Assembly (NCBI GenBank): GCA_003963005.1
Contig: RXJW01000046.1
Location: 62,001 to 126,000 of the forward strand
Length of the DNA: 64,000 nucleotides
Source: Burkholderiales bacterium
Lineage (GTDB): Bacteria; Pseudomonadota; Gammaproteobacteria; Burkholderiales; Burkholderiaceae_C
Reading direction: 5' to 3'
Numbering within the stretch: position 1 is the first letter of the stretch; every line of letters starts with the position of its first letter. The translations under genes and the position numbers were made by a program. Under the pieces are notes generated by a model. It worked only from the letters and a program-made list of their open reading frames with translations, ran no database searches and was not told the DNA's origin. Shown here piece by piece: positions 1 to 64,000 of this stretch.

Positions 1-1
1 T

Positions 2-1333
2 TCGCAGTGGGTGATCGACAAGAACACCCTGGCGGTGACCTCGGGCTCGGACCTGATCCAGCGCGTTTACGGGTGGAACAGCGCCAGCCAGAGCGTTGGC
101 GCTCAACTGACCGGCAGCGCCCTGAGCTTCCAGCGCTTCTGCTCGGCAGACCTGGCCGCCACCTCGGCCTTCTCGTTCAAGGCTGCCGATGGCACCGTCT
201 ACGGCACGACCAACCGCCTGTTCCTGAATGGTGAGGAAGTCGGCACCTCGGCCAACAGCCGCGCGCTGGCGCATGTGGTCACCGGCACCGACGCCGGCAG
301 CAGCTATGTGCTGGGCAAGTTCAACACGAGCACCAACGGCAGCACCATCAGCAACGCAGCGACCAGCTTCGCGTCGTATGAAAACCTGCTGGCCAACCCG
401 ATCTCGCAACTCAAGACGGTGATCATCGGCAACAACGACGGCGGCACCGGCGTGCTCAGCAACGCCTTGGCGGTGTACGTCGGTACTAAGCAGACCACCG
501 GCAACGACGTCGAACGTGCAGGATTGACCAACGGCACCCTGAAGTTCGTCAACGTCACGGGCAATACGGCCGAGATCGTCAACAGCACAACCCGGGCCAC
601 CAACATTGGCGGCGGCGCCGGCACCCGCTTCACGTTGAGCGATTCCGCTTCGACGAGCTTCTCGCGCCCCGAAGACGGTGCCTGGAGCGCGGATGGCAAG
701 ACCTACTACTTCGTGACGACGGACCAACTCGACAAGACCAACCTGGCCGGCGGTACCCAGAAGGGCGCGACTCGCCTTTGGTCGCTGAGCTTCGATGACA
801 TCAGCAACCCGGATGCTGGTGGTGTCGTGAAGCTGCTGATTGATGGCGGCAGCTACGCCGGCGGCGTGGGCAAGGAAAAGCCCAACATGTTTGACAACAT
901 CTCCGTCAACAAGGACGGCACGATCACGCTGCTGGAAGACACCGGCAACGCCGAACACAACGGCAAGATCTGGCAATACAACCCGGCCACTGGCGAAGCA
1001 AAGGTCATCGCCAAGAGCGACGCCCTGCGCTTCGGTGACATCTCGGCTGCAGGCGTGTTCACGGCAGGCACGCTGACCAAGGACGAAGAGACCTCCGGCA
1101 TCATCGACGTGACCGACATCCTCGGCCGCAACGACGGCAAGAGCTATCAGCTCTTCGTGTTCCAGAACCACGCCGTGGCCACCGGCGCCAACGCGACCGA
1201 GCTGGTCGAGGGTGGCCAGCTGTTGCTGCTGTCGCGCGACCCCGTGACGGCTGTGCCGGAACCGACGACCTACGGCCTGATGCTGGGTGGTCTGGGCCTG
1301 CTGGGTGCCGTCGCCCGCCGTCGCAAGGCCTGA
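2..1333 (+). CDS. PhoX-like (DUF839) PEP-CTERM exported protein, 5' end outside window
   Basis: The reading frame is open from the first bases of the window, so the start codon and signal peptide lie upstream; 443 residues are visible. The C-terminal half resembles the DUF839/PhoX phosphatase-like fold, with motifs such as RPEDGAWS, LLEDTGN and DEETSGIIDV. The last 27 residues are a PEP-CTERM signal: VPEP, a hydrophobic stretch and a final RRRKA. This signal is known to route proteins to the exosortase/EpsH export and processing system. The stop is 3 bp before the next PEP-CTERM gene, so the two are probably one operon. Phosphatase activity is a family-based guess; metal-ligand residues cannot be confirmed without the N-terminus. 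Confidence 0.8.
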   Translation, partial: SQWVIDKNTLAVTSGSDLIQRVYGWNSASQSVGAQLTGSALSFQRFCSADLAATSAFSFKAADGTVYGTTNRLFLNGEEVGTSANSRALAHVVTGTDAGSSYVLGKFNTSTNGSTISNAATSFASYENLLANPISQLKTVIIGNNDGGTGVLSNALAVYVGTKQTTGNDVERAGLTNGTLKFVNVTGNTAEIVNSTTRATNIGGGAGTRFTLSDSASTSFSRPEDGAWSADGKTYYFVTTDQLDKTNLAGGTQKGATRLWSLSFDDISNPDAGGVVKLLIDGGSYAGGVGKEKPNMFDNISVNKDGTITLLEDTGNAEHNGKIWQYNPATGEAKVIAKSDALRFGDISAAGVFTAGTLTKDEETSGIIDVTDILGRNDGKSYQLFVFQNHAVATGANATELVEGGQLLLLSRDPVTAVPEPTTYGLMLGGLGLLGAVARRRKA

Positions 1334-1336
1334 GTC

Positions 1337-2677
1337 ATGAACCTCCGCCAACGCCGCGCCAGCCGTGTCTGGGCAGCGCTGGCGCTGATGGCTGCCGCCC
1401 CGACCTGGGCCGGCAGCCTTTTGGCGCCTGCAGGCCTGCCGCAGTTCGACGACACCATCCTCGTCGCCAACGACGCGCGCTATGCACCGACCGTGATGGT
1501 CGACCCTAACCTCGTCAACCCCTGGGGGATCGCCTTGCGTCCGCCCGGCATCGGCGGTCACATCTGGCTGTCCAATGCCGGCACGGGCACCACGACGACC
1601 TACATCGGCGATGTGGGCGGCAAACCGCTGTACCAGGACGGCCTCAAGGTCATCCCCATCCAGACCGGCTCGGGCTGGGACGGCCAGACGCCTGCGCAGG
1701 TGACGGGTCAGGCCTACAACGCAGCCAGCGACATCGCTGGCCAGCCGACGGAGTTCTTCGTCAGTGGCCCGGCGGCGGACTGGCGAAGCGGTCAGCCCAT
1801 CCCCGTCGGGACCGTGAGCGGCTCGGCCAAATTTGTCTTCGTGACTTTGGACGGCACGATCAACGCGTGGCGTTCGGGCACCAACCCGGGCATGACCGAG
1901 GCGGTCGTCGTCAAGGACATGAGCGGCACGTTCGCGCAGCGGCAGGGCCTCGCCTACACGCCGACCCTGACCGGCGTCGCGATGACGACCGACGCGTATC
2001 GCACCGTCAACGGCCAGGCCGTGGCTGACAACCGGTTGTTTGCGACCGACTTCGCCAACAACCGGGTGATGGTGTTCGACAACCAGTGGAACGACATCAG
2101 CCACCAAGTCCGCTTCGAGCGTCCGGCAGGTCTGCAGGACGACTTCCAGCCTTTCAACGTGCAGGTGTTGGGCGGTCGCGTCTACGTGACCTATGCAGGC
2201 ACCGACCCTCATGACGAACTGGGCGAGCCCATTCGTGCCGTCGGTGCGGGCCGCGTCGTTGCATACGACCGTGATGGTCATGTGCTGCAGGACTTTGACA
2301 ACGAAGTGCCGCTGAACGCCCCCTGGGGCTTGGCCATTGCGCCGTCCTCCTGGGGGGCTCTCGCCGGGAAGCTCCTGGTGGGCAATTTCGGCGACGGCAG
2401 CATTGCCGCCTTCGACACGCAGACGGGCGCCTTCGTCGATTTCCTGCGCGACTCCCACGGCCAGGTCATTCACATCGACGGGCTTTGGGGGCTCACCTTC
2501 GGCAACGGTGTGGCGTTGGGCGATGCCAATGCCCTGTACTACGCCGCCGGCCCGCGCCTGGAAGAGGACGGCCTGTTCGGCCGCCTGACGGTTTCGGCGG
2601 TACCCGAGCCCCAGACGCTGGTGCTGATGCTGGCGGGTTCCGCGCTGTTGACCGGCGTGCGCCGTCGCAGCGCCTGA
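1337..2677 (+). CDS. TIGR03118-family PEP-CTERM exported protein
   Basis: This 446-residue protein starts with a basic n-region and a hydrophobic signal peptide (about residues 1-26). It carries the hallmark of the TIGR03118 family early in the mature part, DPNLVNPWGIA near residue 57, followed by repeated W/G/D-rich strands typical of a beta-propeller. A second PWGLAIAP motif lies near residue 330. The C-terminus is a PEP-CTERM tail: VPEPQTL, a hydrophobic helix and RRRSA. It follows the PhoX-like gene by 3 bp and precedes another exported protein by 12 bp. The biochemical role is unknown; a surface-attached or biofilm-matrix protein is the usual inference for this class. Confidence 0.8.
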   Translation: MNLRQRRASRVWAALALMAAAPTWAGSLLAPAGLPQFDDTILVANDARYAPTVMVDPNLVNPWGIALRPPGIGGHIWLSNAGTGTTTTYIGDVGGKPLYQDGLKVIPIQTGSGWDGQTPAQVTGQAYNAASDIAGQPTEFFVSGPAADWRSGQPIPVGTVSGSAKFVFVTLDGTINAWRSGTNPGMTEAVVVKDMSGTFAQRQGLAYTPTLTGVAMTTDAYRTVNGQAVADNRLFATDFANNRVMVFDNQWNDISHQVRFERPAGLQDDFQPFNVQVLGGRVYVTYAGTDPHDELGEPIRAVGAGRVVAYDRDGHVLQDFDNEVPLNAPWGLAIAPSSWGALAGKLLVGNFGDGSIAAFDTQTGAFVDFLRDSHGQVIHIDGLWGLTFGNGVALGDANALYYAAGPRLEEDGLFGRLTVSAVPEPQTLVLMLAGSALLTGVRRRSA

Positions 2678-2689
2678 CGGGATGGTGCG

Positions 2690-3283
2690 ATGTTCAGGTC
2701 CGTTCACCGAGTCGCAGCGCTGGTCGTCGCCGCGACCTTCGCCGGCGCGGTGCAGGGTGCCTCCTGGGATGAAAGCGTGCAGGGCGACCTGTCCGACAAC
2801 GGACTGGCGCCGAGCACGCTGATCCTGGATCCGGGACACAACGTCGTCGCTGGCCATTTCGGGATGGGGCGGCAAGCCGGCGTGGCCGATCTGGACTACC
2901 TGCATATCGTCGTGCCGGCGCATCTGCGACTGCAAGGGCTGCGCTTGCTTGAACTGGTGCAGGGCGGCGATGCGTCCTTCCTGGCCATCCAAGCGGGACC
3001 GCAATTGACCTTGCCGCCCAATGCGGTCGACCCGAGCCCGTTGATGGGCTATGCCCATATCCGGCCGGTCCTGGCGGCCTTCGGCACCAATCTGCTGACG
3101 GCCATGAACGTGCCGTCGACGCTGCCGGCTGGTGACTACACCTTCTGGATCAATGAGACCGACACCTCAGAGGCCTGGCGCTATGCGCTGGATTTCGAGG
3201 CGGTGGCAGTGCCCGAGCTGGCGACGGTCTGGCTGTGGCTCGGTGCCGGCGTCCTGCTGGCCAGACGCCGGAGGGTGCGATGA
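2690..3283 (+). CDS. small exported protein with degenerate PEP-CTERM tail
   Basis: This 197-residue protein has an N-terminal signal peptide (about residues 1-24, ending near VQGAS). The body is beta-rich and contains paired Asp-rich and Gly-rich stretches. The C-terminus has PEP-CTERM architecture, but the diagnostic triplet reads P-E-L instead of P-E-P. It is followed by a hydrophobic helix and RRRR. I do not recognise the central domain. Its stop overlaps the start of the downstream oxygenase-like gene by 4 bp (ATGA), which implies translational coupling. The altered triplet could still be recognised by exosortase or could mark loss of sorting. Confidence 0.7.
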   Translation: MFRSVHRVAALVVAATFAGAVQGASWDESVQGDLSDNGLAPSTLILDPGHNVVAGHFGMGRQAGVADLDYLHIVVPAHLRLQGLRLLELVQGGDASFLAIQAGPQLTLPPNAVDPSPLMGYAHIRPVLAAFGTNLLTAMNVPSTLPAGDYTFWINETDTSEAWRYALDFEAVAVPELATVWLWLGAGVLLARRRRVR

Positions 3284-3888
3284 AGCTGGAGCGCGCGGAG
3301 GCGCTGTTCGCGACGCCGCTGCTGGTGTTCCGCCTGGAGGGCGCGGAAGCCCTCAATGCGCAGTTGTCGAGCGAGGCGCTGGAACGCCGCCGCAACGAGC
3401 CCGGCCTGGAGCGCAGCAACCGGGGCGGCTGGCATTCGGCGGATGACTTCTTCCGTCGCAGCGAGCCGGGCGCGCAGGCGCTCCAGCACCAGGTCGTGCA
3501 GGCGATCACCCAGGCGACACTTCACGTGTCCCCGCGGTTCCCGCTGTCGCGCTATGGGCTCCAGGTTGAAGGTTGGATCAACATCAACGGTCAAGGTGCC
3601 ATGAATGCCCCGCATGATCACCCGGGGTGGGTATGGTCGGGCTGCTACTACGTGGCCGTGGAGCTGGATGCCGGCGGAGCCCTGGAACTGCTGGACCATC
3701 GCACCAACATCCGGACGCTGACCGTCGATGGCGCCGACTGCTTTGCGAGCAAACATCGGCATCAGCCGCAGGCGGGTGAGCTCGTGATTTTTCCGTCCTG
3801 GCTGCGGCACTGGGTGGAGCCCAACCTGGGCAAGCAGGACCGAATTTCCATCGCCCTGAATGCGCGCTACGTAGCGCACGGCAGTTGA
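3280..3888 (+). CDS. TIGR02466-type 2OG-Fe(II) oxygenase-like protein
   Basis: This 202-residue cytosolic protein resembles the TIGR02466 family of putative 2-oxoglutarate/Fe(II) dioxygenases. The expected facial triad is visible as H112 and D113 or H114 in PHDHPG, with H177 in LRHWVEP. R188 in QDRISIALN is a candidate 2-oxoglutarate anchor. The start at 3280 is chosen because it follows a GGAGG-type site and forms an ATGA overlap with the upstream gene. An in-frame start 45 bp upstream would run deep into that gene. It has no signal peptide, although the three preceding genes encode exported proteins. It may hydroxylate one of them before export; this is an inference from context only. Confidence 0.75.
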   Translation: MKLERAEALFATPLLVFRLEGAEALNAQLSSEALERRRNEPGLERSNRGGWHSADDFFRRSEPGAQALQHQVVQAITQATLHVSPRFPLSRYGLQVEGWININGQGAMNAPHDHPGWVWSGCYYVAVELDAGGALELLDHRTNIRTLTVDGADCFASKHRHQPQAGELVIFPSWLRHWVEPNLGKQDRISIALNARYVAHGS

Positions 3889-4317
3889 AGGTGGGCCGGC
3901 AATCGGCTTGTGCGCGATTCGAGTGACCTGTCAGAGCCTCTGCATCGGTTGGGCAGACATCCGTTCACGAACAAAAGCGCTGCCGTTTCGCTCAGGCCGC
4001 CCACATGCTGGGCGCCTGCGTTCGCGAGGTGGCCGTCGCAGGTACGCAGCAGCATGTCGCTCAGGAAGAGTTCGCGGGCCAGCATCAGCCAGTCCTCTTC
4101 AATCCGGTGGCCATGCTCAACGGGCACGACTTCGGCCTGCGGTGTTACGAAGAGCTCTTGCAGCCACGCTGCTGGCCGGCCGAAGAACTGCCGCTTCCGC
4201 TTCGCGTCGACAGCCGGAGCGCCTTGCACCTGTGGGTCCGAGACGGGCAGCCGGGAGATCCGGTGCGTAAAGCGTCGCTGGGTGAGTCTGGTGGACCTGC
4301 CCTGCGACTTCTCAGCG
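3889..4317. other. gene-poor gap, 429 bp, possible eroded gene
   Basis: No convincing gene is seen between the convergent oxygenase-like and cytochrome genes. A plus-strand frame stays open from 3927 into the cytochrome gene, but it lacks a ribosome binding site and resembles no family I know. A minus-strand frame is also open across most of the gap. Both could be relics. The region has no clear terminator hairpin followed by a T-run. Confidence 0.4.
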
Positions 4318-4677
4318 CTACTTCTGCGTGCGCAGAAACTCGATGATGGCCTGGCGCACGGCAGGATCCTCGAAATCCGCATACATCTTCTGGCCCGGGA
4401 TCACGCGCTCGGGATTGGCCAGCCATGCGTCCAACGTCTTTGCATCCCACGTCACGCTGGAGCGCTTGAGGGCCTCCGAGTAACGGTAGCCTGGGGCCAG
4501 GCCAGCCTTTCGACCGAACACACCGCGGTGCGCAGGGCCCACTCGATTCGCATCGATGGAATGGCAGGCGGCGCAGTGTTTGTCGTACAGGGCACGACCC
4601 TCCGCCACCAGGTCCTGCGCCACCGATGACTGCATCAGGCCGATGCTCGCCAACAGGCTGAGGCCGATTCGGATCAT
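4318..4677 (-). CDS. class I cytochrome c, exported
   Basis: This 119-residue protein has a signal peptide (about residues 1-20, ending SSVA-QD). It has one haem c site, CAACH at residues 35-39, and a distal methionine candidate, M98 in PGQKM. The fold matches small mono-haem class I cytochromes, close to the cytochrome c2/c550 type, acting in the periplasm as an electron carrier. Its start overlaps the stop of the ferritin-like gene by 4 bp, so it is the second gene of that operon. A partner for the ferritin-like protein is likely, but no redox enzyme is encoded next to it. Confidence 0.88.
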   Translation of the reverse strand: MIRIGLSLLASIGLMQSSVAQDLVAEGRALYDKHCAACHSIDANRVGPAHRGVFGRKAGLAPGYRYSEALKRSSVTWDAKTLDAWLANPERVIPGQKMYADFEDPAVRQAIIEFLRTQK

Positions 4678-5249
4678 GCGCCGAAGCTCAGCGCGCCGGT
4701 CGGCAAGGCCTGGCCCAGGGCGCCGGTGAGTGCAGTCCAGTGCATCGTCTCGTCAGCGGCCAGGCGCGCAGCCACCTTCGACAAGGCGCTGTCGGTGAAC
4801 GCCGGGATCACGCCCAGATAGGCATTGACGGCGCCGAGTTCCAGCCGCGCGGCGAGTTGCAGCACATCCGCCTGGCTCTTGAGCGTGGAAGCCTTCAGCG
4901 CCTGTGCGTATTCGTCCAGGCTCTTCTCGGCCACAGGCTTGCCGCCCAGGGACTGGATGGTGGCGATCAGCGCATCGCGATGCGCCTTGTGATGCGCCTG
5001 GAAGCGCACGGCGACATCGAGCACGGGCTTCTGGAGCAGGCCGCTGCCGGCGCCGAGCTGGTAGGCATTGATGGCCTCGTGCTCCAGACCCAGCGCAACG
5101 TTCAGGATGCCACTGTCCTTGGCAGGGTCGATGCTCGCAGCGCGAGCGATGCCCGAAGCACCGCCGAGCAGAGCAATGGCCCCGGCTGACAGTCCGACGC
5201 TGGAGGTCAGAAAGCCGCGGCGTTGATGAGAAAGACGTTGCACAGACAT
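4674..5249 (-). CDS. Tat-exported ferritin-like domain protein
   Basis: This 191-residue protein has a twin-arginine signal (HQRRGFL, then a hydrophobic stretch to about residue 38). A four-helix ferritin-like domain follows. Candidate di-iron ligands are E56 and E58 in LEHEAINAY, H87 and H90 in HHKAHRDAL, E137 in LELGAVNAY, and E167 with H170 in DETMH. The start at 5249 is preferred over one 69 bp upstream because GGAG precedes it and the Tat signal then sits at the N-terminus. It is the first gene of a two-gene operon with the cytochrome. Periplasmic ferritin-like proteins of this type have no settled function. Confidence 0.82.
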   Translation of the reverse strand: MSVQRLSHQRRGFLTSSVGLSAGAIALLGGASGIARAASIDPAKDSGILNVALGLEHEAINAYQLGAGSGLLQKPVLDVAVRFQAHHKAHRDALIATIQSLGGKPVAEKSLDEYAQALKASTLKSQADVLQLAARLELGAVNAYLGVIPAFTDSALSKVAARLAADETMHWTALTGALGQALPTGALSFGA

Positions 5250-5451
5250 GGGGTGTTCTCCGAGTCGAGCCTGACGCGGCTCGTGTGGCGGCGGGGCGGG
5301 ATGCCGCGCCGGCTTCACATACGACGAGCGGAGATCGGCGGATGCGGGCGCTCAGCTTTTCGAGCAAGTCCTGCAGGCCGGCGCATCCGGCCGGCGGTGT
5401 TCGACGTAAGGGCTCTGTGCTCAGCAACCCCCATCCAACGTCAAGGGCCTC

Positions 5452-6399
5452 ATGAAATCTCTCAGCCTGCTCTCTCATCGACTCTGCGTCCTGCCTCTTT
5501 GCCTAGCCACCGGCCTCGCCTGTGCCCAAGCCGCCTCGTTCGGCGGGCAAGGCAAGCTGCTGCTGACCGGTGGCGTCACGACCGTCGAGGGTGCGGCCGG
5601 TGGCGGCCTGACCCCCTGGGCCGTGACCGGAAGCTATGCCACCGGCGGCCAGGTGGGTGGCACCGCTGCCGTCACGCGCGTGCGGACGCAGGACTACGCA
5701 TTGACCTCGGCCGCCGTCGCCGCCAGCTTCGGCGAGCGCTTTGAAGTCTCGCTGGCGCACCAGGACTTCGACACCGGCCCCGTGGCCGGTGCGCTTGCCG
5801 GTGCCCTCAAGGACCCAGCCTTCAACGGCCTGCGCCTCAAGCAGGACATCTTCGGCCTGAAGGCGCGTGTGGCCGGTGACGCCATCCTCGACAGTGACAC
5901 CTGGATGCCGCAGATCGCCGTCGGCCTGGAGCACAAGAAGGCCAAGCCGGGTCATCTGGGCGCCGCACTGCAGGCCTTCGGCGCCAAGGACAGCGGGACG
6001 GATCTCTACGTCAGCGCCACCAAGCTGTTCCTGGCCCAGGGCATCCTGGTCAACGGCACGTTGCGCGCCACCAAGGCCAACCAGACCGGGTTGCTGGGCT
6101 TCGGCGCCACCGGGCACGACAGCTACCAGATCAAGCCCGAGATCTCGGTCGCCTACCTGCTGAGCAGCTCGGTAGCCATCGGCGCCGAGTACCGCGCCAA
6201 GCCCGACAACTTCCGTGACAACACCGCACTCGGTGCCGGCACGCTGAAGGAAGACCGCTGGATGGATGTCTTCCTGGCCTGGACCCCCAACAAGCACGCG
6301 TCGATCACCCTGGCCTACGTGGACCTGGGCAAGATCGTTCCTGGCGTGGTGACCCGCAAGCAGACCGGCAGCTATGTGTCGGCCCAGCTGGCCTTCTGA
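5452..6399 (+). CDS. DUF3034 outer-membrane beta-barrel protein
   Basis: This 315-residue protein has a signal peptide (about residues 1-26, ending ACAQA). A glycine- and aromatic-rich series of amphipathic strands follows, ending in LAF, a C-terminal phenylalanine typical of barrels inserted by BamA. It matches the DUF3034 family, whose role is unknown. The start lies 202 bp from the divergent ferritin-like gene, so the two transcription units share a promoter region. A truncated haemoglobin follows 25 bp downstream and is probably co-transcribed. Confidence 0.75.
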   Translation: MKSLSLLSHRLCVLPLCLATGLACAQAASFGGQGKLLLTGGVTTVEGAAGGGLTPWAVTGSYATGGQVGGTAAVTRVRTQDYALTSAAVAASFGERFEVSLAHQDFDTGPVAGALAGALKDPAFNGLRLKQDIFGLKARVAGDAILDSDTWMPQIAVGLEHKKAKPGHLGAALQAFGAKDSGTDLYVSATKLFLAQGILVNGTLRATKANQTGLLGFGATGHDSYQIKPEISVAYLLSSSVAIGAEYRAKPDNFRDNTALGAGTLKEDRWMDVFLAWTPNKHASITLAYVDLGKIVPGVVTRKQTGSYVSAQLAF

Positions 6400-6424
6400 A
6401 CCCTGCACTCTCGAAAGACCTGCC

Positions 6425-6889
6425 ATGAAATTCCATCGCACCCACCGCCTGCTGTTCGCAGCCACGCTGGCCATCGCTACCTCCACGGCCAGCTTCGCCC
6501 AAGCCACGTCCTCTGTCGTGCCCTTGCCCAACGATGCGCTGTTCCAGCAGTTCGGGGGCAAGCCCGGGCTGACCAAGCTCATGGATGATTTCGTCGAGCG
6601 CCTCGTCGTGGACCCGCGCACCGAACGCTTCTTCAAGAACGCGAACAAGCCGCACCTGAAGGCCCAGCTGACCGACCAGCTGTGCGAAGTGTCTGGTGGC
6701 CCCTGCAAACTCAAGGGGCCGGCCATGGCCGACGTGCACGCCAACATGGGCATCAACAAAGGGGACTTCAACGCCTTGGTGGAAGTCCTGCAGCAGTCCA
6801 TGAACGCGCAGGGTATCCCGTTCACGGCGCAGAACCGCATGCTCTCGCAGCTCGCGCCGATGCACCGGGACATCATCACGGGCGAGTGA
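6425..6889 (+). CDS. exported group 1 truncated haemoglobin
   Basis: This 154-residue protein combines a signal peptide (about residues 1-26, ending ASFAQA) with a truncated 2-on-2 globin. The globin features are FGGKPGL at the N-terminal turn, RFF near residue 68, and the proximal histidine H105 in VHANMGI, followed by the helix G/H segments. The start at 6425 is used because it begins the signal peptide; a start 51 bp upstream would add residues encoded inside the preceding gene. Most group 1 globins are cytosolic, so periplasmic export is notable. It could handle NO, O2 or peroxide beside the cytochrome/ferritin operon encoded upstream. Confidence 0.85.
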   Translation: MKFHRTHRLLFAATLAIATSTASFAQATSSVVPLPNDALFQQFGGKPGLTKLMDDFVERLVVDPRTERFFKNANKPHLKAQLTDQLCEVSGGPCKLKGPAMADVHANMGINKGDFNALVEVLQQSMNAQGIPFTAQNRMLSQLAPMHRDIITGE

Positions 6890-7002
6890 TGTCTCATGGC
6901 GAGTGCTGCGGTCGGCCTGAACTCTCGGCAGCCCTCGTCTCACGCCAAACGCTGGCCCGACCCGGCGCAACAGCCAGCGCCGGGCCCCTCCGCCCAGACT
7001 GC

Positions 7003-8055
7003 CTATCGAGGCAGCTTGAGGCGCCGCCCGGCAAGCAGTACGACACCGGCCAGCATCAAGACGGCAATCGAGGGCTCAGGCACGGGCGCCGACACGGCAT
7101 GGAAGACCTCCAGACTTGTCAGATTCGAAACCCAGCGGCCGGCCTTGACGTCGTTGGCCGCAATGATGCGGGCGAAGCCATTGCTGCCAAGGCCAGTCCC
7201 GTTGCGGTCAAAGGCGATAAGGTCAGGCTGACCACCGAAGTCCGGGCTCAGCTCGCCCAAGGAGAACAGGGCCTTGTAGCCGTCGCTGCCAGTGGCGACG
7301 ACGTACATGCCGAGCACGTCGTTCTTGACCGCTGGGTCGGTCGCGAGCCCTGTGGCGTTGCTGAGCAGGCCCCAGAGGCTGACACCCGTGAACGTGTCAC
7401 TGCCGACCGTGCGCGAAATCTGCGGCAGCGCTTGCAAGGCCGCCAGATTGAAGCTGAGGCTTTGCATCACGTCGCCCGTGACCGAGAAGCTGGTCGACAC
7501 GCCGCCGCCCGAGCTGGCCTGGGTGGAGGCGGATCCTTGTACGGTGAGGCGGCTCAGGTTGGACACGTACCGGCCTCCCTTGAGGTCCAAGGGTGCCGTG
7601 GTGCGCGCAAAACCGTCAGCACCGAGTGAGACGGTCGCCCCGTTCACCACCTCCGCATAGGCGATCAAAGCCTTTTCATTGCCGAAGTTGGGGCTGAGTT
7701 CGCCCAACGAGTAGACCGCCTTGTAGCCGTCACTACCGGTCGCCAGCACGTACTTGTTCAGCACGTCGTTCTTGACAGCGGCGTTGTTCTGAATGCCCGC
7801 CGTGTCCAGAACGTTCCAGAGGCTGGTACCGATGAAGGTGTGGGTTTGCGGACCTTTGCCAGTCTGGAAACTGACCGTCTGGGTTGCCGCTGGCAGGGTC
7901 TGCAAATCGGACAGCACATAGCTGCCTCCCCGATTCACCTGACCATCCAGCAGGAACTGGGTGGTCTGGCTGGCCGCATGCGCGCCGATTGAAAGACCGA
8001 ACAGCGCGTGGCAAATGGCGGCGCGCAAGACGTGATGGACGGCGATGGTTTTCAT
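7003..8055 (-). CDS. PEP-CTERM protein with two SUOX-like domains lacking cysteine
   Basis: This 350-residue protein has a signal peptide (residues 1-28), two homologous domains (about 33-175 and 188-318) and a PEP-CTERM tail (VPEPSIAVL, hydrophobic helix, RRLKLPR). Both domains contain VKNDVL, Y-V-x-ATGSDGYKA and SLGELSP blocks. They resemble the oxidoreductase molybdopterin-binding fold. The mature protein has no cysteine, so the usual cofactor-ligating residue is absent. The 10499-11017 protein in the mod operon has the same pattern (ATDGYRVAFSWPEL, then a D-V-R/K-AG motif). The start at 8055 (ATG) is preferred over a TTG 18 bp upstream; ribosome binding signals are weak for both. Confidence 0.75.
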   Translation of the reverse strand: MKTIAVHHVLRAAICHALFGLSIGAHAASQTTQFLLDGQVNRGGSYVLSDLQTLPAATQTVSFQTGKGPQTHTFIGTSLWNVLDTAGIQNNAAVKNDVLNKYVLATGSDGYKAVYSLGELSPNFGNEKALIAYAEVVNGATVSLGADGFARTTAPLDLKGGRYVSNLSRLTVQGSASTQASSGGGVSTSFSVTGDVMQSLSFNLAALQALPQISRTVGSDTFTGVSLWGLLSNATGLATDPAVKNDVLGMYVVATGSDGYKALFSLGELSPDFGGQPDLIAFDRNGTGLGSNGFARIIAANDVKAGRWVSNLTSLEVFHAVSAPVPEPSIAVLMLAGVVLLAGRRLKLPR

Positions 8056-8284
8056 GTTTCGACGGCTTCGCAATGTACGATTGGATATAGCGCCAACGAT
8101 GGTAGTCCCTGACCACTGAAGTGCGCGTCCCCTGTCTGATGCTCAAGCAGCTCATGGCGGCTGTGCGACTGGCCTGAGCGATCAGGCACGAAGGAAGGAC
8201 TGCGTCGCCGGACAGCTGCATCGCCGCGCCAACACGCGACCTGCACCGTCGGACGTTTCCACGAAGACCCATGGATTGCTGACC

Positions 8285-8647
8285 ATGAACCCCACAGACC
8301 CCAGCGAGTCGCTGTTTTCCTACGGGACCCTCCAGCTCCCCGCCGTCCAAATGGCCACCTTCGGCCGGCTGCTGGCGGGGCGGAGTGACCACTTGGTCGG
8401 TTTCACGCTCGCGCAGATCGAGATTCACGACCCGGAGGTCGTGAAGACCAGCGGTTTGACCCACCACCCGATGTTGGTGAAGACCGGGCGAGCAGAAGAC
8501 CAGGTGGCAGGCACCGTGTTCAGCGTCACCGCCGATGAGCTCACTCGGGCCGACGCCTATGAAGTCGATGACTACCGACGCGTGCTCGCCCAGCTGGCCT
8601 CGGGCGGCTCCGCCTGGGTCTACGCCGATGCCCGCGCCACTCCCTGA
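8285..8647 (+). CDS. gamma-glutamylcyclotransferase/AIG2-like protein
   Basis: This 120-residue protein has the AIG2/GGCT signature: a substrate-binding YGTL loop at residues 13-16, a VxGTVF strand near residue 74, and a candidate catalytic glutamate in DAYEVDDY (E93). Enzymes of this fold cyclise gamma-glutamyl groups to 5-oxoproline. The true substrate here is unknown. The ATG at 8285 is chosen over an in-frame TTG 9 bp upstream. The methionine sulfoxide reductase gene begins 9 bp after its stop, so the two are likely co-transcribed. Confidence 0.8.
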   Translation: MNPTDPSESLFSYGTLQLPAVQMATFGRLLAGRSDHLVGFTLAQIEIHDPEVVKTSGLTHHPMLVKTGRAEDQVAGTVFSVTADELTRADAYEVDDYRRVLAQLASGGSAWVYADARATP

Positions 8648-8656
8648 AAGCCTTGG

Positions 8657-9163
8657 ATGAATGCTCCCGACACCGACATGCTGGACATGTCCCGTCCCGA
8701 TCTCAAGCGTCAAGGCTACGAGCTGCTCAACCGGCAACTGCAGTCCCTGCTCGAAGGTGAGCGTGACGGCATCGCCAACTTGGCGCAGTTCACGGCGTTG
8801 GTCTATCAAGCCCTGCCAGATCTGAACTGGGCGGGCTTCTATCTGCGCCGAGGCGAGACGCTGGTGCTCGGCCCCTTTCAAGGCAAGGTGGCCTGCGTGC
8901 GAATCCCCGTCGGACGTGGCGTTTGCGGTGCCTGCGCAGCGACCGGCAGCGTGCAGATCGTGCCCGATGTGCATGCCTTCCCGGGGCACATCGCCTGTGA
9001 CGGCGCCTCGAACGCAGAACTGGTGTTGCCCGTGCTGGTGGACGGCCAACTCGTGGCCGTCTTCGATTTGGACAGCCCGCAGTTCGGCCGCTTCGACGGC
9101 GTTGACGCCGCAGGTCTTGCGACGATGTTGGCAACGTTGGCCGCGGGCACTGATTGGCCTTGA
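8657..9163 (+). CDS. msrC: free methionine-(R)-sulfoxide reductase, GAF fold
   Basis: This 168-residue single-GAF-domain protein matches the fRMsr family (YebR/MsrC). The three redox cysteines of the family are present as C80 (KVACVRIP), C90 (GRGVCG) and C114 (HIACD), in the same order and spacing as in the Escherichia coli enzyme. An additional cysteine occurs at C93. The enzyme reduces free methionine-R-sulfoxide in the cytosol. It probably forms an oxidative-damage or thiol-related pair with the upstream cyclotransferase-like gene. Confidence 0.9.
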   Translation: MNAPDTDMLDMSRPDLKRQGYELLNRQLQSLLEGERDGIANLAQFTALVYQALPDLNWAGFYLRRGETLVLGPFQGKVACVRIPVGRGVCGACAATGSVQIVPDVHAFPGHIACDGASNAELVLPVLVDGQLVAVFDLDSPQFGRFDGVDAAGLATMLATLAAGTDWP

Positions 9164-9208
9164 GTTGCAGCGAGACCCGCCGTACCTGGGCGAGTCTCCG
9201 GTCTCGAG

Positions 9209-9637
9209 CTAGCTTTCGACCCCGAGCAGCACGCTCGACGCCTTGAAGACAGCGGTCAACTCGATGCCTTCAGCGACACCCAGCTCCTGGGCGCTGGCCC
9301 GGGTGACGATGGCCGTGAATTCAAGGCCTGGCGCCACCTCCAGCGTGACCTCACTGTTGACGGCGCCTTCCACCCACTGCCTGACCCGCCCCGTGAACTG
9401 ATTGCGCGCCGACAGCCGGATGCGGCTGCAGTCCGCCATCAGGATGATCGACGACGCCTTGACCAGCGCGAAGGCCGGTGAACCGGCCGCCAGCCCCAGC
9501 GACTGGGTGCTGTGGCGCGTCACGGTGGCGACCACTGTGTGGCCTCCTGCCACCTCCAACTCGATTTCATCGTTCACGGCGCCTGAGGTGATGGCGCGAA
9601 CGATGCCATTCAAGCAATTGCGGGCACTGGTCTTCAT
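9209..9637 (-). CDS. molbindin, two Mop/TOBE domains
   Basis: This 142-residue cytosolic protein consists of two tandem Mop (TOBE) domains, residues about 4-70 and 74-140. Each has the pattern SARNxxxGxVxxxxxGAVNxE followed by a V-A/T-x-V-T-R strand and a final KASS(I/V)(I/L)L. Mop proteins bind molybdate or tungstate oligomerically and buffer it in the cell. It is the last gene of the minus-strand molybdenum operon, 21 bp after the ModE-like gene. The ModC encoded upstream lacks a TOBE domain, so this protein may supply that function in trans. Confidence 0.87.
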   Translation of the reverse strand: MKTSARNCLNGIVRAITSGAVNDEIELEVAGGHTVVATVTRHSTQSLGLAAGSPAFALVKASSIILMADCSRIRLSARNQFTGRVRQWVEGAVNSEVTLEVAPGLEFTAIVTRASAQELGVAEGIELTAVFKASSVLLGVES

Positions 9638-9658
9638 GGTGCGTTTCTCCTGCGTTGG

Positions 9659-10024
9659 TCAACACTCGCCGAAATCAGCGACGACCTGGTTGAGCTGATC
9701 CACAAAGGCGGCATGCTGCGCAGTCAATGCGGCATACAGCTGCAGCAGGCGCTGCCCACGAGCCGTCAGGCGACTGAAGCCGCCCCCCTTGCCACCCTTG
9801 GACGCCGTCACCAGGGGCTCGCCAGCCAGGCTGGAGAGGCGAGACACGACATTCCACGCGCCGCGGTAGCTGAAACCACTGCGCTTGGCCCCCTCGGTCA
9901 GCGAGCCGGCGGCGTCGATGCAGACCAGCAACCAGGCCTGCCGAGGCGTCAACATCGCCGTGCCGCCGACGGTCAGGCACAACTCCGCACTGAGCGCGAG
10001 ACGGTGCGCGTCAGCCGTGCTCAT
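9659..10024 (-). CDS. ModE-like winged-helix regulator, N-terminal domain only
   Basis: This 121-residue protein corresponds to the DNA-binding half of ModE, a LysR-like winged helix. Key features are a recognition segment with SYRGAWNVVSRL near residues 52-63, and a GGKGGG-x-S-x-LTxRG wing. It lacks the C-terminal molybdate-sensing Mop domains, which are encoded separately by the next gene. Its first 14 bases overlap the end of the nifQ-like gene, so it belongs to the mod operon. A second lone ModE-type regulator is encoded at 14753-15160. Confidence 0.82.
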   Translation of the reverse strand: MSTADAHRLALSAELCLTVGGTAMLTPRQAWLLVCIDAAGSLTEGAKRSGFSYRGAWNVVSRLSSLAGEPLVTASKGGKGGGFSRLTARGQRLLQLYAALTAQHAAFVDQLNQVVADFGEC

Positions 10025-10502
10025 GGCGCTGGACGTTCACGACCTGGACCGCCGGTGCGGAAGCCCCCATGCAGTCGTCGAACTGGTCGCAGAGGCTGCA
10101 CTTGGGCGGCTTCAAGTCAGCGACGCCCAACGTGCGCCCCAGGCTCAGAAAGAGATGCCGCTTCCAGCGCAGGTCGTGCACGTTGCTCGCGAAGAGCGTA
10201 GGGAAGGCCAGTGCCATCAGCCGCGACACCTCCGCGCGGCCACTCAGGCCCAGGTCTTGCCACAGATGATGCGGCCCCATGCAGGCCGTGGCGAGGCAGC
10301 CGGCAAGCAAGGTGACGGCCGGGGCATCAGACGCCGCGTGCGCCAACAGATGCCGCTTCAGGGGCTCACGCCAAGGCATGCGGTCCTCGGACGCCGTCGC
10401 GAACCCAGCAGCCTGCACATGGGCCACCACGCGCGACCAGAGGGTCTGGTCTGTGGCAGCCCAGTCGCTCGGTGGCGCGACGGTGGATGCGTTCAGGGTC
10501 AT
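10011..10502 (-). CDS. NifQ-like protein
   Basis: This 163-residue protein resembles NifQ, which carries a Mo-Fe-S precursor for nitrogenase cofactor assembly. The family blocks HHLWQDLGL, a long RLM...FP..F..N segment, and WKRHLFLSLG are present. The C-terminal cysteine cluster reads C135-x2-C138-x5-C144. Classical NifQ has C-x4-C-x2-C-x5-C, so the first cysteine is missing. The ATG at 10502 overlaps the preceding stop by 4 bp. No other nif gene is visible in the window. A role in molybdenum trafficking outside nitrogen fixation is possible. Confidence 0.75.
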   Translation of the reverse strand: MTLNASTVAPPSDWAATDQTLWSRVVAHVQAAGFATASEDRMPWREPLKRHLLAHAASDAPAVTLLAGCLATACMGPHHLWQDLGLSGRAEVSRLMALAFPTLFASNVHDLRWKRHLFLSLGRTLGVADLKPPKCSLCDQFDDCMGASAPAVQVVNVQRHEHG

Positions 10503-11017
10503 AGCAGGCGAAGCTCGATGGTGTTGAGCCACTTCACATGCCGCGGGCCTGCCCGGACGTCACGGGCTGAGACCAGGGCGATGCGTCCTTCGCCTGCATC
10601 CAGCGGCTGGCCGTCCCGCTCGAACACCACGAGCACCCCAGGGCCAACCTCGGTGTTGATGAGCTCGGGCCATGAGAAGGCCACGCGGTAGCCGTCCGTC
10701 GCGCTGGCGATCACGGCCAGGTGCTTCCACTCGTGGCGACCCGTCGGAGCGAGGCCAGCCCGCTCGACCAGCGCGCTCAACCTCACGCCGCGCACGGTGG
10801 AGCTGCGCTCTTGGCCATCCACCTTGCGTGTGACGGTGAAGCTGCCGATCTGGTCCGCAGGAAAGGCCTTCAGGTCGTCCACGCTCACCGTCAGCGGCGT
10901 CTTGACCTCGCCTCTGATGGAGAGGCTCTGCGACGGGGTCTGGGCCAACGACTCGGTTGCGGGGCCAGCGAGGCAGGCGACCATGGCGACGAGGGCGAGG
11001 CGTCGGGAAAGCGTCAT
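10499..11017 (-). CDS. exported SUOX-like molybdopterin-fold protein
   Basis: This 172-residue protein has a signal peptide (about residues 1-26, ending SLAQ). A single domain resembling the oxidoreductase molybdopterin-binding fold follows, with SATDGYRVAFSWPEL and SARDVRAGPRHVKW. The only cysteine lies in the signal peptide, so a cofactor-ligating cysteine is absent. It is homologous in pattern to both repeats of the PEP-CTERM protein at 7003-8055. Its start is 1 bp after the modC stop and its stop overlaps the nifQ-like start, placing it inside the mod operon. A periplasmic molybdenum-related binding role is inferred. Confidence 0.75.
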   Translation of the reverse strand: MTLSRRLALVAMVACLAGPATESLAQTPSQSLSIRGEVKTPLTVSVDDLKAFPADQIGSFTVTRKVDGQERSSTVRGVRLSALVERAGLAPTGRHEWKHLAVIASATDGYRVAFSWPELINTEVGPGVLVVFERDGQPLDAGEGRIALVSARDVRAGPRHVKWLNTIELRLL

Positions 11018-11018
11018 G

Positions 11019-11738
11019 TCATACCGCCTTGAGCTCAGTGGGTTGGTGGGAGTTGCTTGCGACGTTGGAGGCCTCAGGGCTGACCATGCCGGCGCGCAGC
11101 ATTACGCGGTGCTGCCCGAAGCGGGCCAGGTCTGCCGGGTCGTGAGTGATCATCAGCATCGGGATGTCGATGCGGTCGAGCAGCCGCTCGAGTTCATCCC
11201 GCATGCGGTCTCGAAGCTCGGGGTCGAGTGCCGAGAACGGCTCGTCCAGCAGCAGGGCGCGCGGCTGGTTGACGAGGGCGCGCGCGAGTGCCGTGCGCTG
11301 GCGCTGGCCGCCGGAGAGCTCATGCGGCCGCTGCCCGGCGACTTCGGTCAGCTCGAACACGTTCAGCCAGTGGGCCACGGCCTCCTGCGCCGTGCGCCGG
11401 GGCGGGTTCAGCCAGCCGCGCTGCAGGCCGAAGCCGATGTTCTGGCGCACGTTCAGCCGCGGGAAGAGCGCGTAGTCCTGGAACAGGTAACCGAACCCTC
11501 GGCTGCGCGCCGGCAGGTTGATACGGGCGGCGCTGTCGAATAGCACGTCGTCGCCGAAGGCGATGCGCCCCTGGTCAGGCGTCAGCAGGCCGGCGATGGC
11601 CTGCAGCGTCAGCGTCTTGCCGGCGCCGGACGGTCCGTAGATGACGGTGCGGCGCGCATCGGTCTTGAACTGCAGGTCCAGCACGAACTCGCGGCCGTCG
11701 CTGCGCACGCGCTTGTGAAGGGCGACGTCGAAACTCAT
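11019..11738 (-). CDS. modC: molybdate ABC transporter ATPase
   Basis: This 239-residue ABC ATPase has Walker A GPSGAGKT (35-42), a Q-loop in LFQDYALFP (near 87), the signature LSGGQRQR (141-148), Walker B ALLLDEP (161-167) and a switch histidine in ITHD (199). Escherichia coli ModC is about 350 residues because it carries a C-terminal TOBE domain. That domain is absent here and may be replaced by the separate Mop protein of the operon. The start overlaps the modB stop by 4 bp. Confidence 0.92.
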   Translation of the reverse strand: MSFDVALHKRVRSDGREFVLDLQFKTDARRTVIYGPSGAGKTLTLQAIAGLLTPDQGRIAFGDDVLFDSAARINLPARSRGFGYLFQDYALFPRLNVRQNIGFGLQRGWLNPPRRTAQEAVAHWLNVFELTEVAGQRPHELSGGQRQRTALARALVNQPRALLLDEPFSALDPELRDRMRDELERLLDRIDIPMLMITHDPADLARFGQHRVMLRAGMVSPEASNVASNSHQPTELKAV

Positions 11739-12409
11739 GCCACGCCCCCGCGCACCTTGGACAGCCGGCCCGCCGCCAGCAGCACGGCAATGCAGGTGAC
11801 TGACGTCACGAGCACGAGCGCGTTGGCCTGGTCGTCCTGCCCCGCCTGCACGGCCTCGTACACGGCGATGGAGAGGGTCTGCGTCTTGCCGGGAATGCTG
11901 CCGGCCACCATCAGCGTGGCGCCGAACTCACCGAGGGCCCGCGCAAACGCGAGCAGCACGCCGGCCAGGATGCCGTGCCAGGCCATCGGCAACGTGACGC
12001 GAAAGAACACCGCCACCTCGCCCAGGCCCAGCACGCGGGCGGCCTGTTCCAGCTTCGGGTCCACGCCCTCGAACGCGGCACGGGCCGCCTTCAGTACCAG
12101 CGGGAAGGCCACGATGGTGGCCGCGATGACGGCGCCCTGCCAGGTGAAGATCAGGTTGATGCCGAAGGTCTCATGCAGCCAGCTGCCCAGCCAGCCGCGC
12201 TTGCCCACCACCACGAGCAGGTAATAGCCGAGGACGGTGGGCGGCAGCACCATGGGCAGCGTCAGCACCGCGTCGAGCAGGTCCCGGCCGACGAAGCGCG
12301 TGCGAGCCAGCGCGTAGCCTGCGGCCACGCCCAGCACGAGGTTCAGGGCCGTGGCCCAACCCGCCACCTTCAGCGACAGGGCCAGGGCGACCCAGGCAGA
12401 GTTGTCCAC
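11735..12409 (-). CDS. modB: molybdate ABC transporter permease
   Basis: This 224-residue inner-membrane protein has about five hydrophobic helices. Its binding-protein-dependent permease loop runs EQAARVLGLGEVAVFFRVTL, the EAA-type motif that contacts ModC. LPMVLPPTVLGYYLLV is characteristic of ModB. The start codon appears to be GTG at 12409, 12 bp after the modA stop. It works with ModA and ModC to import molybdate. Confidence 0.93.
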   Translation of the reverse strand: MDNSAWVALALSLKVAGWATALNLVLGVAAGYALARTRFVGRDLLDAVLTLPMVLPPTVLGYYLLVVVGKRGWLGSWLHETFGINLIFTWQGAVIAATIVAFPLVLKAARAAFEGVDPKLEQAARVLGLGEVAVFFRVTLPMAWHGILAGVLLAFARALGEFGATLMVAGSIPGKTQTLSIAVYEAVQAGQDDQANALVLVTSVTCIAVLLAAGRLSKVRGGVA

Positions 12410-12421
12410 GCGAGGGCCGCG

Positions 12422-13198
12422 TCAGGGCTTCTGGAAGCCGTACTTCGCCAGCACAGCCTGGCCGGCGGGCGAGACCACGAACTCGACGAACTTGCGTGAC
12501 GCGTCGGCATTCGGCCCGCCGCTGACCACCGCGATGGGGTAGCTGATCGGCGTCTCGGTCGGCACGGTAAAGGCGACCTTGACCTTGTCCTTCTGCACGG
12601 CGGCATCGGTCGCGTAGACGAAGCCCGCCTCGACCTCGCCGCGGGCCACGTAGTCGAGCGCCTGGCGCACGTTGACGGCGTAGACGGCCTTGGCTTCGAC
12701 AGCGGACCACAGCTTGGCGGCTTCGAGCGCACCCTTGGCGTAGCGGCCTGCCGGCACGCCCTCGGGCTTGCCCAGCGCCAGGCGCTTGACTTCCGGCTTG
12801 CCCAGGTCCGCCAGCGACTTCAGCACCACGGTACTGTCAGATGGCTCGATCAGCACCAACGTGTTGTTGACGAAGTTGCGGCGCGAGCCGGCCACCAGCA
12901 GGTTCTGCGCCTGCGCCTTGTCCATGGTTTCCTGGTCGGCGGAGGCGAACACGTCAACCGGCGCACCCTTGGCGATCTGGGCCAGCAAGGCATCGGATGC
13001 GGCGAAATTGAACTGCAGCTTGGTGCCCGGGTTCTGAGCTTCGAAGGCGGGTGCCAGCTCCTTGAACGCATTCGTGAGGCTCGCGGCGGCCGACACCGTG
13101 AGGTCGGCGGCTTGTGCGGCGAGGCTGGCCAGACCGAGCGAGGCGGCAAGGCTGGCGAGGACGAGGTGGCGACGCAGGGACGGGCGGCTCGCGTTCAT
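12422..13198 (-). CDS. modA: molybdate-binding periplasmic protein
   Basis: This 258-residue protein has a signal peptide (about residues 1-30). A type II periplasmic binding fold follows, with VSAAASLTNAFKELAPAF, VDVFASADQ and a C-terminal VSPAGQAVLAKYGFQKP, all typical of ModA. It delivers molybdate to the ModBC transporter and is the first gene of the seven-gene minus-strand operon. Its upstream region contains an AT-rich stretch, ATATATAGCC at 13240-13249, that may be a degenerate half of a ModE site. Confidence 0.94.
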   Translation of the reverse strand: MNASRPSLRRHLVLASLAASLGLASLAAQAADLTVSAAASLTNAFKELAPAFEAQNPGTKLQFNFAASDALLAQIAKGAPVDVFASADQETMDKAQAQNLLVAGSRRNFVNNTLVLIEPSDSTVVLKSLADLGKPEVKRLALGKPEGVPAGRYAKGALEAAKLWSAVEAKAVYAVNVRQALDYVARGEVEAGFVYATDAAVQKDKVKVAFTVPTETPISYPIAVVSGGPNADASRKFVEFVVSPAGQAVLAKYGFQKP

Positions 13199-13239
13199 GG
13201 GGTTCCTTGGCGAAGAGGGTCAGACGTTGGGGTTGCGAA

Positions 13240-13249
13240 ATATATAGCC
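13240..13249. promoter_or_regulatory. possible degenerate ModE half-site before modA
   Basis: The sequence ATATATAGCC stands out as AT-rich in a GC-rich context, about 42 bp upstream of the modA start. It resembles one arm of the ModE consensus. The partner arm, expected further upstream on the plus strand, is only CGTT and lacks the ATAT core. The spacing is therefore uncertain. Confidence 0.3.
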
Positions 13250-13316
13250 ATGCACAGCGCTTGGCGCCTATGCCCCTCCGAGTTGCCTGCGCTTGCCGGC
13301 AGCACAACCGGCACGG

Positions 13317-14621
13317 CTACCCGTGCCGGAGGCAGAACCGGGGTGTGTCCGATAGGGTCGCCTGCACCTCAGTGCGCAGCGCTGCCGCCAGGCTGGCAAG
13401 GCTTGCGCTGCGCAGCGGCATGTAGGGGCGCTCCTGCTTCTCGCAAAGGCGCTTGAGCTGCAACGCCGAGTCGTGGTCGATGCAGTCCACGGGGAACACA
13501 ACCAGGTCCGCCTTTGGCAGCTGGGCGGCCAGCAGCCCCTTGCGGCTCTCGATGCCGCCGTCGTGGTGGAGGAACTCGCCACCATGGCGCGCCACGAAGT
13601 CGCGGATCGACGGCGTTGAGCTGGGGCGGCCGCCGACGTACAGCAGGCGCTTGCCTTCGATGCCGTAGCGAATGGCATCGCCAGCGGGCTGTGCACTTGC
13701 ATGCAACTCGTCTTCAGCGGCGGCCAACTCCCGCGCAAGGGCATTGAGCTTGTCCTTGAGCTCCCGAACCTGGGCCTTCAAGGTGGCGGCTTCGCGCGCG
13801 GCAGTTTCGGCGGCTTCTTCTGCCCGTTCTCGGCGTGTCACCTGGAGCGAAATCAGCGCCGGCCCAATCGCCATGGCCTCCGCGCTGGCTCTTCCTTCAG
13901 CTCGGGCTGCAGCGAGCTGCGTCTGCAGGTCCAGCGAGCTTTGCAGCGCCTGCTCCCTGAATTGGTCACGCTCCTGCTGCAACTCGACCCGGCGTGCCTG
14001 CTCGCGCTCCAGGCGCTGATGCAGTTCGGCGTTTTCTTTCTCCAGCGCGACGAAGCGCTGCATTTCATGCCGGTTGGCCGAGCCCATCAGGTGGGACAGC
14101 ATGTGCACCGCGCCGAAGGCCGTCTGGCGCAACTCGGGTGTAACGAGCTTGTGCGTCAGCACCGCCCAGTACGCCCCCTGTATCTCACCCTGCTGCCAGG
14201 CGTTCTGCCAGCAGGCTGCCAGGTCCACCGGTGTCTTGGCTGCGGCGAAGGTCCGCACGGCGCCAGCGTGGCGCTGGTCGAGCGCCTTGTGCAAGGCCTT
14301 GGACGCGTCGCCACCCTGGGCCGCCAAACCGACAGCAGTGTGGTGGATGTCCAGGTCGGTGGCGCCCTCGGTAGCCATGTGCCGCGTCATCAATTTGCGC
14401 AGCTCGCTCGCCGTCAGGCAGGTGCCCAACACCGAGCAGTGCAGATGCGGATCGAGCTGATGCAGCTTGGCGCGGTGCTGCACGCCCGGTTCGGCTGCCT
14501 CGACTCGCGGTGCTAGGTCGTCGTCGCAGCAGGCTGCTGCCTGCAGAAGGAGCCGGCCGGTACTCGCCGGGCGATCTTCTGTGCTGAGGTCGAGCGCACG
14601 CCTGAAGGGTGGGGTTCGCAT
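13317..14621 (-). CDS. coiled-coil DUF2325 protein
   Basis: This 434-residue cytosolic protein has three parts. The N-terminal region (1-180) is helical with no known signature. A long coiled coil (about 185-320) is rich in E, Q, R and A. The C-terminal DUF2325 domain (about 325-425) has RLLYVGGRPS, HDGGIE and DLVVFPVDCIDHD. DUF2325 proteins have no defined biochemistry. The start lies 18 bp from a strong ModE-type palindrome and is divergent from a ModE-like gene, which suggests molybdenum-responsive control. Confidence 0.8.
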   Translation of the reverse strand: MRTPPFRRALDLSTEDRPASTGRLLLQAAACCDDDLAPRVEAAEPGVQHRAKLHQLDPHLHCSVLGTCLTASELRKLMTRHMATEGATDLDIHHTAVGLAAQGGDASKALHKALDQRHAGAVRTFAAAKTPVDLAACWQNAWQQGEIQGAYWAVLTHKLVTPELRQTAFGAVHMLSHLMGSANRHEMQRFVALEKENAELHQRLEREQARRVELQQERDQFREQALQSSLDLQTQLAAARAEGRASAEAMAIGPALISLQVTRRERAEEAAETAAREAATLKAQVRELKDKLNALARELAAAEDELHASAQPAGDAIRYGIEGKRLLYVGGRPSSTPSIRDFVARHGGEFLHHDGGIESRKGLLAAQLPKADLVVFPVDCIDHDSALQLKRLCEKQERPYMPLRSASLASLAAALRTEVQATLSDTPRFCLRHG

Positions 14622-14638
14622 GAGGGATAGGCCAGCAA

Positions 14639-14664
14639 TCGCAATATTTCATGAAATATAGCGA
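14639..14664. promoter_or_regulatory. ModE box
   Basis: A 26 bp inverted repeat has arms CGCAATAT and ATATAGCG separated by 8 bp. Twelve of 13 positions pair between the two halves. The layout of 8 bp arm, 8 bp spacer and 8 bp arm equals that of the Escherichia coli modA operator (CGTTATAT and ATATAACG). It lies 17 bp upstream of the DUF2325 start and 88 bp upstream of the second ModE-like start, so it could control either or both. Confidence 0.75.
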
Positions 14665-14752
14665 ATCACCAAAGCCGACGCTGCTGAGCGCCTGAACCGT
14701 GGGTGTCGCAAGTGGCAGTGCTGTAATTCGCGCACGACACCCAGCGCCTTCC

Positions 14753-15160
14753 ATGAGCACAGCCAAGACCGCTTCCGCAGCCAGCCCCGCCCGTGCAACC
14801 CGGGTCCGTCCCGAGCTACGGCTTCGCATGCGCGTGATGTGTGGCGACGTCAACGCCATCGGGCCGGGCAAGATCGAGCTGCTGGAGGCCATCCAGGAAC
14901 ACCGCTCGATCACCGCCGCCGCCAAGGCGCTGGGGATGTCCTACCGTCGCGCCTGGCTGCTCGTGGACGAGTTGAACCGCTCGCTCAAGGAACCCGCTGT
15001 CGAAACCGCGGCAGGGGGCGCTGGCGGCGGCGGAACAGCCTTGACCCCGATGGGGGTGAGGTTGCTGGGGCTGTACCGGGGCATCGAGTCGAAAGTGCAG
15101 GAGGCTTGCCGCGAGGACATCAAGCACCTCCTCGGCTTCGTGCAAGCCCCGCGTAGCTGA
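14753..15160 (+). CDS. ModE-like winged-helix regulator
   Basis: This 135-residue protein has a basic, disordered N-terminus (1-25). A ModE-type winged helix follows: IGPGKIELLEAI, then HRSITAAAKALGMSYRRAW as the helix-turn-helix (about 50-68) and a glycine-rich wing. It lacks the molybdate-binding C-terminal domains. The ATG at 14753 is used because upstream in-frame codons have no ribosome binding site. It is divergent from the DUF2325 gene across a ModE box and is the most likely protein to bind that box, together with the copy at 9659-10024. Confidence 0.83.
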   Translation: MSTAKTASAASPARATRVRPELRLRMRVMCGDVNAIGPGKIELLEAIQEHRSITAAAKALGMSYRRAWLLVDELNRSLKEPAVETAAGGAGGGGTALTPMGVRLLGLYRGIESKVQEACREDIKHLLGFVQAPRS

Positions 15161-15569
15161 GCTCGCTGCCTAGGGCGAACCGGTTGATGGTGACAGCAGC
15201 AACACAGGGCCACAGACGCATTCGCGAGTGCGTGCGCCTTTCGACATGCACGGCCGCCTGCCCTGACTGCTAGCGGGTCGGGTCGATGGCTAGGCAGGTA
15301 AGCGTGCCGCTTGCAGCGCCGGCCGCAAGGTTTGGCTTGATCTCTTCAAAGACCAATTCGTGGCGACGCGGACTCTCTGAGCAGCGCAAATCGCCCCGCT
15401 GGTCAAGACTTTGGAGTCTGCCCCGTATTGCGTGGGGCCTTACGCGGCACGGACCACGCCGAGCAGCCTCGTGAAGTTCGCCTCACAGGCCGCGCGCCTG
15501 CTTCGGCGGATCCCGCATCGCCCGGCACCAGCCTCGCCGGGGGGGCACGACCTGGCATCGAGCACTCGC
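15161..15569. other. gene-poor gap, 409 bp, with possible gene remnant
   Basis: No complete gene is seen. On the minus strand a short frame ending at a TAG (15270-15272) reads plausibly as the C-terminal end of a protein, with VFEEIKPNLAAGAASG. It has no start or intact upstream part, so it may be a relic of a deleted gene. An inverted repeat, CCCGGC (15521-15526) and GCCGGG (15536-15541), lies just after the LysR gene stop on the minus strand. It could aid termination, but it has no T-run. Confidence 0.35.
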
Positions 15570-16844
15570 TCAATCGGTCGTGCCATAGACCGTGGCGCCT
15601 CCCGGGCGGCTCAACACAGTCGTGTCGGCCACGACGCGGCGTATCTCCTGCATCAGCGCTCGCGCGCCGGGGGACGGGAAACAATGTTCACGCTGTGTGA
15701 GCCCGATCTGCCGGCGCGTGATCTCCATCGGGATCGCGAGTTCCACCAAGCTCCCGTTCAGGATCTCGTAGCGCAGCTGGTGGGCGGAGATGGCCGTCAC
15801 CATGTCGCTCTCAAGGAGCAGCGCACGCAGCACTGCCAGGTCGCCCGTCTCCACGGCAGGGACGGGCGCAGGGAGGTCCAGCGCAGCGAAGCACTGTTCG
15901 AAAAGCTCGCGAGAGGGTGCTCCTCGGCGTGACAACACCCATCGGGCGTTGCGCAGCGCGCCCAGGCCCTGGGTGACACGGGACAGCGGGTGACCTGCAC
16001 GCACGATGAGCGAGAGCCGGTCTTCGAACAGGGGCTCCACGGTCAGCTCCCGGGTCAGCTCGCCGGGCCGCAGAGCGCCCAGGATGAAATCCAGGTCGCC
16101 GCTGCGCAACGATGCCGCGAGCGCGTTGTAGGGACTCTCATCGGTGACGACATGCAGCCCGGGATGCTTGTCCAGCAGCGCAGCGATGGCCAAGGGCAGG
16201 ATGTGCGTGCGCCCCAGCGGCAACGCGCCCACGTACACGCTACCCGTCAACAAGCCTTCGCTGGCGGCAATGTCAGGAACGATGTTGCGCAGTTCTGCCA
16301 GCACCCGGCGGAAGTAGAAGGCCACGATCTCGCCGGCGGGCGTGGGCGCCAAGCCACGCGCAGTACGCTCGAACAGGGAGACGCCCAGTCGCGTCTCCAG
16401 GTCTTTCAGCGCGGCGCTCACGGCCGGCTGCGTGATGCCGAATTCGCGCGCAACAGCAGGCATGTTGCGCTTGTCCGCGAGGCTGGCCATCACCGCCAGC
16501 CGGCGCCCGTTCAGGATGGAGGCGAACAGCGATTTCGCGTCCGTGCCACCCTTGACGCCCCCGCGGGCCATCAACTGCGTACGCGCCGCCTCGAACTCGG
16601 CGTCGATGCGCCGCGCACGCACGAGCACGAGCTGGCCGTAGGCGTTGAGCGCGGTGCCCCTCGCGTGCCGTTCAAACAAGGGGCGCCCCAGTGCCGCCTC
16701 CAGTTCTGCGATGGAACGCGTGACCGCCGAAGAGACTCGGTACAGCGCCTCAGCCGCTGAGGCGATGCTGCCCGAGGCGGCTACCGCGCACAGGGCGTGC
16801 AGGTGCCGCAGGTTAAGGTCCAGCGATTCGACAGGGGTCGTCAT
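15570..16844 (-). CDS. LysR-family regulator with two HTH domains, gallate locus
   Basis: This protein has 424 residues, against about 300 for a usual LysR regulator. The extra length is a second N-terminal helix-turn-helix. HTH1 spans about 9-68 (SGSIASAAEALYRVSSAVTR). HTH2 spans about 113-172 (NMPAVAREFGITQPAVSAAL, then LGVSLFERTARG). The usual effector-binding domain follows from about 190. It is divergent from the aromatic-acid transporter, with 153 bp between them. By position it should regulate the downstream gallate genes, with gallate or a ring-cleavage product as inducer. The first HTH keeps the S-x-A-x-A-L pattern, so both may bind DNA. Confidence 0.85.
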   Translation of the reverse strand: MTTPVESLDLNLRHLHALCAVAASGSIASAAEALYRVSSAVTRSIAELEAALGRPLFERHARGTALNAYGQLVLVRARRIDAEFEAARTQLMARGGVKGGTDAKSLFASILNGRRLAVMASLADKRNMPAVAREFGITQPAVSAALKDLETRLGVSLFERTARGLAPTPAGEIVAFYFRRVLAELRNIVPDIAASEGLLTGSVYVGALPLGRTHILPLAIAALLDKHPGLHVVTDESPYNALAASLRSGDLDFILGALRPGELTRELTVEPLFEDRLSLIVRAGHPLSRVTQGLGALRNARWVLSRRGAPSRELFEQCFAALDLPAPVPAVETGDLAVLRALLLESDMVTAISAHQLRYEILNGSLVELAIPMEITRRQIGLTQREHCFPSPGARALMQEIRRVVADTTVLSRPGGATVYGTTD

Positions 16845-16870
16845 GGCTGTGAATCTTGGAGCGAGCGCCC

Positions 16871-16891
16871 GTTACAACTCTCCGTAGTAAC
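16871..16891. promoter_or_regulatory. LysR-type operator candidate, GTTAC-N11-GTAAC
   Basis: Perfect 5 bp arms, GTTAC (16871-16875) and GTAAC (16887-16891), are separated by 11 bp. This matches the T-N11-A geometry of LysR recognition sites. The site lies 26 bp from the regulator start and 106 bp upstream of the transporter start, in the expected activation region of the divergent gallate operon. Confidence 0.55.
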
Positions 16892-16997
16892 CCGGGTCGA
16901 TAAAAAAGTTTGATGCCTGAAAGGCTGGAACTCACGCCGCGTTGCGGGGCCGTTCGCCACACTCTGCGGCATCAAACAAAGACTTACGGAGACAACC

Positions 16998-18359
16998 GTG
17001 AACCGCGTACCGACCACCAAGGTAGACGTCAAGGCGTTCATCGACGAGCGCCCCATGGGGGCCATGCAGTGGCTGCTGCTGGTGCTGTGCTTCGCCATCG
17101 TGGCGCTGGATGGCATGGACGTGGCCATCATGGGTTTCCTGGCGCCGTCCATCCTGCAGGAATGGAACGTGTCACGCGCCGCCTTTGGCATGGTGATGAG
17201 TGCTGCACCGTTCGGCCTGGTCATCGGCGCGCTGCTGGCCGGCCCGGCATCGGACCGCATCGGCCGCAAGGTGGTGCTGATCGGCTCCGTGCTGCTGTTC
17301 GGCGTGTTCACGTTGGCGACGGCCTATGCAGGCAGCCTCACCGAGATGGCCGCGCTGCGGCTGCTGACCGGCATAGGGCTCGGTGCGGCCATGCCCAACA
17401 CCAGCACGCTGCTGTCGGAGTACGTGCCGCAGCGCTCGCGTTCGCTGCTGATCGCCGTGATGTTCACGGGGTTCAACTTGGGCTCCGGGGTCGTGGGGTT
17501 CATCGCCGCGGCCATGATCCCGTCCAGCGGCTGGCGCTCGGTGCTCATGCTGGGAGGCGTGCTGCCTCTGCTGCTGGTGCCGGTGCTGGTGGCACTGCTG
17601 CCGGAGTCGGCGCGCTTCCTGGTGGTGCGCCGTGCGGCAGCAGACAAGATCGGCCGAGTCCTGGGGCGCGTGGGCGGGGCGCAGTTCGCGCCGGGCACCG
17701 AGTTCTTTGCACCGGAGCCGCCCGTGCAGGCCGCCAAGTCCATCGGGGTGCTGTTCGCCAAGGGCTATGGGCTGATGACCGGCGCGCTGTGGGTCACCTA
17801 CTTCATGGGCCTGCTGGTGATCTACCTGCTCACGGGCTGGCTGCCGACGCTCATCAAGGACGCCGGGCTGCCCATCTCTCAGGCCGCCACCATCACGGCG
17901 ATGTTCCAGATCGGTGGCACGGTCGGCGCCATCCTGGTCGGCTGGGCCATGGACCGCAGGGCTCCCACTCGCGTGATCGGTGCAGCCTACGCGCTGGGGG
18001 CGGTGGCCATCCTCGCATTGGGCCTGGGCGGCGCGTTGTCGGGTTCCCTCGCGATGCTGGTCACGGCGGCAGGCTTTTGCATGAGTGGCGCGCAGACCGG
18101 CTTGAACGCCTTCGCTCCCAACTGCTACCCGACACGGGCACGCGCCACGGGCGTCAGCTGGATGCTGGGCATGGGGCGATTCGGCAGCATCACCGGCTCC
18201 ATGGTGGGCGGGGTGTTGCTGTCGCTGGGCTGGGGGTTCGGGTCCATCATCTGCCTTCTCGCCGTGCCGGCCATGCTGGCCGCACTCGCCATCCAGTTGG
18301 CGCGCCGCGCCGAGGAGCCGGAAGGGCATCAACTCGTCGGCAAGTCGGTCGCCGCCTGA
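16998..18359 (+). CDS. AAHS-family aromatic acid:H+ symporter, probable gallate transporter
   Basis: This 453-residue MFS protein has about 12 hydrophobic helices. The AAHS signature DGMDVAIMGF lies in helix 1 and GPASDRIGRK in loop 2-3. A second cytosolic loop has GWAMDRRAP. This family imports benzoate-type acids such as 4-hydroxybenzoate, protocatechuate and gallate (PcaK, GalT). It is the first gene of the plus-strand gallate operon, 25 bp before gallate dioxygenase, so gallate is the likely substrate. The start follows GGAGACAACC. Confidence 0.87.
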   Translation: MNRVPTTKVDVKAFIDERPMGAMQWLLLVLCFAIVALDGMDVAIMGFLAPSILQEWNVSRAAFGMVMSAAPFGLVIGALLAGPASDRIGRKVVLIGSVLLFGVFTLATAYAGSLTEMAALRLLTGIGLGAAMPNTSTLLSEYVPQRSRSLLIAVMFTGFNLGSGVVGFIAAAMIPSSGWRSVLMLGGVLPLLLVPVLVALLPESARFLVVRRAAADKIGRVLGRVGGAQFAPGTEFFAPEPPVQAAKSIGVLFAKGYGLMTGALWVTYFMGLLVIYLLTGWLPTLIKDAGLPISQAATITAMFQIGGTVGAILVGWAMDRRAPTRVIGAAYALGAVAILALGLGGALSGSLAMLVTAAGFCMSGAQTGLNAFAPNCYPTRARATGVSWMLGMGRFGSITGSMVGGVLLSLGWGFGSIICLLAVPAMLAALAIQLARRAEEPEGHQLVGKSVAA

Positions 18360-18384
18360 GTCACCCACGTACCGGAACTTCGCT

Positions 18385-19677
18385 ATGGCCACGATCATCG
18401 GCGGCATCGCCGCCTCGCACACGCCAACCATCGGCTTCGCCTTTGACCGCGACAAGCGTGACGACCCTGTCTGGGCGCCGATCTTCACCGCCTTCGCACC
18501 GGTGCAGGCCTGGCTCGAAGCCAAGCGGCCCGACGTGCTGCTGATGATCTACAACGATCACATCACGTCGTTCTTCTTCGACCACTACAGCGCCTTTGCA
18601 TTGGGGACCGGCGAGCGCTGGCAGCCAGCGGACGAAGGTGGCGGCGCGCGGGCATTGCCCGCCATCGACGGCGACCCTGCGTTCGCAGCGCATCTGGGCC
18701 GCTCGCTGATGGCCGACGAGTTCGACCTGAGCTTCTTTCAGCAGCGCGCGCTGGACCACGGCTGCTTTTCGCCGCTGTCGGTGCTGAGCCGCCATGACGG
18801 CCAGGCCTGGCCGCACCGCCTGGTGCCATTGCAGGTCGGCGTGCTGCAGTTCCCCATCCCCACGGCGCGGCGCTGCTACCGGCTCGGCCAGGCGTTGCGC
18901 AGGGCCATTGAAAGCTATCCGCAGGACATCAAGGTGGCCGTCGTCGCCACCGGCGGGCTGTCGCACCAGGTCCATGGCGAGCGCGCCGGCTTCAACAACA
19001 CCGCGTGGGACGAGCGCTTCCTCGACCTGTTCGAGAACGACCCCGCACAGCTCACGGCGATGACGCATGCCCAGTACGCGGAATTGGGCGGCATGGAGGG
19101 CAGCGAGGTCATCATGTGGCTGGTGATGCGCGGAGCGCTGGCCGAGCGCGTGCACTGCCTCCACCGCTCCTACTACCTGCCGTCCATGGCGGGCATTGCG
19201 ACGGCCATCTACGAGAACGCCGACAGCACGCCCACGGAGCCCAGTCGCGCCGACGAGCAGCTGGCCGGGATCGAACAGTTGCCCGGCACCTACCCCTTCA
19301 CCATCGAGCGTGGCGTGCGCTGCTACCGGCTCAACGCCTTCCTGCACGACCTGGTGGTGCCTGAGAAGCGCGCAGCCTTCCTGGCCGATGAGGAAGCCGC
19401 CTTCGAACTCGCCGCCTTGAGCGATCAGGAGCGCGATCTCGTGCGCCGCCGTGATTGGCGCGGCCTCATTCACTACGGCGCAATCTTCTTCGTGCTGGAG
19501 AAGCTGGGCGCGGTGGTGGGCGTGTCCAACCTCCACATCTATGCGGCGATGCGCGGCGAGTCGCTGGAGGCCTTCCAGGCCACGCGCAACACACGGGCGC
19601 TGTACTCGGTCGCAGGCCAGGACGCCGGCGCGCTGAAGTGGGATGCCCCTTCATCACCGCCCCAAGCCACCGATTGA
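18385..19677 (+). CDS. galA: gallate dioxygenase, extradiol
   Basis: This 430-residue type II extradiol dioxygenase fuses a LigB-like catalytic domain (about 1-285) with a LigA-like domain (about 290-420). That fusion and length are typical of GalA and DesB rather than two-subunit LigAB. Fe(II) ligand candidates are H12 (SHTP), H59 (YNDHI) and a glutamate in MEGSE (E239 or E241). H194 in GGLSHQ is the acid/base residue. The enzyme cleaves gallate to 4-oxalomesaconate. The neighbours supply uptake and the two later enzymes. Protocatechuate or methylgallate activity cannot be excluded by sequence alone. Confidence 0.9.
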   Translation: MATIIGGIAASHTPTIGFAFDRDKRDDPVWAPIFTAFAPVQAWLEAKRPDVLLMIYNDHITSFFFDHYSAFALGTGERWQPADEGGGARALPAIDGDPAFAAHLGRSLMADEFDLSFFQQRALDHGCFSPLSVLSRHDGQAWPHRLVPLQVGVLQFPIPTARRCYRLGQALRRAIESYPQDIKVAVVATGGLSHQVHGERAGFNNTAWDERFLDLFENDPAQLTAMTHAQYAELGGMEGSEVIMWLVMRGALAERVHCLHRSYYLPSMAGIATAIYENADSTPTEPSRADEQLAGIEQLPGTYPFTIERGVRCYRLNAFLHDLVVPEKRAAFLADEEAAFELAALSDQERDLVRRRDWRGLIHYGAIFFVLEKLGAVVGVSNLHIYAAMRGESLEAFQATRNTRALYSVAGQDAGALKWDAPSSPPQATD

Positions 19678-19698
19678 CAACAACAAGGAGACAACCCA

Positions 19699-20799
19699 GT
19701 GAAAACGCTGAAAACAGGAATGGCCGCTGCTGCCCTGCTGCTCTGCAGTGGCGCACAAGCTCAGAACGTGACGATCTACGGCCTGCTGGACCAGGCGGTC
19801 GAGCACCTGAACAACGTGGGCGCCTCCCACGGTTCGCTGACCCGCCTGCCGGGCCTGGCCGGCAGCTTCCCTTCGCGGCTGGGCTTCCGCGGCTCGGAGG
19901 ACCTGGGTGACGGCTTGAAGGCGGTCTTCACGCTGGAAATGGGCATGGGTCTGGACACCGGCACCCTGAACCAAGGCGGGCGCGCCTGGGGCCGCCAGGC
20001 CTTCGTGGGTTTGCAGGGCAGCTGGGGCACAGTGTCGCTGGGTCGGCAGTACTCGATGTTGTTCTGGTCGCAGCTGGACGCCGACATTCTGGGTCCCAAC
20101 ACCTTCGGCTCCGGGTCGCTGGACAACTACCTGCCCAACGACCGCGTCGACAACACCGTGGCCTATCGCGGCACCTTCAATGGCCTCACAGTCGGGGCGA
20201 CCTACAGCGTGGGCCGCGACTCTGTCAACGCGGGACCCAGTCCTTCGGGCACCAACTGTCCCGGCGAAAGCGCGGCGGACACATCGGCCTGCCGCCAGTG
20301 GTCGGCCATGCTGAAGTACGACACGCCCACCTGGGGTGCCGTGGCCGTGGTGGACGAGATCCGTGGCGGCGCGGGCGCGTTTGCGGGGCTGACCAGCAGC
20401 GCCATGAAGGACCGCCGCTCGTCGCTGGCGGGCTGGGTCAAGTTCGGCCCCGACATCAAGCTGGGCGCCGGCCTGATCGCACGCAAGAACGACGGCAGTG
20501 CCACCACACCGAAGAGCACGCTCTGGTACGTCGGCGGCACGTACAACCTCACACCCGTGTGGAGCACCGACGTGGAAGTCTTCAAGCTGGATTTCAAGGA
20601 CAGCGCCAACCAGGCCACGCTGTATGCGCTGCGCACCACCTACCAGTTCTCCAAGCGCACTGCCGTGTACGCCACTGGCGGGCACATCGCCAACGACGGC
20701 ACGCTGGCGCTGGGCGTGAGCAACGGCGCAGCCGGCGCGACGCCAGCCGCCGGCACGGGCCAGACCGGCATCGCTGTCGGCATCCGTCACGCCTTCTGA
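19699..20799 (+). CDS. Gram-negative trimeric porin
   Basis: This 366-residue outer-membrane barrel begins with a signal peptide (about residues 1-21). NVTIYGLLDQAVEHLNN, GSRLGFRGSEDLGDGLKAVF-type strands and a terminal GIRHAF are characteristic of beta-proteobacterial porins. A ribosome binding site AAGGAGAC precedes the start. In this operon it probably lets gallate or small galloyl compounds cross the outer membrane. It is not a TonB-type receptor and has no plug domain. Confidence 0.9.
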   Translation: MKTLKTGMAAAALLLCSGAQAQNVTIYGLLDQAVEHLNNVGASHGSLTRLPGLAGSFPSRLGFRGSEDLGDGLKAVFTLEMGMGLDTGTLNQGGRAWGRQAFVGLQGSWGTVSLGRQYSMLFWSQLDADILGPNTFGSGSLDNYLPNDRVDNTVAYRGTFNGLTVGATYSVGRDSVNAGPSPSGTNCPGESAADTSACRQWSAMLKYDTPTWGAVAVVDEIRGGAGAFAGLTSSAMKDRRSSLAGWVKFGPDIKLGAGLIARKNDGSATTPKSTLWYVGGTYNLTPVWSTDVEVFKLDFKDSANQATLYALRTTYQFSKRTAVYATGGHIANDGTLALGVSNGAAGATPAAGTGQTGIAVGIRHAF

Positions 20800-20820
20800 G
20801 CGCTGGTGCCACCGCACGAC

Positions 20821-21525
20821 ATGACAGTGGTTCTGCGAGGCATTTCGTCGATGGCCACCCAGGCGCTGCTGGCCGACCTGGCCGCCGCCTGTGAGCGCGA
20901 CACCGGCACGGTGCTGCGGTTCGAGTCGGTCGGCGGCGTCGATGCCGCAGCGCGCGTGCGTTCGGGAGAGGCCTTCGATCTGGTGGTCCTCGCCGACGCT
21001 GCCATCGCCCAGCTGCAGGCCGGTGGCCTTGTGGACAGTACGCCGCTGGAACTGGGCGCATCGGCCATGGCCGTGGCCGCGCCGGCGGGTGTCGAGCGGC
21101 CGGACGTAGGCTCGGTGGAGGCGCTGCGCGACGCCTTGCTGGCCGCGCCGCGCATCGCCTACTCCACCGGCCCCAGCGGCACTGCGCTGCTGATGCTGCT
21201 GGAGCGCTGGGGCCTGACCGACAGGCTGAAACCGCGGCTGGTCCAAGCCCGCCCGGGGGTGCCAGTGGCAGCACTGCTGGCGGCGGGCGAGGCACAGCTG
21301 GGATTCCAGCAGTTCAGCGAGCTTCAGGGGCAGCCCGGCATTGCACTGCTGGGCCCGATGCCCCCCGGCGCTGAGGTCGTCACGCGTTTCGTCGGTGCCG
21401 TGGCGGCTGCGTCGCAGCAGAGCCACCCTGCCCGCGCCGCGCTGGAATTCATGTCTGCGCCAGCGCGTGATGCGATCCGGCGCACCCACGGGATGTCATC
21501 CACAACAACAAGCAGTCAACCATGA
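20821..21525 (+). CDS. cytosolic periplasmic-binding-fold protein, SBP_bac_11-like
   Basis: This 234-residue protein has the fold of ModA-like substrate-binding proteins: a first strand LRGISSMATQALLADLAAAC, FDLVVLADAAI, and YSTGPSGTALLMLLERWGL. It has no signal peptide at either plausible start (ATG 20821 or GTG 20806), so it should be cytosolic. Its stop overlaps the start of the hydratase gene by 4 bp, so it is translationally coupled to a catabolic enzyme. It occupies a slot where many gallate operons encode an oxalomesaconate tautomerase. I cannot assign a function; ligand sensing or an enzymatic role are both open. Confidence 0.7.
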   Translation: MTVVLRGISSMATQALLADLAAACERDTGTVLRFESVGGVDAAARVRSGEAFDLVVLADAAIAQLQAGGLVDSTPLELGASAMAVAAPAGVERPDVGSVEALRDALLAAPRIAYSTGPSGTALLMLLERWGLTDRLKPRLVQARPGVPVAALLAAGEAQLGFQQFSELQGQPGIALLGPMPPGAEVVTRFVGAVAAASQQSHPARAALEFMSAPARDAIRRTHGMSSTTTSSQP

Positions 21526-22550
21526 TCATCGATGTACACGGCCACTACACAACCGCACCCGCGGCGCTGGGGGCTTGGCGCGATCTGCAAATCGCGGGCT
21601 TGAAGGACCCCAGCCTGAGGCCATCACCGGCGTCGCTGAAGATCAGCGACGACGAGTTGCGCGAATCCATCGAGACCAACCAGCTCGCCAAGATGCGAGA
21701 ACGCGGCATCGACCTGACCGTGTTCAGCCCGCGTGCCAGCTTCATGGCCCACCACATCGGCGACTTCGACACATCGGCCACCTGGGCGACGATCTGCAAC
21801 GAGCTGTGCCATCGCGTGAGCGCCATGTTCCCCGAGCATTTCGTCGGGGCGGCGATGCTGCCGCAAAGCCCCGGCGTGGCGCCGGCCAGCTGCATTCCGG
21901 AACTGGAACGCTGCGTCAGGGACTACGGCTTCGTCGGCATCAACCTCAACCCCGATCCGTCGGGCGGGCACTGGACGAGCCCACCGCTGACCGACCGGCA
22001 TTGGTACCCGCTGTACGAAAAGATGGTAGAGCTGGACATCCCGGCCATGATCCACGTCTCCACCAGCTGCAACGCATGCTTTCACACGACAGGCGCGCAT
22101 TACCTGAACGCAGACACGACGGCCTTCATGCAATGCCTGTCCGGTGATCTGTTCAAGGACTTCCCGACGCTGCGCTTCCTGATCCCGCATGGCGGCGGCG
22201 CCGTGCCCTACCACTGGGGGCGTTTCCGCGGTCTGGCCCAGGAGCTCAAGAAGCCGTTGCTGGAAGAACACCTGCTGCAGAACATCTTCTTCGACACCTG
22301 CGTCTATCACCAGCCCGGCATCGACCTGCTGACGGCCGTCATCCCCGTTGAGAACGTGCTGTTCGCCTCGGAAATGATCGGTGCCGTGCGAGGCGTGGAC
22401 CCACAGACCGGCCATCACTTCGACGACACGCGGCGCTACATCGAAGCCACGCCCCATCTCACCGAAGCGCAGCGACACCTGGTGTTCGAAGGCAATGCAC
22501 GGCGCGTGTTTCCTCGCCTGAACGCGAGGCTGAACCACAAGGGGCTTTGA
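21522..22550 (+). CDS. ligJ: 4-oxalomesaconate hydratase, amidohydrolase fold
   Basis: This 342-residue protein of the amidohydrolase superfamily matches LigJ. The zinc ligands fall at H6 and H8 (DVHGHY), H178 (MIHVS) and E284 (ASEM). H223 in IPHGGG is the general-base candidate; to my knowledge these are the positions described for Sphingobium LigJ. It adds water to the oxalomesaconate-derived substrate to give 4-carboxy-4-hydroxy-2-oxoadipate. It lies between the binding-protein-like gene and the aldolase, which starts 1 bp after its stop. Confidence 0.88.
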
Positions 22551-22551
22551 C

Positions 22552-23235
22552 ATGTACGAGCTGGGTGTTGTCTACCGCAATATCGAACGCGCCGACCGCG
22601 CCACGGCGGATGCCTTGGCTGCCCTGGGTTCGGCCACGGTGCATGAAGCCATGGGCCGTGTGGGCCTGCTGAAGCCCTACATGCGGCCCATCTACGCCGG
22701 GGCACAGGTCAGCGGCACCGCCGTCACCGTCTTGCTGCACCCGGGGGACAACTGGATGATGCATGTCGCGGCAGAGCAGATCCAGCAGGGCGACATTGTC
22801 GTCGCCGCCATCACGGCGGAATGCACCGACGGCTACTTCGGCGACCTGCTGGCGACCAGCTTCCAGTCGCGGGGCGCCCGTGCGCTGATCATCGATGCCG
22901 GCGTGCGCGACATCAAGACACTGACCGAGATGCGCTTCCCCGTCTGGAGCAAGTGTGTCTCAGCGAAAGGCACCATCAAGGCCACGCTCGGTTCGGTCAA
23001 CATCCCGGTGGTGTGCGCCGGCATGTGGGTGACGCCAGGCGACGTGATCGTGGCGGACGACGACGGTGTGGCCTGCGTGCCGCGCGGCCTGGCCGCCAAG
23101 ACCCTGGCCGCTGCGCAAGCGCGCGAGCGCCACGAAGGCGCCAAGCGTGAGCAGCTCGCTGCTGGCGTGCTGGGGCTCGACATGTACAAGATGCGGCCAG
23201 CGCTGGAGCAGGCCGGGTTGCGATACGTCGACTGA
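22552..23235 (+). CDS. ligK: 4-carboxy-4-hydroxy-2-oxoadipate aldolase
   Basis: This 227-residue class II (metal-dependent) aldolase belongs to the RraA/HMG-CHA aldolase family. It shows [12 protein letters not shown] at the N-terminus, [14 protein letters not shown] in the middle and the metal/pyruvate-binding AGVRDIKTL, with R119 and D120. It splits CHA to pyruvate and oxaloacetate, the final step of gallate meta-cleavage, and may also decarboxylate oxaloacetate as homologues do. It is the last gene of the plus-strand operon that starts with the transporter. Confidence 0.9.
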
Positions 23236-23593
23236 CCCTTCGAGGCCTCAGCGCCGGGTCAACCCCGCGATGACGTCACCCGACGCCGGCGCGCTTGATT
23301 CGCGCTGCATGGCCATGTGCGCGCTGGTTCGCAGGGGCTCCGCACATTCGCCACGCCGACCGTGCAGGCACGGCAACCGCGACGTCGGCACCCGGGATCG
23401 TTCGCCGGCCCGCAGCTTGGGATGCCGAGGGAGGGCTAGAGCTTGGTCCCCGGGAGACAGGAAGCTCATCAGCCGCCGCGATTTCCGACATCGGGTCGGC
23501 CAGGTGAAGCTCTGCAAAGCTCAAGTGAGTCGCTGGACGAAGAGGAAGTTACGATATATCGTAGATGCATCTAAAACACATCATAAGTGCATC
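23236..23593. other. gap before PadR gene, 358 bp
   Basis: No gene is supported. The distal 50 bp are AT-rich and carry palindromes, and they form the promoter of the PadR-like gene. The proximal 250 bp show a minus-strand open frame of 89 codons without a recognisable domain. I treat it as non-coding. Confidence 0.4.
23550..23563. promoter_or_regulatory. palindrome TACGATATATCGTA, PadR operator candidate
   Basis: A perfect 14 bp palindrome in an AT-rich island lies 30 bp upstream of the PadR-like start. ATGCAT motifs follow closely at about 23565 and at the start codon. PadR regulators, including the YqjI subgroup, autoregulate from such AT-rich dyads, so this is the most likely operator for this gene and its downstream operon. 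Confidence 0.55.
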
Positions 23594-24268
23594 ATGCATC
23601 CACGACAGATCTTCTTCGACCGGCGCTCAGCCGGGGCGCCCTCGTCACCCTTGCGGCAGGGCGAGCGCGGTACTCATCAGCCGCGTCACGGCCTGCCGGG
23701 CTGGCAGGCCATCGGGCGCGGCGGCCACCGTGGGCCGGCTGAGGGCGGCTTCGGTCGCCACGGCGGTGGCCCGGGCGGGCACGGTGGCGGCCACGGCCGC
23801 GGCGGGCGCATGTTCGAGGCCGGCGCGATCAAGCTGCTGGCGCTGAGCCTGGTCGCCGAGCGGCCCAGCTACGGCTACGAGCTCATCAAGTTCATCGAGG
23901 GCCTGGTAGGCGGCGACTACAGCCCGAGCCCGGGCGTCATCTACCCGACGCTGACCTACCTGGTGGACATGGGCTGGGCGACGGTGGCGGACGGTGACGC
24001 CGGCCGCAAGCAGTACACGGTGACACCTGAAGGCCTCGCGCAACTGGAGCGCCAGCGCGACGAACTGAGCGCCCTGACCGAACGGCTGCGCGGCGTGCGA
24101 GAGGGCGCGGGTGCCCGGCGCTCGCCGGACATCGAGCGCGCCATGGGCAACCTGAAGGCGGTGCTGCACATGCGCTTTTCGCCGGCCACTGCCAGCCCCG
24201 ATCTCGCCCGGCGCGTGGCCGCGCTGATCGACGAGGCCGCGCTCGCCATCCAGAAGCTGGAGGTCTGA
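23594..24268 (+). CDS. PadR-family regulator, YqjI-like, Gly/His-rich N-terminus
   Basis: This 224-residue protein has a Gly/His/Arg-rich segment (about 28-72, with repeated GGHG) in front of a PadR winged helix (73-155: KLLALSLVAERPSYGYELIK, SPSPGVIYPTL, then AGRKQYTVTPEG). A helical C-terminal dimerisation part follows. This layout matches the nickel/iron-responsive YqjI regulators, where the His-rich tail binds metal. The start at 23594 is the first ATG that includes the His-rich part without running into upstream non-coding DNA. The next gene begins 2 bp after its stop, and the tannase follows, so it may control both. Confidence 0.82.
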   Translation: MHPRQIFFDRRSAGAPSSPLRQGERGTHQPRHGLPGWQAIGRGGHRGPAEGGFGRHGGGPGGHGGGHGRGGRMFEAGAIKLLALSLVAERPSYGYELIKFIEGLVGGDYSPSPGVIYPTLTYLVDMGWATVADGDAGRKQYTVTPEGLAQLERQRDELSALTERLRGVREGAGARRSPDIERAMGNLKAVLHMRFSPATASPDLARRVAALIDEAALAIQKLEV

Positions 24269-24270
24269 CG

Positions 24271-24582
24271 ATGAAGCAGCACCGTTACCGCGTGACTGTC
24301 GAACACCTCGCCCTGCCGGACGGCAGCCCGCCGCCCACACCGCAGCCGCTGAGCTTCGAGGCCGGCAACCATGACGACATCCTCGCCATCGTGGCCCGCA
24401 TGCGCCAGCGCGGCGACCTGCCCGAGGCGGACGCCACCGCTCTGGCCGTGGGCCTGAAGCTGTTCAGCGAGGTCATGCTGCAGCACCGCGGCCTGCCCTT
24501 GTTCGCCGGCTTCACGCCGCACTTCAAGGCCTTCATGCAGCAGCTCAAGCGCGGCCCGGCTGCCTCGCAGGCCCTGCCATGA
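24271..24582 (+). CDS. DUF3861 protein
   Basis: This 103-residue soluble protein matches DUF3861. It has MKQHRYRVTVEHL at the start, then a NHDDILAIVARMR helix and AVGLKLFSEVML. No function is known for the family. It lies between a PadR-like regulator (2 bp upstream) and a tannase (ATGA overlap), so the three genes form an operon. Distant relatives occur beside YqjI/YqjH-type metal genes, but that link is from memory and uncertain. Confidence 0.75.
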   Translation: MKQHRYRVTVEHLALPDGSPPPTPQPLSFEAGNHDDILAIVARMRQRGDLPEADATALAVGLKLFSEVMLQHRGLPLFAGFTPHFKAFMQQLKRGPAASQALP

Positions 24583-26090
24583 ACCGCCGCCAGTTCACCC
24601 AGGCCCTGCTAGCCATGGCCGCCACCGGCGCAGGTGGTGCATCCCGCGCCGCCGATGCGGGCGCCGACCCGCTGCGGCCGGACCTCAGCCGCTACACCAC
24701 GCAGGACATCACGGTCGGCGGGCAGACCCTGCGGGTGCGGGCCTTCGAAGGCCTGCCCACGGTGGCGCGCCCGCTGGAGCCGGCCTACCAGGCGATAAAC
24801 CTCTACGTGCCCGAAGCCTACTTCGAGGGCGGCCATATCGGCGCCTTCGAAGCCCGCACGGCGCCCATCTTCCTGCCCAATGCGGTGGGCGGCTACATGC
24901 CAGCTAAGCCGGGTACGCTGGTCAACCGCATGCCGCCTCCGCCGGGCCAGGCTGCGCTGCCGAATGCCAGTGCTGTGGCCCTGTCACGCGGCTTCGTGGT
25001 GGCTGCACCCGGCGCACGGGGTCGCACGCTGCAGGCCGTCGACGGCCGCTGGACGGGCAAGGCGCCCGCCGCCATCGTCGACCTGAAGGCCGCCGTGCGC
25101 TGGCTGCGCCACAACGCCGGCCGCCTGCCGGGGAACGTCGACCGCATCGTCTCCAACGGCACCAGCGCGGGCGGAGCACTGTCCGCCCTTTTGGGCGCCA
25201 GCGGCAACCATCCCGACTATGAGGCCGAGCTGCGCGCCCTGGGCGCTGTGACGGCGCGCGACGATGTGTTCGCCATCTCGGCCTACTGCCCGATCACCAA
25301 CCTCGCCCATGCCGACGAAGCCTACGAATGGCAGTTCCAGGGCCTGCGCGAGTACCGCAACGTGGCCATCTCGATGTTGGACTTCCGCGTGCAGCGCAAG
25401 GAGGTGGTCGGCCAGCTCGACGACGCCCAGCGGGCGTTGTCTGCCGAACTGCGGGACGGTTTCGTCAGCTACGTGAACCGACTGGGACTGAGCACCGAAG
25501 ACGGCCGTGGGCTGACCCTGCGCCCCGACGGCAGCGGACCGCTTCGCGATCACATCGCGGCGCTGCTGCAGGCCTCGGCCCAGCAAGCGCTGGACGCTGG
25601 CCAGGACCTGTCAGGCACCGGATGGCTGCAGCTGCACGAAGGCCGGGTGCAGGCCGTGGACTTTTCTGGCTATGCCCGCGGCGTCGGTCGCATGAAGGCC
25701 CTGCCCGCCTTCGACGGCCTTGCGCTGGAAACGGGCGAGAACCAGCTGTTCGGAGACAGCCGCATCGACAAGCGCCACTTCACCCCTTTTTCGGCGCGGC
25801 ACAGCCAGGTGCCCGGCGCGGCCCAGGCGGATGCCGCTACCGTCAAGGCCATGGACGGCATGCAACAGCTGGCCGACGCCCGCTCGACCGTCGCCCGCCA
25901 TTGGCGCATCCGCCATGGCAGCGTGGACCGCGACACCTCGCTGGCCGTGCCCGCGCTGCTCGCCGCCGCGGCACGCCGGCGCGGTGCGACCGTGGACCTC
26001 GCCCTGCCCTGGGGCCGACCGCACAGCGGCGACTACGACCTGGAGGCGCTCTTCGATTGGGCAGAGTCCATGGTTCGCGGATCGACCTGA
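24579..26090 (+). CDS. subtype B tannase (tannin acyl hydrolase), exported
   Basis: This 503-residue alpha/beta hydrolase has a possible twin-arginine signal (NRRQFTQ, hydrophobic to about residue 25). The nucleophile S196 lies in NGTSAGG. An acid residue lies in VDRDTS (D450 or D452), and H482 in PHSGDYD completes the triad. This order and spacing match the bacterial TanB enzyme of Lactobacillus plantarum. It releases gallate from gallotannins or galloyl esters. It lies 1.3 kb downstream of a complete-looking gallate ring-cleavage operon, which supports the call. Confidence 0.88.
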   Translation: MNRRQFTQALLAMAATGAGGASRAADAGADPLRPDLSRYTTQDITVGGQTLRVRAFEGLPTVARPLEPAYQAINLYVPEAYFEGGHIGAFEARTAPIFLPNAVGGYMPAKPGTLVNRMPPPPGQAALPNASAVALSRGFVVAAPGARGRTLQAVDGRWTGKAPAAIVDLKAAVRWLRHNAGRLPGNVDRIVSNGTSAGGALSALLGASGNHPDYEAELRALGAVTARDDVFAISAYCPITNLAHADEAYEWQFQGLREYRNVAISMLDFRVQRKEVVGQLDDAQRALSAELRDGFVSYVNRLGLSTEDGRGLTLRPDGSGPLRDHIAALLQASAQQALDAGQDLSGTGWLQLHEGRVQAVDFSGYARGVGRMKALPAFDGLALETGENQLFGDSRIDKRHFTPFSARHSQVPGAAQADAATVKAMDGMQQLADARSTVARHWRIRHGSVDRDTSLAVPALLAAAARRRGATVDLALPWGRPHSGDYDLEALFDWAESMVRGST

Positions 26091-26234
26091 CATGCGTGGC
26101 ACAGGACATCAATGAATCGTGAACTTCCGCAAGGTGGTAGGGGGTGTGGCAGCGCCATGTCGACAACGCCTCGGCACGATCCTGCGCTGTGCTGGGCCGT
26201 CGGAGAGCCTGCTGCGGCCGGTGACCTAGCGGGT

Positions 26235-26257
26235 CGAGCCGCGCTTCTTGCGGCTCG
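26235..26257. repeat. inverted repeat, 8 bp stem
   Basis: CGAGCCGC (26235-26242) pairs perfectly with GCGGCTCG (26250-26257) around a 7 bp loop, about 145 bp after the tannase stop. It has no T-run on either strand, so it is a weak terminator candidate at best. Confidence 0.45.
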
Positions 26258-26412
26258 CATGCACTCCGGCGTTCTCCCCCTCCGGTCCGGGGAAACCGCT
26301 CGGCCTACCGGACCAGCAAAGACTTCGCCACATGGTTGAAGTCCATGAACATCGCCTCCGTATGAGTCTTGACCTCGGCCGGGGCCGTGAGGGGTGAGCC
26401 GGCGCTGAGAGG

Positions 26413-26655
26413 CGGCTCGGCATGTGTAGCACTGAAGTTCACACCGGCTAGGCCCGCCGGTCACGGGCCCGCTCAAGGCGCGTCTGCGCGGCGAGTTCCG
26501 CGCGAGTGTGGGGCGTGCTGCTCCTGCCCGTAGCGAAGTCGAAGCCTGTGTGCGGCGCCAACGGCCCCACTGGCGTACTACACCACCGAAGCGAACTGCC
26601 GCCTGAAAAGTTCAGAAATCAGCGTACGAAGTTTAGAAATCAAAGAACTTCGACA
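26413..26655. repeat. imperfect direct repeat, copy A
   Basis: This copy of about 243 bp begins at GGCTCGGC and ends after AAAGAACTTCGACA. It shares long identical blocks with copy B, including CACTGAAGTTCACACCGG and TGTGCGGCGCCAACGGCCCC. Inside it, the 12 bp unit GTTCAGAAATCA occurs twice in variant form. I see no gene, only frame remnants. Confidence 0.7.
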
Positions 26656-26773
26656 TCGACCACACCACCGATGCCGAGCAACTCCCAATGCTGCGCTCAC
26701 CCTAATCTTGCCACGAGAAGCCTGCTCTAACGCACCAACACAAGGACAAGGCAACGTGCGCTAGTCACATCGG

Positions 26774-26992
26774 TGGCTCGGCGTATGTGGCACTGAAGTT
26801 CACACCGGTTGCGCCCGCCGGTGACGGGCCCGCTCAAGGCGCGTCTCCGTGGCGCGCTGCTCCGGCCCGTGCGAAGGCGAAGGCTGTGTGCGGCGCCAAC
26901 GGCCCCACCGGCGTACTACGCCACCGAAGCGACCTGCCGCCTGAAAAGTTCAGAAATCAGCGAACAAAGTTCAGAAATCAAAGAACTTCGAC
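26774..26992. repeat. imperfect direct repeat, copy B
   Basis: This second copy, about 219 bp and 361 bp from copy A, is slightly shorter in its middle. It is otherwise in the same order and orientation. The 14 bp unit AAGTTCAGAAATCA is present twice, 21 bp apart. A plus-strand frame here could encode a heptad-like peptide (SSEISEQSSEIKEL), but without a start. Confidence 0.7.
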
Positions 26993-27235
26993 ACCAAGCC
27001 CCAAAGTTGCGTCGAATTACACACCCCCTTCGCGTAAACCCGAGCCCCGCTTCGCGAGCGCCGTGACCCGTTCCCCCGCGCCCGCATGCGGTTATTCCGG
27101 TTTTGCATGACCCACCCGATCCCGGTGGTTACGGCGTGATTACATTGGATTCGACAATCCGCTTCCTCGGGCGCGGTGTGCTTGGGCCAGCGGTACGGCT
27201 GACCCAAACACATTCCCATGATTGGAGCTTTCGCC

Positions 27236-29110
27236 ATGAACCAACCCGCGATGCAGGGCCTGCGCCTGAGCCTGCCTGCCTATGTCAAACACGCCCGGCT
27301 GATTGCCTGGGTGGCCGAGATCGCCGCGCTGACCGAAGCCGCGGACGTCTATTGGTGTGACGGCAGCACCGACGAGTACCACCGCCTGTGCGACCAGCTC
27401 GTGGCGGCCGGCACCTTCAAGAAACTGAACCCCGAGCTGCGCCCGGGCAGCTTCCTGGCCAACTCCGACCCGAGCGACGTCGCCCGCGTGGAAGACCGCA
27501 CCTTCATCTGCTCCGAAAACAAGGAAGACGCCGGCCCGACCAACAACTGGATGGCGCCCGCCGCGATGCGCGAGCTGCTGCAGACCGGCGAGCAGGCCCT
27601 GTTCAAGGGCTGCATGCGTGGCCGCACGCTCTACGTCGTGCCGTTCAGCATGGGGCCGCTGGGCTCGCCCATCGCCCACATCGGCGTCGAGCTGAGCGAC
27701 AGCCCCTACGTGGCCGTGAACATGCGCACCATGACGCGCATGGGCCGCGCGGTCATCGAGCTGCTGGGCACCGACGGCGAGTTCGTGCCCTGCGTGCACA
27801 CCGTGGGCGCGCCGCTGGCGGAAGGCCAGAAGGACGTGGCCTGGCCGTGCAACCCGACCAAGTACATCGTCCACTACCCCGAGACGCGCGAAATCTGGAG
27901 CTACGGCTCCGGCTACGGTGGCAACGCGCTGCTGGGCAAGAAGTGCTTCGCGCTGCGCATCGCGTCCACCATGGGCCGCGACCAGGGCTGGCTCGCCGAG
28001 CACATGCTCGTGCTGGGCGTGGAGAGCCCCGCGGGCAAGAAGTACCACGTGGCTGCTGCCTTCCCGAGCGCCTGCGGCAAGACGAACTTCGCGATGCTGA
28101 TCCCGCCGAAGACCTTCGCCGGCTGGAAGATCACGACCATCGGTGACGACATCGCCTGGATCAAGCCGCACGCCGACGGCAAGCTCTACGCGATCAACCC
28201 CGAGGCCGGCTATTTCGGCGTCGCCCCGGGCACCAACTCGCACACCAACCCGAACTGCATGGCGAGCCTGGCGCGCGACGTGATCTTCACGAACGTGGCG
28301 CTGACCGACGACGGCGACGTGTGGTGGGAAGGCATGACCGACACCCCGCCGGCCCACTGCATCGACTGGCAAGGCAAGGACTGGACGCCCGAGATCGCCC
28401 GGGCGACCGGCGCGAAGGCCGCGCACCCGAACGCCCGCTTCACGGTGGCCGCCACCAACAACCCGGCGCTCGACGCCGCCTGGGACGACCCCGCCGGCGT
28501 GCCGATCGACGCCTTCATCTTCGGCGGCCGCCGCTCCACCACGGTGCCGCTCGTGACCGAGGCGCGCGACTGGACCGAGGGCGTCTACATGGCCGCGACC
28601 ATGGGCAGCGAGACCACCGCTGCCGCCGCCGGCCAGCAGGGCGTCGTGCGCCGCGATCCGTTCGCGATGCTGCCCTTCATGGGCTACAACATGAGCGACT
28701 ACTTCCAGCACTGGCTGGACCTGGGTGCCCGACTGCAGGCCCAGGGCGCGAAGCTTCCGGCCATCTACTGCGTGAACTGGTTCCGCAAGGGCGCCGACGG
28801 CAAGTTCGTCTGGCCCGGCTACGGCGAGAACATGCGCGTGCTGAAGTGGATGCTGGACCGCCTGGAAGGCACGGGCCGCGGCGAGGAACACGTCTTCGGC
28901 GTGACGCCCGGCTACGACGACCTGACCTGGGACGGCCTGGCCTTCTCCCGCGAGCAGTTCGACACCGTCACCCGCATCGACGCCGCCGAATGGCAGGCCG
29001 AACTGAAGCTGCACGACGAGCTCTTTGCGCAGCTCGCCCACCACCTGCCCGCCGCGCTGCCCGCCGTCAAGGCGCGCATCGAGGAGCGCCTCGCCCAAGA
29101 GGCGGGCTGA
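27236..29110 (+). CDS. pckG: phosphoenolpyruvate carboxykinase (GTP)
   Basis: This 624-residue GTP-type PEPCK shows the kinase loop [13 protein letters not shown], an upstream substrate loop with [15 protein letters not shown], the metal-binding block [10 protein letters not shown], and [12 protein letters not shown]. It converts oxaloacetate to PEP for gluconeogenesis, matching a lifestyle that feeds on aromatic acids and acetate-level carbon. The start at 27236 follows GGAG at 27224; an ATG 18 bp earlier has no good site. A strong terminator follows. Confidence 0.96.
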
Positions 29111-29146
29111 CCGTGTTCCCTTGACCTTTCCGGTGACACACCTTGC

Positions 29147-29172
29147 GGGCGCCTTCGGGCGCCCCTTTTTTT
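29147..29172 (+). terminator. Rho-independent terminator of pckG
   Basis: A perfect 7 bp GC stem (GGGCGCC and GGCGCCC) closes on the stable loop TTCG. It is followed by C and seven T residues. It lies 37 bp after the PEPCK stop. Confidence 0.9.
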
Positions 29173-29203
29173 GTGTGCGGCCCTTCCGCGCCGACGCCGG
29201 CCG

Positions 29204-30952
29204 TCAGGGCCAGGCCTTCAGCGTTGACGTGTTGCTGCCGCCCTGGCAGCGCGCCGGGTCGCCCGCGTCGTTGATGACGTGGTCGATGCTGCCCTTGTCC
29301 ACGAGGCAGACCGTGATCATGTGCGTGAACCGCACGCCGGGCGCGCGCGGCGCCTCGATGGCGCGGTCCAGCCGCACGCCGGGCTGCAGGAACACGCTGT
29401 AGATGCCCAGCCCCCAGGCCTCGTGCCGGGTGACCGCTGGGTCGACAAGGTAGGCCGGGTGGCCGTCGCCGTGGTCGCTGCGCCAGGCCGCCTGGGTGGG
29501 CGGGTCGTAGGGCAGCTCCGATTGGTAGAAGTAGACCCGCCCGCCATTGCCGCGCCACACCACCTGTGCCTGCTGGAAATGCTCGACGAAGAGGCCGTAG
29601 ACCGTCACATCCTCGCCCTCGACCCAGAGCCCGTGCGCGGCCGGGTTGCTCGTCCAGCCGACGCCGGCGCCATGGTCGGCGCGCCACAGCCAGGTGTGGT
29701 CGACCAGCGTGTCGTGCGCGTGGATGCGCAGCGCGGTCGTCACCTGCCCGGGTGCCGCACCGCCGATGCGGAAGAACACGTCGTGCAGCACCGTCGGGTC
29801 GGCGCGGTGCCGCTGGCGGCTGCCCGGCGGGCCCACCTCCATCAGCACCCCAGCGTCTTGCGCGCCGGCGTCCAGGAACAGGCCGGCCACGGTGATGCCG
29901 TCCACGTCGGCCGTCTTGACGAGCGGCTGGCCGTTGTCCGAGCGCAGCGTGGGCAGGCCGATGCCCAGCACCACGGTGCCCGGCCGCGTGATGCGCAGCG
30001 TTTCGGTGAACAGGTACTCGCCTGGCGTGAACAGCAGGTGCTTGCCGGCAGCGAGCTGCGCGTTGAGCGCCGCGGCCGTCTCGCCCGGGCGGGCGATGTG
30101 AAAGCGCGCCAGCGGCAGCGTCTTGCCGGGCTCGGAGCGCCCACCGGCCCACGACACGCCGACGCTGTTGCGCTTGAGCGCCGGCACGCGCACGGCATAG
30201 CGGCCCCGCGCGTCGATGACGAGGTAGGGCTTCTCGCGCACGAGCGGGGTGCGCTCGATCTTGGTGTAACGCTGCCCGGGCGTCGGGAACTCGCCCTCGG
30301 GCGCGCCGCGCACGCCGACGAACACCATGTTCCAGTTCGAGCCCGTCCAGCGCCCCCAGGCGCTGTTGCGCGACAGCCATTGCTGCTGTGTGGCCGAGTT
30401 GACCGTGCCGTCCACGAGCACGTCGGCAAACCAGCCGCCGCTGGACCAACCCTCGTTCTGGTTCAGCCGCATGTTGCCGCGCACATGCATGCGCCGGAAC
30501 GGGATGGCCTGCGACACTGCCCACTGCATCGTGTTGTCGCCGATGCCGAGCGTGGGCGTGACCGAAAAGTTCTCGGCGCCGCGCCAGAAGTTCTGCGTCG
30601 CGTTGTCGTCCAGGAAGGCCGTGGAGCGCAGGTCGCCGATGACGTGCACGTCGTCCGGATGCGCGCCCAGCCCCAGCACCTGCGTGAAGAAGCCGACGGG
30701 GATGCGCAGGTCGCGGTAGGTGCCCGGCTTCAGCAGGATCGCATCGCGCCGCGGGCCGAAGTGGTTGGGCTGCTGGGCGGCGTAGATGTCGTCGATGCGC
30801 TGCTGCAGGCCGGGCGTGGCCGGGTCCAGCACGTGGACGTTGGGGCCGAAGTCGGGCTCGCGGGCGGCGGCCAGGGTGGTGCCGGCGGCCAGCAGCGAGG
30901 CGAGCCAGCGACAGGCCCAGGTCCGGCGGCGGAGGGGCAATGGAGGGGTCAT
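29204..30952 (-). CDS. secreted beta-helix protein, adenylyl-cyclase/coagulation-factor-annotated family
   Basis: This 582-residue exported protein has a signal peptide (about residues 1-28). FGPNVHVLDP, NFWRGAENFSVTP and AVSQAIPFRRMHVRG are conserved in a family often annotated coagulation factor 5/8 or adenylyl cyclase. The fold is a right-handed beta-helix like pectate lyases and GH55. A carbohydrate-active role is probable but not proven. The ATG at 30952 gives the signal peptide. A LacI-type palindrome lies 45 bp upstream, consistent with sugar control. Confidence 0.7.
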   Translation of the reverse strand: MTPPLPLRRRTWACRWLASLLAAGTTLAAAREPDFGPNVHVLDPATPGLQQRIDDIYAAQQPNHFGPRRDAILLKPGTYRDLRIPVGFFTQVLGLGAHPDDVHVIGDLRSTAFLDDNATQNFWRGAENFSVTPTLGIGDNTMQWAVSQAIPFRRMHVRGNMRLNQNEGWSSGGWFADVLVDGTVNSATQQQWLSRNSAWGRWTGSNWNMVFVGVRGAPEGEFPTPGQRYTKIERTPLVREKPYLVIDARGRYAVRVPALKRNSVGVSWAGGRSEPGKTLPLARFHIARPGETAAALNAQLAAGKHLLFTPGEYLFTETLRITRPGTVVLGIGLPTLRSDNGQPLVKTADVDGITVAGLFLDAGAQDAGVLMEVGPPGSRQRHRADPTVLHDVFFRIGGAAPGQVTTALRIHAHDTLVDHTWLWRADHGAGVGWTSNPAAHGLWVEGEDVTVYGLFVEHFQQAQVVWRGNGGRVYFYQSELPYDPPTQAAWRSDHGDGHPAYLVDPAVTRHEAWGLGIYSVFLQPGVRLDRAIEAPRAPGVRFTHMITVCLVDKGSIDHVINDAGDPARCQGGSNTSTLKAWP

Positions 30953-30996
30953 GTCTCGTCTCGTCGGCGTGCCGTAGGTGCGGATGAGGGGATCAG

Positions 30997-31012
30997 TTGG
31001 AATCGGTTCCAA
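30997..31012. promoter_or_regulatory. LacI-family operator candidate
   Basis: TTGGAATCGGTTCCAA is a near-perfect 16 bp palindrome with a central CG and one mismatched pair, the classic LacI/GalR operator form. It lies 45-60 bp upstream of the secreted beta-helix gene. A LacI-type regulator gene lies 7.4 kb away at 38458. Confidence 0.7.
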
Positions 31013-31194
31013 CCACATTGGAACATGCGCGGGCGAGGAGGGCCTTCAGGGATAGCCCGCCGGTGAGCGGAGGCTCTTGGGCTTGCTCGGCGAACTGCTC
31101 AATGTGTGGTCGCCCAGGAGCGTGCGAACGTCCGAATGCGCGTGCGACCGGCAGCGGTGGCTGATGCACGGTCGGCGACCTGTTGCCTCACCGC

Positions 31195-31728
31195 TCATTT
31201 CCACCGAAGCGGCTGACCTGGCTTCACGTCGGAGAGCCGCAACGCCCAGCCAGCCCACCGACCGGCGAGCGTCGAGATTCCCACGACGACGACCTTGATC
31301 CGGTCCGCTTGAAAAGCCAGTTGCTGAAACAGCGCGTCGTCCCGCACCTCGATCGGCTGATCCAGACGAACCGCGCGGACCACGCCTTCGTCGTCGCCTG
31401 TCATCACGACGCCGGTGAGGATGCTGTCGGTCGACGCGGCGCGACCGTCGGGCGCACGCGCAAGGACCTCAAGCTCGCAGGGCCGATGCTCGGGGCACGA
31501 AAGCCTGATCCAGGCGGGATCTCCCGGCCGAGACTCGCGCAGCATGCCGGGCTCCAGTCGATGAACAGCCCAGACACGTTGTCGCCCCAGCAGGGAATCC
31601 ATGGCCGAATAGCCGACCTCCAGGGTCACGGTCGAGGCCGGTGGGGCCTCTTGCGCGCTGGCATGCGTCGTCACCGCGGCCAGGAGCCCGATGGCTGATT
31701 GCAGCACGTAAGGTGTGATCCTGCTCAT
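31195..31728 (-). CDS. hypothetical exported protein
   Basis: This 177-residue protein has a signal peptide (about residues 1-26, ending HASAQ) and a mature part with TVTLEVGYSAMDSLLGRQ and a cysteine pair (SCPEHRPCELE) suggesting a disulfide. No family is recognised. The start at 31728 forms an ATGA overlap with the upstream gene, which decides it over longer frames. It is probably a partner of that small protein. Confidence 0.6.
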   Translation of the reverse strand: MSRITPYVLQSAIGLLAAVTTHASAQEAPPASTVTLEVGYSAMDSLLGRQRVWAVHRLEPGMLRESRPGDPAWIRLSCPEHRPCELEVLARAPDGRAASTDSILTGVVMTGDDEGVVRAVRLDQPIEVRDDALFQQLAFQADRIKVVVVGISTLAGRWAGWALRLSDVKPGQPLRWK

Positions 31729-32120
31729 GGAGATCTGACGATCAGGTCGAATGGGCTGATGGCGGCTTCGATCTTGCGCAAGAGGGCGCGCTCGTCGGGG
31801 CCCGACGGGAGGTGAATCCAGGCCACACAGCAACCCTGAACGAACTCGATGTACCGGGCCGCCGATGTGGCGTCGCCGCGCCGGGCAGTCAGGCCCCTCG
31901 ACCGGCAGAACGACAGAAAGCGCTGTTCCTCGGCCGGCGACTGCTCGATCAGCGACTCCAAGGCGCAGACGTCGGATTCATCCGGGATGTTGCTCACGCC
32001 GAGAAACACGTCCGGCGCAACGCCGCATCCCCAGACATGGCCCTGGATGGCCTTCCCGAATTCCGCCGGCAAGGCGCCACCTGGCTTGGACCACACCTCG
32101 AACTCGGTCACCCGCTTCAC
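31725..32120 (-). CDS. hypothetical small protein
   Basis: This 131-residue soluble protein probably starts at GTG 32120, after GGAA. The sequence opens VKRVTEFEVWSKPGG, contains IPDESDVCALESLI and a terminal FDLIVRSP, and has no signal peptide or membrane helix. I do not recognise it. The frame upstream of the start runs into the ligase gene on the same strand, so a longer start is unlikely. It overlaps the start of the exported protein by 4 bp. Confidence 0.6.
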   Translation of the reverse strand: MKRVTEFEVWSKPGGALPAEFGKAIQGHVWGCGVAPDVFLGVSNIPDESDVCALESLIEQSPAEEQRFLSFCRSRGLTARRGDATSAARYIEFVQGCCVAWIHLPSGPDERALLRKIEAAISPFDLIVRSP

Positions 32121-32197
32121 TGAAGATTCCGTTGGGGAGTTTGGACTTGCCTGGCATTGTTCCAGCCCCGGCGGCAGCACGCCGTGGTGATGACGAC

Positions 32198-33316
32198 TCA
32201 CCGCCCATGCCACCGCATCGCCGCCCGCCGCACCACCTCGGGCAGCAGGTGCTGTTCTTCTTCCACCTGCCGCAGCCAGGCGGCGTCGTTGCCGGCGCCT
32301 TGGATCTCCCGCCGCAGGACCTGCAGTGCCGCTTCGGCGTGGAGGTCGCCGGCGTGAGGGTCCAGGCGCGAGAGCACGTGGCTGAGGTCGTCGCGCAGCA
32401 CGCGGTGCTCGCCGGTCTCGGGGTCCACGAAGGTGCCGTCCAGCCCGAAGCGGCAGGCCTGGAAGCGGTTGAAGGTGTAGGGCAGGTAGTCGTCCTCGCC
32501 GAGCTTGAAGGGCTTCTCGCGCGTGAGCCACTGGCCCAGGCACTGGATGAAGCCGGCGAGTGCCGCGGCCTTCTCGAGGGTGAGCGGCGTGTCGAGCACG
32601 CGGACCTCGATGGTGCCGAACTCGGGCTTGGGGCGGATGTCCCAGTAGAAGTCCTTCATGCCGGAGACCACGCCGGTGCGGGTCATCTTGTTGAAGAAGA
32701 CCTCGAAGTCCGCCCAGGTCTGCACGAAGGGCGCGCGGCCGCTCAAGGGGAAGGCGAACACCGAGTTCAAGCGGGCCGAGTCGAAGCCCGTGTCCTCTCC
32801 CTGCACGAAGGGCGACGAGGCCGCGAGCGCGATCAGGTGCGGGATGAAGCGGCTCATCCCGTGCAGCAGCACGAGCGCGTCGTCGGCGCTCGGGCAGCCG
32901 ATGTGCACGTGCTGGCCGAACACGGTGAACTGCTTGGACAGGTAGCCGTACAGCGACGACAGCTCGTGAAAGCGTGGCGTCTCGAAGATGCGCCGGCGCG
33001 TCCAGTGCTGGAAGGGGTGGGTGCCGCCACCGCACAGCGCCACGTCCAGCGTCTCGGCGCAATCCACCAGGGCGTCGCGGATCTCGCCCAGCTCCGACAG
33101 CACCTGGCCGTGGCCCGCGCACACGCCGGTGGACAGCTCGATCATGCTGCTCGTGATCTCGGGCTTCACGTCGCCCGGGATGCGGCGCTTCGCCATCAGG
33201 CGCAGCAGGTCACCCGAGACGGGTGCGAGGTCGTAGTCGTCGCTGTTGACGATCTGCAGCTCCAGCTCCACGCCGAGCGTGAGCGGCTGCGAGGGGGCAA
33301 AGATGCCGAGGCTCAT
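32198..33316 (-). CDS. ybdK: carboxylate-amine ligase, YbdK/GCS2 family
   Basis: This 372-residue protein has the glutamate-cysteine ligase 2 fold: [11 protein letters not shown] at the N-terminus, [34 protein letters not shown] and an [10 protein letters not shown] strand. YbdK shows weak gamma-glutamylcysteine ligase activity in Escherichia coli; the physiological substrate is unknown. Its start overlaps the stop of a CPA2 antiporter gene by 4 bp, so the two are translationally coupled. Confidence 0.88.
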
Positions 33317-34572
33317 GATGGCTTCTGCGGGTTCGTGGGCTGGCGTGGCCGGCGTGCCGGCGTGGGCGGCAGCTCACCCGCCAGGCGCAGGGCGACCTGC
33401 ACGGCGATCGGGCCGGCGAGCTCCAGCACGGCAATGCTGGCGAGGATGATCGGCGCGGCCCCCGCGGCGAGCGCAGGCTCGGCCCGCATCAGCTCGCTGA
33501 GCATGACGAGTGCGGTCGCCGACAGCGGCGTCATCGTGATCGACAGCGCCAAGCCCTGGCGCCAGCTCGCCTGGGCCCAGGGGGCGAGCGCGATGATGGT
33601 GATGGACTTGGCCACGAAGCGCGCCGCCATCAGCGCGAGGGCCGCGAAGCCGCCCGCCACCAGGACCGGCGGCGACCAGGCTGAACCGACGATGACGAAG
33701 AGCATCAGCACCAGCGCGCCACCCGAGGTGCCGAAATGGCGCGGCCACACCCAGGGCCGGTCGCTGGTGTTGCGCAGCAGCAGGCCGGCGAGCAGCGGCA
33801 TCAGCAGCGTCGACACACCGATGGCGCGCGCGGCGACGACGGCGAACGCCACCAGCCCGAAGAGCAGCAGCACCGCGCGCTCGTTGCGCAGGTCCAGCCG
33901 CCGGGCCACCAGGTACACCGCACCGGCCAGCAGCGCAGCCAGGCCGAGCGTCGTCATCAGGGAGATCGCCAGCCCGGCCAGAGCCTGGGGCACGTGGCCG
34001 CCGTCGTCGGCGGCCCACCAGGTGCGCATCAGCGTCAGTGCGACGGTGGCGTACAGCGTGTTGAGGGCCGTGAGCAGCGAGGCGCGCTGCGTGACCTGGC
34101 CCTCGGCGCCGAGCTCCAGTGACACACGGCCCGACACCGCGGCAGGCGCCGGCATGGCCAGGATCGCGCAGGCGATGGCCGTCTGCCAGCCGAGGTCGAA
34201 CAGGCGCAGGACCGCAGCCACCGCGACCGCGCTGAGCAGCGCCTCCAGCAGGCTCGTGGCGGCGAGGCCCGGATTGCGGCGCAGCCAGCGCAGGTGCACA
34301 CGGCTGCCGATCTCGAACAGCAGCAGGCCGAGGGCCAGGTCGGTCACCGTCTGCGCCGCACCGGTCAGCGGCAGGCTCACGCCATGCCCGAAGGCCGCCG
34401 CCACGCAGCCGGCGAGGGTGTAGCCCACCACGCGCGGCAGCCGCGTCGTCGCGGCGATGAATTCACCCGCCAGCGCGCCGGCCAGCAGCACGCCGACGAC
34501 GAACATCAGCGCGCTGGAGGGGGCCACGGCGAGACCGGCCCAGAGGCGGGCGCCGGTGTCCAGAGCGTTCAT
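33313..34572 (-). CDS. CPA2-family cation/proton antiporter, membrane domain only
   Basis: This 419-residue polytopic membrane protein has about 12 hydrophobic helices typical of KefB/CPA2 transporters. Examples are [20 protein letters not shown] at the first helix pair, [14 protein letters not shown] and a helix with [15 protein letters not shown]. It lacks the C-terminal RCK/TrkA-N nucleotide-binding domain of KefB and KefC. The start at 34572 is the first ATG with the N-terminal helix in place. K+/H+ or Na+/H+ exchange is inferred. Confidence 0.85.
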
Positions 34573-34665
34573 GCGTCTCCCTTGAAAGCCTGCAGCGAGC
34601 CTAGGGGCGCCATGCCGCCGCCCGTGTAGGCCGACACGCCGACGGCGTCCTGGACAATCGGCCGC

Positions 34666-35232
34666 ATGCAGCTCCTCAGCGTCAACACCGCCCGCGTCGA
34701 ACACTTCGCCGCCACCAACGGCGAGACCCTCGCCTCGGCCATCCGCAAGCGCGCCCGCGACGGCACCGTCGCCGTCCGCCCGCTGGGCCTGGAGGGCGAC
34801 GAGCAAGCCGACCTCAGCGTGCACGGCGGCCTGGCCAAGGCCGTCTACGCCTACCCGCAGGCGCACTACGCCTTCTGGCAGACGGTGCGCGGCCAGGCCA
34901 AGGTGCCGGGCGAGTTGCAACCCGGCGACTGCGGCGAGAACCTCACGCTCGACGGGCTGCTGGAGAGCCAGGTCTGGATCGGCGATGTGCTGCGCTTCCC
35001 GGACTGCGAGCTGGTCGTCTCCGAGCCGCGCTACCCCTGCTTCAAGTTCAATGCGCACATGGGCTTCAACCAGGCCGCCAAGCTGATGGCGCAGAGCGGC
35101 TACTGCGGCTTCTACCTGTCGGTGAAGCGCGAGGGCACGATCGCCGCCGGCCAGGCCTTCGAGCTGCTGCCCGGCCCGCGGGAGGTGGGCATCGTCGAGC
35201 TGTTCAAGGCCAAGATGAAGAAAAAGGCATGA
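34666..35232 (+). CDS. MOSC-domain protein, YiiM-like
   Basis: This 188-residue protein is a single MOSC domain. It shows the motifs of YiiM: GDEQADLSVHGG, GDCGENLTLDGL and a cysteine in YPCFKFNAHMGF. MOSC proteins bind molybdenum cofactor and reduce N-hydroxylated substrates such as 6-hydroxylaminopurine. It is divergent from the antiporter operon and overlaps the next gene by 4 bp. Confidence 0.85.
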   Translation: MQLLSVNTARVEHFAATNGETLASAIRKRARDGTVAVRPLGLEGDEQADLSVHGGLAKAVYAYPQAHYAFWQTVRGQAKVPGELQPGDCGENLTLDGLLESQVWIGDVLRFPDCELVVSEPRYPCFKFNAHMGFNQAAKLMAQSGYCGFYLSVKREGTIAAGQAFELLPGPREVGIVELFKAKMKKKA

Positions 35233-36374
35233 GGCCGCGCCGGCGCTCCGTGCTGGCCGCCGCCGGCCTGCTGCCGTGGGCAGCGCAGGCGGTGCCGGTG
35301 CTGCGCGTCGGGCCCACGCGCGCCGTCAAGTCGCTCGCGGCCGCGGCACGCCAGGCGCGAGATGGTGCGGTCATCGAGGTCGATGCCGGCGACTACGCCG
35401 GCGACGTGGCGGCATGGCCCCAGCACGACCTGACGCTGCGCGCCGTGGGCGGCCGGGTGCGCGTGATCGGTGCCGGCGCGCAGGTGCAGGGCAAGGGGCT
35501 GTTCGTGACGACCGGGCGGCGCCAGCGCATCGAGGGCTTCGACTTCTCCGGCGCTGTCGTGCCTGACCGCAATGGCGCGGGGATCCGGCTGGAGGCCGGC
35601 TCGCTGACGCTGGTGGACTGCAGCTTCCGCGACAACGAGAACGGGCTGCTGTCGGCCAACGACGGCAGCATCGAGCTCGACATCGTCGACTGCGACTTCG
35701 GCCCCATCCTCCCGGGCGACGGCCGCACGCACAACCTGTATGTGGGCGCCATCCGGCGGCTGGCGGTCAGCGGCAGCTGGTTCCACCACGGGCTGCACGG
35801 CCACCTGCTGAAGAGCCGCGCGGCGCTCAACCACGTCCTCTACAACCGCCTGACCGACGAGATCGGCGGACGGGCGAGTTATGAGCTGGAGTTCGCCAAC
35901 GGCGGCGTGGCGGTCGTCATGGGCAACCTGATCGCCCAGAGTTCCACCACCGAGAACCCGCACGTCATCTCCTTCGGGGTGGAAGGTGCGACCTGGGAGC
36001 AGCAGGCGCTCTACCTCGTGAACAACACGCTGGTGGACCAGCGGCCCAGCGGCGGCATCTGGCTGCGCGTGTCGCCCCCACGGGCCGAGGTGGTGCTGGC
36101 CAACAACCTGCTGGTGGGCGCGCCCAAGCTCGCGGCCGAGGGCCACTGGCTGCGGCGCGCGAACTTCTTCGCGGAGTGGGACGAATTCGTGCGCGCCGCG
36201 CGCGACGACTTCCGCCTGAAGCCGGGTTCGTCGCTGCGCGGCAAGGCGCAGGACGCGGGCGAGGGCGGCGGGCTGAGACTGCGGCCCACGCACGAGTACC
36301 GGCACCCGCGCGGCACGGTGGCGCTCGCAGAGGGCAACGCAGGCCCGCTCAGCCCGGGTGCCTTCCAGCGCTGA
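35229..36374 (+). CDS. exported right-handed beta-helix repeat protein
   Basis: This 381-residue protein has a short signal peptide (RPRRRSVLAAAGLL, twin-arginine-like) and repeated beta-helix coils with asparagine-rich turns (CSFRDNENGLLSANDGS, HNLYVGAIRRLAVSGSWF). Pectate-lyase-like parallel beta-helix is the best fold assignment; no catalytic residues are certain. It overlaps the MOSC gene stop by 4 bp. Its role beside a MOSC protein is unclear, and the pairing may be translational only. Confidence 0.7.
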   Translation: MRPRRRSVLAAAGLLPWAAQAVPVLRVGPTRAVKSLAAAARQARDGAVIEVDAGDYAGDVAAWPQHDLTLRAVGGRVRVIGAGAQVQGKGLFVTTGRRQRIEGFDFSGAVVPDRNGAGIRLEAGSLTLVDCSFRDNENGLLSANDGSIELDIVDCDFGPILPGDGRTHNLYVGAIRRLAVSGSWFHHGLHGHLLKSRAALNHVLYNRLTDEIGGRASYELEFANGGVAVVMGNLIAQSSTTENPHVISFGVEGATWEQQALYLVNNTLVDQRPSGGIWLRVSPPRAEVVLANNLLVGAPKLAAEGHWLRRANFFAEWDEFVRAARDDFRLKPGSSLRGKAQDAGEGGGLRLRPTHEYRHPRGTVALAEGNAGPLSPGAFQR

Positions 36375-37457
36375 TCAGGCCGCGGCGGCCGTCGGGTAGT
36401 CGGTGTAGCCCTCGGCACCGCCGCCGTAGAAGGTCTCTTTCTGCGGCGCGGCCCACGGCACATCGGCGCGGATGCGCTCCACCAGGTCGGGGTTGCTGAT
36501 GAAGGGCCGGCCGATGGCCACGGCATCGGCGTGACCGCTGGCGATGGCGTCGAGTGCCATCGTGCGGTCGTAGCCGTTGTTGACGATCCACGGGCCGTTG
36601 AAGCGGCGGCGCAGCTCCGCGTAGTCGAAGGGGGCGTTGTCACGCGGGCCGCCGGTGGCGCCTTCCACGACTTCCATGAAGGCCAGCTTCAGCGGGCTGA
36701 GCTGCTCGGCCACGTGGTTGAAGAGCGCCTGCGGGTTGCTGTCCTGGCCGATGTCGTTGGCCGGCGTGACTGGCGACACGCGCAGCCCGGTGCGGCCCGG
36801 GCCGATGGCCTCGGCCACGGCCGTCATCACCTCGATCAGCAGCCGCGCGCGGTTCTCGATCGAGCCGCCGTAGGCATCGGTGCGGTCGTTCGTGCTGTCG
36901 CGCAGGAACTGCTCCAGCAGGTAGCCGTTGGCGCTGTGCACCTCCACGCCGTCGAAGCCGGCGGCGATCGCGTTGCGGGCGGCCTGGGCGTAGTCGGCCA
37001 CCAGCTGCGGGATCTCGTCGGTGGCGAGCGCGCGGGGCTCGTCGGTGGGCACGAGGTCGCCGTGGGCGGCGTAGGTGCGCGTCTTGGCGGCGCGGTTCGT
37101 GGACGACACCGGGGCCTGGCCACCCGGCTGCAGGCGCCTCACCGAGATGCGGCCCACGTGCCAGAGCTGCACGACGATCTTGCCGCCTTCGGCATGCACC
37201 GCATCGGTCACGCGCTTCCAGGCGGCGATCTGCTCGGGCGTGTAGATGCCCGGGGTGTCGAAGTAACCCTGGCCGTCGGGGCGGATCTGGGTGGCTTCGG
37301 TGATCAGCAGGCCGGCGCTGGCGCGCTGGCGGTAGTACTCGACGTGCAGGTCGCCCACGACCTGGTGCTTCGCGCGGTTGCGCGTGAGCGGGGCCATGAC
37401 GAGGCGGTTGGCGAGCTGGATGTCGCCGAGGCGGACGGGGTCGAACAGAGTGGTCAT
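36375..37457 (-). CDS. nemA: alkene reductase, Old Yellow Enzyme family
   Basis: This 360-residue FMN-dependent enzyme is of the NemA type. It shows LVMAPLTRNRA, LLITEATQI, QLWHVGRIS, the substrate-binding HSANGYLLEQFL with conserved H and N, YGGSIENRARL, and a terminal flavin-binding AIGRPFISNPDL. It reduces activated C=C bonds and electrophiles such as N-ethylmaleimide using NADPH. The start at 37457 gives the usual MTTLFDPV N-terminus. It is convergent with the beta-helix gene. Confidence 0.9.
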   Translation of the reverse strand: MTTLFDPVRLGDIQLANRLVMAPLTRNRAKHQVVGDLHVEYYRQRASAGLLITEATQIRPDGQGYFDTPGIYTPEQIAAWKRVTDAVHAEGGKIVVQLWHVGRISVRRLQPGGQAPVSSTNRAAKTRTYAAHGDLVPTDEPRALATDEIPQLVADYAQAARNAIAAGFDGVEVHSANGYLLEQFLRDSTNDRTDAYGGSIENRARLLIEVMTAVAEAIGPGRTGLRVSPVTPANDIGQDSNPQALFNHVAEQLSPLKLAFMEVVEGATGGPRDNAPFDYAELRRRFNGPWIVNNGYDRTMALDAIASGHADAVAIGRPFISNPDLVERIRADVPWAAPQKETFYGGGAEGYTDYPTAAAA

Positions 37458-37603
37458 CGAGTGATCGGGAGGAGAAACAAGGGCGCGAAGACTACGCAGC
37501 CCGCGCCGGCCCCGTGAGGCGTGCGGTTGCTGCGGGCTGTGGTACGCCACAGATGCTGGCAGCTTCGCGAAACACAAGACGCCACCTTGGCGACAATCCC
37601 CCC

Positions 37604-38461
37604 ATGCTCGCCTACCGCCACGCCTTCCATGCCGGCAACCATGCCGACGTCCTCAAGCACCTCGTGCTGACCCGCGTGCTGCGCTACATGGGGGAGAAGG
37701 ACAAGCCCTACACCCTCATCGACACCCATGCCGGCGCCGGCGGCTACTCGGTCGAGGGCCGCTACGCGCAGAAGAACGGCGAGTACGCCGGCGGCATCGC
37801 CAAGCTCTACGACGATGCCGAGGCCCTGCCCGCGCCGCTGGCCGACTACGTGCAGCTCGTGCACGACTTCAACCCCGACGGCCAGCTGCGCCAGTACCCC
37901 GGCTCGCCGGCGATCGCCCACTTCGTGCTGCGCGACACCGACCGGCTGCGCGCCTACGAACTGCACCCGACCGACCACCGCATCCTGGCCAGCTACCTGG
38001 AGGCGCGCCCCAACACCCAGGTCAGCGACCGCGACGGTTTCGCCGCCATCAAGGCCGAGCTGCCCTCGCCCACCCGGCGCGCGGCGCTGCTGATGGACCC
38101 GCCCTACGAGATCAAGACCGACTACGGCAAGGTGCTGACCGCGCTGCGCGAGGCGCTGGAGCGCGCGCCGGACACGGTCGTCATGATCTGGTACCCGCAG
38201 CTGCAGCTGCTGGAGTCGACCCAGCTCGCGACGCGGCTGAAGGCCAGCGCCGATGCGGCGGCCAAGAAGGGCTGGCTGCATGTGCGGCTGACCGTGGCGC
38301 AGGCCGACGAGCGGGGCTTCGGGATGATGGGCAGCGGCATGTTCATCGCCAACCCGCCGTTCACGCTGCATGACGAGCTGGCTGAGTGCCTGCCCCTGCT
38401 GGTGGAGCGACTGGGCCAGTACGACGGCGCGAACTACGTGCTCGAGCAGAAGGCGGTATGA
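37604..38461 (+). CDS. rlmJ: 23S rRNA (adenine2030-N6)-methyltransferase
   Basis: This 285-residue protein matches RlmJ. The N-terminus is MLAYRHAFHAGNHADVLKH. The SAM-binding segment TLIDTHAGAGGY lies near residue 43, and the catalytic DPPYEIKTDY lies near residue 165. It methylates A2030 of 23S rRNA. The start at 37604 is fixed by the conserved N-terminus. A LacI-type regulator gene overlaps its stop by 4 bp. Confidence 0.93.
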   Translation: MLAYRHAFHAGNHADVLKHLVLTRVLRYMGEKDKPYTLIDTHAGAGGYSVEGRYAQKNGEYAGGIAKLYDDAEALPAPLADYVQLVHDFNPDGQLRQYPGSPAIAHFVLRDTDRLRAYELHPTDHRILASYLEARPNTQVSDRDGFAAIKAELPSPTRRAALLMDPPYEIKTDYGKVLTALREALERAPDTVVMIWYPQLQLLESTQLATRLKASADAAAKKGWLHVRLTVAQADERGFGMMGSGMFIANPPFTLHDELAECLPLLVERLGQYDGANYVLEQKAV

Positions 38462-39444
38462 CGGAGAGCAAGCCCATCACGATGGAGCAGATCGCCGCAC
38501 TGGCCGGGGTGTCCACGATCACCGTGTCCCGCGCCCTGCGCGACAGCCCGTCCGTCACGCCCGCCACGCGCGAGCGCATCAAGACGCTCGCCGAGGCCGC
38601 GGGCTACCGCTTCAACCACCATGCCCGCAACCTGCGGCTGCGTCGCAGCCACATGGTGGCCGTGATGCTGGAGATGCAGCCCGACACCGACCGCCCGATG
38701 ACCGACGCCTACCCGCTGCAACTGCTCGGCGGCATCACGCAGGAGCTCACCTCGCGCGGCTACAGCGTGCTGCTGTCGGCCCTGCAGAGCCCGGGCCAGG
38801 GCATGGCGGCCTCGGCCGACGGCGTCATCCTGCTTGGCCAGGGAGCGCACGGCTCGGCGGTCAAGTCGGCGGCGGCGATGGGCCTGCCGCTGGTGGTGTG
38901 GGGCGCCGAGCACGGGCGGGGCGACGCGGTCGTGGTGGGCGGCGACAACGCGCATGGCGGCGCGGTGGCGGCCGAGCGGCTGATGGCCCTCGGGCGGCGC
39001 GAGCTGCTGTTCCTCGGCGACGTCAGCCACGCCGAGATCCGCGACCGCCAGCAGGGCTTTGCCAAGACGCTCAAGAAGGCCGGGTTCAAGGCCCACACGC
39101 TCACGCCGGCCGCCTTCACCTTCGGTGCGGGCTTCACGGCGGTGCAGGCACACCTGGCCAAGGGCGGCCGGGTGCCCGACGGCCTCTTCGCCGCGAGCGA
39201 CCTGCTGGCCATGGGCGCCGTGCGCGCCTTCACCGACGCAGGCCTGGCCGTGCCGGACCAGGTCTCCGTCATCGGCTACGACGACTCGCCCGCCGCCCAG
39301 AGCTTTGCGCCGCCGCTCACCAGCGTGCGCCAGGACTGGCACCACGGCGGCGTGCTGCTCGCGCGCAAGGTGCTCGACCTGATCGCCGGCCAGGGCGCGG
39401 CCAGCGAGATCATGCCGACGGAGCTGGTGGTGCGGGGGACCTAG
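38458..39444 (+). CDS. LacI-family transcriptional regulator
   Basis: This 328-residue regulator has an N-terminal LacI HTH (residues about 8-28, MEQIAALAGVSTITVSRALR) and a hinge. A periplasmic-binding-type sensor domain follows (TDAYPLQLLGGI to SVIGYDDSPAAQ). The effector is unknown. It begins in an ATGA overlap with rlmJ and ends convergent with the Fic gene, overlapping it by 4 bp. It is a candidate for the operator at 30997, although its own promoter region shows no such site. Confidence 0.88.
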   Translation: MTESKPITMEQIAALAGVSTITVSRALRDSPSVTPATRERIKTLAEAAGYRFNHHARNLRLRRSHMVAVMLEMQPDTDRPMTDAYPLQLLGGITQELTSRGYSVLLSALQSPGQGMAASADGVILLGQGAHGSAVKSAAAMGLPLVVWGAEHGRGDAVVVGGDNAHGGAVAAERLMALGRRELLFLGDVSHAEIRDRQQGFAKTLKKAGFKAHTLTPAAFTFGAGFTAVQAHLAKGGRVPDGLFAASDLLAMGAVRAFTDAGLAVPDQVSVIGYDDSPAAQSFAPPLTSVRQDWHHGGVLLARKVLDLIAGQGAASEIMPTELVVRGT

Positions 39445-40649
39445 GAGTCTGCCTGGGCCACGTCGGCCTCGGCTTCGGGCCACAGCGCGGGGAAATAGAA
39501 GCGCAGCGCATGCAGCGGCAGGCCAAAGCGCACGCGGCCTTGCGGTGAATCGGTGGCCAGCAGGCCGCGTCGCAGCAGTGCCGACAGCAGGCTCACGGCC
39601 GTGCGTTCACCCAGGCCGGTCATGCGCTTGAACTCGCCACGCTCCAGTGATGTGCCACTCAGGAAGAGGTAGTGCAGCGGGCGCAGGGCCTCTGGCCTGA
39701 CGCCGTTCTTCAGCGTGCTCTGTTCGAACTGCAGGCAGGCCGCGATGCGGCCCTCCATGGCGGAGAGCTGCAGCAGCCCCGTCATGAACCGCACCTGATC
39801 CAGGCAGGTGTCCAGGACGTAGGCGATCCAATCCACCAGCGCGGCTTCGCTGAGGTTGCCGCGACCATCCAGGTCGCCCCGACGTGGTTCATCAGCGGCG
39901 GCGATGAGGCCGTAGTAACGGTCCACCGAGCGCGCAAATCCGCGCAGTGGCGACCACAGGCCCCGGGTGTAGCCCAGAGCGGTCAGGCCCAGGTGGGTGT
40001 GCAGGCGCATCACGCGCCCGTTGCCGTCGATGAACGGATGGATCCAGCCCAGGCGCTGGTGCGCTGCCGCGAGGGCGACCAAGGTCGCCTCGCCACGACG
40101 GGCGCCGCTGTAGACCTCGCCCCAACGCCGAATGAGTGCCGGCACGCTGGCTGCAGCGGGTGCCACATGCCGGCCCACCTGGACTTCACGTGCCCGCCAC
40201 GCGCCAGGCGAGATGGGCTCACCTTCGGCGGTGCGTTGGTCAGCCTCGGGCAGGCGGGCGAACAGCTCGCGATGAATGTCGCGCAGCGCTGCATCGCCAT
40301 ACAGTGCGTGCAGGCCGGCGTCGCCCATAAAGCGGGCCTCCAGCGCAGCCTCGGCGTCGATGTGCGCCAGCGCGAGGCGCTGCCGGGCTGCCAGACGGGC
40401 ATCGCCGGAGAAGTCGTGCCGCAGGGCCTGCGCCAACTCCAGCGGTCGCGTGTGCTGCCCCTCGATCCGGTTGGAGTAGTAGGAGTTCATCGCCCGCAGC
40501 AGCCCGCGCAGTTCCTCGGGCAGCGGCTGCGCGGCCATGGCCAGCGCAGCGCGGCTCAGGTCATGCGCCTGGGCGAGCAGGGGTTCGAGCAGCGCAGCGC
40601 GGGGAAGCAGCGGCTCGAACTGATGCGGAGCGTTGTAGAGTGCGTTCAA
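39441..40649 (-). CDS. class II Fic protein with C-terminal winged helix
   Basis: This 402-residue protein has three parts. An N-terminal inhibitory helix carries S-x3-E-G (S59 to E63, YYSNRIEG), the class II autoinhibition motif. The Fic core has HPFIDGNGRVMR at 204-215, with catalytic H204. A C-terminal winged helix spans about 310-390 (ERGEFKRMTGLGERTAVSLL). Fic proteins transfer AMP or other groups to target proteins, and here the intact motif predicts activity. The wHTH may bind DNA near its own promoter. Confidence 0.88.
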   Translation of the reverse strand: MNALYNAPHQFEPLLPRAALLEPLLAQAHDLSRAALAMAAQPLPEELRGLLRAMNSYYSNRIEGQHTRPLELAQALRHDFSGDARLAARQRLALAHIDAEAALEARFMGDAGLHALYGDAALRDIHRELFARLPEADQRTAEGEPISPGAWRAREVQVGRHVAPAAASVPALIRRWGEVYSGARRGEATLVALAAAHQRLGWIHPFIDGNGRVMRLHTHLGLTALGYTRGLWSPLRGFARSVDRYYGLIAAADEPRRGDLDGRGNLSEAALVDWIAYVLDTCLDQVRFMTGLLQLSAMEGRIAACLQFEQSTLKNGVRPEALRPLHYLFLSGTSLERGEFKRMTGLGERTAVSLLSALLRRGLLATDSPQGRVRFGLPLHALRFYFPALWPEAEADVAQADS

Positions 40650-40668
40650 AGCTGCGCACGCGATAGAG

Positions 40669-40694
40669 GATGTAAATCCTTGAATTACAACATC
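40669..40694. repeat. inverted repeat before the Fic gene
   Basis: TGTAAAT (40671-40677) and AATTACA (40683-40689) form arms with one mismatch around a 5 bp loop, flanked by GA and ACATC. The site lies about 20-45 bp upstream of the Fic start in an AT-rich stretch. It is a plausible operator for autoregulation by the C-terminal winged helix. Confidence 0.4.
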
Positions 40695-40736
40695 TATTCG
40701 TCGAAGGTGCGAGATTGATTGCGAACTTGACTGCGC

Positions 40737-42455
40737 TCAGTCCAGCACCACTTCCGTCCGCACCACCCCCGCCCGCTCGGCGCTTGCCGACAGGGCCAGC
40801 CGCGTGCCCACCGGCGCGCGCACGACCCACTCCGCCACCGCGCGGTCGCCGGTGGGGTGCTTGTTGAACAGGAAGGCGAGCTGGCTCTGCTTGGGCGCAT
40901 GGCCTTCGAGCTGCGGGCCCTCGATGCGCTCCTTGCCGTTGACGAGGCTGATGGCCGGGTCGTTCACGGGCATGTGGATCTCGAACATCACGCCGCGCAC
41001 CGTCTTGCGCTCCAGCGCGCGCTGCGTCACGTAGGCCGGCAGGTAACCGGCGTTGGCGACCGCCATGCGCACGCGCCACATGTCGGGGCCGAGCGCGCGC
41101 ACCTCGGTGCGGATGAGCTCCAGCTTCGGCAGGCTCATCGCGATCTGGCTGAGCCAGCCGGGGAAGCGCGCCGCCTCGCGCTCGCGCAGCGCCGGCGGCG
41201 GGTTGCGCCAGAAGTTCATCTTGTCCCAGCCGCCGATCTCGACCGCGCCGAGCTGCGGGTGCTGGAAGGGCTGCCAGTCGACGTGCGCCTGGCCGCCGCA
41301 CTGCTCGTCGCTCCACTTCAGCAGCTTGAGGTCGTCTTCCACCGGGTGCTGGCGGTACCAGTCGATCCACTTCGTCGTCTCGACGCCGGCTTCCTTGTTC
41401 GGCGACCACAGCTCCACCACCCAGAACAGCGCGCCGAGGTGTTCGTAGACCCAGTCCTGCGTGCCGGTGATGACTTCCTTGGGGTGGTAGCGGAAGTCTT
41501 CGTAGATGCTGATCGCCGGGTAGCCGGTGTGCTTCTCGCCGAGGGCCGAGAAGTTCTGGAACAGCCACAGGTCCTCGGGCGTCATGTCCTTGTCGCTGCG
41601 GGTGCCGCAGGGCCGCAGGATCACGCCGCTGTGGGTGTGGAAGCTCACCGCCGCGCCGATGTTGGGGTGCTGGATGATGAAGTCCACCATCGCCCGCACC
41701 TCGGGCTCGCTCGTCGGGTAGGGGCCGGCGCCGAGCTGCTGGTACTCCTGGCGCCATTCGCCGGGGAAGTTGCGGTTCAGGTCCAGGCCTTCGCGGTCGG
41801 GGTTGACCTTGACGGTCAGGCCGTCGTGGTTCTTGATGAAGCCCTCGGGGATCAGGCGGTAGTACTCGCCGCCGAACTCGCCCGGCTCGCGCGGCACCAT
41901 CAGGCGCGGCTCGGTCGGGTGCTTCTTGTAGCCGCCGTGGGGGTCGGGCACGCGCATCGTCAAGATGCGGCCGTCGCCGTCGATGTCCTCGGCCGTCAGG
42001 CCGTCCACCGGCTCCTCGGTGTAGGGGTAGGGGCGCGTGGAGCTGCGGATGTGGCGCGGCCGGTCGGCCAGGGCGAGTTCCGCGCCGTCGGGGTTCAGGC
42101 GCGGCACGAGGTAGACGGTACGCGTGTCCAGCAGCCGGTTGATCTGCGCGCTCTCGGGCGTGCTGCCGCCGTGCTGGCTGACGAGCTGGTGCAGGTAGTA
42201 CAGGCAGGTGGTGGACGCCGTCAGCTCGGCCGCGTGGATGTTGCCGTCCACCCAGAGGGCCGGCTTGTCGATGTCCATGCCGCTGGCGAGATTGGTCACG
42301 ACGACCACCCAGATGTCACGCCCTTCGTAGCTCTTGCCGATGGAGCGCACCGACACGAGGTTGGGGCGCGCCTCGGCGTAGGCGAAGAGCAGCGCGGTCA
42401 GCTCGTCGTAGCGGTAGAAATGGTCGAAGCGCGGCGTGGGCAAGGGGCTGGGCAT
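40737..42455 (-). CDS. M14-family zinc carboxypeptidase
   Basis: This 572-residue protein has an M14 peptidase domain (about 10-330). The zinc ligand pair is in GNIHAAE (H-x2-E) and the third ligand is in SFHTHSG. The catalytic glutamate is probably in FWVVELWSP. LVPRLNPDGAEL and LDLNRNFPGEW are substrate-site blocks. A C-terminal beta-rich extension (about 430-572) is unassigned. It has no signal peptide at the chosen start of 42455, so it appears cytosolic, which is unusual for the family. A longer start adds only 10 residues. Confidence 0.87.
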   Translation of the reverse strand: MPSPLPTPRFDHFYRYDELTALLFAYAEARPNLVSVRSIGKSYEGRDIWVVVVTNLASGMDIDKPALWVDGNIHAAELTASTTCLYYLHQLVSQHGGSTPESAQINRLLDTRTVYLVPRLNPDGAELALADRPRHIRSSTRPYPYTEEPVDGLTAEDIDGDGRILTMRVPDPHGGYKKHPTEPRLMVPREPGEFGGEYYRLIPEGFIKNHDGLTVKVNPDREGLDLNRNFPGEWRQEYQQLGAGPYPTSEPEVRAMVDFIIQHPNIGAAVSFHTHSGVILRPCGTRSDKDMTPEDLWLFQNFSALGEKHTGYPAISIYEDFRYHPKEVITGTQDWVYEHLGALFWVVELWSPNKEAGVETTKWIDWYRQHPVEDDLKLLKWSDEQCGGQAHVDWQPFQHPQLGAVEIGGWDKMNFWRNPPPALREREAARFPGWLSQIAMSLPKLELIRTEVRALGPDMWRVRMAVANAGYLPAYVTQRALERKTVRGVMFEIHMPVNDPAISLVNGKERIEGPQLEGHAPKQSQLAFLFNKHPTGDRAVAEWVVRAPVGTRLALSASAERAGVVRTEVVLD

Positions 42456-42575
42456 GGTGTCGGTGTCCCGTGTCGTTGGCCCCAAGATTTAGGGGCCTTT
42501 GGAATGCCGCGGATTGTCTGGACGCGGCCGGAGCGCTCGCCCAAGGGTTTGCCCTTGGAGCCGAGCGGCGACCGC

Positions 42576-43349
42576 TCACTGCCCCTTGAACAAGGCCTGG
42601 AACTGCCGCGACACCGGCAACCGCTCCTCGCGCCCGCGCAGGCTCACCACCATCGTGCCCTCGTCCACGCGGATGGCCTTCGCGATGCAGCGGCTGTTGA
42701 CCAGCACGCTGCGGTGGATCTGCCAGAACTGGTCGGGGTCGAGCTGGGTGAGCAGCTCGCGCAGCGGGGTGCGGATGAGCGCATCGCCGCCGTGGTGCAC
42801 GACGCGCGTGTAGCGCTGGTCGGCCTCGAAGTAGACGATGTCCTCGGGCTGGATCAGCAGCACCTCGCGGCCGACGCTGGCCTGGATGGGCCGCGGCGCG
42901 GCCTTCGGAGCGGGTAGGCTGGCCAGCAGCCGCTGCAGCGCGGTCACGTCGGGCGCGGGCTGGGCCACGCGCGCGCGCACACGCGCCAGCGCCTGGGCCA
43001 GCCGCCCGTCGTCCACGGGCTTGAGCACGTAGTCGACCGCGCCGGCATCGAAGGCGGCGAGCGCATGGTCGTCGTAGGCCGTCACGAACACGATGACCGG
43101 CGGCGCGGCCAGTGCCGACAACCGCCGGGCGACGTCCAGCCCGGTCAGTCCCGGCATGCGGATGTCCAGGAAGGCCACGGCCGGCTCATGGGCCAGGCAG
43201 TCGTCCCAGGCATCGACGCCGTTGGTGCTGGCGGCCACGATCTGCAGTTCCGGCCAGAGGCGGCCGAGCGCGGCGCGCAATTGCTCGCGCGGGGCTTCCT
43301 CGTCGTCGGCGATGAGTGCGGTGATCGGCAGGGTCAGGGGGGCGTTCAT
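42576..43349 (-). CDS. LytTR-family response regulator
   Basis: This 257-residue protein has a receiver domain (about 10-130) with acidic pocket DDEE and phospho-acceptor D62 in FLDIRMPG. A LytTR DNA-binding domain follows (about 150-255: DIVYFEADQRYTRVV, FWQIHRSVLVN, LPVSRQF). It is the second gene of a two-component operon; its ATG overlaps the kinase stop by 4 bp. Targets are unknown. Confidence 0.92.
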   Translation of the reverse strand: MNAPLTLPITALIADDEEAPREQLRAALGRLWPELQIVAASTNGVDAWDDCLAHEPAVAFLDIRMPGLTGLDVARRLSALAAPPVIVFVTAYDDHALAAFDAGAVDYVLKPVDDGRLAQALARVRARVAQPAPDVTALQRLLASLPAPKAAPRPIQASVGREVLLIQPEDIVYFEADQRYTRVVHHGGDALIRTPLRELLTQLDPDQFWQIHRSVLVNSRCIAKAIRVDEGTMVVSLRGREERLPVSRQFQALFKGQ

Positions 43350-44404
43350 AGCGTCAGCGTGGCCTCGCAGCCGGGGGCGGCATCGGTCAGGGTCAAGGTG
43401 GCGTGTGGCAGGGCCGCGCCCAGGCGCCGGCGGGTGTTGGACAGGCCCACGCCCTCGGTCCAGCCCGGCGCCAGGCCGGGGCCGTCGTCGCGCACCGTGA
43501 GGGCCACACGCCCGCCTTCGCGGCGGGCCCGCACCTCGATCTGCCCGCCGCGCAGTTGCGGCTCGATGCCGTGTGCAATCGCGTTCTCCACCAGCGTGAG
43601 CACGATGCCGGGCGGCACTTCGGCATCGAGGTCCGCCGGCACGTCGATGCGCGACGCCAGCCGCGTGCCCAGGCGCGCCTGCATGATGGCCAGATACCGC
43701 CGCACCATCTCGATCTCGTCGGCCAGCGGCTGCAGTTCGCGCTCGAACATCGGCAGCGTGGCGCGCAGGTAGGCCGTGAAGTCGCGCAGCAGCGGCGCGG
43801 CACGGGCGTCGCCGGTGTCGACCCAGTGCTGCAGCGAGGCCAGCGTGTTGAACAGGAAGTGCGGCTGGATCTGGGCGGCCGCCAGGCGCGTGGACAGGCG
43901 CAGCGCAGCGTCCTGGTCGGCGAGCTCGCGCAGCCGGGCCTCGATCTGCTGCACGCGGAAGATCGTCACCATCCACCAGGCGCTGAGCACGCCGGTCATG
44001 CCGGCGACGATCGTGATGTTGTGGTCCAGCACCCAGGTCACCGGCAGGTGACCGCGCTTGACGAGCACGCCGACGATCACACCGAGCGTGAACATCCCGC
44101 CATAGCAGTACAGGTTCAGCCGCCTGCGCGTCGGGTGGCGCCACAGCGAGCGGGCGCCCACCAGGGCGAGCGCCGCCAGCGCACCCCACATCAGCCACCA
44201 GCCCAGCTCGGTCGCCCAGTCGCGGCCGTGCCGGGTGTAGAGCATGGTGGGCAGCAGCGCGACGAGGTTGATGGCGACGTAGCTGTCCGCCGCCTTCGGC
44301 CAGGGCTGCTGGCCGGCCTTGGCCATTTCCTCGGGCGTGAACACCCGCATCGGGCCGGGGTAGAACCAGTGGCGCCAGTACTGACGGTCGAACAGGGAGG
44401 GCAT
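43346..44404 (-). CDS. LytS-type sensor histidine kinase
   Basis: This 352-residue membrane protein has an N-terminal segment (about 40-150) with four predicted hydrophobic helices. A His_kinase domain follows with phospho-acceptor H182 in QIQPHFLFNTL and an ATPase domain with VENAIAHGIEP and DDGPGLAPG. It pairs with the adjacent LytTR regulator. No periplasmic sensor domain is visible, so the signal may be membrane-related. The ATG at 44404 is used because 10 codons further upstream lack a ribosome binding site. Confidence 0.9.
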   Translation of the reverse strand: MPSLFDRQYWRHWFYPGPMRVFTPEEMAKAGQQPWPKAADSYVAINLVALLPTMLYTRHGRDWATELGWWLMWGALAALALVGARSLWRHPTRRRLNLYCYGGMFTLGVIVGVLVKRGHLPVTWVLDHNITIVAGMTGVLSAWWMVTIFRVQQIEARLRELADQDAALRLSTRLAAAQIQPHFLFNTLASLQHWVDTGDARAAPLLRDFTAYLRATLPMFERELQPLADEIEMVRRYLAIMQARLGTRLASRIDVPADLDAEVPPGIVLTLVENAIAHGIEPQLRGGQIEVRARREGGRVALTVRDDGPGLAPGWTEGVGLSNTRRRLGAALPHATLTLTDAAPGCEATLTL

Positions 44405-44486
44405 GGCCGCGGAGTCTAGGTGGCGGGCCCGCACGGTGAGCGGCCGGCGCGGCGAATGGCGGGCTGGGGCGTGTGAATGGTTGATC

Positions 44487-44498
44487 GACCGATCGGTC
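44487..44498. promoter_or_regulatory. TetR-type operator candidate
   Basis: GACCGATCGGTC is a perfect 12 bp palindrome 31 bp upstream of the enoyl-CoA hydratase start. Such dyads resemble sites bound by TetR-family regulators of fatty acid or branched-chain acyl-CoA degradation (LiuQ, FadP, PaaR types). No TetR gene is encoded in the window. Confidence 0.55.
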
Positions 44499-44529
44499 GG
44501 GAATACGCGGAAACAGGCAGAATCACCGC

Positions 44530-45327
44530 ATGACTGCCTGGACCGCCCTCGACCTCGCCCGTCGCCCTGACGGTGTTGCCGTGCTGACGATGAACCGGCC
44601 GGCCGTGTTCAATGCCTTCGACGAAACCTTGATCGCCGAGTTGGACGCTGCCTTCGAGCAACTCGGGCAGGACACCGCCGTGCGCGCCATCGTTCTGGCC
44701 GGCGCCGGCAAGCACTTCAGCGCCGGCGCCGACCTGCAGTGGATGCAGCGCGCCGCCGCCGCGTCGCAGGCCGACAACCTCGCGGACGCCCGCCGCTTCT
44801 CGGCCATGCTCGCGCGCATCGCCGAGTGCCCGAAGCCGACACTGGCCCGCGTGCAGGGTGCCGCACTCGGCGGCGGCGTGGGCCTGGCCTGCGCCTGCGA
44901 CATGGCGGTGGCGGCCGACGTGGCCACGTTCGCCGTCAGCGAGGCGCGCATGGGCATCCTGCCGGCCGTCATCGGCCCGCATCTGGTGAACGCCGTGGGC
45001 CTGCGCGAAGCACGGCGGCTCGCACTCACGGCGAGCCGCATCGACGCGGCCGAGGCCCTGCGCGTGGGCCTCGTGCAGCGCGTGGTGCCGCCGGACGGCC
45101 TGGACGCCGCCGTCGACGCCCTGCTGTCCGACCTGCTGGCCTGCGGCCCGGCGGCCCAGGCCGAGATCAAGCAGCTCTACGCACGCCTCGCGCCGGGCCC
45201 GGTCACGGCCGAGGTGCGCGAACTGACGGCGCAGACCATCGCCCGGGTGCGCAGCGCGCCCGAGGCTCGCGAGGGCTTCGACGCCTTCCTGGCCAAGCGC
45301 CCACCGAACTGGAAGGCCCCCGCATGA
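44530..45327 (+). CDS. enoyl-CoA hydratase/isomerase, methylglutaconyl-CoA-hydratase-like
   Basis: This 265-residue crotonase-fold enzyme has the oxyanion-hole blocks AGKHFSAGADLQWM and GAALGGGVGLACACD, with SEARMGILPAVIGPHLV. The last block resembles LiuC (3-methylglutaconyl-CoA hydratase) more than PaaG. The catalytic glutamate is E-A-R in FAVSEAR. It is the first gene of a three-gene operon with dehydrogenase and thiolase. A phenylacetate or fatty acid assignment is also possible. Confidence 0.85.
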   Translation: MTAWTALDLARRPDGVAVLTMNRPAVFNAFDETLIAELDAAFEQLGQDTAVRAIVLAGAGKHFSAGADLQWMQRAAAASQADNLADARRFSAMLARIAECPKPTLARVQGAALGGGVGLACACDMAVAADVATFAVSEARMGILPAVIGPHLVNAVGLREARRLALTASRIDAAEALRVGLVQRVVPPDGLDAAVDALLSDLLACGPAAQAEIKQLYARLAPGPVTAEVRELTAQTIARVRSAPEAREGFDAFLAKRPPNWKAPA

Positions 45328-46736
45328 ACCTCGATTCCGCCCGCATCCTCGTCGTCGGCGCCGGCCTCATGGGCGCCGGCATTGCCCAGGTGGCCGCCCA
45401 GGCCGGGCACGACGTCGCGCTCTACGACACCCGCGACGGCGCCGCCGAGGCCGCCAAGGCCAAGCTCGCGGCCACGCTCGAAGGCCTGGCCGCCAAGGGC
45501 AAGCTCACGCCCGAGGCGGTGGCTGCGACGCTCGCGCGCATCTCGCCGGTGGCCGCGCTGCAGCCCGCCGACCTCGTCATCGAGGCCATCGTCGAGCACC
45601 TCGACATCAAGCGCACACTGTTCGCCGAGCTGGAAGCGTTGCTGGCGGACGAGGCCGTCATCGCGACCAACACCTCGTCCATCTCGGTGACCGCGCTGGC
45701 CCGCGGCATGCGGCGGCCCGAGCGGCTTGTCGGCATGCATTTCTTCAACCCGGTGCCGCTGATGAAGCTGGTGGAGGTGGTGTCGGGCCTGGGCACCTCG
45801 CCCGAGGTGGCTGCGGCCATCCACGCGCTGGCCGGCCGCTGGGGCAAGACGGCGGTGTACACCCGCTCCACGCCGGGCTTCATCGTCAACCGCATCGCCC
45901 GGCCCTACTACGCCGAGGCGCTGATGCTGCTGCAGGACCGCGCCGCCACTCCGGAGGTGATCGACGCCTGCCTGCGGGCCGCGGGCTTTCGCATGGGCCC
46001 CTGCGAGTTGATGGACCTGATCGGGCACGACACCAATTTCGCGGTGACGAACTCGGTGTTCGCGGCCAACTTCTTCGACCGCCGCTTCACGCCGTCGCTC
46101 ATGCAGCAGGAGCTGGTGGATGCGGGCTGGCTGGGGCGCAAGAGCGGGCGGGGCTTCTACCGCTACCCCGAGGGCGCGCCGGCGCTGCCGCCGGTGGACA
46201 CGCCAGCGCCTCGCGGTGGCCGCGTGGTCGTGCACGGCCGTGGCGCACTCGCGGAGCGCTTCGTGGCCAATCTGCCCGAGGCCACGCGCGCGATGGACAG
46301 CGACTGGGTGGGCCTGGCCGTGGACGACCACCAGCTGCGCCTGACCGACGGCCGGCGCGCCGCCGAGTTCGGCCCGGGTACGGCCGTGTTCGACCTGCCG
46401 CTGGCGCTGTCCGGCGACATCGCCTGTGCAGGCGACCCCGGCGTGGCCGCGTGGTTGCTGCGGCTGGGCCTGACGCCGCGCTCGGTCGCCGACGTGCCGG
46501 GCCTGGTCGTGGCCCGCACGATCGCGATGCTCGTCAACGAGGCAGCCGATGCTGTGCAGCAGGGGGTGTGCGATGAAGCAGGCGCCGACGCAGCGATGAA
46601 GCTCGGCGTCAACTACCCGGCCGGGCCGTTCGAATGGCGCACGCTCTGGGGCGCGGCCTCGGTGGTCGCGCTGCTGGACCGGCTCGACCAGCACTACCGC
46701 GGCGAACGCTATCGCGTGTCGCCCTACCTGCGCTGA
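45324..46736 (+). CDS. paaH: 3-hydroxyacyl-CoA dehydrogenase
   Basis: This 470-residue enzyme has an N-terminal NAD-binding domain (ILVVGAGLMGAGIAQVAAQ), the block IATNTSSISVTALA, and the catalytic H in GMHFFNPVPLMKLVEV. A 3HCDH C-terminal domain and a second partial one follow (LVNEAADAVQQG, NYPAGPFEW). This length and layout fit PaaH/PaaC-type enzymes of phenylacetate or adipate degradation. It overlaps the hydratase gene by 4 bp and precedes the thiolase by 24 bp. Confidence 0.87.
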   Translation: MNLDSARILVVGAGLMGAGIAQVAAQAGHDVALYDTRDGAAEAAKAKLAATLEGLAAKGKLTPEAVAATLARISPVAALQPADLVIEAIVEHLDIKRTLFAELEALLADEAVIATNTSSISVTALARGMRRPERLVGMHFFNPVPLMKLVEVVSGLGTSPEVAAAIHALAGRWGKTAVYTRSTPGFIVNRIARPYYAEALMLLQDRAATPEVIDACLRAAGFRMGPCELMDLIGHDTNFAVTNSVFAANFFDRRFTPSLMQQELVDAGWLGRKSGRGFYRYPEGAPALPPVDTPAPRGGRVVVHGRGALAERFVANLPEATRAMDSDWVGLAVDDHQLRLTDGRRAAEFGPGTAVFDLPLALSGDIACAGDPGVAAWLLRLGLTPRSVADVPGLVVARTIAMLVNEAADAVQQGVCDEAGADAAMKLGVNYPAGPFEWRTLWGAASVVALLDRLDQHYRGERYRVSPYLR

Positions 46737-46760
46737 ACCCTCCGTCTCCCGAGAATCCCC

Positions 46761-47963
46761 ATGACCCACGCCTACATCTGCGACGCCATCCGCACCCCCT
46801 TCGGCCGCTACGGCGGCGCGCTGTCGAGCATCCGCACCGATGACCTCGGCGCCCTGCCGATCAAGGCCTTGATCGCGCGCAACCCGAAGGTCGACTGGGC
46901 CCAGGTCACCGACATCCTCTACGGCTGCGCCAACCAGGCGGGTGAGGACAACCGCAACGTCGCCCGCATGGCCGCGCTGCTGGCCGGCCTGCCGGTGGAC
47001 GTGCCGGGGGCCACGATCAACCGCCTCTGCGGGTCGGGCCTGGACGCCGTGGGCAGCGCCGCGCGTGCCATCCGCGCCGGCGAGGCCGGGCTGATGATGG
47101 CCGGCGGCGTGGAGAGCATGAGCCGCGCGCCTTTCGTCATGCCGAAGGCCGAGAGCGCCTTCAGCCGCGCCAACGCCGTCTACGACACCACCATCGGCTG
47201 GCGCTTCGTCAACAAGCTGATGAAGGCGCAGTACGGCGTCGACTCGATGCCCGAGACGGCCGAGAACGTGGCTCGTGACTTCGGCATCGAGCGCGAGGCG
47301 CAAGACCGCATGGCCCTGGCCTCGCAGACCAAGGCGATCGCGGCCCAGCAGCGCGGCTTCTTCGAGCGCGAGATCGTGCCGGTGGCCGTGCCGCAGAAGA
47401 AGGGCGACCCGGTGCAGGTGCTGCTCGACGAGCATCCGCGCGAGACGAGCCTGGCGGCGCTCGCCAAGCTCAAGGGCGTGGTCACGCCCGAGGGCAGCGT
47501 CACGGCCGGCAATGCCAGTGGCGTGAACGACGGCGCCTGCGCCCTGCTGCTGGCCAGCGAGGCTGAGGCGGCGCGCCACGGCCTCACGCCGCGTGCCCGT
47601 GTGGTGGGCATGGCCACCGCCGGTGTGGCGCCGCGCATCATGGGTATCGGTCCTGCACCGGCCACGCGCAAGGTGCTGGCGCTCACCGGCCTGACGCTGG
47701 CGCAGATGGACGTCATCGAGCTCAACGAGGCCTTCGCAGCCCAGGGCCTGGCCGTGCTGCGCGACCTGGGTCTGGCCGACGACGACGCCCGCGTGAACCC
47801 GAACGGCGGTGCCATCGCCCTCGGCCATCCGCTGGGGGCGAGCGGTGCGCGGCTGGTCACGACGGCGATCAACCAGCTCGAGGTGACCGGCGGCCGCTAT
47901 GCGCTGTGCACGATGTGCATCGGCGTGGGGCAAGGCATCGCGCTCGTCATCGAACGGGTGTGA
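46761..47963 (+). CDS. pcaF: 3-oxoadipyl-CoA thiolase
   Basis: This 400-residue thiolase has the nucleophile C90 (NRLCGSGLDAV), the GHPLGASGARL histidine block and the second cysteine in CIGVGQG. The N-terminal ICDAIRTPFGRYGGALSS and VNDGACALLLASE are diagnostic of 3-oxoadipyl-CoA thiolases (PcaF/PaaJ). It ends the operon and produces succinyl-CoA and acetyl-CoA. The partner steps of the aromatic pathway are not in the window. Confidence 0.92.
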   Translation: MTHAYICDAIRTPFGRYGGALSSIRTDDLGALPIKALIARNPKVDWAQVTDILYGCANQAGEDNRNVARMAALLAGLPVDVPGATINRLCGSGLDAVGSAARAIRAGEAGLMMAGGVESMSRAPFVMPKAESAFSRANAVYDTTIGWRFVNKLMKAQYGVDSMPETAENVARDFGIEREAQDRMALASQTKAIAAQQRGFFEREIVPVAVPQKKGDPVQVLLDEHPRETSLAALAKLKGVVTPEGSVTAGNASGVNDGACALLLASEAEAARHGLTPRARVVGMATAGVAPRIMGIGPAPATRKVLALTGLTLAQMDVIELNEAFAAQGLAVLRDLGLADDDARVNPNGGAIALGHPLGASGARLVTTAINQLEVTGGRYALCTMCIGVGQGIALVIERV

Positions 47964-48012
47964 TCGGCGGCTGAAGCAACACAGCCACAGAGAGTCTCTG
48001 CGGCTGTTTCTG

Positions 48013-49224
48013 CTACTCGAAGAACAGCCTGGAGATGCCCTTCAGGCTCACGAGGTTGCCCGGGTTGCTGGTCTCGTTGAGCACCCCGCTCATGCGCTGG
48101 AGCAGGCGCGGGCTCTTCTTGGCGCGCCAGATGAGCAGGTCGGCCAGCCAGGGGTGGGCGTTCACGCGGTTGGCGCGTTCGTAGAGGTCGAACTTGGGCT
48201 TGAGCGCGGTCAGGGCGGCTTCGTACCGCGCGCGGGCGGCGGTGTCGTCGTCGGGGTGGGCCAACAGCGCGTCGGCGGCCAGCATGCCGGTCTCCATCGC
48301 CTTGCCGATGCCTTCGCCCGTGAAGGAGTAGGTGCTGCCGGCCGCCTCGCCGGTGACGAGCAGGCCAGGGCGGCTCCACTTGGCGCCGGTCAGCGTGCAG
48401 CGCAGCGGTGCGCCCTTGAGGTCACCCACCAGTTCGCCGACGCGCATCAACTCGGCCGCGGGCGGGTACTTCGCCACGAAGGCCTCGAAGATGGCGCGCA
48501 GGTTCACGTCCTTCTTCTGACCCTTGCCATCGCCCAGGTCCCGGTGGCTGTCCGTCACGCCGACGCCGATGTTGAAGTGGCCGTCGGGGGCGGGGAAGAT
48601 CCAGCCGTAGCCGGGTCGGACGGCCTTGTCCCACACCACCTCCAGCGCGGTGATCTTGCCGACCATCTGCGGCGCCTTCACGTAGCCGCGCAGGGCCACG
48701 CCGCTGGGCGTGTGCCGCTCGCACATGCCCGCGGCGCTCAAGGCCTTGGGCACGGCGCCGGTGGCCAGCACCACCCAGCGGGCACGCACCTCCAGCAAGT
48801 CGTCACCGCGCTTGAGCCTCGCGCCGACAACGCGGCCGGCGTCCTCCAGCGGCGCCTCGAAGCGCGCCTGCTCGAAGGTGGCGCCGGCTTCCTGGGCCGC
48901 ACGCAACAGCAGGGCGTCCAGCTCACGCCGGGGCAGCACCGCCAGCGTGCCGGGCACGTCGATGCGCCCACCGCGCGGGCCGATGCAGCCGACGTGGGCC
49001 ACGGCCTGCGCGCGGCGCATGACTTCGTCCAGCAGGCCCAGCCGGGCGAGCGCCTGGTGGGCATCCGGGATCAGGCCGTCGCCGCAGGTCTTGTCACGGC
49101 CGGCGGGGTGCTGGTCGACCAGCAGGACCTCCATGCCCGCCTGGGCGAGCACGCGGGCGCAGGCGCTGCCGGCCGGGCCGGCACCGATGATGAGAACGTC
49201 CGGGGTGGGCGAAGTGGTGGGCAT
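48013..49224 (-). CDS. FAD-dependent oxidoreductase, geranylgeranyl reductase family
   Basis: This 403-residue flavoprotein has an N-terminal dinucleotide fold (VLIIGAGPAGSACARVLAQ), DKTCGDGL and a family block LLVTGEAAGSTYSFTGEGI. It belongs to the geranylgeranyl reductase-like group, which acts on isoprenoid side chains or on hydroxylated lipids. Substrate is unknown. It is convergent with the thiolase gene and followed on the minus side by a TonB-receptor terminator. Confidence 0.85.
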   Translation of the reverse strand: MPTTSPTPDVLIIGAGPAGSACARVLAQAGMEVLLVDQHPAGRDKTCGDGLIPDAHQALARLGLLDEVMRRAQAVAHVGCIGPRGGRIDVPGTLAVLPRRELDALLLRAAQEAGATFEQARFEAPLEDAGRVVGARLKRGDDLLEVRARWVVLATGAVPKALSAAGMCERHTPSGVALRGYVKAPQMVGKITALEVVWDKAVRPGYGWIFPAPDGHFNIGVGVTDSHRDLGDGKGQKKDVNLRAIFEAFVAKYPPAAELMRVGELVGDLKGAPLRCTLTGAKWSRPGLLVTGEAAGSTYSFTGEGIGKAMETGMLAADALLAHPDDDTAARARYEAALTALKPKFDLYERANRVNAHPWLADLLIWRAKKSPRLLQRMSGVLNETSNPGNLVSLKGISRLFFE

Positions 49225-49260
49225 GGTCGCGGAGGTAAAAGCGGATTCTCGCAGCCCAAA

Positions 49261-49286
49261 GAAAAAGGGCCCGCCGAAGCGGGCCC
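49261..49286 (-). terminator. Rho-independent terminator of TonB receptor 1
   Basis: On the minus strand GGGCCCGC pairs with GCGGGCCC around the loop TTCG and is followed by five T residues. It lies about 25 bp after the stop of the receptor gene. Confidence 0.88.
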
Positions 49287-49310
49287 TCTGGGCTGCGGTG
49301 AGCCGCTGCG

Positions 49311-52085
49311 TCAGAAGCGGTAGTTCGCCGAGACGTAGACGAAGCGAGCGCGCGGGTCGTACTGGCTGATGTCGTAACCAGCCTGGAACTGGTTCGAGAC
49401 CGGCACGTAGATCGGCGGGTTTTCGTTGAACAGGTTCTTCACGCCACCGGCGATCTTGAAGCCCTTGAAGACCGTGTACGAGGCGTTCAGGTCGAAGGTC
49501 ATCGTGGACGGCACGTAGTTGGGCAGGCCGTCGATCTGACGGTTGCCCGTGCGGTATTGCGCGTAGTAGTTCTGAACGACGCCCAGCGACCAGGTCGGTG
49601 CGACGTAGGTCAGGCCGGCGCGGTGCTTCCAGCGCAGAACCACACCACCACCGTCGGCTTCCAGCACCGGCGTGCCGTCGGCTTCCACCATCGTACCGAC
49701 CTTGCGGGAAATCGTGCCGCCCGGGCTGGTCTGGTTGTACTTGATGAAGTAGGTGCCATTCAGGGTGGCGTCGATGCGGGCGTCCGCCAGCTTGAACTTG
49801 CCGAGGACGTCGAAGTCGATACCGCTCAGGTCGGCCTTACCGACGTTCTGGTTGACGGCGATCGTCTGGTCGACTTCATTCGTGGCGTTCAGGATGACCA
49901 GGTTCTTGTAGGCCGGGTCGCCAGCGCGGAAGCGGCTGACGATTTCCTGGGTCGACGGCGCCGTGATGATGCCGTTGACCTTCAGGTGCCAGTAGTCGGC
50001 ACCGATGGTGACGGAGTCGCTCGGCTGCAGCACGATACCCAGGGTCTGCTGCTTGGACTTCTCAGGCTTGAGCAGCGGGTTGCCGCCGGACTTCTCGTTG
50101 ACCTGCAGATTGGGGTTGTTCGGGAAGGCCGGGTCGGTGAACTGGGCCGACGTGCCGACAGTCTGCGGCAGCCACAGTTCCACCAGCGTCGGAGCGCGGA
50201 AGCCCGTGCCAACGCCGCCACGCAGCACCACCTGCTTGATCGGCTGGTAGCGCAGGCTCGCCTTGTAGGTGTTGGCAGTGCCGACGTCGTTGAAGTGGTC
50301 GCGGCGGGCGGCCACGTCACCTTCCAGGTTCTTCAGCACGGGCACCACGAGTTCGGCGAAGTACGCGTCCGTCTTGCGGCCCTTGTCGACACCGGCCTGG
50401 GCGCCGCCGAGGCCGGCGATGTCGCCCGAGAACAGCGCAGCGCTGGGCACGCTGGTGTACTTTTCGTCGCGGTACTGGGCACCGATGGCGTAGCCGATCG
50501 GGCCGGCCGGCAGTTCGTACAGATCACCCGACAGCTTCGCGTCCAGGATTTTCTGCGTGGCCTTGCCGTCCAGCGTGGAGCCGGTGTACTTGGCGGCAGC
50601 GATGGCCTTGTTGAAGCCATCGGTCTGCTTCAGCGACCAGGGGTTCCATTCGTTGCTGCCCTGCACGGCCTTGGCGTAGGCCACCTGCGAGAAGTAGCCA
50701 TCCGGCACCGTGCCGGTCAGCTTGTAGGTGCTGTCGGCGTAGGCCACTTCGTAGCTGTGGCTGCCGATGTCGCCACGCGCACCGACCACGGCACGGGTCT
50801 GGACGGTGATGTCCTTGTTCGTGCGCGGGCCGAAGTCGAACACGCGGGCCGTGATGGCCAGCGGCTGGCCGACCAGCGAGCTGAAGCCATTGGCGTTCAG
50901 GTAGTCAGCAGCGATCTTGTAGTTGGGGTTGGACGGGAAGATCAGCAGGGCCGGGTCGACCTTCTGAAGCTTGAACTGGCCGTCCGAGGTCAGGAAGCTG
51001 CGGCGCACCGGGCTCGGCTGGTAGCGCTGGATCTGCTCGTTGCGGGTGTAGAGCAGGTCGGCGAAGAGCTCGAGGTTCTCGGTGGCGCGGAACACGCCGT
51101 TGACCGTGCCGTTGGCCGTCTTGCGCTCGGGGATCAGGCCCACGAAGGCGTTGCTGTCGAACGTGCAGAAGGGCTTGCCCTTGCTGGTGTTCGTCAGGTT
51201 CTTGAACATGTTGATGTCGGCGCAGTTGCCCGACGCGGCCAGCGGGTTGCCGTAGCCGGTGCCCGGGCTGTTGCCGAAGCCGGGCACGCGAGTGCCTTCG
51301 GTCCAGTTGCCGGCGGCGTCCACCTTGCCGGGAACGAAGGCGCCTTCGATGTTGCCCTGGCCCGTGGCGCCGGCCGTGATGTACGGCGGCACATTGCCGG
51401 TGCGGGCGAAATCGCGGTCCTTGGCGAACAGCTGCTTTTCCTTCTCCATCGAGAGCGAGGCCGTCACGTTGAAGCGGTCCTTGCTGACGGAGCCGATGCC
51501 GCCGACCAGCGTGCCACGCTGGGTCTGACCGCCACCGTCACGGGTGGGGGTGCCGTAGCTGGCACCGATGTCCACGCCCTGGAAGTCCTTGGTCAGGATG
51601 AAGTTGATGACGCCGGCCAGGGCTTCGGAGCCGTAGATGCTGGACGCGCCGTCCTTCAGCACTTCGATGCGCTCGACCGCGGCCATCGGGATGTTGTTCA
51701 CGTTCACCGAGCTGCCACCGCCGATGGCGGGGGCCAGGCGACGACCGTTGACCAGCACCAGCGTGCGGCCGCCGGACAGGCCGCGCAGCGACACCGTGGA
51801 GCGGCCCGCGGTGGAGGAACCGGCGCCGGTGGCGTTGCTCACGCCACCGATCGAGCTGACCGCGGCGATGCTCTGCAGCAGCTCTTCCGTGTTGTTGGCA
51901 CCGCTGCGGGCGATGTCGTCGCGGGTGATGACGGTGACGGGCAGCGAGCCTTCAGCGTCGATGCGCTTGACGGCGGTACCCGTGATCTCCACGCGTTCAA
52001 GGGTCTGCTGTTGTGCTTGGGTGGACAACGCGACGGTGCCGAATCCGGTCAGGACGGCGGCACTGATGACACTGCGTTTAAACAT
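49311..52085 (-). CDS. TonB-dependent outer-membrane receptor
   Basis: This 924-residue protein has a signal peptide (about residues 1-24), a plug domain (about 45-170) and a beta barrel ending in a C-terminal YRF. The plug shows VTVITRDDIARSG, VSLRGLSGGRTLVLVNGRR and GSEALAGVINFILTKDF. A TonB-box-like ERVEITGT precedes the plug. The ligand is not evident; plant polymers, siderophores or peptides are all possible. A terminator follows and a second, unrelated receptor gene lies upstream on the same strand. Confidence 0.93.
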   Translation of the reverse strand: MFKRSVISAAVLTGFGTVALSTQAQQQTLERVEITGTAVKRIDAEGSLPVTVITRDDIARSGANNTEELLQSIAAVSSIGGVSNATGAGSSTAGRSTVSLRGLSGGRTLVLVNGRRLAPAIGGGSSVNVNNIPMAAVERIEVLKDGASSIYGSEALAGVINFILTKDFQGVDIGASYGTPTRDGGGQTQRGTLVGGIGSVSKDRFNVTASLSMEKEKQLFAKDRDFARTGNVPPYITAGATGQGNIEGAFVPGKVDAAGNWTEGTRVPGFGNSPGTGYGNPLAASGNCADINMFKNLTNTSKGKPFCTFDSNAFVGLIPERKTANGTVNGVFRATENLELFADLLYTRNEQIQRYQPSPVRRSFLTSDGQFKLQKVDPALLIFPSNPNYKIAADYLNANGFSSLVGQPLAITARVFDFGPRTNKDITVQTRAVVGARGDIGSHSYEVAYADSTYKLTGTVPDGYFSQVAYAKAVQGSNEWNPWSLKQTDGFNKAIAAAKYTGSTLDGKATQKILDAKLSGDLYELPAGPIGYAIGAQYRDEKYTSVPSAALFSGDIAGLGGAQAGVDKGRKTDAYFAELVVPVLKNLEGDVAARRDHFNDVGTANTYKASLRYQPIKQVVLRGGVGTGFRAPTLVELWLPQTVGTSAQFTDPAFPNNPNLQVNEKSGGNPLLKPEKSKQQTLGIVLQPSDSVTIGADYWHLKVNGIITAPSTQEIVSRFRAGDPAYKNLVILNATNEVDQTIAVNQNVGKADLSGIDFDVLGKFKLADARIDATLNGTYFIKYNQTSPGGTISRKVGTMVEADGTPVLEADGGGVVLRWKHRAGLTYVAPTWSLGVVQNYYAQYRTGNRQIDGLPNYVPSTMTFDLNASYTVFKGFKIAGGVKNLFNENPPIYVPVSNQFQAGYDISQYDPRARFVYVSANYRF

Positions 52086-52433
52086 GGATGAACTCCTGAA
52101 ACAAATGATTTACAGCGACGACCAATCGCCTCTGGGTAAAGCGAGTGAAGGCGCAGAGTGTGAACAACTGTGGCTGTCGCTCCCGTGCGGGTTCCCCCCA
52201 ATTGCTTGAGGCGACCCTCGATTCAGCGGCGTTTCACCCGGAGATTTGCCGTATCGAGGTCTCGCAAGTGTGTCCCTCGCGCCACAGGCAGCCGTTCCGG
52301 CCCAGGCCGGACATGGGCTTGTGTCGTTTCTTCGCTTCATTCCCTCGGGTTGTCGCAGTTCTGGGCTGGACCCAGGAGCGATGACCGCTGTCCGGAAGCT
52401 GTCCTAGGGGGGGCTGAATGTCGCCCAGGAATG
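52086..52433. other. intergenic region upstream of TonB receptor 1, 348 bp
   Basis: It contains the promoter of the downstream receptor and no supported gene. No operator-like dyad stands out. Confidence 0.4.
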
Positions 52434-52460
52434 AAAAAGGGCGGCCCGAAGGCCGCCCTT
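52434..52460 (-). terminator. Rho-independent terminator of TonB receptor 2
   Basis: On the minus strand GGGCGGCC pairs with GGCCGCCC around the loop TTCG and is followed by five T residues, ending near 52434. It lies about 30 bp after the receptor stop. Confidence 0.88.
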
Positions 52461-52488
52461 GGCGCGCTGGATGCAGCGCCGGAGGTGC

Positions 52489-55400
52489 TTAGAACTGCTT
52501 GTTGTACTGCACGGACAGCTGGATGCGGCGTGCGGCGCTGTACGAGATCGGCTGGCCGAACACGTTGCTCTTCACGGCGCGGGCATCGTCCATGTAGACC
52601 TCGTTGACGTTCTGGGCCACGACGCTGTTGGTCACGTTGAAGACCTCGACCGCGGCACGCAGACCGTCGAACCACTTCGGCGAGTAGTTCAGGCTCAGGT
52701 CCAGGCGGCGGTTGGAGGGCAGGGTGCCCAGGGCGCCGCGCGGCGAGACCTTGCCGTCGCAGTAGTGGTAGGACGAACCGTAGTCGACATCGCCCTGCGT
52801 CGGGCTGGTGCCGGCGTACCAGCCCAGGCAGCTGCGCGGGCGGCCGGTGGCGTACGACAGGTTCGCGCCCACTTCCCACTCGGGCAGGATTTCATAGAAG
52901 CCGAAGGCCTTCAGGGCGTGGCGGCGGTCACCCGGCAGGTAGCCGTACGCGTATTCCATCAGCTCCGGGTGGTCCCAGGTCTGCGTGGCGGCCACGTCGG
53001 TCTGGCCGACGTCAGACAGCGTCTGGCCTTCGGTGTTGCCCTTGTTCTTGGAGTACGTGTAGGCCACCTTGCCGTACCAGCCGTTGCGCTTCGGGTGCTC
53101 CACGCTCAGGTCGATGGCGAAGTAGGTGCGCTTGGCCTTCGGGAAGCCCAGGTCGTCGGCCGAGAGGTCCACGCGGGTGTAGTCCTGACGGGCCTTGGCC
53201 GGGTTCTGGTCGTGGAAGTCCACCAGGAAGGAGTTGGCGCGACCCGGGTTGAACGTGGCGCAGCCAAAGCCGCCCCATTCGCTGGTGTCGACCTTGTGGT
53301 CGGCCGCCCACTTGTTGAACGGACGCGGATCGCACATGTCGTCGATCGTGGTCTTCAGCGAGCGGTAGGTCACCTGCGCGCGGCCGATGTACTCACGCGA
53401 CAGCGCCTTCTCGAACGCGAAGCTGATTTCGTCCTGGTAGGTCGGCTTCATGTCCAGCGCCGAGACGACCTTGTTGTCCTTGGCCTGACCGTACTCGTTG
53501 TTGGCCGAGTAGGGGGTCGTGATGTCGCGGCGACCGGTCGGCTGGCCGTTGGCGTCCACACCGGTGTAGGTGAAGAACTGGCGCGTGAAGGTCGAGCGGC
53601 TGGCGCCGCGCACGGCGATGTGCGTCGGGATCTGGATCGAGTAGCGACCGGCCGTGGCGCTCAGCTTGTTGTTGCCGTCACCCGTGACGTCCCAGGCCGC
53701 GGCCAGGCGCGGGTTGATCTGGTTGTTCATCTTCAGGAAGGAGACGTTGTCGCCGTTGCGGTTGTCAAAACCTTCCTTGCGGATGCCGCCCGTCAGCGTC
53801 AGGTCCTTGGTGAGGCGCCACTTGTCTTCGATGTAGTAGGCGTCCTGGTCGGAGTAGGCGTTGGTCGTCGTGATGAAGATCTGCTCACGGCCGTAGTAGC
53901 CCAGGGCAGCGAGCGGGCCGTTGGCCGGGTTCGCGAGCCACACGCGCTGGCCACCGGTCTGCGAGTTGTTGATCGCGAAGTTGGTGTTGGCGGCATTGGT
54001 GGCCGAGGTCTTCAGGTAGGAGATGACCGTGCCCTTGCCGCCCGTCAGCGCCTCACCCGCGTTGATGGAGGTGAGCTTGTTGTTGTCCAGGCCGGCACGA
54101 ACGGTGTGGGCGCCGATGCGCCATTCCAGGTCGAGGCGGAAGCTCTTGACCGAGTCCTTCGAGCCTGCGGCGAGTGCGCGCTGGCCGGCGACCGGGTTCA
54201 GCTGGGCATACGTCAGGCCAGGTGCCTGGCCGTTGGTGCCGAACAGCACGCCGGGCACGGTGCCGGAGTAGGGGCCGAGGTCCTCGGTGTGCTGGGTCTT
54301 GCTCTTGCCGTACAGGGCCGTGAGCGTGAGGTCGTCGGTCAGATTGCCGACGTACTTCAGGATGCCGATGTCGGCGCCGGCGTCGGTGAAGCCGTCGACG
54401 TTCTTGTAGGACTGCGTGCCGACGATCTGACCGTTGCGGGCGCCGGTCGTGTAGTCGTAGCCTTGCTGCGAGCGCTTGGATTCCGGCTTGTCGCTGATCA
54501 GCGTGGCTTCCAGCAGGTGGTCGTCGGTGATGTTGAAGTTCAGCTTGCCGTACAGGCGGGTCGTGGTGTCCTTGCGGTCCGTCCAACCCTTCGTGGCGGC
54601 CTGGCTGCCGGTGGAGACGGCCGGGTTTTCTTCGCTCACGTAGCCGCGCTTGATCACGGTCTGCTCGGCGGCGGCGAAGAAGAACAGCTTGTCCTTGATG
54701 ATGGGGCCGCCGGCGTAGACCGAGGTGGTCGTTTCCTGGCGGGTGTTGTCGCCGCGCAGGCGCAGTTGGCCATCGGTCGAGGCGTTGGCCGGGTCGCCGG
54801 TGACGGCGTAGTAGAAGTCCTTGCTCTTGCCGCGGCCGGTGTTCGGCGAGTACAGCACCTGGCCGCCCGCCTCGAAGGTGTTCGAACCGCTCTTGGTCAC
54901 GACGTTCAGCACGCCACCGACAGAGCGGCCGTATTCGACGCCGTAGCCGGTGGTCAGCACCTGGGCCTGCTCGATGGCGCCGAAGGGGAGCTGGGCCGAG
55001 CCGAGCTGGGTCAGCGGGTTGGTCGCGGGGAAGCCGTTGATGTAGTAGGCGTTCTCCGACGGGGCACCGCCGGCGATGGACATGGCATTGCCGTAGCGCG
55101 AGTCAGCATCCGAGGTGCCGGGAGCCAGGCGCACGATGTCGTTCAGGTTGCGGCCGATGGGCAGGCCTTCCAGCACGGCGGCGGTGAAGTTGGTGCCGAT
55201 GTTGGCCGTCGTCGTGTCGATCAGGCGGCGGGTCGACGTGACCGTCACGGTCTCCAGGCGGGCACCGAAGGCGAGCGGATAGTTCTGGCCGATGACGACT
55301 TCGAACGGGTCGGTGGACTGCACGACCTTGCCGTCGCGGATCAGCGAGGCCTTGTAGCGACCGACCGGCAGGGCGCTGGCCGACACGCGACCGGTGGCGT

Positions 55401-55605
55401 CCGGCGTCAGCGTGCGCTTCAGGCCGGTGTCCAGGTTTTCGATCAGCACGGTCGCGCCGTCGGCGTTCTGCACGACACCGGCGACACCGCCGGAGGCATT
55501 CGATTGCGCGCGCGCGTCCTGGGGCAGGGTCAGCAGCGCGACCGGCGCCACGGCAGCGCCGAGCGCGATTAGCGCTGCGAGATTGACACTGTTGCGTCGA
55601 AACAT
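52489..55605 (-). CDS. TonB-dependent receptor with carboxypeptidase-regulatory-like domain
   Basis: This 1038-residue protein has a signal peptide (about residues 1-33). A short CarboxypepD_reg-like segment (about 34-100, GVAGVVQNADGATVLIEN) leads to a plug domain with LEGLPIGRNLNDIVRLAPG and YGVEYGRSVGGVLNVVTKSG. A barrel then ends in YNKQF. This layout resembles Oar-like receptors. The start at 55605 follows GAGGAG. The upstream region carries CTTGCAA direct repeats. Ligand unknown; it does not look like a typical siderophore receptor. Confidence 0.92.
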   Translation of the reverse strand: MFRRNSVNLAALIALGAAVAPVALLTLPQDARAQSNASGGVAGVVQNADGATVLIENLDTGLKRTLTPDATGRVSASALPVGRYKASLIRDGKVVQSTDPFEVVIGQNYPLAFGARLETVTVTSTRRLIDTTTANIGTNFTAAVLEGLPIGRNLNDIVRLAPGTSDADSRYGNAMSIAGGAPSENAYYINGFPATNPLTQLGSAQLPFGAIEQAQVLTTGYGVEYGRSVGGVLNVVTKSGSNTFEAGGQVLYSPNTGRGKSKDFYYAVTGDPANASTDGQLRLRGDNTRQETTTSVYAGGPIIKDKLFFFAAAEQTVIKRGYVSEENPAVSTGSQAATKGWTDRKDTTTRLYGKLNFNITDDHLLEATLISDKPESKRSQQGYDYTTGARNGQIVGTQSYKNVDGFTDAGADIGILKYVGNLTDDLTLTALYGKSKTQHTEDLGPYSGTVPGVLFGTNGQAPGLTYAQLNPVAGQRALAAGSKDSVKSFRLDLEWRIGAHTVRAGLDNNKLTSINAGEALTGGKGTVISYLKTSATNAANTNFAINNSQTGGQRVWLANPANGPLAALGYYGREQIFITTTNAYSDQDAYYIEDKWRLTKDLTLTGGIRKEGFDNRNGDNVSFLKMNNQINPRLAAAWDVTGDGNNKLSATAGRYSIQIPTHIAVRGASRSTFTRQFFTYTGVDANGQPTGRRDITTPYSANNEYGQAKDNKVVSALDMKPTYQDEISFAFEKALSREYIGRAQVTYRSLKTTIDDMCDPRPFNKWAADHKVDTSEWGGFGCATFNPGRANSFLVDFHDQNPAKARQDYTRVDLSADDLGFPKAKRTYFAIDLSVEHPKRNGWYGKVAYTYSKNKGNTEGQTLSDVGQTDVAATQTWDHPELMEYAYGYLPGDRRHALKAFGFYEILPEWEVGANLSYATGRPRSCLGWYAGTSPTQGDVDYGSSYHYCDGKVSPRGALGTLPSNRRLDLSLNYSPKWFDGLRAAVEVFNVTNSVVAQNVNEVYMDDARAVKSNVFGQPISYSAARRIQLSVQYNKQF

Positions 55606-55766
55606 GGGGAACTCCTCAGAAGAAAAGGGGATGAGGCAGGACCGGATAGGCTCCCGCCGAGCAGACAACACACCCGCGCGACGATCAGCCACGCGGTTAA
55701 TCCCAGTATTCGGGAGTGGGTCCCCTGATCCACCCGGGGGTCGTCCCTAGTCCTCGTGTCAAGACC

Positions 55767-55784
55767 CTTGCAAAGTTCTTGCAA
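55767..55784. repeat. CTTGCAA direct repeats upstream of TonB receptor 2
   Basis: CTTGCAA occurs at 55767-55773 and 55778-55784, with an 11 bp period, one DNA helical turn. The pair lies about 165 bp upstream of the start and may be a regulatory site. Confidence 0.4.
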
Positions 55785-55871
55785 GTTGTTGAGAACGCAG
55801 AAGAAATGTGTCCCATGACCTCCGGCATGGGTTAATCCCCTAGACGTTGGGCGAGGCCAACGCTTTACAGA

Positions 55872-55902
55872 GCGTTAACGTTCCGAGTGCTTCGGTTAAC
55901 GC
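55872..55902. repeat. inverted repeat at glcB stop
   Basis: GCGTTAAC (55872-55879) and GTTAACGC (55895-55902) are perfect 8 bp arms around a 15 bp loop. The right arm overlaps the glcB stop codon. It could be a weak terminator, but no T-run follows. Confidence 0.45.
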
Positions 55903-58073
55903 GATGCGCCCGACTTCACCCGCAGCCGCCAGGCGTGCAGCAGAGGCTCGGTGTAGCCACTGGGCTGGGCTTCGCCCTTGAAGACGAGATCCAGCGCGGC
56001 CTGCATGGCCGCACCATCGGGGTGCGTGGCCAGCGGTCGGTAGGCCGGATCTGCGGCGTTCTGCGCGTCCACGATCCGGGCCATGCGGGCGAAGGTGTCC
56101 CGCACCTGTTCGGCGCTGACCACCCCATGCCGCAGCCAGTTGGCGATGTGTTGGCTGCTGATGCGCAGCGTCGCGCGGTCTTCCATCAGGCCCACACCGT
56201 TGATGTCCGGCACCTTGGAGCAGCCCACGCCCTGGTCGATCCAGCGCACGACGTAACCCAGGATGCCCTGGACGTTGTTGTCCAGCTCCTGCTGGCGCTG
56301 CTCGGGCGTCCAGTTCGCGTCGGTGGCGACCGGGATGGTCAGCAGCGCGTTCAGGATGCCTTCGCGCTCGGCGCCGAGGTCGACCTTCTCCAGCTCCTGC
56401 TGCACGGCGGCCACGCTGACCTGGTGGTAGTGCAGCGCGTGCAGCGTGGCGGCCGTGGGCGACGGCACCCAGGCGGTGTTGGCGCCGGCCTTGGGGTGGC
56501 CGACCTTCTGCTTGAGCATCTCGGCCATCAGGTCGGGCATGGCCCACATGCCCTTGCCGATCTGGGCCCGGCCGCGCAGGCCGCAGGCGAGGCCGGTCAG
56601 CACATTGCTGCGCTCGTAGGCCTGGATCCAGCTCGAGGTCTTCATGTCGCCCTTGCGCAGCATCGGGCCGGCGCGCATGGCGGTGTGCATCTCGTCGCCG
56701 GTGCGGTCCAGGAAACCGGTGTTGATGAAGGCCACACGGCTGGCGGCGGCGGCGATGCAGGCCTTCAGGTTGACGGAGGTGCGGCGCTCCTCGTCCATGA
56801 TGCCCAGCTTGACCGTGCTGTCGGGCAGGCCGAGCAGCTGCTCGACACGGCTGAACAGCTCGGAGGCGAAGGCCACTTCCGACGGGCCGTGCATCTTGGG
56901 CTTCACGATGTAGACCGAGCCCGTCCGTGAGTTGCCGCGGCGCTGCAGGTCGTGCATCGCGATCGTGGTCGTGACCACCGCATCCATGATGCCCTCGGGA
57001 ATTTCGCTGCCGTCGTCCAGCAGGATGGCCGGGTTGGTCATCAGGTGGCCGACGTTGCGCACGAACATCAGCGAGCGGCCGTGCAGCGTCAGCGTGCCGC
57101 CGTGGGGGGCGGTGTAGACCCGGTCGGCGTTCAGGCGCCGGGTGAAGGTCTTGCCGCCCTTGGCGACCTCCTCGGTCAGCGTGCCCTGCTGGATGCCGAG
57201 CCAGTTGCGGTAGGCCAGCAGCTTGTCCTCGGCGTCCACCGCGGCGACGGAGTCTTCCAGGTCGAGGATGGTGGACAGCGCTGCTTCGAGCACCACGTCG
57301 GCCACGCCGGCGGCGTCGGTCTTGCCGATGGGCGTGCTGCGGTCGATGCGGATGTCCAGGTGCAGGCCGTGGTGCACCAGCAGCACGCTGCTGGGGGCGG
57401 CAGCGTCGCCCTGGTAGCCGGCGAAGGCGGCGGGGTCCTGCAGGCCGGTGGTGGCCCCGGACGCCAGCGTCACGACGAGCTGGCCGCCCTCGACGCGGTA
57501 GCCGGTCGAGTCGGCATGGGTGCCGCTGGCCAGCGGCGCAGCCTGGTCGAGCACCTGGCGGGCAAAGGCAATGACCTTGGCACCGCGCACCGGGTTGTAG
57601 GCGCCCTCGCGGCTGGCGCCGTCGGTCTCAGGGATGGCATCGGTGCCGTAGAGCGCGTCGTACAGCGATCCCCAGCGGGCGTTGGCGGCATTCAGCGCGT
57701 AGCGGGCGTTCAGGATGGGCACCACCAGCTGCGGGCCGGCCTGCACGGCGAGTTCGGCGTCGACGTTGGCCGTGGTTGCCTTGACCTGCGCCGGCGGCTC
57801 GACGAGGTAGCCGATGCGGGTCAGGAAGTCGCGGTAAGCCGGCATGTCGGTGATCGGGCCGGGGTGGGCCTCGTGCCAGGCGTCCAGCTCGGACTGCAGG
57901 CGGTCGCGCTCGGCGAGCAGCGCGCGGTTCATCGGCGCGAGCTCGTGGGCAATCTTGCTGAAGCCGGCCCAGAAGGTGTCCGGTGCCACGCCCGTGCCGG
58001 GCAGCACTTCGGTGTCGATGAAGCGGGCCAGATCGGCGTCGACCTGCAAGCGATGGAGGGTGGTGCGGGGCAT
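55896..58073 (-). CDS. glcB: malate synthase G
   Basis: This 725-residue monomeric malate synthase matches the G isoform in length. Visible blocks are [15 protein letters not shown] (catalytic and Mg-binding acid residues), [32 protein letters not shown] and a terminal [16 protein letters not shown]. It condenses glyoxylate with acetyl-CoA. No isocitrate lyase is in the window, so glyoxylate may come from glycolate or purine breakdown. A divergent LysR gene suggests dedicated control. Confidence 0.95.
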
Positions 58074-58170
58074 GGCGGAACTCCTGCGAGAGTGAACAAC
58101 GAATGGGCCCAATCTAGCCGGCTTGGGGTGCCCGATTCACAGCCGGGGCCGCAGGGATTCTGTGACTAAA

Positions 58171-58206
58171 ACGCAAAACCGGATCGTGAAATCACGACCT
58201 TTGCGT
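58171..58206. promoter_or_regulatory. nested palindromes between glcB and LysR
   Basis: An inner dyad, TCGTGA and TCACGA (58184-58197, 2 bp centre), lies within outer arms ACGCAAA (58171-58177) and TTTGCGT (58200-58206). The centres are 2 bp apart. The site is 24 bp upstream of the LysR start and about 98 bp from the glcB start, fitting an autoregulatory and divergent operator. Confidence 0.6.
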
Positions 58207-58229
58207 CGTCGCCCCAGCACAATCCGAGC

Positions 58230-59135
58230 ATGGACAAGCTCAAGCAGATGGAGTCCTTCGTCCTGGTGGCGGCCAAGGGCAGCCTGACGGCCGCAGCCCA
58301 GGCCGAGGGGGTGGCGCCCGCCGTCATGGGCCGGCGGCTGGACGCGCTGGAGGCGCGTCTGGGCGTGAAGCTGATGCTGCGCACCACCCGCCGCCTGACG
58401 CTCACGCCGGAAGGCCAGGCCTTCCTCGAAGACTGCCAGCGCCTCATCGCCTCGCTGGCCGATGCCGAGGCCGCCGTCAGCGCCGGCGGCTTGAAGGCCA
58501 GCGGCCACCTGCGCGTGACGGCCCCGGCGGGCTTCGGCCGCCGTCACGTGGCGCCTCTCGTGCCGGGCTTTCTGGCCGACCATGCCGACCTGAGCCTGTC
58601 GCTCAACCTCAGCGACCGCATCGTGGACATCGTGCACGAGGGCTTCGACTGCGCCGTGCGCGTGGGCGATCTGCCCGACTCCAGCCTCGTCAGCACCCGC
58701 CTGGCCGACAACCGGCGGCTTTGCGTGGGCGCACCGACCTACCTCAAGCGTGCCGGCGTGCCCCGCCACCCGGACGACCTCGCCCGCCACGCCTGCCTCA
58801 CGCTCAGCTCCGAGGCGAGCCAGACCCGCGGCTGGGCGTTCCAGATCGATGGTGCCGTGCAGCACCTTCGCCTGACCGGGCGGCTGGACTGCAGCGACGG
58901 CCAGGTGCTGCACGACTGGTGCGTGGCCGGCCTCGGACTGGCCTGGCGCAGCACCTGGGAGGTGGAGGCCGACCTGGCGGCGGGGCGGCTGGTCAGCGTG
59001 CTCGACGACTACGCGGCGCCGCCCAACGGCATCTACGCGATCTTTCCGCAGTCACGCCACCTGCCGCTGCGCACACGCTTGTGGGTAGAGCACCTGCGGG
59101 CGCATTACGGCAGGACGGAGTACTGGCGGGGTTGA
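58230..59135 (+). CDS. LysR-family regulator, divergent from glcB
   Basis: This 301-residue protein has a LysR HTH (residues about 3-62, KGSLTAAAQAEGVAPAVMGR) and a substrate-binding domain (about 90-295). It is the normal length for the family. Its position divergent from malate synthase G and the palindromes between them suggest control of glcB. Effector unknown; glycolate or a related 2-carbon acid is a guess. Confidence 0.9.
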   Translation: MDKLKQMESFVLVAAKGSLTAAAQAEGVAPAVMGRRLDALEARLGVKLMLRTTRRLTLTPEGQAFLEDCQRLIASLADAEAAVSAGGLKASGHLRVTAPAGFGRRHVAPLVPGFLADHADLSLSLNLSDRIVDIVHEGFDCAVRVGDLPDSSLVSTRLADNRRLCVGAPTYLKRAGVPRHPDDLARHACLTLSSEASQTRGWAFQIDGAVQHLRLTGRLDCSDGQVLHDWCVAGLGLAWRSTWEVEADLAAGRLVSVLDDYAAPPNGIYAIFPQSRHLPLRTRLWVEHLRAHYGRTEYWRG

Positions 59136-59183
59136 ACGCTGCTGCCCTGCGCCCCGGGGAATCCAAGCCGGTCCGTCAGCAGG

Positions 59184-59552
59184 TCAGAGCTGCCCGCTCG
59201 CCCGCATCCCTTCGAGCCGCAGCGCCAAGGCTTGCTCCAGCTCGGCCAGCTTCTGACGCAGCGCCTCTCGGTTGCTGTCGTCCACCGCCGCGTCCAGTTG
59301 ACGGCGCAGTTCGGCACGGGCCTGGAACACCGCCAGCTCCGGCGGCGGCACGCCGGCGTTCTTGAGCACCTTGAACGCCATGCGGAACTCCGCCGGCGTC
59401 TCGTCCCAGCCGTCATCCTCGGTCAAGGGCTTGCCGAAGCTCGCCGCGCTCTGCAGTTCGCCGGAGCGCATGGCTTCGGCGAGATCACGCGCGATGCGCT
59501 CGTCCTGCTCGCGCAACAACGTGTTGCGGTGGGTGTCGGGGTCGACGGCCAT
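59184..59552 (-). CDS. DUF1992 (DnaJ-related) protein
   Basis: This 122-residue soluble protein matches DUF1992, with ERIARDLAEAMRSGEL, SFGKPL and FRMAFKVLKNAGVPPPEL. The N-terminal DnaJ portion of eukaryotic DNAJC28 is absent. Function is unknown. The start at 59552 (MAVD) is as good as one 9 bp upstream. It lies alone between a LysR gene and an acyl-CoA synthetase gene. Confidence 0.78.
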   Translation of the reverse strand: MAVDPDTHRNTLLREQDERIARDLAEAMRSGELQSAASFGKPLTEDDGWDETPAEFRMAFKVLKNAGVPPPELAVFQARAELRRQLDAAVDDSNREALRQKLAELEQALALRLEGMRASGQL

Positions 59553-59579
59553 GCCGGGCATTCTGCCCGGTAAGCACCA

Positions 59580-61280
59580 TCAGTCGCCGAAGATGATCTT
59601 GCTCTTCTTGCTGACCCAGCCCTCGAAGCTGCCCGAGTAGGCCTCCTCGATGCGGTTGCGCTTGACCTTGAAGGTCGGCGTGATGAAGCCGTTGTCCACC
59701 GTCCAGGGCGTCTTGATCAGCACCAGCGCGTCGAGCTGCTCGTGCGGGTCCAGGCGGGCGTTGACGTCGTCCAGGTGCTTGGAGAGCTCGGCCATCAGCG
59801 CGGCGCGCTCGGCCTCGGTGCTGGCGCGCTCTAGGCCTTGCGGCGACAACATCGCGATGCCCAGCGGCTGGCCCATGTTGGCGCCGGCCACGCAGCAGGC
59901 CTCGACGTTGGGGTTCATGCCCAGGCGGTCCTCGATCGGGGCCGGGGCCACGTACTTGCCCTTGCTCGTCTTGAACAGGTCCTTCACGCGGCCGGTGATG
60001 CGCACGCAGCCGTCCTGGTCCATGCTGGCCTTGTCACCGGTGCGCAGCCAGCCGTCTTCGGTGAAGCTGTCGCGCGTCTGCTCCGGCGCCTTGAAGTAGC
60101 CGAGCATGACGGCCGGGCTGCGCATCTGCAGCTCGCCCGTGGTCGGGTCGATGCGGACCTGCACGCCCTCGTAGGCCGGGCCCACGGTGCCGCGCTGGTT
60201 CTTGCCCGGCAGCGTCAGGTGCGACAGCGCCAGGTTCTCGGTCATGCCATAGCCTTCGTTGATGTGCAGGCCCAGGGCCGCGTACCACTCGAGCAGCGCG
60301 ACCGGCATCGGCGCCGCGCCACCGGCGGCGAACTTGCATTCGTTCAGGCCCAGGGCCTTGAGCACCTTCTTGCGCACCAGGCCGCCGATGATCGGCAGGC
60401 GCAGCAGCTTGTTGAGCTTTTGCTGCGGCATCTTGGCCTGGACGCCCTGCTGGAACTTCACCCACAGCCGCGGCACCGAGAAGAACACGGTCGGCAGCGC
60501 GCGCTGCAGGTCGGCCGTGAAGGTGTCCAGCGACTCGGCGAAGTAGATCTTGATGCCCCGCGCCAGCCAGCCGTGCTCCACCAGCGTGCGCTCCACGACG
60601 TGGGCCAGCGGCAGGTAGGACAGCATGCGGTCCGAGCCCGTCATCGGGATGCGCTTCAGCCCCGCGTCCACCGCCCACGCGAAGGCGCCGAAGGTGTGCA
60701 TGACGCCCTTGGGCAGACCGGTCGTGCCGGAGGTGTAGATCAGCGTGCAGAGCTCGTCGGCGCCGCGCACCGGCGAGGCCTTCAGCGGCTCGGTGCGGGC
60801 GCAGATGGTGTCCCAGCTCTCGTAGGCCTTCTTGGCGTCGTCGGGCGACAGCGCGTAGCTGGCACCGGGCAGGCTCGTCGGCACGCCGGGCTTCATGCCC
60901 TCCCAGCCGTCGAGCTTGCCGATGAAGATGAAGCGCGACTCGCTGTGCTCCAGGATCTGCGTGATCGTCTCGGGCGCCAGCGTCGGGTACAGCGGCACGC
61001 TCACGTAGCCGGCCATCCAGATCGCCAGGTCGCTCATCAGCCACCAGGCGCAGTTCTTCGACAGGATGGCCACCTTGGCATCGGCCGGCCAGCCTTCCGC
61101 CGCGCCCTTGGCCTTCAGGAAGGCGGCCATTCGGCGCACCTGATCGCCCACCTGGGCCCAGGTGTAGTCCTTCACGGCACCGCCCCCCATCGGCTGGGTC
61201 AGGGTGACCTGGCTGCCTGCGGTGCGCTCGAAGTGATACAGACGCTGCAGCGCAAGCTGGTCGGCGGCAATGGTGGCCAT
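59580..61280 (-). CDS. AMP-forming acyl-CoA synthetase
   Basis: This 566-residue ANL-superfamily enzyme has the ATP-binding motif YTSGTTGLPKG, the block INEGYGMTENLAL, the hinge WLRTGD and a C-terminal ITGRVKDLFKTSKGKYVAPAPIE. It resembles long-chain fatty acyl-CoA ligases (FadD15-like). It activates fatty or aromatic acids as CoA thioesters. The start at 61280 is supported by an AAGGAGAC site. Substrate range cannot be read from sequence. Confidence 0.9.
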   Translation of the reverse strand: MATIAADQLALQRLYHFERTAGSQVTLTQPMGGGAVKDYTWAQVGDQVRRMAAFLKAKGAAEGWPADAKVAILSKNCAWWLMSDLAIWMAGYVSVPLYPTLAPETITQILEHSESRFIFIGKLDGWEGMKPGVPTSLPGASYALSPDDAKKAYESWDTICARTEPLKASPVRGADELCTLIYTSGTTGLPKGVMHTFGAFAWAVDAGLKRIPMTGSDRMLSYLPLAHVVERTLVEHGWLARGIKIYFAESLDTFTADLQRALPTVFFSVPRLWVKFQQGVQAKMPQQKLNKLLRLPIIGGLVRKKVLKALGLNECKFAAGGAAPMPVALLEWYAALGLHINEGYGMTENLALSHLTLPGKNQRGTVGPAYEGVQVRIDPTTGELQMRSPAVMLGYFKAPEQTRDSFTEDGWLRTGDKASMDQDGCVRITGRVKDLFKTSKGKYVAPAPIEDRLGMNPNVEACCVAGANMGQPLGIAMLSPQGLERASTEAERAALMAELSKHLDDVNARLDPHEQLDALVLIKTPWTVDNGFITPTFKVKRNRIEEAYSGSFEGWVSKKSKIIFGD

Positions 61281-61489
61281 GAGGGTGTCTCCTTCGGAAC
61301 TTATCGGGGTCCGAAAGTTAACCGCGTGTAAAACCCGAGCTCCTACGGGAAAACACTCTTCGATGTGACCTGCTGCCCAGGACGGCTAGGGGCGGTCCTC
61401 TAGAAAACCGCCGGCTGCGCGGCTCTCGGGTGCCCGCCGGAGCTGGCGAGCCGCGCACGACAATCCGCCGCTTCACCCAGGAGCGACTG

Positions 61490-61981
61490 ATGGACCTGCC
61501 CGCCCACCAACTGACGATGACCGTGCTGATGACGCCGGACACCGCCAACTTTTCCGGCAATGTGCACGGCGGCAACATCCTCAAGCTGCTCGATCAGGTC
61601 GCCTATGCCTGTGCGAGCCGCTACGCCGGCCGCTACGTGGTGACGCTGTCGGTGGACCGCGTCATCTTCCGCCAGCCCATCCATGTGGGCGAGCTCGTGA
61701 CGTTTCTCGCCAGCGTCAACCACACCGGCACCTCGTCGATGGAGGTGGGCATCAAGGTGGTCGCCGAGAACATCCGGACGCAGGAGACGCGGCACGTGAA
61801 CAGCTGCTACTTCACGATGGTCGCCGTGGGTGACGACAACAAGCCGGTGCCTGTGCCGCCGCTGCGCCCCTTCACGCCCGAGGAGCGCAGCCGGCATGCC
61901 GCCGCGATCGCGCGCAAGCAGGCGCGTGCCAGCCTCGAAGGGCGCGCCGGCACGTCATCTGACACCACCGCGGGGGCCTGA
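61490..61981 (+). CDS. hotdog-fold acyl-CoA thioesterase, YciA-like
   Basis: This 163-residue thioesterase has the YciA signature: TANFSGNVHGGNILKLLDQVAY, with catalytic Asp in the D-Q-V motif, then SVDRVIFRQPIHVGELVTF. A strand with VNSCYFTMVAV follows. It hydrolyses acyl-CoA, and is divergent from the acyl-CoA synthetase. The ATG at 61490 follows AGGAG; a frame 60 bp longer lacks support. Confidence 0.88.
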   Translation: MDLPAHQLTMTVLMTPDTANFSGNVHGGNILKLLDQVAYACASRYAGRYVVTLSVDRVIFRQPIHVGELVTFLASVNHTGTSSMEVGIKVVAENIRTQETRHVNSCYFTMVAVGDDNKPVPVPPLRPFTPEERSRHAAAIARKQARASLEGRAGTSSDTTAGA

Positions 61982-61985
61982 ACGG

Positions 61986-62903
61986 ATGGGCACCACCGAA
62001 CACGCCTTCACGCTTGCGCTCGCCCAGGCCGCCACGCTCGGCGAGGGCCTGCAGTGGCACCCCGCCAGCGGCCGCTGGTGGTGGACCGACATCGAAAGCG
62101 CGAGCCTGCATGCCTGGACGCCCGGCGACGGCGCCACGCTGACCGTGCGCCTGCCCGAGCGTGTGGGCTGCTTCGTGCATGCCCGCTCCGGCCGCCTGCT
62201 GCTGGCCATGGCCAAGCGCCTGGCGTGGCTCACGCTGCCCGACCTGCGTGCCACGGGCACCGTGAGCGGCGAGCCCGAGACCCTCGTGCCGCTCGAGCCG
62301 GGTCTTGCCACCCGCGCGAACGACGGCCGCTGCGACCGCAGCGGCGCCCTCGTATTCGGCACGCTGCACGAAGGCCATCCACAGCGCCCGGTCGGCAGCC
62401 TCTACCAGTTCAGCCTCGCCCGCGGCCTGCGCCGCCTGCCGCTGGATGGCGTGGCCATCGCCAACAGCATTTGCTTCAGCCCCGACGGGCGGCGGCTCTA
62501 CTACACCGACACGCCCACGCGGCGCATCCGCGTCTGCGACTACGACTCGGCCAGCGCCCGCGTCAGCGAACCCCGCCTGTTCGTCGAGAAGGGCAAGTCA
62601 CAGGGCTACCCGGATGGCTCCACGGTCGATGCCCAGGGCCACCTGTGGAACGCCGAATGGGGTGCCGGCACCGTGGCGCGCTACTCGCCCCGAGGCGAGC
62701 CTGCCGGCCGCTGGACAGCGCCGGTGGCCAACACCACCTGCCCGGCCTTCGGCGGTCCGTCGGGCAGCCAGCTGCTGGTGACCACCGCCCGCGCGGGCCT
62801 GAGCAGCGCCGAGCTGATGGCGCGGCCGCAATCGGGCAGCCTCTTCGCCCTGCCGGTGGACCCCAGCCTTTACGTGGCCGAGACGCTGTTCAACGACGCC
62901 TGA
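61986..62903 (+). CDS. SMP-30/gluconolactonase-family lactonase
   Basis: This 305-residue beta-propeller protein has LGEGLQWHPASGRWWWTDI (metal-ligand glutamate), TRANDGRCDRSGALVFGT, ANSICFSPDGRRLYYTDT, and KSQGYPDGSTVDAQGHLW with ligand Asp. It belongs to the lactone-hydrolysing SMP-30 group, close to arabinolactonase/AraB-type enzymes. It lies 4 bp after the thioesterase stop and is probably co-transcribed. Sugar lactone substrate is a likely but unproven assignment. Confidence 0.87.
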   Translation: MGTTEHAFTLALAQAATLGEGLQWHPASGRWWWTDIESASLHAWTPGDGATLTVRLPERVGCFVHARSGRLLLAMAKRLAWLTLPDLRATGTVSGEPETLVPLEPGLATRANDGRCDRSGALVFGTLHEGHPQRPVGSLYQFSLARGLRRLPLDGVAIANSICFSPDGRRLYYTDTPTRRIRVCDYDSASARVSEPRLFVEKGKSQGYPDGSTVDAQGHLWNAEWGAGTVARYSPRGEPAGRWTAPVANTTCPAFGGPSGSQLLVTTARAGLSSAELMARPQSGSLFALPVDPSLYVAETLFNDA

Positions 62904-62986
62904 ACTCGCGCCGGCACCCGGGAGTCGTCCGCCTGCCCGGAAGCTGTCGAGCGTCAGGCCTGCCCCGGCGCGACAGCCGGCCGGTG

Positions 62987-64000
62987 CTACTTGCCGATGC
63001 AGAAACTGCTGAAGATGACCCCCAGCAGCTCGTCCGCCGAGAACGCGCCGGTGATCTCGCCCAGCGCGTCGTGGGCCAGGCGCAGTTCCTCGGCCAGCAG
63101 GTCCAGCGCCGCATCGCGCTGCAGTGCGATGGCGCGTGCCTGTGCCAGGTGCTCGGCGGTGCGGGCCAGGGCCTGCACGTGGCGCTCGCGGGCGATGAAC
63201 AGGCCCTCGGGCACGGCCTGCCAGCCGGCGGTCTGCAGCAGCCGCTCGCGCAGGGCCTGCAGGCCGTCGCCGGTCTTCAGGCTCAGCGCAATCTCGCCGG
63301 CGGGCGGGGTGCCGAGGTCGGTCTTGTTGAAGACCTGGACGATGCGGCCGGCATCCACAGGCGCCAGGCGGGCGCGGATGCGTTCGTCTTCCGCCGCGTA
63401 GACCGGGTCATCGATCCGCGACAGGTCGTGCAAGAACAGCACGACGTCGGCCTCGCCGATCGCGTCCCAGCTGCGCGACACGCCGATGCGCTCGACCTCG
63501 TCGGTCGTGTCGTCGCGCAGGCCGGCGGTGTCGGTGATGTGCAGCGGCACACCGTCGATCTGGATGGTCTGGCTGACCTTGTCGCGCGTCGTGCCCGGGA
63601 TCGGCGTGACGATGGCCAGCTCCGCGCCGGCCAGCGCGTTCAGCAGCGAGCTCTTGCCGACGTTGGGCTGGCCCGCGAGCACGACCTTCAGGCCGTCCCG
63701 CAACAGTGCGCCCTGGCGCGTGCGGGCCTGCACGGCGCTCAGTTGCGACGTCAGGCGGTCGAGCCGCCCGAAGGCATCGGCCTTCTCCAGGAAGTCGATC
63801 TCTTCCTCGGGGAAGTCGAGCGTGGCCTCCACGAGCATGCGCAGCTGGATGAGCTGGTCGCGCAGCACGCCCACCTCGTGGCTGAGCGCGCCGCCGAGCG
63901 CCCGGCTGGCGCTGCGGGCCGCTGCCTCGGTGCTGGCATCGATCAGGTCGGCCACGGCCTCGGCTTGGGCGAGGTCCAGCTTGCCGTTGAGGAAGGCGCG
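62987..64000 (-). CDS. mnmE: tRNA modification GTPase MnmE, N-terminus outside window
   Basis: The visible 337 residues are the C-terminal part of MnmE. They include the helical domain, an embedded G domain with Walker [21 protein letters not shown] and NKTD motifs, and the terminal C-I-G-K catalytic cysteine. The gene is open to the last base of the window, so its start lies beyond. MnmE with MnmG forms cmnm5-uridine at tRNA wobble positions. Confidence 0.94.

Follow-up and report, generated by a model that had tools for sequence, protein, structure and literature searches.

The window, a 64,000-nucleotide stretch of a Burkholderiales bacterium genome, harbors a gene run at positions 15570-23235 that is well supported by its sequence as a putative gallate catabolic operon. 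Its minus-strand LysR regulator (15570..16844), which is GalR-like, displays two tandem N-terminal HTH_1 domains and a LysR_substrate domain in Pfam, an architecture kept in five of the five relatives scanned. The plus strand opens with an AAHS-family aromatic acid/H+ symporter of the GalT/PcaK-like MFS type (16998..18359), which scores 389 bits against TIGR00895 (cut-off 418.55) and 488 bits against NF053517, both below the curated cut-offs. The gallate dioxygenase GalA (18385..19677) scores 739 bits against NCBIfam NF009904 (cut-off 412), aligns with the solved gallate dioxygenase 3wku (4e-161), and at E<=1e-60 the genome has no other match. A porin of the Porin_4 type (19699..20799; PF13609, 1.2e-47) is followed by an open reading frame for a ModA-like protein of 239 amino acids (20806..21525, with an alternative ATG at 20821), which matches Pfam SBP_bac_11 and is the proposed 4-oxalomesaconate (OMA) isomerase. 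This frame, lying between the porin gene and ligJ, overlaps the latter by 4 nt. The LigJ-type hydratase (21522..22550; Amidohydro_2 PF04909, 4.1e-55) has a single match in its own genome and none in an NCBIfam scan, and it aligns with the solved 4-oxalomesaconate hydratases 2gwg (1e-195) and 6dxq (2e-150); the OMA/KCH hydratase of this gal-type operon is of the LigJ type and not of the GalB type. The run closes with the LigK (CHA) aldolase (22552..23235; TIGR02798 403 bits, cut-off 304.5). A motif scan of the 153-nt gap between galR and the MFS gene found no GalR operator, and scans for sigma-70 promoters and terminators returned zero promoters and two terminator-like sites, each below its shuffle mean.

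Downstream on the plus strand lies a second set of genes. A PadR-family regulator (23594..24268; PF03551, 4.1e-13; start picked by reading frame) has 7 histidines and 23 glycines in its first 72 residues, giving a His/Gly-rich N-terminus. It is followed by a DUF3861 protein (24271..24582; PF12977, 2.8e-33) whose gene overlaps the tannase gene (24579..26090) by 4 nt. The tannase scores 627 bits against NF041556 (cut-off 300), matches tannases of the PDB at 1e-119, and aligns over its full length with solved 4j0c, including the segments NGTSAGG (Ser196), RIRHGSVDRDTS, and PHSGDYD (His482); by equivalog score and catalytic segments it is a subtype B tannase. Ahead of the PadR gene, the perfect palindrome TACGATATATCGTA (23550..23563) is a proposed PadR operator; it is the only copy in the window even when two mismatches are allowed, and appears in 0 of 100 shuffles. 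The porin, transporter, dioxygenase, hydratase, aldolase, and tannase are all found by profile matches where the original prediction had placed them within 15570-26090, and the tannase indeed sits apart from the gallate operon, sharing an operon of its own with DUF3861 and a metal-type PadR. Of the claim of an exported tannase, the enzyme stands as genuine subtype B, while export relies on a signal-like N-terminus (MNRRQF...) read by eye; the tannase is probably secreted or exported and frees gallate from tannins.

Insight into the control of the tannase comes from relatives of its regulator. In E. coli, a PadR protein of the YqjI/NfeR type adjoins yqjH. The window PadR, likened to it by description rather than by sequence comparison, shares the PadR domain and a His-rich tail, and its relatives are often encoded next to siderophore-interacting proteins, whereas its own partners are DUF3861 and the tannase. 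A siderophore-interacting gene is present at 11 of the 21 PadR loci, with no such match at the other 10, and the operator core GATATATC lies upstream of PadR at 18 of the 21; several of the relatives have His/Gly-rich tails by eye. Since the PadR group adjoins siderophore-interacting genes and shares an operator core, metals may control the tannase in place of gallate, a case drawn from the relatives and the His/Gly-rich tail only. The presence of that core in the tannase promoter (23550-23563), together with two genomes (G053 and G170) that carry the PadR-tannase module with no galA within the 20 kb examined, suggests that the tannase may not be co-regulated with gallate.

Founding members of the PadR family respond to phenolic acids, and a competing explanation, slightly less favored, is that the window PadR likewise senses a phenolic ligand and the tannase simply serves gallate nutrition. 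The tannase gene starts 1.3 kb past ligK, a tannase lies beside galA at 6 of the 13 galA loci of the family, and genome G913 has a subtype B tannase about 8 kb from galA. The galA-side tannases of relatives were at one point taken for subtype A, an assignment that was dropped as NCBIfam assigns every one of the six examined to subtype B, at 320-379 bits; they share 28.6-32.5% identity with the window tannase. Of the unusual arrangement originally noted, the PadR-tannase layout is rare, whereas galA is commonly flanked by a tannase in this family. Against the nutritional explanation stand the His/Gly-rich tails, the siderophore-interacting neighbors and common operator core, and the galA-free modules, and a metal rather than gallate is somewhat more likely to be the signal for the tannase.

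The known pathway requires an OMA isomerase step, performed by GalD/LigU. No GalD/LigU-type isomerase is encoded in the window, and the sole PF04303 (PrpF-family) gene of the genome is prpF, located beside acnD and prpC. Its product scores 734 bits against TIGR02334 and 266 bits against the OMA_tautomer model NF033377 (cut-off 440); the genome has prpF only and no protein of NF033377 grade to act as the tautomerase of a gal-type operon. The locus had been described as complete-looking, with both the missing isomerase and the ModA-like frame at 20806-21525 overlooked. A gallate operon is well supported, but for the classical enzyme set the description does not hold; the locus would be complete only if the ModA-like gene supplies the isomerase step, a condition that the comparisons favor. 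The gene layout does not by itself imply growth on tannic acid.

The ModA-like protein scores 20.8 bits against the modA model TIGR01256 (cut-off 62.5), short of the equivalog level, and a Comamonas homologue scores 36.8 bits. The AlphaFold model (pLDDT 94.9) displays a ModA-like fold, placed by Foldseek in the PBP type II group (7tav, TM 0.84; 1wod, TM 0.80). For PBP-fold proteins, binding rather than catalysis is the normal function. The ModA segment GFVYATDA aligns to GFQQFSEL in the ModA-like protein. In the window protein, an in-frame stop lies 15 codons ahead of the conserved SSMAT, too close for a signal peptide to fit. Four of the 16 homologues, including the one from the window, have such a stop 11-18 codons ahead of SSMAT; for the other 12, the missing signal peptide depends on the start chosen by the analyst, and the longer frame of one homologue (L129) carries a hydrophobic stretch ahead of the core. 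The alignment (A1) comprises 16 of the 17 candidates, leaving out one with an interrupted frame (L086); its invariant residues include S11, T14, D42, R46, R140, Q164, Q165, and E168, numbered by its first row. When named genomes were searched, the single window protein matched nothing and the alignment worked as the query. The neighbors of the gene are the porin gene and ligJ, with no ABC partner genes adjoining it; a modABC-like set is present elsewhere in the window.

Homologues of the ModA-like protein are found in Betaproteobacteria and on plasmids of the Arthrobacter group. Among 397 genomes drawn from the phylum, 39 have LigJ; the ModA-like gene is present in 15 of these and the GalD/LigU type in 23, with both in 1 (G581) and neither in 2 (Fisher p 1.1e-7, phylogeny ignored), for class limits that were fixed after two score groups appeared, three GalD/LigU-type genes being checked against NF033377. 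A ModA-like orthologue occurs in 14 of the 16 LigJ genomes that lack the GalD/LigU type. PF04303 genes are wholly absent from 8 of the 39, and 7 of these 8 have the ModA-like orthologue (G114, G087, G091, G070, G042, G190, and G189). Within one genus, counted over 53 genomes regardless of LigJ, the ModA-like gene is present in 28 and the GalD/LigU type in 20, with none having both and 5 having neither (Fisher p 2.6e-10, phylogeny ignored); in three genomes (G589, G603, and G617), the ModA-like gene is accompanied by unclassed PF04303 fragments of 44-140 bits. Across 84 ModA-like loci, the only tautomerase match is one 24-residue fragment.

The two types also share an operon slot. In all 22 operons inspected in the one genus, a ModA-like gene (9) or a tautomerase gene (13) lies directly upstream of pmdK-ligJ or ligJ, and in two GalA-driven draws totaling 28 loci, ligJ is present in 13, every one of which has exactly one type (5 ModA-like, 8 tautomerase). 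At 61 of the 76 named loci with room, ligJ follows the ModA-like gene in the same orientation and less than 3.5 kb away, and the gap between the two is no more than 185 nt in 57 of 64 measured; two pairs of loci share a contig (L164 with L040, counted once, and L098 with L047). The order ModA-like-ligJ-ligK-ligI without a gap above 250 nt is kept at 19 of the 57 loci having all four genes, and the row galA-ligJ-ligK-ModA-like, with just these genes, is found on a plasmid of Paraburkholderia largidicola. Three of the 15 genomes from the phylum draw have the ModA-like gene away from ligJ (60 kb in G087, 19 kb in G070, and on another contig in G189). At 33 of the 56 named loci measured, ligK and ligI are at least 896 nt apart, space for another gene, so that other isomerase candidates do occur in some of the operons. 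Occupants of this gap include a TctC-like gene (L160, by eye) and DUF1932 (L211).

The pmd operon of Comamonas sp. E6 reportedly has the order pmdUKEFDABC. Its layout resembles that of the loci with a ModA-like or GalD-type gene ahead of pmdK-ligJ-ligK, although it cleaves protocatechuate and the window operon is predicted to cleave gallate. The ModA-like gene was considered as simply PmdU, which its position makes likely in Comamonas terrae and C. kerstersii; yet within one genus the PrpF type occupies this slot at 13 of 22 loci, so position cannot decide the identity. In the available text of PMC12314914, pmdU is grouped with ligU and galD for the OMA isomerase step. LigU of Sphingobium sp. 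SYK-6 is an OMA delta-isomerase (PMC6888825, in part, citing Hogancamp and Raushel 2018); the ModA-like protein would share its step and, in relatives, shares its operon slot, whereas LigU belongs to the PrpF family and the ModA-like protein to the PBP type II fold. The gal cluster of P. putida KT2440 consists of galTAP, galBCD, and galR (sections of PMC9942251 and PMC12314914), and has in common with the window a LysR activator, MFS transporter, gallate dioxygenase, porin, and aldolase. In contrast with its two operons, the window has one gene run from transporter to ligK, with a LigJ-type hydratase in place of GalB and the ModA-like gene in place of GalD. In Pseudarthrobacter phenanthrenivorans Sphe3, pcaT, the last gene of a co-transcribed protocatechuate operon, is labeled 'ABC-type molybdate transport system' in the accessible part of PMC8431788; matched by gene order (L209), it is a homologue of the ModA-like protein at 47% identity.

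Taken together, we put at roughly 70% the reading of the locus as a gallate operon with a ModA-like substitute isomerase and the tannase as part of a separate operon controlled by a metal-type PadR. Gallate would enter through the porin and the AAHS symporter, GalA would open the ring to yield OMA, LigJ would hydrate the isomerized product, and LigK would cleave to pyruvate and oxaloacetate, as family identity predicts for each. The tandem-HTH LysR protein is the likely activator; OMA is the effector of GalR in P. putida, according to the portion of PMC9942251 available. By comparison, we infer that the ModA-like protein at 20806-21525 is a non-homologous OMA isomerase, which in the cytosol would convert OMA to the KCH isomer used by LigJ, the task of the PrpF-family GalD/LigU elsewhere; its binding-protein fold may have switched from oxyanion carriage to tricarboxylate handling. 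PadR is probably an autorepressor acting at the palindrome, and the tannase, once induced, would supply gallate. Neither the co-occurrence pattern nor the exchange of genes in one slot amounts to proof of catalysis, and the parts of PMC8431788, PMC12314914, PMC11676683, PMC13141888, PMC6888825, and PMC9942251 that were available ascribe no isomerase role to the ModA-like protein.

An unlikely alternative, to which about one chance in six may be assigned, is that the ModA-like protein serves as an accessory binder, such as a cytosolic chaperone for OMA or its product, a sensor, or an anti-toxicity factor, with isomerization occurring spontaneously or through LigJ. Its solute-binding protein fold agrees with such a role. 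In the available text of PMC8431788, the cleavage product of protocatechuate shows keto-enol tautomerism in solution, whereas for that of gallate only the keto form is observed. The alternation with a bona fide isomerase family in the same slot, where the two almost never coexist, argues against a mere accessory; one such tautomerase gene (L178) matches the solved OMA delta-isomerase 6p3h. It is quite improbable that prpF, encoding 2-methylaconitate isomerase, moonlights in the OMA step and renders the ModA-like gene dispensable: PrpF and GalD/LigU form one family, but the window genome's PrpF is far below the NF033377 cut-off, and the seven LigJ genomes with a ModA-like gene and no PF04303 gene would have no PrpF to recruit. 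Most improbable of all is the molybdate- or substrate-binding part of an ABC transporter suggested by database names, namely the SBP_bac_11 match, the 'substrate-binding domain-containing protein' annotation of plasmid homologues, and the pcaT label, given the absent room for a signal peptide, a modA score one third of the cut-off, the replaced GFVYATDA segment, and neighbors that are not ABC genes while the modABC-like set sits elsewhere.

A broader proposal, which we hold tentatively and at somewhat under even odds, is that this widespread family of 'molybdate/substrate binders' constitutes an unrecognized cytosolic PBP-fold OMA isomerase, repeatedly swapped with LigU/GalD and here located beside a metal-tied tannase. 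If true, many genomes seemingly one enzyme short in the lignin/tannin-aromatic pathway are complete, the common 'substrate-binding' annotation is wrong, and an isomerase has evolved from a binding-protein fold, for which the natural swaps within one genus offer a test. Tannins are strong metal chelators, which a metal-type switch for the tannase fits; such a switch would couple tannin hydrolysis to iron or nickel handling.

The gallate and tannase operons are both real, and Pfam and NCBIfam searches of the window bear out the genes that the original prediction listed for this locus, although its list lacked an ORF at 20806-21525. A LysR-type regulator lies on the minus strand (15570-16844), and the plus strand carries, in order, an AAHS-type transporter, gallate dioxygenase (GalA), a porin, the overlooked ORF, which is ModA-like, a LigJ-like hydratase, and the LigK aldolase. 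By their coordinates the successive gaps from transporter to LigK are 25, 21, 6, -4, and 1 nt, the gap after the porin being 21 rather than 6 nt if the ATG at 20821 is the true start of the ModA-like gene. GalA, LigK, and the tannase have equivalog-level NCBIfam matches, and GalA is nearest to a solved gallate dioxygenase. LigJ has no match in NCBIfam; its nearest solved structures are 4-oxalomesaconate (OMA) hydratases. The transporter scores below the AAHS cut-off. A search of the source genome for GalA at E<=1e-60 gives a single match, as does one for LigJ at E<=1e-90, so that by these criteria the window operon is its sole OMA route. The gene content is ordinary for the group, except for the ModA-like gene and the pairing of PadR with a tannase.

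The known pathway, as outlined in published accounts, requires an OMA isomerase between ring cleavage and hydration, namely GalD in P. putida and LigU in SYK-6 (PMC9942251, PMC12314914, PMC6888825). No isomerase of the GalD/LigU type was found in the 64,000-nt window, and the whole source genome has a single gene of the corresponding PrpF family (PF04303). This gene is prpF by TIGR02334 (734 bits), falls below the cut-off of the NCBIfam OMA tautomerase model (266 versus 440), and adjoins acnD and prpC in a methylcitrate cluster. The ModA-like protein is a candidate for the missing isomerase that is well supported by comparison of genomes, and this assignment is the worthwhile part of the locus. 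From genetic work, the gene may already be known as PmdU.

The window ORF matches Pfam SBP_bac_11 and reaches 20.8 on the modA model, whose cut-off is 62.5. Across 16 aligned homologues (mean column identity 62%), the conserved core begins close to the start codon that was chosen, and by eye no signal-like stretch precedes it at these starts. In four of them (the window, L090, L094, and L095) an in-frame stop 11-18 codons ahead of the SSMAT block leaves no room for a signal peptide; in the other 12 its absence hinges on the start chosen, and the longer frame of L129 carries a hydrophobic stretch. The invariant or near-invariant blocks include SSMAT, SVGGVDA, STGPSG, and GFQQ-SE, with GFQQFSEL in the window protein as opposed to GFVYATDA in the ModA of the same window. 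The AlphaFold model has a pLDDT of 94.9, and the best solved matches, among the first 20, are PBP2/ModA proteins at ∼20% identity and TM 0.70-0.86. The gallate locus L187 encodes, in the same stretch as its cytosolic homologue, a second SBP-like protein (6928-7683) that is 36% identical and has a signal-like start by eye.

In a phylum sample of 397 genomes, LigJ was detected in 39 at E<=1e-90. ModA-like orthologues were defined by at least 270 bits (lowest 274, next match 182) and the GalD/LigU type by PF04303 matches of ∼300-410 bits, prpF-like genes there exceeding 500. The ModA-like gene is present in 15 of the 39 and the GalD/LigU type in 23, with both in one (G581) and neither in two (Fisher p 1.1e-7, kinship ignored). 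The two with neither, G399 and G402, have LigJ proteins of 65% and 53% identity in different surroundings. In 12 of the 15 genomes with the ModA-like gene, no more than ∼4 kb separates it from ligJ, and it is distant in G070 (19 kb), G087 (60 kb), and G189 (another contig); the GalD/LigU type lies within ∼8 kb in 20 of 23. Seven of the 15 ModA-like genomes have no PF04303 gene at all.

Within one genus of 53 genomes, counted irrespective of LigJ, the ModA-like gene occurs in 28 (lowest score 300 bits, with the next match at 181) and the GalD/LigU type in 20 (303-377 bits), while no genome has both and five have neither (p 2.6e-10); G589, G603, and G617 hold unclassed PF04303 fragments of 44-140 bits. 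In all 22 operons inspected, which were drawn from the 48 genomes that have one gene or the other, the slot directly upstream of pmdK-ligJ or of ligJ is filled, by the ModA-like gene in nine and a tautomerase in 13. All nine ModA-like operons continue with pmdK-ligJ-ligK-ligI-ligA/B, while the tautomerase is followed by ligJ directly in four (L237, L238, L241, and L243) and by pmdK-ligJ in the other nine. The three PrpF-like genes checked against the tautomerase model NF033377 all pass, and one passing gene matches the solved OMA delta-isomerase 6p3h.

The comparison of gallate clusters covered 33 loci and the window. LigJ lies in the stretch in 19, or 18 without one duplicate, and these 18 divide into ten with the ModA-like gene, four of which (L098, L171, L177, and L212) were chosen because they bear it, and eight with a tautomerase; none has both or neither. 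Two GalA-driven draws gave 28 distinct loci, 13 with LigJ in the stretch, each with exactly one of the two genes (five ModA-like, eight tautomerase). The 15 without LigJ in the stretch comprise L038 (ModA-like), L216 (tautomerase), and 13 with neither. The ModA-like gene occurs before ligJ (window, L039, and L171), after ligK (L185, L212, and L213), or after galA (L187). Judged from gene content, this alternation is the pattern of a putative non-homologous replacement between enzymes.

Searching named genomes with the ModA-like alignment yielded at least 458 relatives, and the best 80 loci were taken for neighborhood study; their titles name betaproteobacterial genera, or just Proteobacteria or Pseudomonadota. 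Among these best 80, LigJ is present in 67, and of the 76 whose downstream sequence exceeds 1.2 kb, 61 encode it on the same strand no more than 3.5 kb away; the commonest order is ModA-like, LigJ, LigK, LigI, LigA, LigB, LigC. The distance to LigJ is at most 185 nt in 57 of 64 measured loci. The ligK-ligI gap is at most 224 nt in 23 of 56 loci and at least 896 nt in 33, with space for another gene (TctC-like by eye in L160), and 19 of the 57 loci with all four genes run from the ModA-like gene to ligI without a gap above 250 nt. The only OMA tautomerase match in the 80 loci and four plasmid loci spans 24 residues (E 6e-4). Plasmid homologues include those of Pseudarthrobacter phenanthrenivorans Sphe3 and Arthrobacter keyseri 12B, ordered ligJ, ligK, ligI, ligAB, ligC, an aldo/keto reductase gene, and then the ModA-like gene; a Paraburkholderia largidicola plasmid carries a galA-ligJ-ligK-ModA-like set. 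The Sphe3 gene at this position, equated with the homologue by gene order, is described as pcaT, labeled 'ABC-type molybdate transport system', and the pathway genes as a single transcript (PMC8431788).

The PadR, DUF3861, and tannase genes begin 358 nt past LigK, with internal gaps of 2 and -4 nt. The tannase is of subtype B (627 bits) and aligns over its full length with solved tannases. Tannases of the window type occur in four of 200 family genomes, its own included, at E<=1e-60, a limit that overlooks longer, divergent subtype B tannases, which lie beside galA in six of 13 galA loci. G170 has PadR and tannase, and G194 a tannase without PadR. In G053 (locus L052), PadR and DUF3861 are 96% and 87% identical to those of the window, and the tannase match (9352-9972) is limited to residues 1-206 and interrupted by stops. 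No galA was found in the 20 kb fetched around these loci of G170, G053, and G194. In G913, of another family, a tannase without PadR lies ∼6 kb past ligK and 8 kb past galA.

PadR relatives at E<=1e-12 occur in 21 of 150 genomes, its own included, and 11 of the 21 loci have a gene for a siderophore-interacting protein (seven, chosen by eye, were confirmed by Pfam), an arrangement known from YqjI/YqjH. The palindrome TACGATATATCGTA stops 30 nt ahead of the PadR start, with no further copy at up to two mismatches in the window or in 100 shuffles. Its core GATATATC occurs in 18 of the 21 loci, always upstream of PadR, and was not found in L203, L204, and L206. We infer that this metal-type PadR may auto-repress its own operon.

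Near the gallate locus, the minus strand at 9209-13198 carries molybdate ABC genes, NifQ, a Mop-domain protein, and a ModE-like HTH protein, a set perhaps related to nitrogen fixation; another ModE-like HTH lies at 14699-15160. Downstream of the tannase, a GTP-type PEP carboxykinase (27218-29110) would consume LigK-made oxaloacetate, an adjacency that is perhaps chance, and a 604-residue ORF (29204-31018) has no Pfam match at E<=0.001.

The window GalR (15570-16844) has two HTH_1 domains ahead of its LysR effector domain by Pfam, as do all five galA-linked relatives scanned (L187, L182, L183, L185, and L048). The effector of P. putida GalR is described as OMA (PMC9942251). If OMA is the effector here as well, the isomerase would additionally set the level of the inducer.
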